Source of the DNA: Cliona cf. orientalis
Taxonomy: Eukaryota > Porifera > Demospongiae > Clionaida > Clionaidae
DNA length: 64,000 bases
Direction of reading: 5' to 3'
Assembly (NCBI GenBank): GCA_963930775.1
Contig: OZ005696.1
Location: 7,378,001-7,442,000, forward strand
The notes under the pieces were generated by a model, which had not been told where the DNA came from, ran no database searches, and was given only the letters and a program-made list of their open reading frames with translations. The position numbers and the translations under genes are program-made. Positions within the stretch are counted from its first letter, which is position 1; each line of letters starts with the position of its first letter. This document shows positions 1-64,000 of the stretch, in pieces.

Positions 1-1916
1 CCATACCTACTCAGATACATAATTATTAGTCTTTATGGCTGGTCTGGCATGGCCCAACTCGCATATTGATCATGGCCCCAGGCTCCACCAACCTGTGCTG
101 AGATTCAAGGCTAGATGAAAAATGGCCTATCTGGGAGAAGGCTATACTGCTTCAACCTGATATGTATATATGTGTACAAGATCACTAAATTTATGTATCG
201 CTGAGCGAACATTCCGTCAACTATGCAGGCATGCTTCATCCAGGCATCAGCTGTGGTTCTTGTCACCAGTGCAACATCCATGGGATCAGGTGGAAGTGTA
301 CTGAGTGTCCAGATTTTAACCTTTGTACCCCGTGCTATTACTCTGGAAAGCATAGCTTGGACCATCAATTTTCTCGCATTGACCATAAGGATGACAATAT
401 TGATAACAGGTATGACATCCTAAACAGAAATAACCTGTTACTATAGCAGTCTTCATGAAGAATACCTTGGTGTAGTCATTGGCCCATCAGTCTTTATTTT
501 GGTGCTAGTGGAGTCTAACATAAAGACTGTGACTTGTTTTCTGATGCCATATTTTAATACAGCATGACTGTACCAGCTCGAAAGTTATCCAGGAAGATCA
601 CTGCAAGAGGGTTCTTTCCAAGTGCCAAAGTGATCCGTGGACAGGACTGGGTATGGGGAGACCAAGATGGTAAGCTAACTTGTCCATTAATAGTGCTCAG
701 TGGAGTGTAGCGACATAATTATTATTAGGAGCTCAGTCCCAACGTTTTTGGATCATTAGCTCCACGGGGAGAGTAGACCAGCGTCTTTCTGCATTATATT
801 ATGTCATGATTTTGACATGTCTAGCACCAACCTAGAGTCCTATTCATTACCTACGGTAAAGCAAATTTTCATTGAAATTAACCAGGTTCATGGCAAACAG
901 CTCCATTTTAAAATTATTGATTTACTGTAACCTAGCATTTGCATCTCATTAAAAATCATGAAAGCGTCGATTAATATTGTGGAGTGTTATAATGATTTTA
1001 TGCTAAGAATTTTGTATTGCAAGGCACAAGTTACCTTGTTGTATGATTAAAGCTTCTCCATTAATTTTACACAGCTGTTTAATTACAGGTGGTAAGCACG
1101 GATTTATCACACGCCTCCTAGACTACAATTCTGAAACTGACGTAAGTCAGATGCGGTAATTTTGCCAATAATGATCAAGTGTTATATATTATTCTCTTCA
1201 CTATCAGAGGAGTGTGGTGGAGGTGGAGTGGACAGCCTCACAGAATAAGATATCTACAGAGCTGGCCACAAGGGAAAGGTATAATTATTACACAACTACT
1301 ACTTCCTCATTAGCATTCATGAAGTGATATTGATTTTCTCACAGGTTGACTTGAAGCGCCTTACTCCTGGAGAATGTGATGGCTTCTATCCTGAACATTT
1401 ACCAAAGCTTGGTATGCAAATTTATGTGGAACACGGGCACCAATAGCCATTGATTTTTCTTTCATAGATGCAGTACTAAAAGTTCGGCCACAGCCTACAT
1501 CATCTGTGGGGCAGACTTCCTCTGCCCCATATATAGTGTCAGCTTCTCCTCTTCAAGCAGTGGCCCGAAATACTCCAACCGTAGCTCCAGTGCCCATGGC
1601 CCCATTCTAACTCCACCTCCTAGTCTTAGTGCAGCAGTGACTTCTGCCTCTCCAGCTGAGACACCAACTACCACAGCCCCTGCAGTGCCTACTCCTGCAG
1701 CTGTTGCTACTCTCTCTCCAGCTACTGCTGCTACGGCTATTGCTACTCCTTCTCCAGCTAGTCCTACTGCTACGGCTGGTACTGAGCCAAGTGCTGCAGT
1801 ATCTGTTGTTTTTCCATTTGTGATAGGGAGCCATGTGAGGGTGCAACTGGAGTTAGAGATATTCCGAGTGATGCAGGAGGGCCATGGAGGGTGGATGGAT
1901 GATATCGCTGAGGTAA
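1..1916. repeat. Segmental duplication unit, copy A (5' half of mind bomb)
   Basis: Bases 1-1916 match 31968-33890 almost base for base, through introns as well as exons. The same intron landmarks occur in both, such as the ZZ exon surroundings and the long third intron. Similarity stops abruptly just after the donor of the linker exon near 1916, and downstream ankyrin exons are far more diverged. Because introns drift quickly, the identity points to a recent duplication or gene conversion. The duplicated block also begins before the window. Confidence 0.9.
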
Positions 1917-2231
1917 AAGATTTCACATCGCAAGTTTTCCATTATTACATCTTGGATAGGGTATTTTCCCTTCATCTCAATCCAGCCATGTCAATCACTG
2001 ACGGGGAGGGAGAGGATTTGGGAGTCCACCTGAAGCTTCTCTCCCTGCTGGAGAACCCTGCTGTCATAGTAGCAGCTGCCGCCTCTGGTGATATCGCCAC
2101 TCTCAAAGACCACCTCTCCAAGCACCCTCGAGATGTACGTACAAATACTGATAGCATTAATGTACACAGCAGGACTGCATTTAGGGTTTATTTCAGATGG
2201 AAGGCAGAATAGCCTTTTTCCCCGACATACT

Positions 2232-2259
2232 GGGGGGGGGGGGGGGGGGGGGGGGGGGG
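2232..2259. repeat. poly(G) run of 28
   Basis: An uninterrupted run of G within a degenerate intron of the mind bomb pseudogene, followed by a second G-rich stretch near 2281-2289. Such runs are prone to length error in sequencing and can form G-quadruplexes. No gene function is inferred. Confidence 0.9.
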
Positions 2260-2349
2260 TGAGGCAAATTCATCAAAGCCGGGGGGGGGCAATATCCAGG
2301 AAGGGGCTCCCCCTCTCCCATGCAGCCCTGCACATGCACAGCTGAGCTA

Positions 2350-2514
2350 TACCGTGTTTATGCAATTAAAACTAATTAGCGCAAGAAATTTGCATTCTAG
2401 GACTTCTCATAATACACCTTAATGTAGAGTGTGACGACCTTTACCAGAAATTCGCGCTGAAATTAGAATCGCAATTATTTTTTTTAGATGTGTTCTATTA
2501 GTATAAATACAGTA
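2350..2514. mobile_element. Short MITE, TACCGTGTTTAT-type ends
   Basis: A 165-bp element in a pseudogene intron, bounded by TACCGTGTTTATGCAATTA on the left and an inverted match, TTCTATTAGTATAAATACAGTA region, on the right. It has the same terminal type as the 650-bp element at 13724-14377, of which it looks like an internally deleted relative. No transposase is encoded. Confidence 0.55.
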
Positions 2515-2720
2515 CATGTATAGCACATAATAATTTTGTTGATGTGTGTCTCATAACTAAACTTCAGCTATGTGATTTTCGTCCACTGTAGGTGAATGCC
2601 AAGGCTGCTGGTAAAGCTGCCATTCACTGTGCAGCAGTGGCTGGTAACATACCAATGTTCAAGGCCGTCTAGGAATTCAGCCCCAACTTGGAGATCGAGG
2701 TACATAGTAAGCATTAATCA

Positions 2721-2899
2721 TACCGTACTTAATCTAATACTACATATGGAAAAAAATATTTTCAATTTTGAAAAACGTGCGATTTTCTGGTAAAGGTCGT
2801 CAATCGCTCATATATGTATACGCTATGAGAATTCATAAAAATTAATGCTAATTTCTTACGTTAGATTGGATCATACGTTGTATTCAATTAACTACGGTA
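2721..2899. mobile_element. MITE family 'TACCGTACTTAATC', copy 1
   Basis: About 179 bp with inverted ends (TACCGTACTTAATCTAATAC against GTATTCAATTAACTACGGTA). Close copies lie at 58859-59025 (same strand) and 9805-9983 (opposite strand), and a truncated one at 14401-14490. All share an internal GGTAAAGGTCGTCAATCGCT-like segment. No coding capacity. Confidence 0.8.
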
Positions 2900-2922
2900 A
2901 TATCACTGAAGTATATACCATG

Positions 2923-3718
2923 TAGCGTAAAATACCGATTATCGGCACGTATCAATTATCGGCACCCACATTTATGGCAAATTTTACGGGAAATTACAGA
3001 CCCGTTTACGGTCCTGGAACAAAAACTCGCGCTATCTCTCGAAAGGAAGTAAAGAGGACGTTTTAAGGCCAACAGTCGTTATGTAGGTGTGGCAACGGAC
3101 CCATAGAGCCCAAGAAAGTGACCTTCGACCCCCAGTTCGCTAGCTGAATTTTTGGGATCGAGCTTTTAGCTATTTTGTTGTCTGGTAGTCTCCACTGAGT
3201 CTTAAAGTGGCTGTTTATGAGTGCTATAGCTTCAGGCTATTGCCAGGAGCTAGAGTTTAGCCTACAAAGTGTCGGACAAACACCGATCATATCTAAGAGA
3301 AAATTTTGTGTATTTTTGGATGTAATTTCGGCTATTATGTAGTGAGTGGAAAGATTCACTCTCTTTAAATGCTACTGTTAATGGAGCACATCGAAAGGAA
3401 CCTGTGGAATTTTCTTCAGAATTTTCCAAGTAAGTAGTAATTGTGGAGATACACGAAAGCTCGCTGGTGCTGATAATTGAGTATAGGCAGTACTGTGGGG
3501 TGCCGATAATACGTACGGGGTGCCGATATCTGATTTTTTGATACCTTGGCTATACTGCTCATAATTCTGTGAAGAACTGTATCTATAGCCTTGGATTTGA
3601 GATGTAGTATATTGAGTTAAAACCTATCCTTTGGTGCAAGAACCATCATCATAGGTTGTTCTGCTGGTAAGTTATGCGCGGGACAAATATAGGTGCCGAT
3701 AATTGGTATTTTACGCTA
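2923..3718. mobile_element. TA-flanked MITE, TAGCGTAAAATACC ends, copy 1
   Basis: A 796-bp element with terminal inverted repeats starting TAGCGTAAAATACCGATTAT and ending ATTGGTATTTTACGCTA. A second copy of 777 bp in the same orientation lies at 22104-22880. Both are bounded by TA, consistent with a TA target-site duplication as in the Tc1/mariner group (inference). The interior has no long ORF and repeats a TGCCGATAAT motif near both ends. It sits in an intron of the mind bomb pseudogene. Confidence 0.85.
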
Positions 3719-3805
3719 TACGTAATAATGTGCTATAATTCTTTTCCTATAAAGGATGAAGAGGGAGACAGGCCTCTTCACCTATGTGCCTACAGGTACG
3801 TGCAT

Positions 3806-4496
3806 AATTGGGGCGAGCCGAAGCGAGCCCCACACAGGTGATACCAATCGAGATTTTCCGTTTATATGTATGTGTATATATCTGCCGTACGTCCTTCCGT
3901 ACCATATATACATGTATATCTCTTTTATTTCAACGATGTACATTCAGTATTTTTTCAATTAATGCGCATGCAACTTACGTATAAGTAACTACACAAGTTG
4001 CACACAACGTTGACTCAACGTTCATTAACTGAATCAATATGGAGTCTTCAGCTGCAAGAGGAATAAAATTCCAACGTATAAGAGAAAGGGAGCGAGCTCA
4101 TCGAGCAGCTGAAAGTGCAGCCGAAAAAGAAGAAAGGTTAAGAAAACGTAGAAAGAGAGACCAGGAAAGGAGAGCTGCAGAAACACAAGAACAGAGACAG
4201 ACAAGACTTCAGAGAAAGCGCTCTAGGCAGAGCGAAAGTTTTTCATCAGAAACTGAAGAACAGCGAGGGGTCAGATTGATTAGACTAAGTAATAACCAAA
4301 GGGAGAGATTGGCGAGAGAGTCTCAGGACAAGCATCCACTCACTATAGGAACATATGCCAATCATATGAATTCAGCAACTTTGTATACAACAACAGACAG
4401 CTGTGAAATATTATCTGAACATGGAACTAGCCTATTGAAAATTCCACTTTTATTATACCATAACACTTGTGTGGGGTTCGCGGAGGCTCGCCCCAT
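3806..4496. mobile_element. Non-autonomous element carrying an STPR-like ORF
   Basis: Begins with a foldback end (GGGGCGAGCC ... GCGAGCCCCACAC, 3809-3835) and finishes with the inverted version (GTGTGGGG ... GGCTCGCCCC, about 4470-4494). A related end, without the rest, occurs at 24248-24275. It is inserted about ten bases after the donor of a mind bomb pseudogene ankyrin exon. The interior encodes the Arg/Glu-rich ORF listed separately. No transposase or helicase domain is present. Confidence 0.65.
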
Positions 4497-4686
4497 TGAT
4501 GTTGAAACATCTTCTCTAGTTATTATTTTTATGCATACCGGTAATGTGTTATACATTAATGTACATAGTTTGGACAATGTCACATGTCCAAGTCATCCCT
4601 ATCCTTACAGCAGTACATGTCACGTCGTTATAATATTCTTGTGTTACATCCAGTTTGGAGAAAGAAGCAACACAGCTACTGATTGA
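4039..4686 (+). CDS. Arg/Glu-rich ORF with STPR-like repeats, inside a transposable element
   Basis: An ORF opening with ATG in a clean context; its first 100 or so residues are extremely basic/acidic and fall into imperfect repeats of about 23 residues with the theme ETxEQRxxRLxRxR (for example AAETQEQRQTRLQRKRSRQ). This matches the score-and-three-peptide-repeat (STPR) DNA-binding pattern known from FMBP-1 and from the N-termini of many animal transposon proteins. The last 90 or so residues run out through the element's right end into pseudogene sequence and are probably not meaningful. It is likely the first exon or remnant of an element-encoded protein; expression is unknown. Confidence 0.5.
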   Translation: MESSAARGIKFQRIRERERAHRAAESAAEKEERLRKRRKRDQERRAAETQEQRQTRLQRKRSRQSESFSSETEEQRGVRLIRLSNNQRERLARESQDKHPLTIGTYANHMNSATLYTTTDSCEILSEHGTSLLKIPLLLYHNTCVGFAEARPIDVETSSLVIIFMHTGNVLYINVHSLDNVTCPSHPYPYSSTCHVVIIFLCYIQFGERSNTATD

Positions 4687-5769
4687 TCATGGGGCAAAGG
4701 TCAACTCTACAAACAAGAAAGGAGCCACTCCTCTCATTATTGCAGCCGTCAAAGGCCACCACAGTGTTCTGAGGATACTTGCCTTTCACCCACAGATACA
4801 GCTACATGTGAAGGTCGGTCAGTACCTCTGATCTCCAACTACTGTGTAGTAGTATACTTACCTATATTGATTTTTACCAATAATTGATTTTCGATGACGC
4901 GTGCAATCATGCACATTACACCCTGTATAATCATGACTAACTTCATTAGTCGATTATCTGTGTATACGTAAGGTATGCTGGGCCAACAAGCTTTTCAATA
5001 TTACTTTGATATAAAAGAGAACCCAACTTTTTCTGTGGCCATAGGACCTACCTAGCATCGCCCCTCCAAGATGATTTTATGTGGACAATTAAAAAATGGC
5101 TGTGCCCAACGCTTTTGTTGTACCAGTACAAGTATAATGATATATTATTTCCAAATAATATGGTATAGGACACTGATGGGGACACGGCTCTCCACTGTGC
5201 TGTGTTGGCACAGAAGAATGAGTCAGCCTCCATCTTACTGGAAGCTGGCGCTGATCCAACACTGCTTAATTTCCGGCTGTTACACCAGTTCATGAAGCAG
5301 CCAGGATTGGATTTCTACCGTAAGTTATCAATTGGGGACAACAATAATAATAATAATTATTATTAGAATCTTCCCAGTTCATATTCAAATTGTGTGTTAT
5401 CTTTCTTTGTAGTGCCATAGAGCACTTTGTCAAGAAGAAAGAGGACATCGTGAACATCAAGGATGATGGCTACATGCCACTGCACCTCGCTGCTCTCAAT
5501 GACCACCTCGATGTTGTTACTGCCCTGGCTGAAATGGTAATCGTTAAAATTAATGCCAATCCGGTATCACAATATTGTAACAATGTTGTGTGTCAAGCTT
5601 TTACCATGCAATTTATTCTTCTGTGGTTCTCCTTTCTTACCTGGTTGTACTTCAATCTTGACAGATCTAAACTTTGTTATTTAGGATTTCTGTGACATCA
5701 ACGGAGTTACCAACGTGCGTCAGACTGCCCTTCACCTTGCAGTCCACCAGGATAAGCACGTCTGAATGC

Positions 5770-7109
5770 ATAATATTATAAGTATAAAAACAATTGAATA
5801 AAATTGAAGGATGAAGTAGGGATGGCAGGATCAAAAAGTACACAAACAAGATTTGTAAGGGATAATCGCATCTACTATACACCCCTACGCTTATTGTTAC
5901 GCACTGCCTATTAATGTCAACATAATATACTTGTCGAGTGAAGTATATGAAAGACATTCAGGTTATTCCTAGTTGTCACGATGGTGGGATGGTCAGTTTG
6001 ATTCAATCACATGCATTATTACTGGTTATTTTTGCATCCCTCAACTTGAAAGTAAGCGTAGGGATGTATAGTAGATGCGATTATCCCTTACAAATCTTGT
6101 TTATGTACTTTTTGATCCTGCCATCCCTACTTCATCCTTCAATTTTATTCAATTGTTTTTATACTTGTTCCTGTTCTTTTTTTATTGCACATAGTGCACT
6201 TTATCAATGCCATCTTACATGGCTTGTCCAGTGTAATTAAGTGGACGATGGGAGGTGCTGAAGTTTCATAGCCACGCCTCTCATTAACGCGTTCATATGA
6301 AGCAGGCTGATAAAGAAGGCTGTTTTAGGCGGCACAAGTAGTGATGAGACTCTTCCGTTTAGGGAGAAACCCAAGTTCTAAATTTAATTGTTAGGAGCAG
6401 CTACTCGGCATGCATAAATCTATGATCTGTACGCCACCGCTCCTCTAGCATTAGCGCTACACCCGCTAGCGAGTAGCTCGCCTATGCCTAGCGCCTTACC
6501 GCTCCCCGAGCCTTGCACCTTCTTATCCATGATCGATCCAGCGCGCTGCTCCACGCGCTAGCGAGTAGCTAGCTCGCCTCGGCCTCGGCTCGAGCGCTCG
6601 AGCTCGCCTGGGCAGGGGGCGCTGTCACATGATTTCACCATGGCAATACATTCGATTCCGAGCATGCGCATTATATCGCAAAATGGCGTATCAGACACAC
6701 CCCTGCACCCAATTATCAATGCGCCGTACACACCCACTATTTCGTAACTGTCGAGATTATGCCAAACTTGTGTGCCACTGCACTGCGCGCTACAAAATGG
6801 AGTGGATTTGTGCTCAAACTAAGATGAGCGATTAAGGCAGTCTTGAGCTAGCCCTGATAATGAAAAAGAAACAAAGAAGAAAGAATGAGAAATGGTCATT
6901 TTTTTGAACATCTGGTTCTGGCATATACAATTGATTTGATGAATGATCTTGGTCTTGTTAGATAGATAATTTGCTAGAGATTCTGATTTTCACACTTAGA
7001 AATTTCACAAAATTACCTATTTTGAGATATTTGGATATTTATAATGTATTACATATATGGCATATCCGGGCCATCCCTACTTATAGAGTCTACCGACTCT
7101 ATGATAGTC
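5770..7109. mobile_element. 1.34-kb composite repeat, copy 1
   Basis: Aligns along its whole length with 10095-11443. It opens with a 115-bp arm (about 5778-5892) that recurs inverted at 6052-6167, giving a large hairpin. This is followed by a GC-rich stretch full of CTAGCG-type words, an AT-rich tail, and a final short hairpin, ATAGAGTCTACCGACTCTAT, ending GATAGTC. It interrupts an ankyrin exon of the mind bomb pseudogene and introduces the stop at 5763-5765. No long ORF. A terminal hairpin recalls Helitrons, but the expected CTRR end is absent, so the class is unassigned. Confidence 0.75.
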
Positions 7110-8170
7110 ATTATGTACAATGTCATAGTAGGTTTTCCTGAGCAGATACTGATGGGATATGATTTAGGATAAGTTATAGTAGCTGCACTTTTTCTGGTTA
7201 TGTGTCACAGGTTCGTGAGAGCTTTGGTCGTCCTGGTGATGTTGGCCCCCATGCCACTGCCACTGTGGCCTGTTTCCTCATCCAAGAAGGTGCTCACACA
7301 GAACAAGAAGGGACACACCCCTTTGCAGTCCTGCACCCCAGATGTCGTTGCCCTGGTGATGGCATTCAAAGATTCACCTGCTGTGAAAAGGTAAACAGCA
7401 GGAACGTGCATAATCTATTTAACTTGTTCACGCATGAAATTGAGCATGTTGTCTTTTGATAATTTAACTAGCTCAAAGAAATTTCATGGTTCCTTACGAG
7501 CTCCAGCTCCACCTACTGCATCTCTCCACCTCTTCACAGCTACTGCTGGTCATGCAAGTGGTGAAAATAATATAGAGCATACATGTGTATGCTTAAAGTT
7601 ACGTTTGTGCTGTGATTTCTTCACAGGGTAGGGGGACTGGTTTGGTTGTGGGGTCCCCACTTCAGCACACTCCACCTCAGTCAGTGCCGGGCAAGGGAGG
7701 ATCAAGTGTACAAGGTATATTATATTATGTGTGTGGGCTCATTAAGGTGGGGATGATGAAAGATCGTGATAAATTTGAGGGGAAAAATACTTTTGAGGAA
7801 AATATCCCAGATAAAATACTGTAAATGGGAAATTTTTGCCTATTGTATTCATTGAGTTATTTATTTCTAGAGTCCATTCCAGCTGCTGATGGTTCGACTA
7901 CGGAGTGCTTTTTGTGTGAATCTCCTGTGGACATAAAGTTTGAGCCATGTGGCCATGCCATGATGTGCAGCACTTGTGCCCAAAGAGCTAAGAAGTGTCC
8001 TCAGTGCAAGGTAGGAGAATACTTTATTAAGGATTTATGCATATATACCTTGCGTGTTTATGTCACAGGCAGCCGTAAAGTCCTTCTCTAAGTTGAAAGT
8101 AATGTGTCTGAAGAGGAGGCCACCGTTACCATCAGACCTTGTGGACACATGTTTTGCCCTGGTTAGTTTT

Positions 8171-8425
8171 TAGCCCCGTTTACACGTACCAAACCAGTTT
8201 AAACTGAACCGGATTAAATCGCGTTTACACGCACGCGCTTGACCCGAGTTAAGATATTCATAGCCCACTACTATGCACGTAACCCACTTCTAACCCACAT
8301 CAGGATGTGGGTTACAACCCGGGTCAACTAATTCGGTTTACAAGTGGATTAGCGCGTTTACACACAAGCGAGTTAGTTTAACACGGATCCTGACCCGAGT
8401 TAAGCCCTACGTGTAAACGGGGCTA
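8171..8425. mobile_element. MITE with TAGCCCCGTTTACACG ends
   Basis: A 255-bp element between RING exons of the mind bomb pseudogene. Its ends are inverted (TAGCCCCGTTTACACGTA against TACGTGTAAACGGGGCTA), and GTTTACACG and ACCCGAGTTAA-like words are repeated internally in both orientations. Non-coding. Confidence 0.85.
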
Positions 8426-8964
8426 ACAGCTCAAACACTGTACAAGTTGGTCATTTGAGCTATGGTAGACCCTTGAATTTTGAGTTTGCTCCTGTTTGAC
8501 TGACAACTAGTCTTATATTCATGGGTATGATTCAAATGGATTTATGTGTGTCTCTCTCCCTCCCCCTTTTCTCTCTCCAGGCTGTGCTAGGAGAGTGAAG
8601 AGATGCTTTGACTGCCGAGCACAAATTACTGTTAAAGAAGGCTTACGTAAGTTTAGCCAATGTGCTTCTTACCATTCCTAGTGATTTAGTGGTCTTTTTT
8701 CCAGCCATGGAGACTAGTGGTGGTGGGAGTCCTGGGTCTAGTGGTCCTAACTGTGCCATTTGTCTGACAGAGCCCAGAAACACAGCCCTCCTCCTCTGTG
8801 GACACCAGCTCTGCTGGGACTGTGCTCAAAAGGCCAACCACTGCCCCGTCTGTAGAAAGTTTATCACACACAGAATTCGCTTATTTCAATGACATGTATA
8901 CTCATACAGTATAGTAATAGTATTGCTACTACGTATGTTGCTATTATGACATTGTGGACGTTTA

Positions 8965-9167
8965 ATACCGTATAGCGGGAAACTTTCGAGGGAGAAAACT
9001 TTCACGAATTTCGCGATTTTTCAGCCATCCGCGAAAGTTTTCTCTAGGTATGCCACACCCATTATGCGACCAGTTTTAGCATTCCGCGAAAGTTTTCTCC
9101 GCGAAATGATCCTTTCCTATCAATCCGCGAAAGTTTTCTCCCTTGAAAATTTCCCGCTATACGGTAT
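8965..9167. mobile_element. MITE, ATACCGTATAGCGGGAAA ends, iterated internal motif
   Basis: A 203-bp palindromic element (ATACCGTATAGCGGGAAA against TTTCCCGCTATACGGTAT). The word CCGCGAAAGTTTTCTC, or its reverse complement, recurs five times inside, both near the ends and centrally. It lies just 3' of the mind bomb pseudogene. Non-coding. Confidence 0.88.
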
Positions 9168-9804
9168 GCGTATGCTGTTATTGCGCATGCGTAAAGATGA
9201 TGGATTTAATTTTTCTCTCGTTTGTATAATTAGAAGGGATAAACAAGGTGAAGGCGTACTGTATGATGGCGGATCGTCTTGTCAATGAAGGTCAGCTGAG
9301 CTGGACGTTCATATGTGTCCGTTTTGATGTCGTGACCTTGCTAAATAATATAATTTACAGCGTTGATCAAAGATACTATTACACCAGTATACATAATCGA
9401 TAATTATGCTAATTGGCCTGCCATATGCATGCTCAGGGCAGGGTGTGGCTCATATTTTTTTTATCCCTGCACTATTAAAAGCAAGAACATTATGGGGCAG
9501 GAAAGAGAGTATCAAATGTGCAGATCAAGTGGCATAAATGGCACCCAAATTTTCGTGTGCTATCAGGTCTTGGTAGCCTCGTACCCAGGCAGGCCCTTTG
9601 AGCAGGTGGAGAAAGGGCCTGGTACCTATTGCACCAACTACCCCAAGAAAACCTTTGGTGCTGCAAATGGCTGTAGGCTTTTTCGCCCTCCTCTCACGCC
9701 TAGGGTACAAAGCGATGTCATATCAGTTTAGCCTTGTACCCTAGGCCACGGGAGGAGGGCAAAAGAAACCTATAGTCATTTGCGGCATCCCAGGTTTCTT
9801 GTGG
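9168..9804. other. Spacer without a supported gene
   Basis: No splice-consistent coding segment was found. From about 9588 to 9780 there are imperfect inverted pieces (CCTCGTACCCAGGC and related words, and a GGTTTCTTG-type segment in both orientations) that look like an eroded inverted-repeat element. The reading frames present are short and carry no recognisable domain. Confidence 0.5.
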
Positions 9805-9983
9805 TACCATAGTTAATCAGACACAACGTATGATCCAATCTAACGTAAGAAATTAGCATTATATGAATTCTCATAATTAAATCGTGCATATGTGGAGTGA
9901 TTGACGATCTTAACTAGAAAAGTGCACATTTTTCAAAATAGAAAAATTTTTTTTCCATGCATAGTATTAGATTAAGTACAGTA
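9805..9983. mobile_element. MITE family 'TACCGTACTTAATC', inverted copy
   Basis: Reverse-complement copy of the element at 2721-2899, retaining both ends (TACCATAGTTAATC on the left, GATTAAGTACAGTA on the right) and the internal GATTGACGAT segment. Non-coding. Confidence 0.75.
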
Positions 9984-10094
9984 GTTGGCGCATGCGCATG
10001 TATAGTAGGTATCGGGCCCTCTTTCCTCTTCCTTCCAGGGCTGGGTACAAGGCTAGGCCCATCAGGTTGAAAATTTTCTCTTGCCACTTGATCC

Positions 10095-11443
10095 ATAATT
10101 ATTACAAGTATAAAAACAATTGAATAGAATTGAAGAATGAAGTAGGGATGGCAGGATCAAAAAGTACACAAACAAGGGATAATCGCATCTACTATACATC
10201 CCTACGCTTGCTTTTCTCGACTATTGTGCACCTATTAATCATGGTTGACGTATTTGTTGAGTGTGGCATGTGGGAGATATTCGTGCAGGTTGTTCCCTAG
10301 TTGTCACGATGGTTTTGGTTTATCAGTTTGATTCAATCGCATTATTACTGGCTATTTTTGCACCCCTCAAAAAGCAAGCGTAGGGATGTATAATAGATGC
10401 GATTATCCCTTGTTTGTGTACTTTTTGATCCTGCCATCCCTACTTCATTCTTCAATTTTATTCAATTGTTTTTATACTTGTTTCTGTTCTTTTTTATTGT
10501 AATTTATCAATGCCATCTTACCGATGATGGTTTGCTCATTAAGCGGAAGATGGGAGGTGCGCAAAATTCTTTGCCACGCCCCTCATTAACTTGCGTTCAT
10601 AAAGATATTACTGTGATGATGAACAGGATATTAAAAGTTCTACTGTTGGCAGTAGCTAGCTACCCAGCATAATTTTATGATTTGTACGTTTAATACCGCT
10701 GTTCGAGCCTTGTGCCTTCGTATCAGGTATGATGATATCTATGATCGATCCAGCGTAGCACTAGCGCTGTAAGCCCTAGCGAGTAGCTCGTCTATGCCTA
10801 GCGCCTTACCGCTCCTCGAGCCTTGAACCTTTATATCCATGATCGGTCCAGCGCGCCGTTGCACGCGCTAGCGATGTACGAGCTAGTAATCATCTGGCTA
10901 GCTCGCCTAGGCCATAGGCGCGCCTAGCGCCTAGCAGAGCGCCTAGGGCCAGGCGCTGTCACATGACTTCACCATGGCAACACATTCCGAGCATGCGCAT
11001 TATATCACAAAAATGGCGTATCAGACACACCCATTCGATAATGCGCCGTACACACCCACTATTACGTAACTGTCGAGATAATGCCAAACTAGCGTGCCAC
11101 TGCACTGCGCGCTACAAAATAGAGTGGATTTATATGAGAACTAAGGTGAGAGGTCCAGACAGTCTTGAGTTAGCCCTGGAAATGAGAAAGAAAGAAAGAA
11201 AGAAAGAAAGAAGAAAGAATGAGAAATGGCCTATTTTTTGAACATCTGGTTCTGACGTGTACAATTGTTTTGACGAATGATCTTGGTCTTGTTAGATGCA
11301 CAATTTGCTGGAGATTCTGATTTTCACACTTAGAAATTTCACAAAATTACCTGTTTTGAGATATTTGGGTATTTGTAATGTATTACATATATGGCATATC
11401 CGGGCCATCCCTACTTATAGAGTCTACCGACTCTATGATAGTC
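10095..11443. mobile_element. 1.35-kb composite repeat, copy 2
   Basis: Second copy of the element at 5770-7109, with the same internal hairpin arms, the same GC-rich CTAGCG segment, and the same closing hairpin and GATAGTC end. It differs by a short GAAA tandem array (about 11183-11208) and scattered substitutions. Flanks are unrelated to those of copy 1, which defines both ends to within a few bases. Confidence 0.78.
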
Positions 11444-12333
11444 CGTGTAATGTATGACGTTACTTTCCGATATTAAATTTTGTGCTGGCATGCTACAGTC
11501 ACGTGATTAAATCAAGGCACTCTCATATCTTCCGTAGCGGTGGCTCCTTTGTGCATGCTAGCATTGGGCAAAAGTGGGAAGGGGGCTTATTCTCGGGATC
11601 CTTACATTTCTGCGTTACGACCATTACTGACCATCGAATGCCACATGGGTGCGCGATCTCTGTACTTTCTCTGGCTATTTGATGGGCAAAACTCAAGAAA
11701 AACGATACAGAAAGCCAAGAGAGTTTCCAGACCTTTATTACGGGGGTGTAATCGTGGATTCTATATACGATACTCTTGATATGTCCCTATTCTGATCCCC
11801 ATAATTAAATGTAGCTATTCATTAATTTTTGTGTATGTACTTTTGAAAAAAAAATACCTATGCAGGAACTTGAGCTAAAAATGTGCGTGTGTGTGGGGGG
11901 GGGGGGGGGGGGGGGGCTTATACACGAGGGGGGGGGTATAATTGCGGGCTTCTACAGTAATAATATTTACTAATTTTTGTGCATGTACTTTTTGAAGGTT
12001 AATGTTAACACTAGTACTGGTAGTGGAGCTTCGTGTTTTATGATTTCATTATCCATGCAAACTCCTTAACTGCCAGTTGGGTGTGGATGTTTAGGCCTGG
12101 TTGTTTGTTACGAAACCCACAAGCACTCTAGGACTCTAAGCTTATTTAAGCCGCTTGGTGCCTTGGGTCTTGAGTTGACTCTGGTGGCTGGCCCACCTAG
12201 AGCAGCACTGACTGACGAGGCCCAGTTAGGCCGAAACAGCTGTCTGCAGTTGAACTGTTGGTACATATTTTTTGGAGTTTCATGTATTGTTGTGTGCAGT
12301 ATGTTTTAAGAATTGTCTCCTCTCTCCTTGTAG
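11444..12333. other. Spacer upstream of the Death-Roc-RING gene; 22-G run
   Basis: Contains a G22 run (11895-11916) and otherwise unremarkable sequence. The Death-Roc-RING gene needs an upstream exon ending in phase 1 with a start codon. I could not identify it here with confidence, so its promoter and first exon may be in this stretch or further left. Confidence 0.4.
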
Positions 12334-12663
12334 CCTCGCCCCTTACATCAGATGTTCTGTTGCCACTGCTGAAAGGAGTGAAGAGCTGGAGGAAGCTGGC
12401 TAAGAAACTTCTCTACGCCTATGACAAGGATGGTGGATTTCTGTCTCCTCTTCTTCCTCGTGGTTATTCTCATCATAATTTAGATGATCTCCAACTTCAG
12501 TGGGGTACTGATGAAGACTGCCTCAAGGCTGTGATAGAGATATTTCTCCAGGGAAGAGGTCGGTACAAGCAGCCGTCTTGGAGAGCAGTGCTATGGTCTC
12601 TTTGCAATGCTGATGAATTTCGGCTGGCAGCTAGCATCAAGAGTTATGCTGAGCCTCTAAAAG
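12334..12663 (+). other. Exon encoding Death-like domain 1
   Basis: Acceptor CTTGTAG, donor AAAAG/GTGTGC, phase 1 at both ends, 330 bp. It encodes one helical Death-fold-like domain with WRKLAKKLL near the start and PSWRAVLWSLCNADEFRLA near the end, the typical helix 1 and helix 5-6 positions. It is the most diverged of the four N-terminal modules. Confidence 0.75.
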
Positions 12664-15600
12664 GTGTGCGCATTATTTTATTGATGGGCATTGTGAAATA
12701 AACAGATTTTCCATTAAGGCATGACATTAAATCATTTAAATGTACCACCAAAAATACTGCATGTATCTATAATATGGGTTGTGTGTTATTTAGCCTCGTC
12801 CCCAGGCCTTCTGAGGGGGGAGGGGGAAGGAAGGCCTGGTATCCACTGCATGCGCATGCGCTACATTTTCCGTATAATTTACCGTAAAGTGTCCGTACAC
12901 TAATTCCTATCACGTGCTGACAAGTGAAACGGTCCATGTGTCTAGTCTAAAGAATACGGAATGACCTCCCGACCTTTGTACTAGCGATCACGCTAAACGC
13001 GTGCCCATGCTGTTCAGAGGCCTTTGTCGATCGATGGACAATATCGCTCGAGCCACCTCGAAATCTCGCTCGAACTTCCAACTGTCTAAGCCTGCCATTA
13101 CTAGGTACGTTGAGCACGATGCATTAAGGTCAAAGGACAAGTATACTAGGCAGTATCTGTACGTAATCGGATTATTCAGAATCTGAATAATAACAGCACA
13201 TGCACATGCAGTGGATACCAGGCCTTCCTTCCCCCTCCCCCCTCAGAAGGCCTGGGGACGAGACTATGTGTTATTAGACTAGGCCGAGTCTCGAGCTATA
13301 GGTTTCCAACCTGTTTTGATCATCTCTGGATAGTATTTGTTGTGATAGAATCATAACCGTAATATACTTCATGAATGGTATTCAATTTTAGGCTTGCAGG
13401 CTTTCATTTAGGATTTTCATGAAGGTGGGGGGCAAACGTGACAATTGCAGAGTTAAAGGGGGGTGAGGACTATGAATATTATAATGTAGAGTAGTACATT
13501 CGGGGGGTTTGAGAGTATGATCCCCCAGAAATTTTTAAACTCTACAATCACCGAGACTGTTTCTGGTGGCCTCTGAGACCCGGTTGAGGAGAAGCCTGTC
13601 AGTGATATCCCTCCTTTTTAAAAGTCAAATGTTGGATGGGGTATGTGTTTCCTAATGCGCGTAGCGCGAAGCTTCAGATAGTTAAATATGAGCAAAACTG
13701 CCGTATTGGACACTTTCATCATTTACCGTGTTTATTCTAATAGAACGCAAGCAAAAAAATAATTTCAAATCTGGTTTGCGCACAATTAGAGTCAAAACAA
13801 TTCCAGGAAGTGAATTTTCTTGCGTTAATTAGATGTTGCGTTGTAATAGAACAATTAGCATAGCTTTGAGTGACGACGAATAGTGGCTATCGATGGTATC
13901 GTACCTGTGCCCCTGGCCCCGATCATCACGAGGGTAGCCTGAGAAAGGCCTTCTGACAGCCGCGCCGCATGGTTAGCGATACCACTGAATCGTGCTGATC
14001 GCTGCCTGAGGCCCTGGCTGCTGGACTTAATTAGTGCAGTTCCAACTAAGGTCAGTCCCGAGTGTAGTTTAGTACCCTCATGAACGACGAACGACACTTG
14101 CGATTTGGTTAACTATAGCTAGCAACGAGTCCGAGAGACAGAGCAAGATATAATATAGAGGCTTCCAGAACGGTTTATTACTAAGCAGGTGTGGTTTAAC
14201 CGTGCGGCACGCGGTTTGAGCATGTGCAATAGCCTCACCTTAGCACTATTGCGCTAATTGGATTCATAGAAAATAATTACAGACAGTCGCTTCCGTTCTA
14301 ATAGAATACAAACAATTCCTGGAATTGAATTTTCTTGCGGTAATTGGATCATGCGTTCTATTAGCATAAACACGGTAAACTTTCTACATGTACATGTACA
14401 TACCATAGTTAATCGAATACAATGCATGATCCAATTTAATGCAAGAAATTAGTTTTTTACGAATTCTCATAACGTTTATATATGAAGCGATTGCCCCCCC
14501 CCCCCCCCCCCACCCAAATGAAACCCTGACTTGCATGAAGTAGGGGTGGTTGAATTGGTCCTGATGGTCAGCATTTGGCTGGATCACACTTTCTCTCACC
14601 GATGAGCAGCTTGCCCTTGAAGGGAGGTTCATGAGCTCCTTACTAGGATCTTACCATTGGTGCATACGACCTGCGTACATGCAATACCGTATGGCGGGTA
14701 ATTTTCGTGGGGTCTAATTTTTGTGGAAAGTCCGAAAAGGCCCTCAAAATTAATTTTCGTCGTTCTAAATTTCGTGACAGCATCCAGTCTAGGGGCGTGA
14801 CACTGCTGTATAAGCGATGATGTAATCGATACACGCGCTCGCGATCTTCTTTGTTACTAAGCCATACCTACAGAGACTTGGACAAAAAGCATGAGATAGA
14901 AGAATATTAGTGTCGAAGACGCTATCAGCTGGATGATAGTGGCTATACTGTTGCTTTCTAACACTGGAAAGTGTTGGCTGCGTTGCCACGATGTTTGTGG
15001 CCACGCCCATCATCTTGGACTCGCATAGTACCATATCACAGTAGGCATTAATTTTCGTGGGTAGAAAAATTTCGTGACTGCCAAGTCAACCACGAAAATA
15101 ACGAAAATTAGCACCCCACGAAAATTTCCCACCATACGGTATCATTTGAGTATTGCTACAAAGTGTATTTATCATGTGTCTGATGTGATGATGTGATTGA
15201 CAATGTCCTCTCTGTCCCCAGACCCCACACTGACAGTGGAGAATGTGACTAGAGCCATGGAGAAGGTCACAGTGGACGAGAGGAGAAGAGTGTGGGGGAA
15301 GATATTTAACCATCCTCAAGTTATTGAAAAAATTTACAGCAGTCATTCCAGTGAAGAGGAGAGACTACATTCTTGTGCTGACACCTGTGTTACCTATGCC
15401 CCATCCATATGCTGGGAAGAATTTGTTCAGGAGTTGTATGACTATGGTGAAATGGCAGCAGCCAAAGAAGCAAGAGCTTTCCTTCAACACAAGGGTGAGT
15501 TCAGTGGGACCTCTTTATTTGTTAAGGAATTATACGTGTAGCTTGGATAGCTAGTAATATCATTTGTGACCGGATTTGGGAAAACCCTCCGTAACGAATT

Positions 15601-18600
15601 TTTTTCTGAAAATTGAGTTTGATGTATGGTTGATAAGCTCTACCATAGAGCTAACCCGCGTTCAAGTTTTAGGCCGATCGCGCGCTTCGTTGTGGAGATA
15701 CAGCACTTTGTTTGCGATCGCGCCACACCCCCAATATAATTGAGAAATTACGGTCTAAAGGCGTTGCTATGCACGCGTATGGCATTTCCGCATACTACGC
15801 GTGACCCGGAAATCAATTAAATGGACCTGGGCGGAGCCGTTCGAAATGAACGTGAAGATCGAGCAAGAGTTGAATTTCGTTGTTGACAACGACAGCCGAT
15901 TGTTCTTAGATGCCCAAGAAGCTAAAAAGGTGAGCGAACGTACAGTAGATCGATGAATCTAGCTGTATCTAGGTAGAGAATTCTAATTACCGCCTATAGT
16001 AACGGGCTCCGTGTACGGTGGCTGTGCCGACTAGGTGGGTCAAAATGAAGGCTTATTTCGCCTTCGTATAGCACGACTAGTACTAGCCTCCGTAGATGAC
16101 GGCAACAGTTAGAAGAAGGGTTGTTCCATATGTATATGACAAAATCTGGACTTGGACAAATTTCGACCTGAGCTACTAAAAACGCACATTGCGCGAATCG
16201 CGCGCGGATCCCTTACGGAGGGTTTTCCCAAATCCGGTCACATTTATCGGTAACCTTTACCTACTTATGCTTGTACTTGGCCAGTACATTAGATAAAGCA
16301 CAGTCATGATATGCAGTGGGTGTGGTTGATAGGCGTGGACCACTGTATGTACATTATGTGATGTACATACGCCATGCATGCATGCCAAACAATTTGCTGA
16401 AGATCGACAGATTCATTGTGCCTACCTACGAGCAAGAGTATGCACTCATGCTACGAGTCACTCAGATCCCCACATATGTGACCGGATTTGAGAAAACCCT
16501 CCGTATGGGATCCGCGCGCGATTCGCACAATGCGCGTTATTAGTAGCTCAGGTTGAAATTTGTCAAAGTCCAGATTTTGTCATATACATGTCGAACAACC
16601 CTTCTTCTAACTGTTGCCGTCTTCTACGGAGGCTAGTCGTGCTATACGAAGGCGAAATAAGCCTTCATTTTGACCCACCTAGTCGGCACAGCCACCGTAC
16701 ACGGAGCCCGTTGCTATGGGCGGTAATTAGAATTCTCTACCTAGATACAGCTAGATTCATCAAACTACTGTACGTTCGCTCAACTTTTTAGCTTCTTGGG
16801 CATGTAAGAACAATCGCCTGTCGTTGTCAACAACGAAATTCAACTCTTGCTCGATCTTTACGTTCATTTCGAACGGCTCCGCCCAGGTCCATTTAATTGA
16901 TTTCCGGGTCACGCGTAGTATGCGGAAACGCCATACGCGTGCATAGCAACGCCTTTAGACCGTAATTTCTCGATTATTGGGGGTGTGGTGCAGTCGCTAA
17001 CAAAGCGCTGTATCTCAACAACGAAGCGCGCGATCGGCCTAAGACGTGAACACGGGTTAGCTCTATGGTAGAGCTTATCAACCATGCATCAAACTCAATT
17101 TTCTGAAAAAATCCCATACGGAGGGTTTTCCCAAATCCGGTCACATATATACGAGATCACTGACAAACTACATTGTGCACTTGAAGTATACATGTATCAC
17201 AATAAATTGAGTAGATAAGAGCTCTTGCTACTTACCCATGCCTACAGCACTCTCTAGCCTAAACATAATATAGTAGGAAGTAGTACATGCAACATACATC
17301 TATAGGGATGGGAGATTAAAATTATGAAAATGGCTCAATTCTCCAGACCCCACTCTGACGGTGGAGAGTGTGACTGATGTGATGGAAAAGGTCACAGAGG
17401 TCAAGAGGAGAAAGGTGTGGGGGGCAGTGCTTAGATATAAGAAAAGAGTGCTGAGTCGGAGGGGACCAGATCGAATACTAGGACCACTCGATTACGATGA
17501 ATCATTTGATCTAGTTGATCCAGAGATTCTTACAGAAATTTATAGCAGTTATTCCAGTGAGAAAGAGAAGACCCATGCCTGTAGTGATGTGTATATCAAC
17601 TGTCGTCCAGAGTCATCCTGGGAACATCTCACCTCACTGCTGTATAGAGAAGATGAGCTGACTGCAGTGGACCAGGCCAGACCATTCCTGCCTCCTAGAG
17701 GTAAACTTAAACAATACTTTACTGCTAATTGGTGATCACCTAAGTCTAGCTAATCATTGCACGTTGGAGTGATGTACAAGCATCTTCTAAGAGTCAACAT
17801 CAGAATGTGGGCATCCTTTTCGGCCTCCCTACGAATTCTTTGTTTATTAGTAACTATAAACATTCTCACTATAGATACATGTAGCTTATTAACCCTGGTG
17901 TACTAGGGTTGATTACAATGATAATTTTCTTACCATGCTAGCAGCTACATGTCTCATTTGCAAGTCTCAAGTGAGGCAGTGTAGGAATTCTAGTATACTT
18001 CATGATTTACATTTGCAAGGCCTAGCTCACAATATGATGTAAGGACCCGTATTGCATTATGTTGCCTTGATATTGATGCTCATCACAATGCAAAGCATTG
18101 GTATTTACCTCGTGTATGTTGAGAGTTTTGGTATATAAGGTTCGTCAACTTGTAAATGTATAGGCTGAATATTACAACGGTACAGTGACACACTTGGGTC
18201 TAAAGCTATGGCAAATATCATACATACAGTACATATGGGATATGTACATGTACACAGGGGCTAGGAAGCATTTTGAATGTGGGTAGGCTGTGAGTGTGTC
18301 AATAGGTGGGGCCAATTATAATTAGATTAAGTGGGGACACTCCAATCCAATGGGTGGTGGTACAGTGTAAATTATTGCAGTGGAGAGTAGGGAAAGGTCG
18401 TCGGGCTCGCTAGCTAGATTATTGAATGAGGCTATGAGCATGCTCAGTCGCATGCAATAAATTGGTGGGTGTGGCCTCGATCTGCCAAAAAGTGGGGCGG
18501 CCATGGCCGCCCCGGCCGCCCCGCTTCCTACGCCACTGGTACATGTATTCCAGTTAAAGAGCAGTGGTACATGCAGTAAACAGTGATAATTCATGACATG

Positions 18601-21600
18601 CTTTCATTCATTAACCCTCGTGTGTGTGTGTGTATGTCTGTTATCACGCCAGCTGCTACATACCTGGTTTATACGATGCAAACAAGGCACCATTAGGCTT
18701 TTACGGTATCTTCAAGGTATGAATTGTGTGAATTTCGTTGAAAACACTTCGTTCAAAAGTTCTGGTAACATTTGCTGACCACCATGGCCTTCTTCGCTTC
18801 TTGACGAGCTCTCAATCGATGAAAGAGACAGCAATGGCTTCATTTCAAGATTAGTAGTGTGTAGCTCTAGCGATATTCTTGTAACTAAACTGACTCATCA
18901 CAGATCACAGTAGGCTATCAACTACTCTTCTTGGCTTTACTTTGTACTATACTAGATCTGCTGATCTGGCGTGCACATGGTACTACTACCTAATTGCATG
19001 CAATCCGTATTGGTGCATTCTTGTGGTTACTCTCTACAACTACACAGTACACTGTATAAGTAACAGTGTTGCTTGGCAAATTTGCAATATGCAGACTAGC
19101 TATAGCTATTGCGCTGAGGGTTTTGCACTATAGTTCTTCATTGTATAATAACTAAGCCACTCCATACCATACAGACAAGCTGTATGAGATTGAGTACAAA
19201 TTATGTACATGTACACAATAATGCCATGTATTTGGTCAGCAGTAGATTGCTTGCTGGATCGACATGCTTGCATAGAAAGTATAGCTAGTAGTGTACATGT
19301 GTGCATACAATATACATGACATTGTAATCTTGCTCAATACTATTCATTTTTATACTGTGTACCCACAGTGTATTATTTTATTTATCCCCACAGACCTCAC
19401 TCTCACCACTGATAGACTCATAGAGCTGTTTCAATCAGTGAGGGATCCAGACCCACCACCATGGAATCCAGGCTCACTACTAGAACCACCAGGGTATAGG
19501 TATGATATTGGAGGATTCCTTGGTCTACCAAAGTCTGCATTAGCGGAGATCAGGAAGAGATACCAGAGCAAGGCTAAACGTAAAGAGGCTTACCTGGATA
19601 CATATGTACACTACCATCCTTGCCCATCCTGGAAAGCCATTCATGAGTTTCTAGGGAAGTGCTTCCTTCGTCAACAGGCTAAGGAGGTGGAAATCACCTA
19701 TGTTCAAGGTATGCACTGCATGTGCATGCAGGACCTGTACACAGTGTAGTTATCTCAAGGCAGGGGGAGGTATATTAAACATGAAATGAATTATTGCTTG
19801 GGGCGAGGGGAGTTCTCATTTTCTGTGCAAACTGTGAAAGCTAAGAATATACCGTAAATCACGAATATTTCGTGTCTAAAATATTTCATGCAATAATTAT
19901 TTTTCGCGTTAAATAATTTTCAGATAAACGATCCTGTACCACATTGTCGTTAATATTGTGCATGTATTTCGTGTTTAATTTTCGCACAAGCCATGCTGTC
20001 CGAAAATATTTTAATATCAAAACATTCGCAATTTACAGTATTTACAGATCACTTGTATGCATAGCTATACATGTAAATTTTGGTGCATTATACATGGTTT
20101 TCTCATGGATGGTCATATTATTCAAAGCCCCGACTAGTGTGGTAACTATTCACGGATGCTTGGATTTTGAGGGTGGTAGTGACATTGTATGCATAATGGA
20201 CATGCACAGACATACATACATACATACCGTAAACTCTGGCTATTAAGCACACCCCCGCTATTAAGCGCATGCTCTCTTCTCACGATTAGCTATTGTTTAT
20301 TAAGCGCATGCGCATAATAGGCGTGGCGTTCTATGAACCCTGATGTTGACCTTAACAACTCGCTGGAAAGTGTGTATAATCCAGATTTCTTTGAAGATGT
20401 TATGATGGCCACAAATAACGCTGTCATGCAAAAAGATATTGTCTTCATACAAATTGCCAGCACTCATCAGCTTGAGTGGGACCAGTAAACGTTACCGCTT
20501 TCGATTAATCGAGCTAGCTAGCACTAGCGTGCCCGGAGTCGCATCACATGTACAAACATTTATGGGTGTGGTTATGTGCCTTATAAGCGCACATCTTTTA
20601 TTAAGCGCATACTACCGTTCCGTTCACCGTTATAAGCGCATGCGCTTGTTAATCACAGTATACGGTACCATACATACCATATCTGTATTGGTAGCATGTA
20701 TGCTAGAGCACAGAGATCTTTCATCTAGATCTGCTGCTGGGAATTGATCCCAAGGCCTCCTAATACCCCCCCCCTCCAGAATTCTATAATATATATGTAT
20801 ATATACAGCATAGAATTTGATTACATACACAAGCAAGAAGACATCATCACAGCATTATTCTGTGATTTATTTACTAGTATATGCATGGCAGCAGCACATA
20901 TACACACTCATACAAAGTAAGTCGTTCGTAAGATCCCCCCCCCCCCCCCCCCCCCCCCAGAAAAAATCCTGTATGCAACCCTGCCATAGGCCTTCAGCTT
21001 TACCGTAGGCGGATCCAAGGGGCATGTGCTCCCCCAGATTTTAAGGGTTTTGTTTAGGATTTTTGTCCAGGGGGGTGCAAAGACTATAGTATGTTTTTCC
21101 ATTCGTGAAGAATGACATTATGCTTATTTAGTTGATTATATTAGGGGGGTCTGGGGGTATGCTCCCCCAGGAAAATTTAATGTTTCAACCTCTGAGACTG
21201 TTTCTGGTGGCCTCTGAGACCTCGAATGGGGAAAGCCTGTCAGTAATATCCACTGGTTCCCCTCTATTTCAAATCAAATGTTGCAAGGATGTGGAATGTG
21301 TCTCCTACCGCGTGTAGTGCGAAGCTTCAGCTAATTTATGGGTTAAAATGAACAAAACTGCCGCTTTGGACACTTTCACCGTTCAAATCTTTTACTTGTG
21401 CATGCATGTATTGCATGTATGGATGGTGGCTACTCTCAAGGGGGGCAGCAGTACAGCATGGCAGGAGCTCGAGATAACTCTTCTACGTTCATCGAAGAGT
21501 GTGGCTACTGCATAATTTTTGGATAGAATCTAAAAGTGGAAAGCTAACACGGACTTCTGACGGCGATCATTATGCGATCGCTCGTAGCAGCGACAATAGA

Positions 21601-24600
21601 GCTGACAACGATAAACTATAGTTGGAGATCAACTGCTGTTTGTTGTTGCTAGTGCTTAAATTCTCCATTTTTTCACCGGATCTGTTCTATACTTAAACAA
21701 GCCGTTAGCCGAATTTATTTATTTTCTATTTAATGCCGAACAACGATATTTATAATTATTTTAGGCCATTCGGATAATTAGAGGGAGTATGGTATTTGTG
21801 TACTAGCATGCAAAGAGATGCTCTGGTAACCTAGATTGAGAATTTCTGTGGCTATACATGTACATCTAAATTGTCCTCATCACTGTAAATTTAGTCCACC
21901 ATACTCTGCATAAAAACAGTTGAATCGACAAACACGAATTCCTGAACGATCTGGTGCGATCATGTCTGATCTCCTCTGGTCTAAACTTGATTATATTGCC
22001 GTTCATTTTAATCATGATTAGCTACCTGTGAAACTACTTATGTGACTGCTTGTAATGGTGTACTGTGTAAGGCAACTACCTATTACAGCATTTGAAGAGT
22101 ATGTAGCGTAAAATACCGATTATCGGCATGTATCAATTATCGGCACCTGCATTTACGGCAAATTCTACGGGAAATTACAGACCCGTTTACGGTCCTGGAA
22201 CAAAAACTCACACTATCTCTCGAAGGGAAGTAAACAGGACGTTCTAAGGCCAACAGTCGTTATGTAGGCGTGGCAACAGACCCTTAGAGCCCAAGAAAGT
22301 GACCTTCGACCCCCAGTTTGCTAGCTGAATTTTTGGGATCAAATTTTTAGCTATTTTGTTGTCTGGTAGTCACCACTGAGTCTTAAAGTGGCTGTTTATG
22401 AGTTCTATAGCTTCAGGCTATTGCCAGGAGCTAGAGTTTAGCCTACAAAGTGTCAGACTAACGCCGATCATATCTAAGAGAAAATTTTGTGTATTTTTGG
22501 ATGTAATTTCAGCTATTATGTAGCGAGTGGAAAGATTCGCTCTCTTTAAATGCTACTGTTAGTGGAGCACATTGAAAGGAACCTGTGGAATTTTTTTCAG
22601 AATTTTCCAAGTAAGTGGTAAGTGTGGGGATACACGAAAGCTCGCTGGTGCCGATAATTGAGTATAGGCAGTACTATGGGGTGCCGATATCTGATTTTTT
22701 GATACCTTAGCTGTGCTGCCCATAGTTCCGTGAAGAACTGTATCTATAGCCTTGGATTTGAGGTGTAGTATATTGAGTTAAAAACCTATCCTTTGGTGCA
22801 AGAACCATCATCATAGGTTATTCTGCTGGTAAGTTATGCGCGGGACAAATATAGGTGCCGATAATTGGTATTTTACGCTAAGTATACATGTACCATGCTA
22901 TTTAGGCTGCTTGCCTGTAAGCTGAAGCTGCAAACGTCCACGTGGCAAATGAACACTGAGTGCTATTTGCATGCACATTCAGCTGAGGCTTGCTCTGATG
23001 GGCATTTGATTTATGTATTATCGTTTGCTTTTGAGCAGTATTCTTACTCTCCAGCTGTTCATAATTGATGACTGCAAGGTACTGAACTCTAACTAGCATC
23101 GCGAAAATCTTCACGCTGCATATGCATGCTCAATCTGTTCATACTTCCAAGCAGTATGCTGTGATAATTATGTCCTCAGTAGCAATTTACTTTTTTGCGG
23201 TTACCGTAGGTCGGGTTTTAATTGCGAGTATCTATTAATTGCGAATTGCGAGTTTTTCTACGTTTCGCAATTAATAGATTCACAAACATAAACGTGCACG
23301 TATACTACAGTACGGTACGGGGTCGTCTATCGCAATTATTGGATTCGCGATTTGGCTTGACTTGACTAGAACGCATTTATTAAACTACGCAATTAAAACC
23401 CGTCCTACGGTATTAGGTAATTGTGGTGTAACTTAAGAATCAGTAAATATGTAGAGTATCTGACACATGAATCCAGCGAATACCTTACAAGCAGCTTGTT
23501 GTCTTCTTCTCTGACAAGTAGCAATGGCCGAACTTCATGCGTTCTCTAGGCTGACGTAATCCCGTGGATATATAGATAGCCCTGCGCTATATATAGCACA
23601 CACCATGAGCAGCGTGCCACCGGACCGATCTGAAGTTCTGCGCTGTCAATTTCTTCTCTGTGATTGAAGCTTCGAAATTTGTCACTATCGAGGTATAGAG
23701 CCGCTCTCCGACTCCCGATGATCCGAGTCTAGTCTGCGATGACTGTGTACCCACTATAATGACGACCTTTACCACATGCCACTTCCACTATGCAGCTACT
23801 GAGGACATGCGTGGTCAAGGTTTCATATTGTATTCAATTTGGATATATATTTTCTGTACCGTACGAGCGCTTTATGCGCTCTGTGTTACAGTTTTGTGTC
23901 CATGGAAGCAGTCACTCCCTTTCAAGGAACCATGCACAAACATAGGCTAGGATATTGCTTGAACAAAGTGTTTGAGGCAATGCTCTCCACTTCCCAGTAC
24001 ATATCAGTAGCAGTCAAATTATATACCACAGCACTATCAAAGCATAATTTCTCACATAAACATAAATGACACTAAATAGCTACTAGCTAGTAGGTGAAAA
24101 ACTTTCTGAAACTGCAGTCAGAGCCAGAGAGGGAGTCTTCTGCCAGTCACAGCTAGAGAAGATAGTGGAGATACCAGAATCAATACACTAAGGGGTTATA
24201 AGAATGTGTATTATCTATACCTTTCTTTTGCACTAAACTACTGTATAATTGGGGCGAGCCTGAGCAAGCCCCACATAAACGTTACAGCTGTGCGCGAATT
24301 TTATATTATCATACACATGTATATTATGGTACGTCGGTCACATGAAATTATATCCCCAGGCCAGTGATGCTCTATATGAATGTAAATGCGAAGTATTCTA
24401 TTGCACATTCTCATGCCTGGGCTACAGGCCGTATATATGCCATTCTAATTAAGTGAATTGCAAATTTGCACTAGTGCTTATATTGTATGATATTGATGAT
24501 CGAGCAAGCTACCGTACTGCACCGTACAGAAGTAGGGCTCCAAGGAGGAGAGAGTGAGACAGAGCTTGTTATCAGCTCAACAGTGCAAGGACCAGCTAAG

Positions 24601-27600
24601 AACACGATAAGAGATGTTTAATCATTAAATTTAATATGACACATTCCAGTAAGCTTCTTAAGATTACGGAGAAACACTACTATTCCTAGGCTCACTCTTT
24701 GCATACATCCTACCACCAATGGATAAATATTTTACTTATTATTATGAGTTGTTACACCATGAGGAACCACACTGGGTATCCTGAATCCAGATTCCAAATT
24801 CCAGTAGCTTCTTAGGATTACAGAGGTCGTCATTGATATTGATCAGCTTAGACTGAGGATGGATAGTCTAGGGAAGAAGGGTGGAGCTAGAACTGGGTGG
24901 GCTACATTACAAGCCAGATAGTACTATAACCCTACTGATTACCCTTTCATTAGTGAGAGTGCATGCATGATGATGTTAATGAATGGACACTTTCCACGGG
25001 AGCCTGATTCTATTGCTGCATTACTAAGACAGGTAAGGTTGAGTTAAAGTCGTCACAGCTTCCAGGTCTTCTCTACACCACCATGGATTCACTGCTTCTT
25101 GTAGATAATGTGTCACTGATTGACAAACCCGTCCAAAATGTGTACCAACTGCCAATATTTCTTCCAATCAGAAAAGATTTAATAGACTAGTTAATTAAGT
25201 CAGGTTTGGCTACTGCTACAGGTGCACTTGAATGCCAGGCCAGGCCATAGAGGCAAATATATCCAGCAGTGGTGGCAAACATTACAACTGTCCCAGGCCT
25301 TGCTATGACACAAATGCGAAGTGTTCAACATTCAATAGGGAAGAAAAAAGGTCCAAGTGTATAACAAGATTTGAACCTGCTCCAATCAGTTCCACGCACA
25401 AGAGCACAAGCACTCAGCCATCACTGTTGTCATTGCTGGCAGTCGTTATTTTGCCTATTTATAGACAAACCCTAGAGACTAATCCTGCTGATGCTCGCAA
25501 CCCAGCCCCTCCCACACTAATTAACCCATTCGCAACCCAGCCCAGTCCACGTATATAGACAAACCCTAGAGACTAACCCTGCTAACCATTCACAACCCAT
25601 CGCCAGATTTCCCAGACCCTCCCATCTGTACCATTTAGCGATCGTGATTGCGTATGTACCTGCATATCGTGTTTGTGTTATTACAGCCCTCAAGTTGAGC
25701 GACAAACTCTGTAACACAGAGTGTCAGTGCACAGTCTGTGGCACATGCGCAGCTGTTTCTTATGTAGTCTATAATATCTACCGTTGCACTGACAATCAAA
25801 TCCTCAAATTGGTGACACTAGTTATGATATTATACATATACACTTCATAATCTACATCTACAGTACAGTTTAAGCCAATAAAATAAATAATTATGCAGTG
25901 TCTGAGAGAACCCAGCATTACTTTGACATCGCCATGAAAGGAGGAACTTTGATGATTCGAAATGGCAGTGTCTTTTTCTTGGGTCCCGGTGGGTCAGGAA
26001 AGACCCACACTCTTCACGCTCTTCTTCAGGAACAACCTCCATCAGTACGACAGAGCACTCCATGTGCTAAACGAACAGTGAGAACTATAGCTCAGTGCAA
26101 GGTGGGAGTGGAGGGTGTTCTCTTCATTCGAATCCAAGATGACCAGTATTCCGACATGCTCAGCACAACAGCCAAGCAGTTGCAGCCACAACCATCCAGC
26201 ATCAGCACAACCACTCCCCCTCCAGTTCAATCCAGACAAGAAGCAACATCAGAAGAAGTCATTTCAGCTATCACTCCAGCGTCCATTGAAGCTGCTGAGG
26301 AGAATGATTCACACCCTATCAAAAGTGAAGCTTCAGCTTCCACTCCAGTCAAGAAGCAGAAAATACCTCAATCTTGTCTCAGTGGTTTCGATAGAGAAAT
26401 GCTTCGTCGAATGCAGCTGGTGCCAAAGAGATCTGAAAGTCTCATCGACAAAGATCTAATAGACATGAAGGATTCAGGGGGGCAACCAATGTTCCACGAA
26501 GTGCTACCCCTCTTTGTCAAAAACACCACATTTGGTGTACTGACAGTGAAGTTGAATGAAAGGCTGGATAGCTACCCCATGGTAGACTATTACAGCAATG
26601 GTAAACCAGTAGGAGAGCCATTCCCATCTCCATTTACACACCTACAGACCTTTCGCCACTGTATGAGGGTCCTTCAGTCGACTTGTAGCAAAGGCACCTG
26701 CCCAAAGCTTGTGTTCATTGGCACTCATAAAGATCTGGAGCAGGAGTGCCAAGATGAAAACAGAGAGGAAAAGAATCAAAAGCTTCGAAGCATAATCCCT
26801 TCAGATCTGAAGCAAAGCATCCTCTACTATGAGCATTGTAATGAAGAGCTTCTGTTTGGTGTTAATGTCAAAATACCAGGAGATAAAGATCGCAAGATAA
26901 TAGGGTACGTACGCGAAAGAATGATAGAGGAGTTACAGAAGCTCCCGCAGCAAGAAATTCCACTCCAATACTTTGCCTTGGAGAATGCCTTCTTGCGATT
27001 GGCAAAGTATCAGCGTAAAGGAGTTCTGAGCAAAGAAGATTGCTTTAGAGAAGCAGCTGCCTACCATTTTTCAAAGGAATCTTTTGAAGCAGCTCTACAG
27101 TACCTCCATGGCCTCAAGCTTATCTTCTACTATAAAGAGGTTCTTCCAGAAGTGGTCTTCATTGATGCCCAGACCATCCTTGATAAGATCACTGAGCTTG
27201 TTGAATTTAGTCTGTCATTGTCTTCTCAATCCAAGCCAGTATATGAGTTGACCATATCTATGGATATCAAGGAGTTTCAGGAATTCAAAGCTTATGGCAT
27301 TGTCACACTTGAGCTTCTTTCACAGTTTAGCTCTCACTATGTGCCAGGCTTATTCATGCAGCAGCAGCTAATCTTTGTCTTGAAGTACCTACGGGTGATT
27401 GCTGAAGTTGGCAAAGGTAAGTACCTCATGCCCTGTCTTCTCAAGGTGTCAGCCATACCTCGACCCTTGCCACATTCTTCCAATCCATCCATCTCTGCAC
27501 TTCTCTTCTATTTTGGTCCAAATGGTCCTAAGCTTGGAGTCTACTGTTTTCTCCTTGCTTCTCTTATCACTGAAGCCAAGTGGCAGCTTATGACCGAGAA

Positions 27601-30600
27601 TGATCGTCCAGTCCAAGTATCACGCAACCAAGTTCAGTTCAGGCTTCCAGGAGATGATCCTGGTGCTGTCACCATAACCGATTCCTTCTCGACTTCCTTT
27701 CATGTCAGTATCGACTTTCCTGAAGATATGGAAGCTGATGAATCTTTCCAGATAAGCAGTAGGATTTGTCCAGGGATTCGTGAAACGATTCTCTCCTCGA
27801 TTCAAAAGGTTTCACACAGACTGAACTACAACAATTCAATCCCAAAGGTAGCTTTTCCCTGCACAAAGCATCTACCTGATGCTATACACCCTGCCACCAT
27901 TTCAAGTACCGGATTTTTGACCTGTACGATTCATCCTGCCTCAGTATACAGTCGCCTTACAGAGCAGCACCGGATCTGGCTCGGAGAGGAGGTTCATGCT
28001 GACGTCAAAGGTACGAATATAGTCCACAATCATTGCTCTTATTCCTATTGTAGCTAGTGTTTTCAAATTGGAGAAATAGTTGATAATAATTATGCTAGAT
28101 TCACCACAATAATATTATTATTGGAGTTTTTAATTCTGTTTTGCACTAATTAACTCTAGGAGATAACCAAAGTTGTCAGGTGCTTGATCAGGTGATTGAT
28201 AGTGGCCACAGTGGAGTGCCAAGGCATCTCGGCCAGATAGCAGAGACCATGTACGAGTGGGAGGGACCAGTTGCCGATAGTCTTGGACTTCATCAAGCTG
28301 ATGTTGCAGCAATCAAGAAAGCACATCCTGGAGAACTCCAACTACAAACGTAAGTACAATGTAGCTAGTGGCTATCCTGCCGTGACTAAAATTACATGGA
28401 AACTATTGTAATGTCTTATAGGAGAGCTGCTCTGGAGAAATGGAAGCAGTACAATGGCCCTAGAGCCACCTACAGGAAACTGATTGCTGCATTTGAACAA
28501 GCTGGTCGCAAGGACTTCGCTGGAATAGTTCAAAAAGTAGCTGGTAAGTATAACAGTAACTATAGTGAGTTCTACGTATGCATTATTACTATATTATTTC
28601 TTACATGTACCTTAGACTAGCAGTCCTAATGTGCCTCTTACGTATTAATTTTGTTTGATTCTAGGAGCCCTAATGTGCCTCTTATTTGTTTGATTCTAGG
28701 AATTGTACCAATCACCACTAGCAAGCAGATTGCAACTGATAGTGTACAACCTCAAGGTGGTGGTGATGTGGCCACTGCACCGGCTAAAGGTGAGCTCAGA
28801 TGACCACTCTGCTCTCTCTGCTCTGTCCACATCATACCATAGTCTTGCGAGCTGGCTATAGCCACTCCTCTCTTTTTTGCACGCACAAAGAGAGGTGGGA
28901 CTAGCTCGCCAGACTAACAATACTACAGTAACTGTTTCGATGACTGTTGAGTGGACTTACATTTACATGGCTTTATTAACCCTCGGCGCATGCGCGAGGG
29001 TTACGGTAGTCGTTCTGTGTGTAAGTGAGTGACTGAGTGAGTGAGTGTGTGTGTCTGTTACCATGCTAGCTGCTATACATACCTGTTTTATACATTGAAA
29101 ACAAGGTGCCATTAGGCTTTTCGTCGTAGATACAATATATTATGTATTGTGTGGATTTCGTTGAAAATGCTTTGTTCAAAAGTTCTGGCGACATTTTCTG
29201 ACCACCACGGCCTTCTTCGCTTCTTGTCGAGTTCTCTCTAGATGAAAGAGATAGTAGCCGCTTCATTTCAAGAAGATTAGTGTGTAGCTCAAGCGATAGT
29301 TCTTGTAATTCGACTGACTCATCACTAGTCACAGTAGACTGTCAACTATGCTTCTTGGCTTTACTGTATACTACTAGATCTGCTGATCTGGCATGCACGT
29401 GGTACTATTGCGTAATACCTTGCAATCCGTAATGCATTCTTGTGGTCATAGTTTCTCTCTACAACACTGCTAACAGCAACAGAGTGTTGTAGGCTTAACT
29501 TGCAATGTAGACTAGTCACTACTGCAATAAATCTCACAGCGCCGAGGGTTTAGCACCAATGGTGTTCATATTATGCAGGTATTGATGGTACTGCTACCGC
29601 AACCAGCTCTTTTCACCAGCCTCATCAAAATCTCTCCACCAGTTCATCTAACATTCCTGGACCTGCTGCTGGTCAAGTAAGTGTTGAAATATTTAGTATT
29701 AGCATAATATGCTTAAGTTTGTGCTGTGAATTCTTCATAGGGTATAGGGACTGGTCTGGTTATGGAGGCCCCACTTCAGCAAGCTCCACCTCAGTCAGTG
29801 CTGGGCAAGGAAGTACGAGGTATGTACATGTATGTGGTTCATTTTAAAGAACGATAAAACAATAGTTACTTACTTTTGGGTAAATATTTAAGGGGCAAGA
29901 ATGTTTTGGAAAGGAGCCCAGATGAAATATTCTTATCAAGTTCTGCTCATAATATTTTTCTCTAGAGCCCACTCCAGTTGCCGACAGTTTGACTACAGAG
30001 TGCTTTTGTGAATCCCCTGTGGATGTCAAATTTGAGCCATGTGGCCATGCCATGATGTGCAGCACTTGTGCTCAAAGAGCTAAGAAGTGTCCTCAGTGCA
30101 AGGTAGAAGAATACCGTTAATAACTAATTCAAGGATTTATGCATACCTTGTGTGTTTGTTTATATTATGTCACAGGCAGCTGTCAAGTCCTTTTCCAAGT
30201 TGAAAGTAATGTGTCTAATGTGCACTGAAGAGGAGGCCACCGTTACCATGAGACCTTGTGGACACATGTTTTGCCCTGGTTAGTTGATCAACAACTCGAA
30301 CACTGCATGAGTTAGACCATTGAGCTCCGATTTTACATTCACAGGTCCAATTATAAGAGTATGATACAATGCTGTGAATTTATTGTGTGTCTCTCTCCCT
30401 CCCCTTTTTCTCTCTCCAGGCTGTGCTAGGAGAATGAAGAAATGCGTTGAATGCCGAGCACAAATTACTGTTAAAGAAGGCTTGTGTAAGTTTAATGACA
30501 TTGTGCTTCTTGCACGATTAATTCACTGCAGTGATCTTTTCTTCCAGCAATGGAGACTAGTGGTGGTGGGAGTCCTGGATCTAGTGGTCTTAACTGTGCC

Positions 30601-30732
30601 ATTTGTCTAACAGAGCCCAGAAACACAGCCCTCCTCTGTGGACACCAGCTCTGCTGGAACTGTGCTGAGAGAGTGGACCATTGCCCCTTCTGTGGAATGT
30701 TTATCACAAACAGAATTCACTTATTTCAGTGA
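12334..30732 (+). CDS. Death(x4)-Roc-COR-Death-RING(x3) chimeric protein, 5' end unresolved
   Basis: Fourteen exons join in one open frame (4454 bp plus a missing first exon): 12334-12663, 15222-15494, 17347-17700, 19394-19708, 25899-28010, 28160-28349, 28422-28543, 28700-28789, 29579-29676, 29741-29819, 29966-30102, 30176-30278, 30420-30485, 30548-30732 (TGA). Exons 1-4 each encode one Death-like domain. Exon 5 carries a GTPase with P-loop GPGGSGKT, G3 DSGGQ and G4-like THKD, then a COR-type region. Exons 6-7 are a further Death domain. The next three are Ser/Thr/Pro linkers, and the last four are three RING fingers most like those of the mind bomb pseudogene. DAPK1-type and MFHAS1-type proteins pair Roc-COR with Death or LRR modules, and RINGs would add E3 ligase activity (inference). 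Joining exons 1-4 to exon 5 across 6 kb is supported only by phase (all 1-1), so two genes are possible. The Roc-to-RING chain is much firmer. Confidence 0.72.
12795..13262. mobile_element. MITE with about 50-bp inverted ends (CTCGTCCCCAGGCC)
   Basis: A 468-bp element whose two ends are near-perfect inverted repeats for about 50 bp (CTCGTCCCCAGGCCTTCTGA on the left; TCAGAAGGCCTGGGGACGAG on the right), including a purine-rich GGGGGAGGGGGAAGGAAGG tract. It lies in the intron after the first Death exon. Non-coding. Confidence 0.88.
13395..13705. repeat. Dispersed repeat, copy 1
   Basis: About 310 bp matching 21050-21375, sharing GAGACTGTTTCTGGTGGCCT, GAAGCCTGTCAGT and GCGAAGCTTCAG blocks and flanking G-rich/C-rich palindromic patches (GATCCCCCAG). 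No ends or coding capacity could be defined. Confidence 0.65.
13724..14377. mobile_element. 654-bp MITE, TACCGTGTTTAT ends, with an internal 80-codon ORF
   Basis: Ends are inverted (TACCGTGTTTATTCTAATAG on the left, CTATTAGCATAAACACGGTA on the right), with a second internal inverted pair around CCAGGAAGTGAATTTTCTTG. The minus strand has an 80-codon reading frame (13855-14097) of ordinary composition and no recognised domain. It could be captured host sequence. The element lies in the intron between Death exons 1 and 2. Confidence 0.7.
14684..15142. mobile_element. MITE, ATACCGTATGGCGGG ends, iterated ATTTTCGTGG
   Basis: A 459-bp inverted-repeat element (ATACCGTATGGCGGGTAATT against a CCACCATACGGTAT end) in which ATTTTCGTGG or its complement recurs near both ends. 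The terminal octamer is shared with the elements at 8965 and 20224. Confidence 0.85.
15222..15494 (+). other. Exon encoding Death-like domain 2
   Basis: Phase 1 at both ends, 273 bp. The domain opens with DPTLTVENVTRAMEKVT and closes with CWEEFVQELYDYGEMAAAKE, a clear Death-domain signature (Trp followed by an amphipathic helix). Its first 15 residues are nearly repeated in domain 3, indicating exon duplication. Confidence 0.82.
15566..16241. mobile_element. GTGACCGG element, copy A, with a trapped first exon
   Basis: A 676-bp element with inverted ends GTGACCGGATTTGGGAAAAC / GTTTTCCCAAATCCGGTCAC and a 4-bp target-site duplication ATTT (15562-15565, 16242-16245). A 28-codon ORF, starting MNVKIEQELNF, runs from 15846 to 15929 and ends exactly at a consensus donor AAG/GTGAGC. 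Together with copy B, which is inverted, it sits between Death exons 2 and 3. Confidence 0.88.
16478..17144. mobile_element. GTGACCGG element, copy B (inverted)
   Basis: A 667-bp inverted copy of the element at 15566-16241 with target-site duplication ATAT on both sides. The matching ORF lies on the minus strand at 16784-16867, but the splice donor is changed (GT to TT) and two codons differ. A copy on each strand only 236 bp apart could pair into a long hairpin in RNA. Confidence 0.88.
17347..17700 (+). other. Exon encoding Death-like domain 3
   Basis: Phase 1 at both ends, 354 bp. Opens DPTLTVESVTDVMEKVT, as domain 2 does, then has about 27 extra residues (RRGPDRILGPLDYDESFD region) before the core IYSSYSSEKEK, and closes with SSWEHLTSLLYREDELTAVD. 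Two inverted copies of the GTGACCGG element lie in the intron between domains 2 and 3. Confidence 0.82.
17701..18611. other. Intron without identified content
   Basis: Between Death exon 3 and the TTAACCCTCG element I see ordinary AT-rich intron sequence, with a palindromic GCGGCCATGGCCGCC patch near 18496-18510 and no splice-bounded ORF. Confidence 0.5.
18612..19131. mobile_element. TTAACCCTCG element, copy 1
   Basis: About 520 bp similar to 28977-29556. The start is eroded (TTAACCCTCGTGTG with a GT run), with the internal block ACAAGGCACCATTAGGCTTT and the end CTGAGGGTTTTGCA. It lies in the intron between Death exons 3 and 4. Non-coding. Confidence 0.75.
19394..19708 (+). other. Exon encoding Death-like domain 4
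   Basis: Phase 1 at both ends, 315 bp. The domain opens DLTLTTDRLIELFQSV and contains LGLPKSALAEIRKRY and CPSWKAIHEFLGKC, matching the conserved helix 5 Trp and the dipeptide before it in the neighbouring modules. Confidence 0.78.
19849..20042. mobile_element. MITE, ATACCGTAAATCACG ends
   Basis: About 194 bp bounded by ATACCGTAAATCACGAATAT and an eroded inverse (ATTCGCAATTTACAGTAT). ATATTTCGTGT-like words recur inside in both orientations. It has the same terminal octamer as other elements in this window. Confidence 0.65.
20224..20668. mobile_element. MITE, ATACCGTAAAC ends, iterated TTAAGCGCATGC
   Basis: About 445 bp from ATACCGTAAACTCTGGC to a TATACGGTA end. The motif ATTAAGCGCATGC or a close variant occurs at least six times, clustered near both ends, with the internal part (20340-20560) unrelated. 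Clustered subterminal repeats resemble transposase binding sites (inference). Confidence 0.8.
20935..20958. repeat. poly(C) run of 24
   Basis: An uninterrupted C run in the long intron before the Roc exon, beside a short G/C-rich dispersed repeat (20990-21390). Confidence 0.9.
21050..21375. repeat. Dispersed repeat, copy 2
   Basis: Second copy of the repeat at 13395-13705 in the same orientation, including the GAGACTGTTTCTGGTGGCCT block and the GCGAAGCTTCAG tail. Divergence between the copies suggests age. Confidence 0.65.
22104..22880. mobile_element. TA-flanked MITE, TAGCGTAAAATACC ends, copy 2
   Basis: Same family and orientation as 2923-3718, with both ends complete and TA on each flank. 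Internal differences are mostly substitutions plus one deletion of about 20 bp in the right part. Confidence 0.85.
23202..23412. mobile_element. MITE, TACCGTAGGTCGGG ends, iterated AATTGCGA
   Basis: A 211-bp palindromic element (TACCGTAGGTCGGGTTTTAA against TTAAAACCCGTCCTACGGTA) with ATTGCGA/TCGCAAT words repeated at least six times. Non-coding. Confidence 0.85.
24827..25032 (+). pseudogene. Exon-like relic with an in-frame stop
   Basis: Bounded by an acceptor (ATTACAG) and a consensus donor (AGACAG/GTAAGG), and open for about 68 codons except for one TAG near 24918. The reading includes DQLRLRMDSLGKKGGART before the stop and SESACMMMLMNGHFPREPD after it. I do not recognise the family. It could be a dead exon of the surrounding gene or of an inserted gene fragment. 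Confidence 0.4.
25455..25610. repeat. Imperfect direct repeat of about 97 bp
   Basis: TATAGACAAACCCTAGAGAC occurs twice, about 97 bp apart, each followed by similar CCTGCT ... CGCAACCCA words. It lies a few hundred bases before the Roc exon. No function is inferred. Confidence 0.6.
25899..28010 (+). other. Single 2.1-kb exon: Roc GTPase plus COR-type region
   Basis: 704 codons without interruption, phase 1 at both ends. The P-loop GPGGSGKT is near residue 29, followed by a Gln/Pro/Ser-rich stretch of about 80 residues, the G3 motif DSGGQ preceded by a hydrophobic strand, and PKLVFIGTHKD in the G4 position (THKD instead of NKxD, as in several Roc proteins). The downstream part has the ILDKITELVEF and YLMPCLL-type strands expected of COR. 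There are no leucine-rich repeats or kinase domain. An intronless core of this length contrasts with its short-exon neighbours. Confidence 0.85.
28160..28543 (+). other. Two exons encoding the C-terminal Death domain
   Basis: Exons 28160-28349 and 28422-28543 together encode about 104 residues: LGQIAETMYEWEGPVADSLG, then AALEKWKQYNGPRATYRKL and FEQAGRKDFAGIVQKV. This is a canonical Death domain (W-x6-L and R-x-T-Y-R-x-L-I positions). Similarity to death-fold proteins is stronger here than in the four N-terminal modules. Confidence 0.85.
28842..28917. mobile_element. Tiny foldback element, AGTCTTGCGAGCTGG ends
   Basis: A 76-bp hairpin with inverted arms (AGTCTTGCGAGCT ... CTCCTCTCTTT against AAAGAGAGG ... 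AGCTCGCCAGACT) in an intron of the chimeric gene just after a linker exon. Confidence 0.6.
28977..29556. mobile_element. TTAACCCTCG element, copy 2
   Basis: 580 bp, with ends AACCCTCGGCGC and GCGCCGAGGGTT in inverted orientation, and a GAGTGAGTGA/GTGTGT microsatellite just inside the left end. It lies in the intron between two linker exons of the chimeric gene, at the point where the Death part gives way to the mind bomb-like tail. The second copy is at 18612-19131. Confidence 0.82.
29966..30732 (+). other. Three RING fingers of the chimeric gene
   Basis: RING 1 (29966-30102) reads ECFCESP ... CGHAMMCSTC ... CPQC, but with only one residue between the first two cysteines where the paralogues have two (ECFLCES). 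RING 2 (30176-30278 with 30420-30485) retains CLMC ... CGHMFC ... CVEC. RING 3 (30548-30732) retains CAIC ... CGHQLCWNC ... CPFC and the terminal hydrophobic tail ending LFQ, as in Mind bomb. RINGs 2 and 3 look functional; RING 1 may bind one zinc poorly. Confidence 0.85.
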
Positions 30733-31237
30733 CATAATTATATAATAATAATTATTGTGTTGCTGTATCCATAATTATGAATGTGCATATTCATGGTAAG
30801 TTGTGACTAGGCTATTGGATAAAAGATGAGTTAGTCCTATTTCTCCCATACTAAGAAACATAATATAAAATTATACCTCTGTCTCCCGTCAATCATTCAG
30901 CCCCACTCATTATCATACATGTACTGTTATTGGAGTCAAAGTCAAAGTTCATATTTACTGCCCAAACAGGATACACAATACAGTGTAGACTACTTATACT
31001 ATGATAGAAAATTACATAAATTTACTTAATTTTAAACCAATAGTAAAAAGTTCTTCAGAACATGAACAAATAGTGTCAAATAGAGAGTCAATATCCATGT
31101 TGAGGTCGGTGTGCTGGGTTAAAAAGTGATTGATCAGTGCATGGTCAGATGGAATAGTTCACTGCATAGTTCCACAGGACATTTTCTGTCGGCAAACACA
31201 GTTTTACATACATAGCAGCTTGAGGATGGAGAGCAAC

Positions 31238-31651
31238 TCAAGTGACTAGTTTCTGAGATGGATGATTCAGAGCCTGTTTCAGTTGGTAGGAGCGATCTTC
31301 TTCGATGATTCGCTTTTTCAGACCCTTAAGAGATCCAGCTGAGTTTGATAATACTTCGCTGGTGAAGTTTGTGGAATAGGGAAGCTCAAGGAGACGGCAT
31401 TGCTTGACAAGGTCTAGTGCCTCTACATCAGAGTAGCTTAGAGTCTTGAACAGCTCTTCCCTCAATGTATCAGTATTCGAATCTCCAGAGCAGGCTCGAA
31501 ACAAGAAGCACAGCTTTGCACAGAGACAGCGGCATCTTATAGATGGCCAGTCCAGAGTTATCAAGGGGATGCTAGTTGGACTGTTGATATGGACTGCGCA
31601 TGCGCATGTGCTGTACACTATCACGTGCACATAAGGGGTGGGCGCGCCCAT
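31238..31651 (-). pseudogene. Possible 3' fragment of a non-LTR retrotransposon
   Basis: A minus-strand ORF whose last 105 or so residues (from LDWPSIRCRCLCAKLCFLF to the stop) have the composition and LxWPSLxxRR-like spacing seen at the C-terminus of many LINE ORF2 proteins. Downstream on that strand is non-coding sequence ending in a short TTTGAC tandem (about 30932-30945), as in LINE tails. Assignment is by pattern only. The alternative is a small host gene divergent from mind bomb, whose first exon begins 37 bp away. Confidence 0.4.
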
Positions 31652-31687
31652 GGGGCCCGGGGGGGCTTCCCTTCTTCTCCAAACGCA

Positions 31688-34600
31688 ATGGAGGTAGAGG
31701 TTGGTTTGCGAGTCGTTCGAGGTCCTGATTGGCAGTGGGGTGATCAGGACGGCGGAGAGGGGTGCCTGGGGACCATCACTGGTATGGGAGACCAAGGAAA
31801 CGCTGTAGGAGCTCTGCCACAGGTGCTCTGGGACTATGGCTACAGGTCCAACAACTACAGGTGTGGCAAGGAGGGAAAACATGACCTCGTAGTCTATGAT
31901 ACTGCCCCCACAGGTAAGTCAGGGTTGTAAAATATTTACTGAAGTGATGAAGGGCGGGGAAATTAGTCCATACCTGCTCAGATACATAATTATTAGTCTT
32001 TATGGTTGGTCTGGCATGGCCCAACTCACATATTGATCATGGCCCCAGGCTCCACCAACCTGTGTTGAGATTCAAGGCTAGATGAAAAATGGCCTATCTG
32101 GGAGAAGGCTATGCTGCTTCAACCTGATATGTATATATGTGTACAAGATCACTAAATTTATGTATCGCTGAGCGAACATTCCGTCAACTATGCAGGCATG
32201 CTTCATCCAGGCATCAGCTGTGGTTCTTGTCACCAGTGCAACATCCATGGGATCAGGTGGAAGTGTACTGAGTGTCCAGATTTTAACCTTTGTACCCCGT
32301 GCTATTACTCTGGAAAGCATAGCTTGGACCATCAATTTTCTCGCATTGACCATAAGGATGACAATATTGATAACAGGTATGACATCCTAAACAGAAATAA
32401 CCTGTTACTATAGCAGTCTTCATGAAGAATACCTTGGTGTAGTCATTGGCCCATCAGTCTTTATTTTGGTGCTAGTGGAGTCTAACATAAAGACTGTGAC
32501 TTGTTTTCTGATGCCATATTTTAATACAGTATGACTGTACCAGCTCGAAAATTATCCAGGAAGATCACTGCAAGAGGGTTCTTTCCAAGTGCCAAAGTGA
32601 TTCGTGGACAGGACTGGGTATGGGGAGACCAAGATGGTAAGCTAACTTGTCCATTAATAGTGCTCAGTGGAGTGTAGCGACATAATTATTATTAGGAGCT
32701 CAGTCCCAACGTTTTTGGATCATTAGCTCCACGGGGAGAGTAGACCAGCGTCTTTCTGCATTATATTATGTCATGATTTTGACATGTCTAGCACCAACCT
32801 AGAGTCCTATTCATTACCTACGGTAAAGCAAATTTTCATTGAAATTAACCAGGTTCATGGCAAACAGCTCCATTTTAAAATTATTGATTTACTGTAACCT
32901 AACCTAACATTTGCATCTCATTAAAAATCATGAAAGCGTCGATTAATATTGTGGAGTGTTATAATGATTTTATGCTAAGAATTTTGTGTTGCAAGGCACA
33001 AGTTACCTAGTTGTATGATTAAAGCTTCTCCATTAATTTTACACAGCAGTTTAATTACAGGTGGTAAGCACGGATTTGTCACACGCCTCCTAGACTACAA
33101 TTCTGAAACAGATGTAAGTCAGATGCGGTAATTTTGCCAACAATGATCAAGTGTTATTATTCTCTTCACTGTCAGAGGAGTGTGGTGGAGGTGGAGTGGA
33201 CAGCCTCACAGAATAAGAATATCTACAGAGCTGGCCACAAGGGAAAGGTATAATTATTACACAACTACTACTTCCTCATTAGCATTCATGAAGTGATATT
33301 GATTTTCTCACAGGTTGATCTGAAGTGCCTTACTCCTGGAGAATGTGATGGCTTTTATCCTGAACATTTACCCAAGCTCGGTATGCAAAATTTAATCATA
33401 CAAAACGGGCACCAATAGCCATTAATTTTTCTTTCTTAGATGGAGCACTAAAAGTTCGGCCACAGCCTACATCATCTGTGGGGCAGACTTCCTCTGCCTC
33501 AAATGTAGTGTCAGCTTCTCTTCCTCAAGCAGTGGCCCAAAATACTCCAACTGTAGCTCCAGTGCCCGTGGCCCCCATTTTAACTCCACCTCCCAGTCTA
33601 AGTGCACCAGTGACTTCTGCCTCTCCAGCTGAGTCACCAACTACCACAGCCCCTGCAGTGCCTACTCCTGCTGCTGTTGCTACTCTCTCCCCAGCTACTG
33701 CTGCTACAGCTATTGCTACTCCTTCTCCAGCTAGTCCTACTGCTACAGCTGGTACTGAGCCAAGTGCGGCGGCATCTGTTGTCTCTCCATTTGCGATAGG
33801 GAGCCATGTGAGGGTGCAGTTGGAGTTAGAGATATTCCGAGTGATGCAGGAGGGCCATGGAGGATGGATGGATGATATGGCCGAGGTAAAAATGTATATC
33901 ATAAATTTGACTTCCACTACTATAATAGTTATGATAATATTATTGTACGTATATTATGTACCGTTATACTGTAGATTGACCATTCATGTAATAATCCTCC
34001 ACTAATCTGTTTCTTGTAGACTCTTGTGGAGGCTGGGATGGTGCAGTCTGTCTTGGAGTCTGGGGATATACGTGTGAAATATCCCAGTGGCAACGTTTGG
34101 ACACTTAACCCTGATACAGTAGTGAAAGTGAGAAATTAGAGATTGCTGACCGTGCACTTTGCCAGTTAGAGAGATAATTTTACATTTGCTTAGGTGGAGC
34201 AGTATAAGGTTGGAGATGCAGTTCGTATCCTCGATGACATTGCCAGAGTACACGACCTTCAAGAGAACCATGGTGGGTGGATTGATGACATGGCCTTGGT
34301 AAGAAAAAGAAACATCACTATTAGTAGACAGTTACTATTTAACACTATTTTATGCACGAGGTTTATGAATTGTGCGAGTCACATGCTGGTCTCATAAATT
34401 GGAGCCACATAATTTTTTTTATTGTACCATACATTAGTGCAATGCATGAAATACTATAATATAGAACGCATTAAAAACGCATATTATCATGAGAGGTCCT
34501 GTTTGATGTTTTTACACAAATGTCACTTTATTTTTTCAGTCTCTGGGTCAAGTGGGGCGAGTGTCCCAGGTCTTCCCCACTGGAGATGTCCGAGTTGGTG

Positions 34601-37600
34601 TTAATGGAATGAACTGGACCTTCAATCCAGCCTGCCTTGCCCTAGCACCTGGGGAAAATCCCCCTGAAGTGCCAGGTTAGTTCCACTAAGGCATTAAAAA
34701 ACAATTTTAAAATAATTGTGCTGTACTCTTTTGTCTTGATTCAGACTTAGCTGCTAGTGGGGCTTTGGGTGGTGACTTGGAGCAGCTTCATCTCAAGCTT
34801 CTCTCTCTGCTGGATAATCCTGCCGTTGCAGTAGCAGCTGCTGCTCAAGGCGATGCATCTACCGTCAAGGAGTACCTTTCCAAGCACCCTCAGGACGTAT
34901 GCGTGTACCTACTTTATGTTGTAATCATGCATTTGCTGTGAATGCTGTTTATTTTATGTCATCATATCTTAGGTTAATTCCAAGGCAGGTGGAAAAACTG
35001 CTCTTCACTGTGCTGTCAGTGCTGGGCATATACCTGCAGCAAAAGCTATTTTAGAGTTCCATCCTGATCTAGAAGTTGAGGTACATATTATATGCATTAA
35101 TAAAATTATGTAGTGAGTGAAGTTTATATGTGAGCTCAAAGAGGATCAGGTACTGCTGGTATGACTAAATTGGGAAGAGGGTGAAATGTTGACTCGGATG
35201 CTAATGTGACCAATCTCCTCTGAAAATAATTTGTAGGATGAAGATGGAGATACGCCACTTCATGTTTGTGCTTGGACGTGAGTTAATCTTAGAACAAATG
35301 TGTATTATTTGAAGAGGTACATGCTCCAGTGATGAGGATGAAGCTGCACAGCTACTGATCGATCACGGAGCAAATCTCAATTCGATCAACAAAAAGGGGG
35401 CCACCCCTCTCATTATTGCAGCAATTCAAGGCCACTATAGTGTTCTCAGGATACTGGCCAGTCATCCAAAAACCAAGCTTCACCAACAGGTCTCTAATAT
35501 TAAATTTTCAAGGAAATGATTGACGTCTCTCTCTCTCTCTCCCCCCCCCCCCTCCTTAATTTCAGGATGACAGTGGGGACACAGCCCTCCACTGTGCTGT
35601 GTTGGCGCAGAAGAACGAATCAGTTACCATCTTACTTGATGCTGGTGCTGACCCAACACTGCTAAACTTTCGACTTTGTACTCCAATCCATGAAGCAGCA
35701 AAAATAGGTTTCTTACCGTGAGTTGATTACAAATAATGGCTTAATTGCATAAATACAATTTTTATTTATAATAATTATTATTGTTTTGTTTTTGCAGTGC
35801 CTTGGAGCACTTTATTCGAAAGCAGCCAGACTGTATCAATTTGAAAAAGGATGATGGTTACACAGCACTGCATCTGGCGTCACTGAATAACCACCTAGAT
35901 GTTGTAACAGCTCTGGTCGATACCGTAAGGCTGCGATATACTACTATAGTATAATGCATAACATTGTATATTATGTTTCTCCTTGTTTAGGAGATTTGCA
36001 ACATGAATGAAGTGACAGAGACGGGCCAGACTGCACTACATATAGCAATCCACCAGGGCCATGCTAGGATCGTGGAGAGGCTGATTGGATTTGGAATTGA
36101 TCTCAACATGCAAGATAGTGATGGTGACACGGCGCTCCACATCGCTCTTGCAAGGGACACCACTGATACCCTGTCTGCTGAAACACCCCAGCTCAAAAAG
36201 GTATGTACTGCCCTTTTCAATACAGTAGAATCCCTGTGTAAGGTCACCCAAATACCTCCTTTAATCTGGAAAGTATATTGTGTAGCAATAATTATTTTAT
36301 TGGTCCATGTGCCACGAAAAACAAAATGAGCATAGACAGGAGCAGGCATGACTGCACACATGCATGTCCATGCAAATCAGATGCTAAAAGAGTGCCTCCG
36401 CGTGAAAAACTTTCCCTGTAATAATATTGTATACATGTACATCCAAATAGTACATGTACCAGTACATGTAGTCAAAGGAGAGAATTTACGATGCAGGTAC
36501 AAGAGAGTTTTGGCATGACATTATCTAATGACTCGGCTCCTCTCACCACTGCCACCGTGGCCTGTTTTCTCATCCAAGAAGGTGCTGACTCATCACTTCA
36601 CAACCACCAAGGACTCTTACCAACAGAGGTGTGCTCTCCAGTGGTCGCTGCCATGGTGATGACCTTTAGTGATGAACTTCAAACAAAAATGTACTATGGA
36701 TAATATTATTGTTCCATTCTGTTTTTGTCATATTTTTGTACATTTCAATTTCAGGCTGACTAAGTTTCATGGCTCACTGCGTGCTCCTGCTGTACCTCCA
36801 GCAATAGCTGTTGGCAATGTGGTGAGTTACCACAATGATTATTAAGCACATGAGTAGCTTCGTCCCCAACTGGGAGTGGCCTACCTGGGGGATGAGGCTA
36901 CCCACTGACTGCATGTAGCATGATGGACTCCTCTGCCTTTCAAAATTATTTGTATATCATTGTAAGAGTATTTTTTTTCTTTCCTAAATCAGCCTCAACC
37001 TTTAGAGACTAAGAATGGCACAATTATACAAGCAGGTATATGCATTATTAAGTGCCTATATTGATCTTATTCACAAGGAACTCTCCTCTCTGTCTTTCCC
37101 TCACCCCCCCCCCCTTCCAGTCGGTGCAGCAGCAGCAACAGCAACTGTGGCCGCTGCTACCGCTCCTATTGAGGAGTGCTTTTTATGCGATGCTCCGGTG
37201 GATGTCAAATTTGAGCCATGTGGGCATGCCATACTGTGTAGCGAATGTGCTGAGCGAGCAAAGAAGTGTCTCAAGTGCAAGGTATGAATTGCGTTTGCCA
37301 GCTTATCCTGGCAGTATCCAACACTACACAGGCTTAGTTGGAACCCTTTTAGTGTTGAAAGAAGAGTGACTAAACATACAAAATTAATTATTGTTTGCTT
37401 CATAGGCTGCGGTGAAGAGCATCAAGAAAATCATGTGTTCAATGTGCAATGATGAGAAGGCCACAGTCACTATGAGACCTTGTGGACATGAGTTTTGCCA
37501 AGGTATGTGGCTAGAATAGTGACAATTATCTCGGATGAGATATATATTATATTGACTCCATTACTGAATGTGCTCAGCTTGTGCCGAGAGGATGAAGCGA

Positions 37601-38046
37601 TGCTTTGACTGTCGACAGGATATCACAGCTAAGGAAGGCCTAGGTGAGATATGTGGAACAGTTTCCATTCCCAACTTTTACTGCTGGGAATAAGCCCAAG
37701 GATAAGGCTGCTTATGTGCCAAACGGTATATTCTCATACTCAAGTGATTATCAGGAGCTCATAGTGCGCTCTTATCCTTATAGAATACACCTAGTTATGT
37801 AACGACCCTGTACCAATCTCTGAATGAATGTTATGTGCATGCAACATATTATTTGCAGTTACAGAGACCCAGTCTGTGGGGAGTCCAGGTGGAACTAGTG
37901 GCCCTAATTGTGGAATCTGTCTGATAAATCGCAAAGACACTGCATTGCTCTGTGGACACCAGCTCTGCTGGGACTGTGCTCAAAAGATTGACCACTGCCC
38001 CGTCTGTAGAAAGTTTGTCACACACAGAATCCAACTGTTTCAATGA
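31688..38046 (+). CDS. mib: Mind bomb-type E3 ubiquitin ligase (intact copy)
   Basis: Twenty-four exons, 1088 codons plus stop (human MIB1 is about 1006): 31688-31913, 32196-32376, 32530-32636, 33061-33113, 33176-33247, 33314-33380, 33440-33885, 34020-34127, 34194-34298, 34540-34675, 34745-34896, 34973-35080, 35237-35277, 35330-35489, 35566-35717, 35798-35924, 35991-36200, 36497-36690, 36755-36821, 36993-37035, 37121-37281, 37406-37502, 37578-37643, 37859-38046. Domain order: MIB/HERC2 (from [10 protein letters not shown]), ZZ finger ([22 protein letters not shown]), MIB/HERC2, Pro/Thr/Ala-rich linker, two MIB repeats ([18 protein letters not shown]), ankyrin repeats, and three RINGs ending QLFQ. 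Mind bomb ubiquitinates Delta/Jagged ligands to allow their endocytosis and Notch activation. Three RINGs fit the MIB1 rather than the MIB2 type. The Ala/Thr/Pro linker is lineage-specific. It ends 190 bp from a convergent gene. Confidence 0.94.
31968..33890. repeat. Segmental duplication unit, copy B
   Basis: Nearly identical to 1-1916, starting inside intron 1 of the intact mind bomb gene and ending just past the donor of exon 7. The exon differences seen are the single-base losses that break copy A, and copy B keeps all frames open. Confidence 0.9.
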
Positions 38047-38177
38047 TCTCATCAGCATTCTATTTCCAATTGCATGACACATAATAATATTATACCTAGC
38101 TATATACGTACATATGTTGCTGTATTTTTGGTATGCATTATTGCACATACGTAATAATTATCATGACATGATTGATG

Positions 38178-38190
38178 GGGGGGGGGGGGG
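38178..38190. repeat. Short G run between convergent genes
   Basis: A G run of about 13-14 in the 190-bp gap between the mind bomb stop and the 3' end of the minus-strand coiled-coil gene, which may act as a pause or termination element for either transcript (inference). Confidence 0.4.
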
Positions 38191-38215
38191 AATTGGAGTT
38201 ATAAGGGATCTGATT

Positions 38216-38221
38216 TTTATT
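38216..38221 (-). terminator. Polyadenylation signal AATAAA
   Basis: On the minus strand AATAAA lies 15 bases after the stop codon of the SIX6OS1-like gene (38236), implying a very short 3' UTR squeezed against the convergent mind bomb gene. Confidence 0.6.
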
Positions 38222-38235
38222 GTAACACTTGGCTA

Positions 38236-41200
38236 CTAGAAGAAACTGAACATGGAACTGCTGGAGGTCGGAGTAGAGCTGCCTCCAAATGAGAACCCAA
38301 TGTCAAATCCTGCACAACAAAGCAATTAATAAAATCAAGAGTCTAAAAGCCCTTGGTAAAGTACACATCCTTGAGCTAATTTTATACGAGATCCAGACTT
38401 TCATACAATGGATTGCGAGAGCATGGTAGTACAAAAGAAGCTTATAGGCCTGGGGACATTATATAAGTGTTACCCCCAGTATCTGGTTGCTGCTGCTGAG
38501 GCGTCGCTGGAGGACCACCAAAGAAAGAGCCACCATCAAAGGAAGAGGAGGAGCCTGCACCACCAAAAATCCCACCAAAACCTAAAGTGTTCGCGAGATG
38601 AAACGAGAATTATTTATGAGCTCAGCTAGCCAACTTACCATCAGACTGACCAAATGCATTCATTCCTCCATCAAAGAACTGCCCGGCCATTGCATTATCC
38701 TATTGTGCATTGTCATACAAATAATTTGTGTGACTTTGAACCGCATACATATCCCAATGCATTCCCAAATATGGTATTATGCAAAAACATTATTATACCA
38801 TCTGCATCTGTTGACTCGGTTGCTGGTACACCTCTGCTCCATACATAGAGTACCCTTCACTAGCAGCAGAAGTAGCAATGGGATCCAGGCTGCTGGTGGT
38901 GCTAGCGGTGTCCATCTGCTGATCTGCTTGGTTGAAGGTAGTAATGGTTGGGTTAGCGTAGGTTGTAATAGGAGGATCTGCCATCTCCATAGTATCGACT
39001 GCTATCGTAGTTGTGTTCATATCACTTGCAGTAGCCGTAGCAGCTTGTTGGGTGGGTGCGGTCGGTTGGAGTGGTTGTTGAATTTGCACGTCTGTGGCAC
39101 TGAAAACAGAATCTGATGATCCCTTAGCTCTATTCGCCTCATTGATTTCATCACTGCCAAGACTTTTACCTTCTATATTGACATTTATCACACTAGGGGT
39201 ATTCTGAGGCTCGCTTGCAGTCCCTATTTGCATCTCCTGTGACGTATTGGTAGCAATAGTGTTGGAGTCAGATGCATCTTCTTGCTGTGAAGCCACAATG
39301 CCATTTTCTACTCTCTCTGGTGACAATCGACCAACAGGCTGTTGCGGTGTATGTGGTGCTGCATTAGCTGATCCTGGCGGTGACTGTACATGTGTAGCAT
39401 TCTTGTTCATTGCTTGGTGAATCATTGGCTTAGATTGTTCAATTTGAGCTGGCATACTTATCTGCAAGGAAGGCTTGGAAACGGTCAGGGATGTATTCTG
39501 ACCTTGATTGGAACTTGTTACTACTGGTATGGTAGCAGCATGATGAATTAAAGCAGAAGTCACGGGTGGCTTTGGTCTCGAAGGTGTATGTAGAGAAGGC
39601 ATTTGTAGCTGAGCAACCCTTCTCTGAGTTGTCTTAGCCGTAGCTTGTGGTGAAGCTGTGTGCTGCTGCGGCTGCTCAAAATTCAGCCTAGTGATAGAGA
39701 CCTGGGCTTGTGGGTTGGCTGGGGTAGTGTTGGTTACTGGACGTGGTCGTGGCATGCTCAGTTGAGGCATCTCTAGCAGGAAACGGGAAGCTTTCTTCTT
39801 CTGCTGTCCTCTTTGGGTAGAGGTATTGTTAACGACTTGTTGCTGTTGTTGAGTTGAATTGTTAGCAGTTGTGCTGGTATTTGCAAATGTGGGAGACTGA
39901 AGGGACAAGGGCGTTTGTATGAACCCAGCTGAAGTCATGATGCCTGGAGGGTGCTCGAAGTTTGGTGCTTGGAAATCTTTGGAAATGGTATTAGCATTGA
40001 TCTCCGTGGCACCAACATCCTGCATGACAATTTAAAAAAGTGATTATATATATATTTAGATCCTACTTGTAACAAATACTGTAATCTGATTGGTTAAACT
40101 GAAGTATCTATCCTTCATAGAAAATCATGTAAGCTCTGTAGAAAATCATGTAAATTTTCTTGCCTATGGTTAGGGTTGTTGCTAGGCAGCAGTTTATGTA
40201 TCAAGCTTTTGGGCATTGTTGCTAGGATCTAAACAGGTTAGACACTGTTTAGTTGGTTTCTACGTGATTTAGAAGACCTCAGGGCTCAATAGAACCCTCG
40301 CTTCGCTCGGGATTCTACACAGAGCCCTTCAGTCTTCTAAATCATGTAGAAACCTCCTAAACAGTGTCTAACTATTATATACAACGAAAAATATTTTTCA
40401 GACGATCAATTTTCTTATATAGTCCGTATCCTAACCTGGAGGGCATAAAAGATGCGCTCTCCTACAAGTTCAGAAGACTCACGATTGGTCAGAATTGTTG
40501 TGCCGTGTGCACAAACGAGGTTTCCAAGGCCTAGGGGCCATAGGCCATAGAGATGCTAGCCTGGCCTGGGAACGAGGCTATAGAGATGCATTCTCGAGCT
40601 CGAGCGAGCGGCACAAGCGCCGCGCGTTTCGACAGGCCTGCTCGGCAGGCCACCGAGCCTCGAGCGAAGCGAGAGGCGATGTCTGCTCTTTGTCATGGTC
40701 TGGTGGTAGATTCTACGTTCGAGCGGAGTGAAAACTTCGCCATTACACGGTGAGTTTGATCAGCTACTCTTGGCCTCCAGTGAGGGGTGTGGTCTTCATC
40801 TGCGCATGATTGTGACATCAAACATACTTGTGAAAAAAAATAATAAAAATAGTCCCAATAAGCTTACTTGTGAAAAAAATAGAAGTAGTCCCAATCATCC
40901 TAAAAAAATAATAAAAATAGTCATCCTCCTAATAAGCTTACTTGTGAAAAAAAAAAAGTCCCAATCATCCCTCCCCCCGGACCGAGGTGCCGCAGCTTCG
41001 GTGATCCGTTTGGGAGTGAACACTGCGGACATTACCGCAGGCATACTTCAAGGGATGGGGGGTATTCAAGTGAGATCCTGGGCGGCCACTAGTCCCTAAA
41101 TGCCCAGGACCATGCGGTAGCTTTCACTACCGTTCTAGCCCCATTATCGATAGACCGTCCCAGAAAATGCTATTTATTGAGCTGGGACAGGGGGTAGCAA

Positions 41201-43051
41201 AACGCGTATGGGTTTCATGTTGGAATGTACGGACCGTGACGTAATTAATTAATAGCTATGAATATCATTAACTCCACACCGCGGCGCGCGCCAAAGTCTA
41301 TCTCGGCAACGGAAAGAGCTATGGAGCTGGAACAAAAACCAAAATGTAGCTCTTGAGCAGATGAAAGCAGCTACCATGGTCCTGAACATACTAGACTATG
41401 CCATAGTATACATACCAAGCTTCTTCAAAGACAACCTTACATGTATGATTGTCACATTTATGCTCAGACCAAAAAAACATTATTTCGGTAACAGTATTAG
41501 TTAACCAAGACCAAAATGTAGCTCATAATCTAACGAGAAAGATTTTTCAGACAATCAGTGTCCTTAAAATCTGGAGGGCATTACTGTGAATAACTCATGC
41601 ACATTATCCCATCATTGTTACATCAAACATACTTGTTTCAAGTGTATAATATTATAAGTAAGGGCTTACGTATGTAGAGTTGGGCAAGTGTAGCACTCGA
41701 CATGCACATACATGTACAGGCATGTGTACCTACAGCACTACGAGTATGCTTACATCCATGTGCACCTGCTTCTCAGCTTCTGCCTGTTGTTGAGTAGCAA
41801 GGTTGGCCTCCATTTCTCTCTTATCCAGCAGTGACTGGGTCTCTAGAGTCTTCCCCTTCAGTTCACTGACCTCCAGTCTGAGTGCACCAGCCAGTGCCAT
41901 CTCAGCACATATTGACTTGAGGTGGTGGTTAGTCTCACAGCGAAGAGCGGCACTATAACAATATGGAGAAGAATGTAAATGTATGGGATCAAACGATACA
42001 TACTCGGTAGTCGGACGACTTTTCTATATTATAGCATAGTATGTCACACACTTACATTTGTAGCACCCACGACACCAAAGAGGAATTCCTGCCTGTATTT
42101 ATACGTACACATTATTATATAGGCATGCATAGAGCAGGGGTGTCTCAGTGGTACCCACCTTGGTTTTGCTTCATAGCTTGAATTGTTTGTTCCAGCTCTA
42201 GAATCTGCTTTTTGAGTTGAGCATCTGAAACAAATTATTACAAGGTATGCATACATACATACACAGCATGACCACTCAACATCACTATTCTTGACGTACT
42301 GTGCTGCCTAACTGTGTGAAGCTGCTCCTCTTTGCTTCTCAGCAGTCTGACTTTCTCCTTGCTCTCATACTTGGCCTTGTAGGAGGCCCATATCCCTTCA
42401 TACTTGGAGAGAGCATTAGACTGCTCACTACTGTAAGAAAGCAAGAAGTAATGCATATACCATGTACTTGTCATTTAATGCATATGCTTACTACTCTTGC
42501 TCCACGTTAGTTTGAAGTGTGGAAACCTTCCTTCTCAATGTGTCCTCATGGTCTCCCAGTACAGTGGATGTGTGCTTCAGGCTGTATAATGAAAGCAAGT
42601 TCCCCCCATTCAATATACAAACCCTCATAAATTATCATTGGATACCAAAGGAGTTTGTATGTTCACTAAAAGTTAACCTTTCAAAGTTTTCCTGGTTGAA
42701 TGCAAACTGTTTGTGCAGCTTCATGGTTTGTTCATCGAGAGAAACGGTTGAGTTGTCTAGCTCCACAGTCTGTTGCTTCTTCTCCTCCAGCTGACTCTTA
42801 TAAGCTAGAATGATGACCAAAAGTTACTGAATACTGTTTGCTTTGGGTATAGCTATTGTGTACCCTTTATCCTTTCACGTTCAGTTTCAATAGCTTTGGT
42901 GTGCTGAATATTTTCAAACTCTGAAAAGACAGCATATAAATTATTCAGAAACTTATAAAGTTAGAAATTTATATTTACCAGTGTTCTTTATCAAGCGGTC
43001 GAGGCCTGAGCTTCCTTCTAGGCCCACCTCTGGCGAGTTTGGGTACGCCAT
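38236..43051 (-). CDS. SIX6OS1: SIX6OS1/C14orf39-like coiled-coil protein (synaptonemal complex)
   Basis: Twelve exons on the minus strand, 747 codons plus stop: 42979-43051, 42864-42920, 42678-42804, 42492-42581, 42300-42430, 42159-42224, 42056-42092, 41754-41952, 38799-40019, 38639-38699, 38474-38581, 38236-38309. The N-terminal 260 residues are predicted coiled coil. Using the 37-bp exon 7 restores the frame and yields a segment with SLVSWVLQIAALRCETNH, which resembles SLTKW-x3-I-x2-LRCETQD in human SIX6OS1 as I remember it; the upstream KYEGIWASYKAKYESKEK region matches in position too. The large exon 9 is Gln/Thr/Ser/Pro-rich and probably disordered. The C-terminus is FG/GGF-rich and ends MFSFF. 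SIX6OS1 is a central-element protein of the synaptonemal complex. The middle and tail could instead suggest a nucleoporin-like protein, but the coiled coil is N-terminal. Confidence 0.62.
40237..40372. mobile_element. Foldback element, GTTAGACACTGTTTAG ends
   Basis: A 136-bp near-perfect hairpin with arms of about 45 bp (GTTAGACACTGTTTAG ... TTTCTACGTGATTTAGAAGAC and inverse) around a CCCTCGCTTCGCTCGGG loop stem. It lies in the 1.7-kb intron between exons 8 and 9 of the minus-strand gene. Confidence 0.85.
40825..40972. repeat. Degenerate tandem repeat, ACTTGTGAAAAAAA
   Basis: Three imperfect units of about 50 bp, each with CTTGTGAAAAAAA followed by TAGTCCCAAT-type words, within the same intron of the SIX6OS1-like gene. 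The adjacent 40560-40700 is GC-rich with CGAGCGAGCGGC words but no tRNA or CpG-rich promoter pattern I can name. Confidence 0.6.
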
Positions 43052-43774
43052 AGCTGCACCACTTCACGTCCACACCGAAAACATGAGACACTGATTTTTT
43101 GCCAGCGCAGCAGCTGTTTCCAATTTTGAAATTTCCCGCCAAATGCACGTGGGGGGAAATTACGCCAATTTAATGGTTATTATTGCACTGCTGTGGCTAA
43201 CCGCACAACGCAAATTACGATTGCAACCTAGTACCTAGCGAGCATAATTTCTGATCAGAAGACAAAGTTAGAAGATTTCTGTTGCAAGAACGACGTTTTG
43301 TACCTTGAGTCCGCCAAACTAGTATAATAGCGCCAAAGGTGAATACTCGAAGGGCCTGCGGCGAGTTTGTCGGTGTGCGCGGGTCGAGCAGTAGAAGGTG
43401 TCAAAGGAGCTAACGTGCGAATTTTATTCGTTAGCGAAGAGGAACAGGACACCATTGTCGGCGCCAAAGGACAGCACAAAAGAAAGCGAATGAGAGGTAA
43501 ATATTAAAGTATACATGCTCTAGAATAAGCTAGCATAGCTAGCGGCTATGATGGTATCGACTCGTCACCGCACAGATTTGATCTATGATTTGATGTATAG
43601 TGTATCGTCTGCTCCAAACTTCTAAACGGTTCCTTTTTTGCACATAATAGCGTAGTAGGAGTTTGGCGCAGTTGAGGTACATACCCGTAACCTAGCAGAA
43701 GACGAAAAGACGCCAAGAAGCTCAAGACACGAAGCACGAAGAGCAGCAGGTAGCCGCGTGAGGAGGCATCCGTC
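43052..43774. promoter_or_regulatory. Divergent promoter region with E2F-like motifs
   Basis: A 723-bp spacer between two start codons that face away from each other (SIX6OS1-like on minus, dishevelled on plus). It contains TTTCCCGCCAAA at 43132-43143, AGCGCCAAA at 43329-43337, GGCGCCAAA at 43460-43468 and TTTGGCGC at 43662-43669, all close to the E2F/DP consensus TTTSSCGC. It is free of the MITEs common elsewhere. Shared regulation is an inference from the spacing. Confidence 0.5.
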
Positions 43775-46700
43775 ATGGAGGAGACGAAAGTGATATACTA
43801 CGTGGACGACGAAGAGACGCCATACCTGATGAAGATCAGCCAGAGCCCGGCTAAAGTGACACTGGCTGACTTCAAGGGACAGCTCAACAGATCCTACCAC
43901 AAGTTCTTTTTCAAGGCCATGGATGATGACATAGGGTAAGTTAAAAAGTAGAGTATAGATGGAGACATGTATGGTCTTTGAAGGGAATACCTTCCCTCTA
44001 TGCATGGATTCATACACACAACTCTAATACATAACCGATCGATTGATGTGCTGAAGCCTCTGGCATCGGTTATCCTTTTGGAATAGCCGCACTGTATCGT
44101 AAAGACATTGGGGTACAGCATGGCGTATCACAACATCTATTGTGTGTGTGTGTGTACATGTGCGTGATGAAGCACCTGTGTTGGTATAGCAGCTGTGCAC
44201 ATAGACTGCCTGCCTGTACTGTGAATTCTTGTGCAATGACTATTGTGTGCTGGTAAAGATATCTCTTGCCCCAGGGTATCCACGGGTTAGGAAATGCCTA
44301 TAACAAACACCACGATGATCAATTTTGTTTTGTCTTGCTCGTCGTAGGTGTTCATGCATGTGTGGCGATGAGCTACATGTAAGTCCATGCAGCTGTACAG
44401 TTCGCTAGCTTACATGTATGTAGCCTGGTATGTATGCGTGTGTGTTAGCCGACAGTGTGGAGGTGTGTATTGTGTGAGGCTGTGGAGAGCAGCTGCCACC
44501 AAGCCTCCCTTGATGTAGTTTCAAAGTCTTCTCTTGTGGTTTGGGCCAAACCAGCTCTTGGCCCCCCTGCCATGTATGCTGGCATGCATTGAAGCATGCT
44601 GATACTGCTGTCTATTCGTCTATATTATATCCGAGTGTTGTAGATGATTATTCTGTTAGCTGTGTTAGAGCAAGAAAGATGACTGCAGTAAGGTCCCATA
44701 CTTTGTCGACATGCCATCGTTTTTGTTCAGAGTGTTTACTAGTGCATAGTTGAGAGGTTGTTTTCAGAATGTTTTCAAGGTTTTGTCCTTACAGAGGTGT
44801 CAAATGTTTTCTAGGTTGGGCGTGCCTAAACGTGCATGCAAGTGAGAATTTCTGAGAGAAGAATGGTATTATTTTGCATAGTAGAGTCTATAGTTCATTG
44901 GAAGCAAGCTCAGGCTGGCTGCCTTAGCGACTATATAAACTCGAGATTATTTCCATCAGGAAAAGAATAGATGTCAGTGCTCCCTCTCCATGTTGATACC
45001 TCTCTCTGAGTCAACTCTTGTTAGCCAGCATCTCCCTCCTTCATGATTGAATTCCATTCTAAACACAACTGCCATGTTAACAGCATAGCTTCACTTTGTT
45101 CTGGTGTTCTTGGAATAGCTCAATTAGTTCCCTTTGGTGGACCTGCTGGCTTCCAGTCTGTAGGGTCAATCAGAGCTATTAGCGTCCATATGCTTTCTTT
45201 GGTGATCCTTGCAACCACTCTCAATGAAGACTTGGCAATTTCTCTCCAGCAGGATGAGAGCTAAGCTGTCCTTAGTAGTATAGCTCTCCCCTAGTGAATT
45301 TGGCTTTCCTGAACAGCTACTGCTAAAGTATAGTGATTAGTGTTGCATCTGGATTGACAAAGGATGAGTGGTTTTTAGAATTTCCTTTGAAGTTTGCTCT
45401 GTAGATGGATATTCATAGCTGTGGTTCAGCTGATCTCAACCCAATGTTTACTTAGGAGCTGGTTATTGAGCCATGTGGTTCCCTTCATTTCTCTCTCTCT
45501 GAGCTGAGTGAGAGGGACACATACACACTTATAGTACATGCATGGGCATGGCATCCTTGAAGCTGTAGTGTATTGGTGTACAGTAGAGTCTAGGCGTCCC
45601 TTTAGGTATGGCTGCTGTGGTCAGAGTCATTTACTATGGAGTGTAGTACATTCAAACATCAAAGGCTTGACCTGGTAGCTGTTTCCTTTGATGTGGCCAT
45701 CCTGTCGGACAGTTTAGCTGGGTGTTGCTGGGGTGACCACAGTGGGACTCTTCCTTTGTTCCCTGTCCACTTACATAACTGGGAAGCATAGTGCAGCATA
45801 ATGTGGGCTAAATGTGCCGATTTATGCCCCTTTGACATGCTGGCTTGGTCTATGATTAGCTAACACACACATGCAGCTGTGTAGGAATAGACTGAAATGG
45901 ACTGTAACTGGCTTTAATCACATCAGTTGGTACATGTTTCAAGTTACTCAAACTACCACACCCTCGGTTAGGACACCAAGTATAGGTTTTGAACTGTGTA
46001 CAGTTTGGGATACCTGGACGCAGTAGCGTACGTATCTAGGACCACAATCAAAAGTACACACAGTGGTGCCTTCAATTGAGCAGACACTTTTTTTGATTAA
46101 GACACTTAGTAGCTGCCTCTTACTGAATAGCTATACTCCTGGAAAGGAAAATGACCATTGAAAAAAACTTGGCCATAGAGATTGGTTCTCTCACGTCCTG
46201 TTAGTGCATCAGTGTATACCCTTTTGCTTATCAGTGATGTAATTACCTACTGCCTGTTTCTCAGCGGATAAAGGGATTCCAACTGAGTGGGATAATCACT
46301 AGGGTGCATAATGATATAATTATTATGACAACATAAATATAAGTGGAGGGGAGGCTATTTTTATGATCTATCTGGCAAGAGGTGTGGGGGGGGGGGTGGA
46401 GTAGAGTGGAGTGAGAGTTGGGCTGTGAGACATTGGCAGGTGATTTGTGGGAAAGCCTTTCATGTTCCCAGTCGACTGTTGTGGTCTGTTTGTGGCAGTA
46501 GAATCTCAACAAGGCATCATCTTGCGGATGCCCACCGTGGGACAGCCAAACTGAATTAATATTGGCTTAATTAACTGCCTTTTTATTCTGTCTCCCTGTC
46601 TCTCTCTGCTCTCCTCATCTTCATAAGTTCTAATGAAATTTGTCTTCCTTACTTCACATCCTTGCTATGCAATTAATTCTCCTTCCACATATAACATGTT

Positions 46701-49700
46701 AAACTGATCATAAGAAATGTGTCCTTTCACCACTGTTACCATGGCAATGTTAGATATAGCTCCTGTCCATCCCTATACTGTGTATCTACAACCTATATTG
46801 CATATAAGCTTCGTGTAAGGGGGAAGGGTGGCTGGTGGTATGCTAATGGGCTGAAAGTGATGGCTACCATTGAACTAGTTAGTGGACAGTTTTCATACTT
46901 TGCCCATCGTCCTACCAGCACTTTCCGTATGTTAACTATTTTAGGCGGGACTCCACATGTAAATCCACACTTGTGCCAAGCACGTGTTAATATCTCCTAA
47001 TCTGAGGTGTGGTCTAAAGAGATGTTTGAACAAATTTGTTAGTCAGATTTACCTCCCTCTGGTAGCTGCATGGTTTCTGCTAAACCTTGAGTATCCATGG
47101 CGAGCGCTGTCTACATGTGGGTCTGTTGCCACATTTAGCTGAAGCTTTTAGGCTTTTGCGGGGGTGTAGCAGTCTGTGAACCTGCAAGCCGCTATTAGAT
47201 TAGGCTCCCTTTTTACCCCGTGGGGTGTGTTGAGAGTGTGGGCCCCATGTTATGTATTAGAATGTAATGTGTTTGCATGCTCGTCCCGCTGCTGGGTTAG
47301 GTAACGGCATAACCTACTTAGCCAAGTTGGCAGGCATCAAGAGGTCTGGATTAGATTAATGCCTCGTTACCAGCTGTCGTAGCTCTGTATTCACACATTT
47401 ATCCCCTTTATTCGTGCTCATTTGTATTAGAATAGTCCCCTCCCCCTCTCTCTCATCTGTTTACATCCGTGATCGTGGATCTAACTGTTGTGCTATCACT
47501 GTAAAACACAGCGAACACATCTTGCTGCATCTTCGTGATAATATTGTTTGAATTTTATCACTACTGCTGCTGACTCCATCAAAAACCTCTAGACTAGTTT
47601 CACTGAAACCCCATCATTTTGAAACTGACTTATAGAGTAAAGCATAATTGTTGTTATGCTCACAAAGCAAACACTGAGTTCCTAGTGCACAATTATGGTT
47701 TATTGCACGACTGATTAACAGTTTTCATAATACGCAAATGGTACAGTATACCAATGCAGTAGACCAGCCTAGCGTGGCTTGAAGTCATTACAATACATAT
47801 TACATACATGATGATTTTTTTAAAGATATATTATGTGATTTGTCCCTTGTGATGAGCGTAGAGGTTCTGGTTGATAACCACTGTTTATGAAACTTTCCCC
47901 AGTATTTATACTATCAAAACATTAACATCATTTCATGCTAGCAAAGTGTGTGACTGGAGCATGTAAAATAATGCCGCTGGCAATTTGTTGTGCACAGTGT
48001 TGCTAGGCGAGCGGATCCTTTGAGGCAAACACAGGCCACTTACAGTCCCTGGCTGCTCCACTTTGTCGGCTGTCATACAAGTCTGCTGAACGTAATTACC
48101 GACAACAAATGACAGGGGTGTACCCGTTGAGTACATCTGGGCGACAGAGGGTGTGCGTGTGTGTGTTTGTGATGATTTGTTTGTTGTTACGCGGTCGCTG
48201 GAACAAAATGTCAAGAGCTTTGCTGTGGTTAGACATCAAAAGATATTTATGGTTTATAAATCTATTGAAGAGCCTTTTTTAAAAAGCGGCACTGCACCAC
48301 GCCACGTCACTCAGCCGCTCTTTAGTGGCTGGCTACCTCAGGTAGGTACCATTTTGTCTGGAGCAAGATATTACATGCTAGAGCTGAGTTATGTCATTCG
48401 GCATAGTACTACTTGAGCCCCCCTCCCTCAATTTCCCAAACTGAAGAGATTATCTGGAACACTGAGCTATGTAGACACTTGTAAGCGTATCGAACTCTCC
48501 CTCCAGGACCAAAACTAATGGTGACCCTGTGTTCTGGATACTATACTTGATAGAAAGGATCCACTGAAGTATGGGTAGTGACCACAGTCTTAATTAAGTT
48601 GGAACAGGCAGTGTGCACGTTTTTGTGGTTGGTAGCCATTGAGAAAATTATTTTTTTTGTCTGCCTGGGAATTGAGAACCACTGGGTTTCCTTGTTGTGC
48701 GTGTACTACTGTAGCAAGGTCAATCTCTTCTCATCCCCCTCCCTATGATTAAGAATTTAATTTTAGTGAGTGTTTTCCTCTCTTAACTTAATAGGACCTT
48801 AAATCTCTGTTGCACAGTAGTAGTCTCCTGTGTGTGAGTTTGAGCATAAGTAGTAGCTACTATCTAGGTCAACTTCTTCCCAGCAACCGTGCCTCACGAC
48901 AATGGTTGTGTTGCGAAATATACTGCCAAACTGTGATAAACTTTGATGTCATGTCTGCGCAAATGCAAGCATTATCGATCGTGATCATGACCACAAGTCA
49001 CATGCGGTGCCCACAGCCATTGATCGATTAAGCTTATAAATGATTACAGATATTTTAGTACGAGAAACTAAGGCTGCAAGTTCACGTGGTCCATATCATG
49101 ATCCAAGACAAAGCGTATCACAAGCCAACTCAACTCCCCGTGTATAACACAACTCTGTGTAATCAGTGATGAAGAAGTTCAGTATTCCTGTGTGCATTCA
49201 TAATGGATTGCCAACCCCCAAAAGCACTTCACACAACACATTTGTCTGTATGCACTACAATAGGTCAACTCTTCCATGCCCTCAGTGATTTAAAATTGCA
49301 ATACTATACTAGTGTGTACTTCCCCTGCCTGAGTGTGTGTTCATAAAGAGGCTTGCCAACCCTCTAATCACTACACAAAGCACATCACACAGGAGCATGC
49401 CTGTCTGTGTGTAATCTCTAGTGTGCCAGTATGTGAACCAAGCTTTGCATGTAGTTGTGTGTGTGTGTGTGTGTGGTGGAATGGTGCACACCTGAGTGTA
49501 CCACTCCCCAGACTGCTGCCTTTGATCTGCTAGACTGGGTGGCTGGTGGACAACCCAATTTAGGATGACCTTAAGCCTTAGCTTAACTTTGCCCATTCAG
49601 CACTCTATTGTGTGTGCATGCATGTGCCTTCCTCTCTCTTTTGGTCTTTGTGCCATTGCCCTTAGCTGCCCAGGTGGATAGTTTGTAACACTAGGCAGGA

Positions 49701-50092
49701 AACATGTGTTAAGATGTACCTGTCTTGAGGGGAAGCCTTTGGTTGATGCTTTGGTGGAAGGACTAGCTTTGATGTGCAGTAAATCTAATGTAGAGGACAG
49801 GGAGTATAGGGTGAGAACTGCTGGTTGGGGGTATTTCTGAAGGATGTGGCTAATTAGTATAGCTGAATGTAGGATTGAATTTCTCAGAAGTTTAAAGTTT
49901 AGTCCTAAACTGAAAGATCATAGTGCTCTGTATTTGTTTGTGTGTGTGTGATGATGGCATGCACACCTGTGTGGTGCCTTATCCTTAATTTTCCATATTC
50001 TCCATTCATCTTGCAGTGTTGTAAAAGAAGAGATAGCTGATGATGATTCTCCTTTGCCAAACACAAATGGTCGCGTCGTCTGCTGGGTAAGA

Positions 50093-50128
<36 letters not shown>

Positions 50129-52941
50129 ACCACTCATCAATTTGTCACCACCCCAGAGGGCCAATTAACAGACTATTTAGTGACAATGCCTAGCAATAGA
50201 CAGGATATTAGCAGCTACACTACAGGAAAGGGATGGTGTGAACTTGGCTCAGCCAGTGTGAAACATTTAGGATAATGAATGTAACATACAAAAGCACTTT
50301 GACATTATGTAGAGTACCTAGAGAGCTTAGATACCTATATCTGTTATGAAAAGGTGTTTCAGTTGACCCTCACTTGCTAAGATCATGAATTATTTGGTGT
50401 GCTGATTGGAGGGCTTTTACAATGCTCAGTAATCCTCTCTCCCTCGCCCTCTCTCTCTCTTCCCCCCCCCCCAGGTTGTGACGGGGGAGAGTAGTCAGTC
50501 TGGTTCTGATGCTGGTGGTGGTTCAAAGGGAGAACTAGACTCAGCGTAAGTTACAAAAAAATAGCCATTCCATCTCTTGATGCATCTTATTACACGTATG
50601 TAGTGTGGAACTTCTTATAGGTGTAATTTTGTCTCACATACACACACACAGAAAGAAAAATAAAGAAGAGGATGAGATCTCAATCATATCTTCGTGTAAG
50701 TCCTGGCTGCAACACGAGAATGAATCTGCACATAATACGATGCGTATCAAACAGCGTTTGTGCAATTGTGTGCAGTTACTACATCATGTATTCCCCTCTC
50801 TCTCTTTCTCACTCCATGCAGCCTCCAAGGCGTCATCACGTCGTCATCGTCGTCACCACCACGACAGTCGTCACAGGTCACACCGTCACCGTCACTACAG
50901 GCAGCACGTACCGGGCGGGGCCTCAGCGTCAGAGTTCACAGCCTCTGAGCTGGATACCGCTACGGAGGTGACCACTGATGCAGATACGACTTCGTACTGT
51001 GACACGGAAGACACTCTAAGGTGATTGTGTGTGTATGTTTTAAGAAATAGTGTTTTCAGGGACAGCAATATAAGTAGTTTTCAGCAAGTCGTGGAAGAAG
51101 TAGCCAAAGCTTACAAGTGTGTGTGAGGGAGAGAGAGAATGTGAGGAAGTGTGTACGTTTATGTACATTATGTAAGAAGAGAGAGAGAGGTGGGAGAGGG
51201 GGCAGAGAGACAAGAGGGAGAGAGACACTTTGAGTGTGGATGTGAGGGTGTGTGTATACTGTTTGTCTAGCGTGTGTGTGCGTACATGTCGTAGGCTTAA
51301 AAGGTGAGATTGGGAGCATACAAGTGTGTACATGTACACTGTACATGTGGCCTGAGCCAAGTTCCTAGTTTTGAAGTGTGTAATGATTGTGGAAATGATG
51401 AGCTCCCATCAGACACAATCAACCCGTCACTAAAGCACCTTCCAGACTGATCAAATTTTGCCACTAATAGTAGCACCTACTCTCATGTCGTAATTTGAAT
51501 ATCTCTAGCCATACACGCCCAAAAATAACCTGGGAGGGGTATATTGCCTGTCGAGATTAAGAGCAAAATTAATGATCATAATTATAGCCCAAAAACTACT
51601 TTCCAAGATTGTCTTTTTAGCCTAGTGTTTCTCTTTCCTCTGTGCAGCCGGGTGAGTGCCAGTACCCTGACCTCCCTCCCCACTCAGAGAAGAAAAGTGC
51701 TGACGAAGCATAGACCGCCGAAGATCTCAAGAGTGAGTGAAAGATGATGTTTATTAGTACTTATTGTGTATGAGTCATTTTATTTTGAGATGTATTTGTG
51801 TATTTACATGTTACATCATATCGTGTGTCTACATACCTACAGAGTGCATCAACCACTACCATAACAACCACCACTATGACAGACGCCTCCATGCAGGTCC
51901 TCACCGTTACCCTCAACATGGGTAAGGGTTTTAAATAGTTTCTTGGCTTCTTAGCTTATATCTCTCTCAAATACGAGTACTGACATATACATTTGTATGT
52001 ATCTCACTGTCGTATAGTTGTTAAGTTATGTATTGGGGGTATTTATGATTTCACAGTTACCGGGGTGATTGCCTGGTGTGCATTATTAAGAAGCAGTTTG
52101 CTCTGCTTCGGATCCCTTGAGGGGCCTACCTGACTTCATATACATGTACCAAGTGCACACAAATGTTTAGCATTCCCCATTAAATGCCCTAATTGAGGCA
52201 CACTTTTAAAAGCATGCCAGAAACGCTTTGTTTTCACGTCTGAAGCATGTCAAACACCAATCGTTCCGAATTCCAGCTTATTTAGCCTCCATTTGTCTTC
52301 ATAGTGCCACAACACCTTTGTATAATATACCCCACCAACTATTTACACAATGACCAATCCCTTTACGTGCATGGGCTCATTCTGTGGAACATTGGTGTTA
52401 AGTTTTTGTTTAGTCTTTGCACTCCTATGGTGTCCCCTTTCAGTTGGTATGTCCGTCCATTCCTGGCATTCCTAGGGAGTGGGGTAACGCCTATTCGCCT
52501 TGAATGGGTTCAACTCCCTTTTTGAAGCCTGAATTGGTGCATAGAAGTGGTAATGCCCACACACTGCTGTATAATAATACCATCTGACCACAGCTATATT
52601 ATCATTAGCTGCAGCCATAGTTTCTACACTTCAAACTGTGTGTGTACATGTATGTATGCCTATAATATTATGTATGTGTACATGCATGTTCATGGCATGG
52701 GACAGGCTGATTTTTTTGTTTGATGTGTTGATATTTGAGCTCCTTTTGTTAGTGCTTTTGAGAAGCCTGGGATGGTAATAAAAAGATTGCTTTGTTGGCA
52801 TGTTGGGGCTAGTTTGGCAACTACTACTAAGTGATCAATGACAGGGTGATGCATTTGATGTGGAAACCGTCTTTGTTGTGGGTGAACTGTGAGGCTAATG
52901 ATTTAATGGTCTTTCACCTTTCTCTCTCTTTCTCCCTCCCC

Positions 52942-52972
<31 letters not shown>

Positions 52973-54830
52973 CTTCTTCCTCCCCCTCTCCCTCCCTCTT
53001 TCTCCTCACAGACACAGTGAATTTTCTTGGTATCAGTATTGTTGGTCAGACCAGTGAAGATGGTGCTGGAGGAATATTTGTTGGTTCTGTCATGAAGGGG
53101 TAAGCAGCACACCTGTGGGTATATATACCATGGGAAAAGTGTACATTTGTAATTACATCACTTAGTATTTACTCAAAAGATTGATAGATAATCCCTGCTT
53201 ATGATGTGTGGATCTTACTCAGTATGTAGTAGCAGTGGTACATAACTAGGAGTGTGCAACACACATACACAGTACAGTAGTAGTAGTCTTTCCAGATTTG
53301 ACATCACAACCACCCTTGTACATGGGCCTGAATATCATTAAAAGGTACTTAAGTTGCAACCACCTAGTTACATTCTGTATAGCTGCAGCTGCAGCTAGTT
53401 ACTGATAGGACAGTGCTGACACAACATTCATGTCTTCATGGTTTTAGTGGTTGTGTGTTAATAATTTCTGTGATGTCAAATCTGGAAAGAGATGATTGTT
53501 CTGTACCAGGAGCATATGAGCCACCCGAATGGTGGCTAGTTATGTACTCCTGGTAGTAGTCGCAACTTGTACTGTACTGATGTTTTTGTCTCTGAATAAT
53601 GCTCTAATTTTTGTGTGTCTCCTTCCCTCTCCCCCCTCCCCTCCCTCCCCAGAGGTGCAGTGGCAGCTGATGGTCGGATTGATACGGGGGACATGTTACT
53701 TGAGGTCAATGGGGTCAACTTTGAGCACATGACCAACGATGATGCAGTCAGAGCGCTGAGGGAGATAGTCCAGCAGCCCGGGTAAGCTTAAGCTAGGCAT
53801 GGGAAATAGTTTATTTATAGTGAAATCTGTCTGCCAATACTGAGGACACCCTTTGGTGGACTGTTTGAAGTCATACAGGTTCTTAGTTAGGTCCAGGATT
53901 AAAAGAGGAATCCTCATTTCAGGGGATAGTTTTGTCCTATGTACAATGTAGTCTTATTTAACTGGGACTGTCTTGAGTCTGTAAAAGCCTTGCTGGTGAT
54001 CCTAGAGTGAGTGTTGTGAGCGACATTAAACAGACACAGACATTAATGCTATATCATAAGTTAATACAGAAGTTAAGTAACAACGATAATAATGATCTTA
54101 TGCTTTGAACTGGGCGGATTTGCAGTGACGAGCTAGGTGGTAGCTAGTGTGGTAGCATGAGTACACATTATCTCTAGCTAGCTGATGCGGCAAATTAATG
54201 ATAAGCATTAGTGCACTTGTGGCTGACAGCGATGCTGTTTGATCACTGTTAACGTTTCTTTGACATCTCCGAAAGTTACACAAACACTCACTCGAGCACA
54301 CATACCCATGTGTACTCAACTGCTGTTTTGAGTTATAACCACTTGTACACATACACATACATACATTTGTACTGCTACATGTAGCATTACCATCGACAGT
54401 TTGTATACAGTGTGTCTCTGATGTTTCTTTGATCTTGTGTTTTCTTTTTGTGCGTGTGTGCACATTTCAGGCCGATCACACTGACAGTGGCCAAGTGTTG
54501 GGACCCTGAGCCAATCATGCCAACCTTTGAACCAAGATGTAAGCCTTAACTATGATATAATATGTAGTTGAGAGAGTGAGTGTGTGTGTGTGTGTGTGAG
54601 TGTGTGTGTGTGTGGTCGTTAAACTTTCAATCGTATTATGTTTTCCCTTTCAGTGGAACCCATTCGACCTATTGACCCCTCAGCTTGGGTGATGCATACA
54701 AACCAGCATCATGGTAGGTTTACAAGTGAATTGAAGTGAATTGCAAATAGTTTCACTTGCCCATTTTAGTCTGTGAACCATTGGAGTATATTTACGTCTC
54801 CCTCCCTCCCTCTCTCTCCCCTTCTCCCTT

Positions 54831-54870
<40 letters not shown>

Positions 54871-55006
54871 CTTTCTCTCTCAGATTATCAGTATGGCCGA
54901 CAGTTTGCTGGCAGTCCCACTCTCAGCACGATGACGTCCAACTCCTCGCCAGGCTTCAGTTCCATGCCCGAGTCAGACCACGACTTCTCTGGTGAGCCTC
55001 TATATA

Positions 55007-55041
<35 letters not shown>

Positions 55042-57007
55042 CATGTGTGTGAACACCTATAATTATGTGGCGGCTCATGTATATGCTCCTGGTGGCAGTT
55101 TTAATGGCTTCTCCACTTTTCCAATTTCACTGGCTAGGCTGTGTCAAAGTGGTTTTGTTGATTCAATATTACCCAGACACCATGCTCCTGTAGTGGTGTA
55201 ACCATCCTCACACAATGTCAGGACTATTACATAACTCATCACCATGATCACTGGAGTGTAGGACCCTGTCAATTAGCAATAAGATCTACCATCCATGCTT
55301 GATGATTCACGGAGTACATGTGCATCATATAATTTTCTCTGTGTCTTTCCTTCTTCCAGGTGACTATGTCAAGCTAAAGATCCACACACCAATGTACACC
55401 ATCGCGAAGGCTCTAGCATCCCCCAACTCAGGCCTGGAGGTCAAGGATCGAGTCTGGCTCAAGATCACCATACCAAAGTCATTCATTGGTAAGCGACTTA
55501 TGTTGTAGTAAGCAATGCTGTTGTCACAGGGATTCAGAACTTAGAGGCTTTGGCTATGATTGCTAAATGTTACCACGTGTCCCCCTCCTCCAGGATCGGA
55601 CCTGGTAGACTGGCTTCACTCCAACGTGGAGGGTTTCATTGATCGTCGACACGCCAGGAAGTACGCCGCCCTCATGCTCAAGCACGGCTTTGTTCGTCAC
55701 ACCGTCAACAAGATCACCTTCTCTGAGCAGTGCTACTACATCTTTGGAGACTTCAAAAAGGCAGCCCAATCTCTGCCTTCAGGTACTTACTCATGCATGT
55801 ACATGTATATATACACATGTACATACTAGAGTGGTGTAGTGATGTTAGCGAATGCAAATTGTACGCTGTACAAGTGTATTTACTGGGCATATAATATTAA
55901 TATTGAGGAATGCTTTCAACTTGTGTGACTAGGTATGGTTGTAATGTATACTAATATGTACACACATAATGCATGTGAACACCAGTATGTATCAATGAGT
56001 GCCGTATTGTTGGTACTGATGTACTATTACAACCATCTTGTATACCTGCCCTTTTAAGAAGTTGATTACAAGGTGCTGCCACATTTCAAAGCCTCCATTC
56101 TTGCCAAGCTTGCTACCTACCTATCTACCTGTCTCGGGTGTCTGTCTTGTGTCTGTGTGTGTTTAGTTGGTTTAGTAAATCCAGTTACTGGTGGAAGCCC
56201 AGCATTCCCTCCAGCCTCTATCTAATTAAGAAGAGTGAGGGAGTTGGCATTTAGTTTCCTTTGACAGAATTAGTGGTTTCTGTCAGTTAATGCCAGTGGA
56301 GATTGCATTACAAGGCTTTTAAGCTTTTTTTCTCACTGTTCTTTCTCCTACAGAGTTTGGTAATCTCAATCTGAGCGATTCTGGGGGTGATGCAGACACT
56401 CTGGGTCCACTGCCTGGACAGGGGGGCAATTGGGGGTCATCTGATGGAGAATTTCCAGTGGCTCCCTACGAGTACCTTCATAACAGTGGAAGCAGAGGAT
56501 CTCACACGCACTCCAGCAAGTCACCATCACCAGGTGAAGCCTCTCTCTCTCTCCCTCTCTTTCTCCCTCCTCCTCAATCATACATACCTTCTTTTATCCT
56601 CACACACTTTCTCCTTTCCACTCGCAGAAGGTCGTCAGGCCTATGGCAGCCATGGATCCTCGGCCAGTAGCAGTGCTTCATCGTCCAACCATCACTCCTC
56701 CTCCTCCCATAACCGCCACCACAGCGACAACAGCAACTCGAACAACCGGACGAACGGGCCATTCCCGTCGTTCCCCATGGGCCGCATGCGGCACTCTAGC
56801 AGTATCAGCTCGTCGAGCGAGTTCACCAGTGTCTCTCAGCAGCAGCCTACTCGACACTCTGGGGGAAGTGACAAGGAGCCAGACAGAGTTAGTATCAGAA
56901 GTGGACGTGTTGGTAACTTAGGCGTAGCAGCAAACCTGGCCCAGAGTCGCGAAAGCTTTCAGCAGGCTTTGGACAACCCCTGCGAGTATTTCATTGATGT
57001 CATGTAG
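43775..57007 (+). CDS. DVL: Dishevelled (Wnt signalling scaffold)
   Basis: Sixteen exons, 679 codons plus stop: 43775-43935, 50017-50086, 50475-50545, 50652-50695, 50822-51020, 51648-51732, 51843-51921, 53012-53099, 53653-53781, 54471-54538, 54654-54713, 54884-54991, 55360-55488, 55594-55782, 56354-56533, 56628-57007. The DIX domain spans exons 1-2 ([18 protein letters not shown] ... NGRVVCW) and mediates head-to-tail polymerisation. Exon 5 is a His/Arg-rich basic region before the PDZ domain. PDZ spans exons 7-10 ([31 protein letters not shown]). DEP spans exons 13-14 ([40 protein letters not shown]). The Ser/His-rich tail ends FIDVM, like the conserved FVDVM of bilaterian Dvl. Dishevelled relays Frizzled signals to the Axin complex and to planar polarity. 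The start is chosen because the DIX domain begins at once. Confidence 0.97.
43936..50016. other. 6.1-kb first intron of dishevelled
   Basis: Splits the DIX domain after the codons for DDDIG. No ORF with splice signals or domain was found, and unlike the left half of the window it contains no recognisable inverted-repeat elements, only GT/AC microsatellites (44142-44154, 49453-49475) and a G run near 46385. A large repeat-free first intron in an otherwise compact gene is a usual place for enhancers (inference). Confidence 0.6.
50097..50123. repeat. (TC)n microsatellite
   Basis: About 13 TC units directly after the donor of dishevelled exon 2. Similar pyrimidine arrays precede several dishevelled acceptors (for example 52920-53010, 54800-54880, 56541-56570), where they extend the polypyrimidine tract. 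Confidence 0.85.
54835..54880. repeat. (CT)n array ending at a dishevelled acceptor
   Basis: A CT repeat of about 30 bp immediately before exon 12 (acceptor CTCTCTCAG). Length change here could affect splicing. Confidence 0.8.
55010..55039. repeat. (AC)n microsatellite
   Basis: About 15 AC units shortly after the donor of dishevelled exon 12. Confidence 0.85.
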
Positions 57008-58130
57008 GACTTTTAATAGGCAGGCAAGCACAGCAACTCAGGCCATGTATACAAGTATTATTTTGTTTTCACCAACCAGTCCCCATTAATTTTATCCTAT
57101 TTTACCTTGTCCCATACTCCCATGTGAACTTTTGTCAATTTGAACTTTAATATACCATACCACCCATCCATATCATAACTCCATACTTCCATATACCCGA
57201 ACAATTATTGCTCAACTTGCAATCCTTCAATCCAAGCTACTTTGTGTATCATAATATTTATTGCTTAGGAGAATCAACTCAATCAAGTCTTGTGATCAAT
57301 TTCAAACAAAAAAAATTAATAGTTACATACCTACATGTGCATCTGAGAACTTAGTAGTAACACATTTTTGCTACCTTTCTTGCTCAAGTATGTATATCTG
57401 GGGCAGGCTTGCTGCATGGCTGGTCTAATTCAAATAGTAATATTTTGCGTGCCAGCTTCACTGGTTGATATAAACTTTACTGTTTCTGTGCCTTGCAGGA
57501 GCGGGTGCTGCCTCTTAGTGCTATTGCTGACCAAACTTTTTGAATAGTACAATTGTTTTTTTTTGTTGTTATCACCACATGTTCTCTGATTAGATATTTT
57601 GTGTACGTACATACATACATTATTATTACCACTATTTTTGTCAAGAACTAATCATTTGTACTCGACTTGGATCTACAGTTCAAGTTCAGCATTCTCTCAT
57701 GGTATACGATTTTGAGTATACACCTAATTGTCATTGTTTCATGTTCAGTATTTAAATTTAATAATAATATTATTGTTTATTGGTACTAATATATATACAT
57801 TTCATACATTGTTGCATGTGCATGCAAGATCACCAACAGGAAGGTAGAAATTTGTCATTGCTGCATGCACTGATGACTTACATAAATTTTGTGAATGACG
57901 ATTCTGTACCACGCGTGTGCAGTGCGCATGCGCTATGTTCCGAGGTTGTGACGACCCGTACCTATTATGACCCTATATACATTCCTTATGCAGTCAATAT
58001 TAAATTTGTTAAGTGAAAAGCTACACATAATATATACTTGTATACAAAAATAATTTAAACAGCAAGAGAAGAAAAAGGTATTAATGTAAGAGAAGACGAA
58101 AGAGCACTCAATAGATTACATAATGATACA
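57008..58130. other. 3' spacer between convergent dishevelled and the Roc-COR gene
   Basis: AT-rich, with no supported coding exon. It contains the 3' UTRs of both genes. No clear inverted-repeat element was seen. Confidence 0.5.
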
Positions 58131-61100
58131 TCAACCAAACCACACACTGACAGACTCAGGTGCCTTGCCAGTTTTTAGTGTCATGTGTTTCCAGTACTGG
58201 TTCAGTGTGACCCTCTCCTCCTCCACCTGGCACTGCAGCTCCAGCTCCAGCCCAGGGTACCAGCAGTTGCACAGGAACTCCAGGTTCTTCTCAATAAAGC
58301 ACCTCACTCTCAAGCAGAGCTTTCTCAGGGAGACCTCTTCGTCAGAGAAGGCCAGGTGAAGCTTAGGATTCACGCCAGAGTTCGTCGAGGTTTCGATGAG
58401 CTTTGCGATGTTGTCCGTAGGCATGAACTCGGACTGCTCTCCAATTAAGTGAGCCACGTTGGAGCACTGCGGAGAAAATTCGAACTCATCCAATTCCTCC
58501 TCCTCCTCCTCATTATCATCATCATCACCACCTTCGTCATCGTGGTAGCCACACCTTTCACAAAAGTCCTTGACGTTGGACTGTACGAGACAGACTAGGG
58601 AGGTGTGCTCCTTCCAGAGTAGGAGGTGGTGGGAGCTGTTGAGCTGAATGTGGGCCCACTGGAAGAAGATCTTTGGAGCGTAGCGGCAGCTGCGGATGGA
58701 GCGGACCACGAGCTGGTTGAAGATGGCCAGGGGAATGGCCGCGGCCGTGTGAGTGCTGAAGTAGAGCCGACAAGGGTCGTTGTCATTGGGAATGACATAG
58801 GGATCTGGAGCAACCTGCAAGAGGTATGCAAGTATAGAGTAATAATTCATGTTATTAATACCGTACTTAATCTAATACTACGCATGGAAAAATTTTGAAA
58901 AATGCGCGTTTTTCTGGTAAAGGTCGTCAATCGCTCTATATACATTGTAAACATTATGAGAATTCATTAAATGCTAATTTATTGCATTAAATTGGCTCAT
59001 GCATTGTATTCAATTAACTACGGTATTACTGTAATGCAAATGAGCTGAGCTTGGTGGATTTTTTGTCCAGTGTTTCTTCTATAATATGGTGCATGTGAAA
59101 TGCATCAAATTTAGCTGAAGGAAGAGACTCACCTGTAGGACCATGGCAGGGACATAGAGCGAGTTGGAGCGATGCAGCGATGGGTGGCAACAGATCAGGT
59201 CCATGCAGTTGAGAATGAACACCATCTCATTCCAGTAGCGCTGCCTCATGTGGGCGCAGCGGTACGCCAGCTGTAGCATCTCCTTCTCGACCACACCCTC
59301 TCTGCCGAGCTTCGAGAACGCGTTCTTTACCTCCGGAGTGATCCACTTGCCAGGATTTGAAGTGATGAGAGAGCTGAGTGCTGACGCTAGCCACTGGGGG
59401 TTGGTAATGACCAGGCTGCAAAGCTCGGGGTGTCGATAGAAGTAGGATATCACTCCGACGTCGTGAAAGTGGGAGAGGACGGGGAGCACTTGTAGGGGCC
59501 CGGACAGCTTGCAGTGCTCTTGGATGTACCTGGCTAGGTCTTCGTAGAGGAGTATCACCTTCTTCTGTTGTTGAAGACCGTAGATTAGCTGCTCGAACTT
59601 CACCCACTGCACGGGCACCCGGTCGTGCATGTACGGCATGAGCCTCGCAAGGTAGTCAACCTCTCTTCTCAATAGGTGGTGACCGCCATAGGGAATCTCT
59701 GGCACTTCTTCCTCGCTTTTGTTGACCAAGGTTTCGTAGTGATTGCTGAGACAGAGAGCACTAGGGCTGTTGGCCTCCACTAGGTGCTTCTTGTATGAGG
59801 AGAAGCTGTCACGGTCAAAAAACTCGTGGAACTGGTTTGGCTTGTTGGCTACGGCTGGTCGATCGATGTTGGTGCATGCGAGGACGAGAGGAGGTAGCAG
59901 AGGTGTCTGCTTGATGCAGTGGAAGGGGGTAGATGGAGTGGCTCTCTGGAAAGCGGTGACATTTCCGATCCAGCCTTCCAGGACCTCAGCATTTGTGGGG
60001 ACAGAGCCGTCAATATTCGTCAGGTCTTTGTTCTTGAACGATTCACATGGCTTGCCCATATTCTTCATCAGGTTGTAGGTGGCTACAAAGAAGCAGCGAT
60101 CCGAGAAGAAGAAAGGGATGAAATTCTGCTGAAGTGGATCGCCAGCCGCGTCCCAGACGGTGATCATCAAGCGACTTGCAGCTAGATCAGAGTGATCACG
60201 AAACACCTCGTTCCCGACCGGCCAACGTATCACCATCCTCTTGAGAATCTCCAGTGGCATCTTCTCCACCAAAAGCCTCGAGAGGTCGCGCTGAGATCGA
60301 CTGAAGAAGATGGAATCGCTGTTGGTCTCGGGTTTGGTAAACTCTGGCTCCTCCTGCTGTTGACCTTGCTGCTGCTGTTGTTGCTGTTGTGATTGACTCT
60401 GCTGCTGCTGCTGTAGGCTCTGCTGTCCCGACAATTCCCTCTTACCCTCCTTGGTGTCCTGCTGTTGTTGTAGCAGCTGCCCCTGGTTGGGGCTGGAGGA
60501 CTGCGGCCGTGGTGAACGACGACCCGAGGCATGGCGTCTCGGTGAGTGACGATGTCTGGATGTAGAGCCTGCTGGATTTGAACCCTGACCCACTCCTCCC
60601 GAGTCTGAGTCTGAGTCCGAGTTGGAGGAACTGGCAGACTCCATGGCTGCCCATCGAGAGAGCCTGTCGTCCCTATTCTCTGGGTCACCGTCGTCTATGC
60701 TCACTTTCTTCTTCCTGCCGTTTGCAGATCCTGAGCGCTGGTTGATGCTGCTACCACTTGAGGCTGTGATACCACCGTGTGAGGGACTGGGTAAAGCTGA
60801 AGCCGAATGACGCTGTTTCAATCTCGCCTTGGCAGGAGCTACGTTTACACTCGCCGGCAAGCTCGATGATGAGCCGCTTTTTGTTGGTTTTCTCGTGGTG
60901 GTGGCGGAAGAGGAGGTGATATTTATGGTCGCTGGCAAGCTAGAAGAGCTACTGGTGCGAGATGTCAGCCTCTTCCTTGTATCGGGACTGCGGGGTGGGT
61001 CATGCTTGTCACCAAGGCTTAGAGAAGTGATGTAAGAGGAAGCACCACTCTGATCTCCAACGCTGGAGTGAATGATCTCTGGCACTGATGGGGTCACAGA

Positions 61101-61481
61101 TCCCGAACCGTCACTGTTGCCCCGGCTGCCGTCCTTTTCAACATCACCATAGCCACCATCCTCACCACCAGCAGCATCCCCACCAACACCACCCTCACTA
61201 GCCTCACCACCTCCACTAGCAGCACCATCCTCACTAGTCTCACCATCCTCACCACCTTCATCAGACTCACCACTTACTTCACTTTCATCCTCCTCTTCAT
61301 CTATCTCACTGGCTGGGATGATGCTCTCCATTTTGTTGAATTTGACATTTTTTACTTGGTCTTTCTCGATCTGGAGCATCATGGAGTCAACCGAGTCATC
61401 AGACACAACCTAAGGATGGACCATAAGGGGATATGTGGTAATGGTCGTCATATCATCAGGTAGCTAGTGTAACGATCATTA

Positions 61482-61550
<69 letters not shown>

Positions 61551-62784
61551 TCCTTCCCGTTGAATTCCCTATTTCTCTGTCCCCTCTCTTCCTCCCTCCC
61601 TCCCTCCCTCTGCCAGACTTACCCTTCCTTGCTTGAGGAAGTTGAGTATATAATCAATGATAGTATCGATGTACTCGAGGTTTAGCCGGTGCGTGTCAGC
61701 CTTGGACGCTGGCTGCTGGATCCACTCCCTGTACTGCTTGAACTTGATCCTCGTGATGGAGGGGTCGGCGTGAATGCCAGAGCTGGATCTCTCTGCCGGG
61801 TTGTACGGCTCACCAAACATTGTCTTCTTCAAGCTACTCTTGCCTACAATAAACAATAAACAACCAGTGTGCAGTTGAGTAAGTAATTATAATATTATTA
61901 TTATGTAAATGCAGAGATCTAGTCTGATTATTTAATCACCAAGTTGTTGTGGATTGGGCATAAGTGGTCTAGCTGCTATCAGCAGCAAAAGTTTCGTGAT
62001 AATTCACATGTCATATGTACGCTAACAAGTTAGGCTTCAGAAAGATACCAGCTTGTACTAATTCCTGCCTTTTGTGATGACTAGAAATTTTGAGTTCGGT
62101 TACCTATAACCAGGGTTTCATCCATTGGGGACTGGAGGAGGCTTCTCCTCTGAACCACCTAGCTTCTGAAACTCTTGTACAGTGTATCACAATAGTAGAG
62201 ACTTCCAACATTATAAGGAAGTGAGTCATGTGACAGCTGGACTAGTTTTACTCACTGGTATGAGTTTGCAAGCTCAGTGTCATAGCAACGGAAATGACGA
62301 GGTTTGGGAAAACCTCCGTGCATTGTTTGCAGTGTCTAACGTTTATTGTTTTGGAACAATCAAATGTAAACTCCAACGACTCACACGTTACATAATATAC
62401 ACATGCACATGTCCATATCTGTAGAGACTCCATATCACACCATGTGACATTAAAATTATTCATCCATATCCATTCTGATACAATTGTTATTGATACTGAC
62501 ACTAATATATTATTATAAGTGGTCTACAGTATCGTCAACCACAAGTAGTGTAGCACGGGGCTGATTTCTTTCTCTAATTTAATTTTATAATCCTACATGT
62601 ATATATATTTGTGGGTCCTAGCTATCAAAATTTAATGCTCAGTATATGTCCATACCCGATTCTTCGTCTCCAATGAGCATGATCCTGACGCGAGACTCGA
62701 TCTGACTGGCGTACTTGACGGCTCTGAAGTAAGCCCTCACAATGTCCTTCTCCTTGCGGTTCATCTCACGAATAGCACGGTCAG
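58131..62784 (-). CDS. Roc-COR GTPase with a long internal low-complexity insert, 5'-partial
   Basis: Four phase-consistent exons on the minus strand: 62656-62784, 61623-61843, 59133-61409, 58131-58814 (stop), together at least 1103 codons. The first visible exon starts in phase 1, so upstream exons are missing; a weak candidate ends near 63202 and others may lie outside the window. The P-loop is split by an intron (IMLIGDEESG / KSSLKKTMFG). After about 60 more GTPase residues comes a stretch of roughly 410 residues, first Asp/Glu/Ser/Gly-rich, then Ser/Thr, then poly-Gln, before G3 (ITVWDAAGD, near 60145) and a G4-like strand VLACTNID. The COR-type part follows (HFHDVGVISYF, ITNPQWLASAL) and the C-terminus has an acidic run (GGDDDDNEEEEEE). 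No Death, LRR or kinase domain is visible. The family is recognised, but the orthologue is not. Confidence 0.8.
58859..59025. mobile_element. MITE family 'TACCGTACTTAATC', copy in the Roc-COR gene
   Basis: A 167-bp copy, same strand as 2721-2899, inserted in the last intron of the minus-strand Roc-COR gene (between 58815 and 59132). Both ends are intact. Confidence 0.82.
61485..61548. repeat. (TC)32 microsatellite
   Basis: Uninterrupted dinucleotide array in the intron between the P-loop exon and the insert-bearing exon of the Roc-COR gene; a GA array on its sense strand, followed by further pyrimidine runs to 61612. Confidence 0.92.
61844..62655. other. Intron splitting the P-loop of the Roc-COR gene
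   Basis: About 0.8 kb with no supported exon or element. It separates the codons of GDEESG and KSS. Confidence 0.55.
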
Positions 62785-63334
62785 CTAAACGAGGAAGAAA
62801 GACAGTGTGTGTGTGTGTGTGAGAGTGCATGTGCTTAACAATAGTGTACATGTACATGTAACTGTAAGGGGGTGTAGGAGAATACATACATGTACATACA
62901 TGTCCTATAGTAGCATTGATTTAACGCTTGCAGAGCCTTGGAGGCTGTATTATTATAGATAATTAGGTTTGTGTACATGTAATATTCTTAGAAGTGTGTT
63001 GAAAGTGGAAGCAACTTGGCGGGGCTTTTGCGTGTGTACATACGTAGATAGTATGCAAATATATATATACGCGAAAATAGCACATATAATTATTATTTGT
63101 ACCACACAGGTTGGCTAGGCTGCGTGGTGAAGCTGTTCTGAATGGGAACTGAATTCCTGTGTATTGGAAGCATACATTTGGCATGGTATAAACTACCTCA
63201 CCCTTCAGACACTGTCGGTGTGAAAACACCTTGATTTACTTATTTGGCTATAGCTCAAAAACCATACAGTTCACTGTCTAGTCTATACACTATGAGCTCA
63301 CTATAATAATTATTCGATCACTCTCTCTCCCCCA

Positions 63335-63390
<56 letters not shown>

Positions 63391-64000
63391 GCATATACAT
63401 GCAAAACTGCAAATCCACATACATATGCACAAACACACACATCACACAGACACTGTGACACATATCTACACCTCCACATAAAAAAAAACAAACGATGATT
63501 TCACCCTCCGCCTACTTCAGTTATTCATCAAGCGACCATTCCTTTCACAATTTGGCTCGTCCCCTAGCTAGTCAATCAATGATCATACCTGGTAGCTACT
63601 GCATGGGCACAAATAGCTGCTAACTCGTTTCTCAGACAAGGTTTCTTTTCATGCGTTCATCCTGCCCTAAGTGGTGCCCTTGGGAAAAACAATGTTCCCA
63701 CCTCTTTCAGTACGCCAACACCGTAATAAGATTAATACTATTATGATGCACCACTACCTAATACATGTATTATTATGCCTCTCATGAGAGCTAGCTTTTA
63801 ATAGCACCGCGCACACAGTGTGGGTAGATTGACAGTCAATGGCTGCACACACGTGATGTGTAGCAGAGAGAATGCTAACAGGATTGCATCACTTTGAAAA
63901 GTTGAACTAGTGGTATACCTAATCTATTCTTGGGTACATTGAGGTGACTGCTCCGTTTTACTGAGGCTATTATAATAATTATTATCAGTCTTGCACATTA
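62785..64000. other. Right edge, no firm gene content
   Basis: Should contain the upstream intron, and perhaps exons, of the Roc-COR gene. A short minus-strand reading ending at a donor near 63202 has the needed phase but no domain. A (TC)n array occupies 63342-63387. The rest is AT-rich without identified features. Confidence 0.4.

Follow-up and report, generated by a model that had tools for sequence, protein, structure and literature searches.

Does a single gene in this stretch of the sponge Cliona cf. orientalis carry both the GTPase and Death modules of a Roco protein and the RING tail of a Mind bomb (mib) protein, and, if so, how did the two halves come together and what may the joined product do? 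We addressed this in the window, that is, the whole stretch of DNA analysed (64,000 nucleotides), and in related loci of the same genome.

Exons and domains of the joined frame

The joined frame encodes 1,493 aa in 15 exons (9263-30732, + strand). All 14 introns are GT-AG with matching phases, and the frame is open up to the stop codon at 30730-30732. It encodes, in this order, four Death-like modules, a Roc-COR region, a Death domain, linkers and three RINGs. The exons are given below, together with the neighbouring mib genes and an insert.

1-8892, + strand: mib gene copy A; begins ahead of the window, at least its RING2 is broken
9263-9290, + strand: probable first coding exon, 28 nt, MMADRLVNE/G, phase 1, GTCAGC donor
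12334-12663, + strand: Death-like module 1, phase 1-1 exon
15222-15494, + strand: Death-like module 2
17347-17700, + strand: Death-like module 3
19394-19708, + strand: Death-like module 4
25899-28010, + strand: Roc-COR exon, with motifs GPGGSGKT, DSGGQP and THKD
28160-28349, + strand: Death domain, first exon (Pfam Death 1.3e-10 with both exons)
28422-28543, + strand: Death domain, second exon (same match)
28700-28789, + strand: LK1, linker exon of the Roco gene, 81-97% identity in L013, L014 and L017
28977-29564, no strand given: insert resembling a mobile element, in the intron that precedes the chimeric exon LK2; approximate edges
29579-29676, + strand: LK2, chimeric linker exon, Roco to about 29661 and mib from about 29663
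29741-29819, + strand: LK3, mib-derived linker exon
29966-30102, + strand: RING1 exon, first Cys pair CFC
30176-30278, + strand: RING2, first part
30420-30485, + strand: RING2, second part
30548-30732, + strand: RING3 exon with the stop; retains its zinc ligands and the C-terminal Phe, but has Gly for Arg behind the last Cys
31680-38046, + strand: mib gene copy B; start approximate

The features named in the initial annotation were found where it had placed them, and the nine junctions 3' of the Roc exon fit, as it had stated: they are GT-AG and in phase, and the frame is open to the stop. Its gene order and frame also stand, but its start at 12334 is probably too late, as the 28-nt exon at 9263 is the likelier opening of the gene. 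By eye, a MMADRLVNE-type start with a GTCAGC donor is also seen downstream of the mib tails in three further loci (L034, L035, L036). The domain search of the joined protein that it had proposed returned Pfam matches to Death (3.1e-11) and to three RING stretches (1.6e-23); the scan lists no ankyrin, MIB/HERC2, ZZ or BIR match, and no kinase match at E up to 0.1.

The four N-terminal modules, initially taken as Death domains, form one family, and module 1 is 75-82% identical in three sister units. Compared by hhalign with a Death profile built from three sequences, their profile scores 95.2% (2.4e-8), which makes them Death-like at the level of profile-profile likeness only; Pfam Death is silent on each of the four alone, and matched one of ten scanned modules (4.4e-5). 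This profile had no PDB match, and the Death-like profile built from the N-terminal modules found no further module within the window.

The Roc-COR exon is a member of a large Roco family, in which 63 places were scored of 567 candidates. By itself the window exon does not reach the Pfam cut-offs (0.23 for Roc, COR unlisted). At E up to 1, Pfam Roc is matched by 14 of 19 family members (best 4e-4) and COR-A by 11 (best 6.6e-8), and all 19 share the GSGKT, D..GQ and TH.D residues of the G1, G3 and G4 motifs without variation. A predicted Roc GTPase with an adjoining COR, by which Roco proteins are recognised, is therefore present at the level of the family. The four closest members were not separated in the Roc-exon tree (support 45-49). 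Matches of the Roc exon to Kinesin, AAA and Microtub_bd lie below the Pfam cut-offs and were set aside as P-loop noise, and its PDB matches were likewise judged to be noise.

The seam, the sister genes and the origin of the fusion

The last exon of the sister gene L014 encodes a Death domain (7.3e-10). A terminal Death exon is also kept in L015, L016, L018 and L019; L013, L017 and the window gene instead have a mib tail at this place. Homology to L014 stops at 29661 and homology to mib tails starts at 29663, so that the seam lies inside the exon 29579-29676, which combines a Roco acceptor with a mib donor in frame. L013 and L017 have the same seam and the same LK2-LK3-RING exons. The frame, the seam, the unfused form and the further copies can thus all be read directly, and they bear out both the fusion of a Roco gene with the RINGs of a Mind bomb gene and the role of the local mib genes as donor, as first proposed. 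The fusion is not the normal form of the family: a Death-profile match is found 3' of Roc-COR in all 20 further loci fetched (L014 and L016 by construction, as the profile includes them), and RING exons, within the stretches fetched, in L013 and L017 alone among the 20. Death-like modules upstream of Roc-COR are also present in unfused paralogues in this part of C8.

We consider this a real gene fusion, probably born once in the mib/Roco array, whose product is most likely a GTP-switched Death-fold scaffold. The setting would have been the tandem array in which mib genes and Roco genes lie together. The 3' end of a mib gene, from within one linker exon through a second one to the RING1-RING2-RING3 exons and their stop, may have been copied in frame into the last Roco linker exon, displacing the final Death exon, and a later duplication of the array would have given the three fused copies.

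The initial annotation saw in the nine junctions a sign that selection keeps the frame. The junctions do fit, but they are weak evidence because their phases are inherited from the two parent genes and only one seam is new, with a chance of one in three of being in frame; we therefore rejected phase agreement as a strong argument. Selection is further put in question by the other copies. Among the fused copies, the window copy alone is lesion-free in the sequence read: L013 has a 1-bp deletion in its second Death exon, and the Roc exon of L017 has no stop in its first 656 codons but is broken up at its end beside an inverted duplicate. In the unfused L014 a single stop interrupts the Roc exon, at codon 260. 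The array thus appears prone to decay, and the case for selection on the fusion depends on a single copy and on modest statistics. Close by, the RING2 exon of mib copy A has a 10-base gap. The mobile-element-like insert is missing from L013 and L017, and part of it (29037-29465) is 81-82% like 18620-19040.

Residues and constraint of the RING tail

The tail matches PF13920 in three stretches (4.1e-27) and has the three C-terminal RINGs of the Mind bomb family, an assignment for which a tree with mib tails is a further basis. The best PDB match of RING3, the RING that is needed in MIB1, is RING3 of MIB1 itself (entry 8v0d, 2.4e-6). Two changes distinguish the tail. The first Cys pair of RING1 is CFC in the window copy versus CFLC in six mib tails and L017, one codon having been lost, and the residue after the last zinc ligand of RING3 is Gly in L013 as in the window copy, versus Arg in MIB1 and in all six mib tails of this genome. 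The Cys/His zinc ligands of the RING3 exon are intact in the window copy and L013, and RING2 and the C-terminal Phe are retained. The RING triplet of a "ubiquitin ligase" is therefore present as initially described, with the RING3 ligands kept, but the ligase role is unproven. Activity is doubtful because of the lost RING1 codon and the RING3 Arg to Gly change; the latter suggests that the tail has weak ligase activity, or activity only via a partner RING.

These residues could also fit a putative decoy, a possible reading that we hold to be unlikely, in which the tail would bind E2 or Mib RINGs without ubiquitin transfer and so restrain Mib or shield the Death complex. Were this so, the gene would be a natural dominant-negative design. 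The missing RING1 codon and the Gly in RING3 point in this direction, together with the retention of RING2, of the RING3 zinc ligands and of the C-terminal Phe. In the excerpts available of work on Ark2C, which count on the same side, the linchpin Arg contacts both E2 and ubiquitin. Against a decoy stands XIAP, an E3 with Tyr at the place aligned with the RING3 Arg, which argues that this Arg is dispensable.

The tail is under some constraint. In the fused lineage the RING omega is 0.35 (P 0.0034); the post-fusion omega of 0.40 is not significant (P 0.075), and P is 0.047 when LK3 is included. Under neutrality, a mean of 5-13 stops would be expected in the 1,493-aa frame at 0.03-0.08 substitutions per site, and the tail alone stays free of stops in 20-53% of neutral runs. 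Between the tails of the window copy and L013 we counted seven indels in 477 aligned intron bases and none in 568 aligned exon bases (LK3 to R4). The dS between these two copies is 0.02 in the tail and 0.125 in the head, and a recent exchange may therefore have copied the near-identical tail.

The same figures bear on whether a partial mib duplication has left the tail as a dead remnant, with a Roco transcript that ends after the Death or linker exons and a tail that drifts. The broken state of L013 and L017, the non-significant post-fusion value, the survival of the tail in 20-53% of neutral runs and the mobile element in the intron before it all speak for such a remnant. We nevertheless judge it improbable, given the in-frame seam inside an exon with a Roco acceptor and a mib donor, the constraint in the fused lineage and the confinement of the window-L013 tail indels to introns; the lack of any further match of the Death-like profile in the window also counts against it. 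That the RING exons are a separate small gene with its own start at an internal promoter is very improbable, and we rejected it because mib-derived bases begin mid-exon behind a Roco splice acceptor, at the same seam in three copies. An assembly error, conceivable in a tandem array, is most improbable of all and was dismissed because the fused form recurs at three separate loci whose lesions differ.

Proposed function and comparison with known systems

For the fusion that we favour, the Death-like modules and the Death domain would take part in an oligomeric complex of cell death or immunity, Roc-COR would gate the assembly of this complex, and the RING tail would recruit to it either E2 enzymes or, through pairing of RINGs, Mib itself. 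Transcription, switching, complex formation and ubiquitin function of the fusion are inferred. The lesion-free copy would unite in a single chain two families whose members are reported as binding partners in mammals. More speculatively, and with considerable doubt, the protein might be a single-chain GTP-gated Death-fold ubiquitin machine, the mib/Roco array a co-inherited pathway cassette, and the fusion Rosetta-stone evidence of an ancient Roco-Mib partnership.

The locus offers a traceable domain swap, a cell-death protein with a changed output end whose unfused sister and seam are still visible, and it makes testable whether the Roco-Mib link dates to early animals. Such a link between the two halves has been reported: according to the excerpts available of the mammalian literature, MIB1 was first identified as a DAPK interactor, binds DAPK1 and was proposed to degrade it, and MIB2 restrains RIPK1. 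The same partial sources place the MIB1 contact in the ankyrin region of DAPK1 and the RIPK1 contact in the MZM part of MIB2, not its RINGs, and a second paper, as excerpted, gives MIB2 ligase activity little weight in RIPK1 ubiquitylation. The argument from partners is consequently loose, because the fusion protein lacks the DAPK1 ankyrin region and MIB2 binds RIPK1 by its MZM. Among the matches listed from open-licence PMC texts, we found no description of the fused domain order, nor of a Roco architecture of Death-like modules, Roc-COR and Death in many copies.

Among known proteins, DAPK1, of the DAPK group of Roco proteins, also has Roc-COR followed by Death, in a cell-death setting, in the parts of the sources consulted (PMC6337361, PMC12408332). 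The fusion protein shares this order (window Death 1.3e-10) but has no kinase or ankyrin match, and carries Death-like modules in front and RINGs behind. The IAP-type RING E3s (BIRC2, BIRC3, XIAP) are matched by the tail RINGs in sequence, but the fusion protein has a Roco head and no BIR domain listed. The unfused L014, L015, L016, L018 and L019 have the same Roc-COR and Death exons, but end on the Death exon and have no RINGs. Mind bomb 1 and 2 have three RINGs in a row, as does the tail, which is closest to the mib genes of its own array; the six mib tails are without the changes seen in its RING1 and RING3, and in place of MIB/HERC2, ZZ and ankyrin the fusion protein has a Roco-Death head.

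Domains of the fused gene and its family

The window gene, a Roco-type gene ending in the RING tail of a Mind bomb (mib) gene, is composed of 15 exons that join into a single frame of 1,493 codons plus a stop, with GT-AG borders at all 14 introns. Its exons, all part of the joined frame, are as follows:

Exons 1-5: 9263-9290, 12334-12663, 15222-15494, 17347-17700, 19394-19708, plus strand
Exons 6-10: 25899-28010, 28160-28349, 28422-28543, 28700-28789, 29579-29676, plus strand
Exons 11-15: 29741-29819, 29966-30102, 30176-30278, 30420-30485, 30548-30732, plus strand

Against Pfam, the joined protein matched Death (3.1e-11) and, in three stretches, RING (1.6e-23); its separate parts gave 1.3e-10 and 4.1e-27, respectively. 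The initial annotation had read the four N-terminal modules as Death domains. None of the four matched Pfam Death in the Pfam scan, but a profile built from ten such modules (the window's four included) picks exactly those four among the window open frames, and matches a three-sequence Death profile in a profile-profile comparison (95.2%, 2.4e-8). One of the ten modules scanned matched Pfam Death (4.4e-5). "Death-like" fits these profile matches, and plain "Death" is unproven. Taken alone, the Roc-COR exon fell under the Pfam cut-offs in the same kind of scan; at E up to 1, Roc was detected in 14 of 19 family members (best 4e-4) and COR-A in 11 (best 6.6e-8), and the GTPase motif residues are invariant across all 19.

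Searching the genome with the window Roc-COR protein gave 567 candidates, with 63 places scored; the ten closest matches, the window's own included, show 79-100% identity and all lie on C8, the contig of the window (7378001-7442000). Twenty stretches behind other Roc-COR matches were taken for comparison (L013-L032), and all 20 have a Death-profile match 3' of Roc-COR, those of L014 and L016 by construction, as the profile consists of three exons from the window, L014 and L016. The Roco family with Death domains is large and mostly located on C8 at 2.7-9.6 Mb. Genome-wide, the Pfam Roc profile gave 149 matches among 150 candidates scored, probably including ordinary small GTPases.

Fusion seam and probable origin in the mib/Roco array

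L014 (C8:7289658), an unfused sister gene, has in common with the window gene Roc-COR, Death, the linker exon LK1 (28700-28789) and the first part of the next, LK2 (29579-29676). Beyond this it has its own donor, then a last exon coding a Death domain (7.3e-10) and a stop. L014 is itself broken, because its Roc exon carries a stop at codon 260; this lesion notwithstanding, genes closely related to it usually end in a Death exon. The terminal exon of four unfused paralogues (L015, L016, L018, L019) codes a further Death domain, that of L016 barely over the Pfam cut-off (8.6e-5); a stop follows visibly in L015, L016 and L019, and the L018 frame closes at the equivalent place.

The window LK2 changes past 29661 and from 29663 matches the pre-RING exon of mib (the upstream neighbour mib A and the tails L034, L035 and L036). 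The mib frame and donor are retained at this seam, and the RINGs are therefore read correctly. An identical seam is present in two further fused copies, L013 and L017, together with LK1, LK2, LK3 (29741-29819) and the RING exons R1 to R4, R4 of L017 being in pieces. When the genome was searched with the Death-to-RING1 linker, the matches listed covered its LK2 part (query 133-166) at only two places, 7376208 and 7407575; the L017 copy was found separately. The unfused L014, the switch at 29661/29663 and the shared seam bear out the proposal of a Roco gene fused to the RING tail of a local mib donor. The nine junctions downstream of the Roc exon match in phase; these phases were inherited from two parent genes and do not amount to nine independent coincidences.

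In the tree built from the tails, those of the three fused copies separate from mib tails with support 84, and the window groups with L013 with support 99; in the Roc-exon tree, the four genes (window, L013, L014, L017) have support of only 45-49. A single fusion event, duplicated afterwards, would fit these sequences.

RING-tail matches occur at nine places on C8 (7.263-7.416 Mb), at three of which the match follows a Roco gene. The MIB/HERC2 heads are found at 7256, 7269, 7294, 7327, 7378 and 7410 kb, the one at 7294 kb being below cut-off and containing a stop. Four Roco genes carrying Death-like modules occupy roughly 7278-7293, 7304-7324, 7363-7377 and 7390-7409 kb. As read from the sequence, the two gene types, mib and Roco, alternate along a single strand from 7.269 Mb onward, and the fusion is present in three of the four Roco genes. 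The Mind bomb genes in the window point to an animal as its source.

The heads of mib A and the downstream mib B (window 1-1918 and 31968-33891) are 96% alike including introns, and their matched tail exons about 80-83%; the head similarity probably reflects a recent exchange. Downstream of the fused gene and ahead of mib B, a stretch of 666 bases (30911-31576) contains a minus-strand open frame; at this place in L013 there are about 74 unmatched bases. One repeat pair, 92% alike, lies in mib A (2920-3718) and in the long intron before Roc (22101-22880), and an inverted pair (15558-16243, 16476-17151), 93% alike, in the intron that separates Death-like module 2 from module 3. Related mobile-element-like inserts occupy two introns of the fused gene (28977-29564 and 18620-19040; 81-82% over about 420 bases), the former absent from L013 and L017. 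Further along, a plus-strand gene at about 43770-55000 is Dishevelled-like by eye (DIX-like start, PDZ-like exon).

Evidence for selection on the copies and possible activity of the RING tail

The frame of the window copy is uninterrupted. In L013, the second Death exon lacks 1 bp, a deletion that by reading of the frame leads to a stop in LK3; in L017, the end of the Roc exon is broken up beside an inverted duplicate and RING3 is decayed. This duplicate (L017:2110-2645) comprises the Death exons and the Roc exon end. Given these lesions, selection on the fusion is arguable from the window copy alone. Neutral change of 0.03-0.08 per site over the whole CDS would produce 5-13 stops on average; the window CDS has none, which indicates that the gene overall has been maintained. 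The tail by itself stays stop-free in 20-53% of neutral runs, making its open frame weak evidence of selection.

From the mib majority to the state shared by the window and L013, the RING exons show 14 silent and 18 replacement changes (omega 0.35, P 0.0034), a count that may include pre-fusion time; adding LK3 gives omega 0.51 (P 0.047). After the split from L017, R1-R3 only show 6 silent and 9 replacement changes (omega 0.40, P 0.075). Between the window and L013, seven indels fall in five tail introns (477 aligned bases) and none in exons LK3 to R4 (568), a split with a chance of about 0.004 under even distribution (simple arithmetic); substitutions are about 2% in tail introns and exons alike, with no difference. 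dS between the two copies is 0.02 in the tail and 0.125 in the head, and tails so nearly identical make an exchange between them likely.

In the proposed mechanism, the Death-like modules and Death would assemble with other Death-fold proteins, Roc-COR would provide the GTP switch known from Roco proteins, and the RING tail would recruit E2s or Mib to the Death complex. The tail may be an active ligase, which should not be taken for granted; a close competing reading is a RING that acts as a decoy or depends on a partner. For MIB1, RING3 alone is described as needed for the substrate ubiquitination studied so far (PMC6713736). The fused-tail RING3 retains the zinc ligands and C-terminal Phe, and among solved structures it matches MIB1 RING3 (8v0d) best (2.4e-6). 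The residue following the last Cys is Gly, where mib A, mib B and L033 to L036 have Arg; the aligned residue is Arg in MIB1 (8v0d) and Tyr in XIAP. We infer that this position corresponds to the linchpin Arg of Ark2C, which is described as touching E2 and ubiquitin (PMC8897509). A GGAATG run in L017 resembles, by eye, the window's Gly-Met codons, and the Arg-to-Gly change may therefore predate the duplications. RING1 of the window and L013 has CFC in place of CFLC.

Comparison with known Mib partners and Roco architectures

MIB1 is described as having been discovered through its interaction with DAPK, which it was proposed to degrade (PMC6713736); its RING region reportedly binds the DAPK1 ankyrin region (PMC12408332). 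MIB2 is reported to ubiquitylate RIPK1 and limit death (PMC5912950); according to another account, its ligase activity matters little for the ubiquitylation of RIPK1 (PMC7815719). Unlike DAPK1, the window gene has no ankyrin region, and the fusion as a "Rosetta stone" for a Roco-Mib partnership is therefore suggestive only; adjacency in the array by itself suffices to explain which two genes fused.

No published description of the Death-like/Roc-COR/Death/three-RING order was found among the best matches of open-licence literature searches. With its function unproven, the window gene appears to combine known modules in a new order of traceable origin. A Roco review recognizes three groups, the Death-bearing one being DAPK1, with a kinase in front (PMC6337361). 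In bacterial AP-GTPase-COR proteins of conflict systems, the C-terminal place is described as holding at least 24 different domains (PMC8195603).
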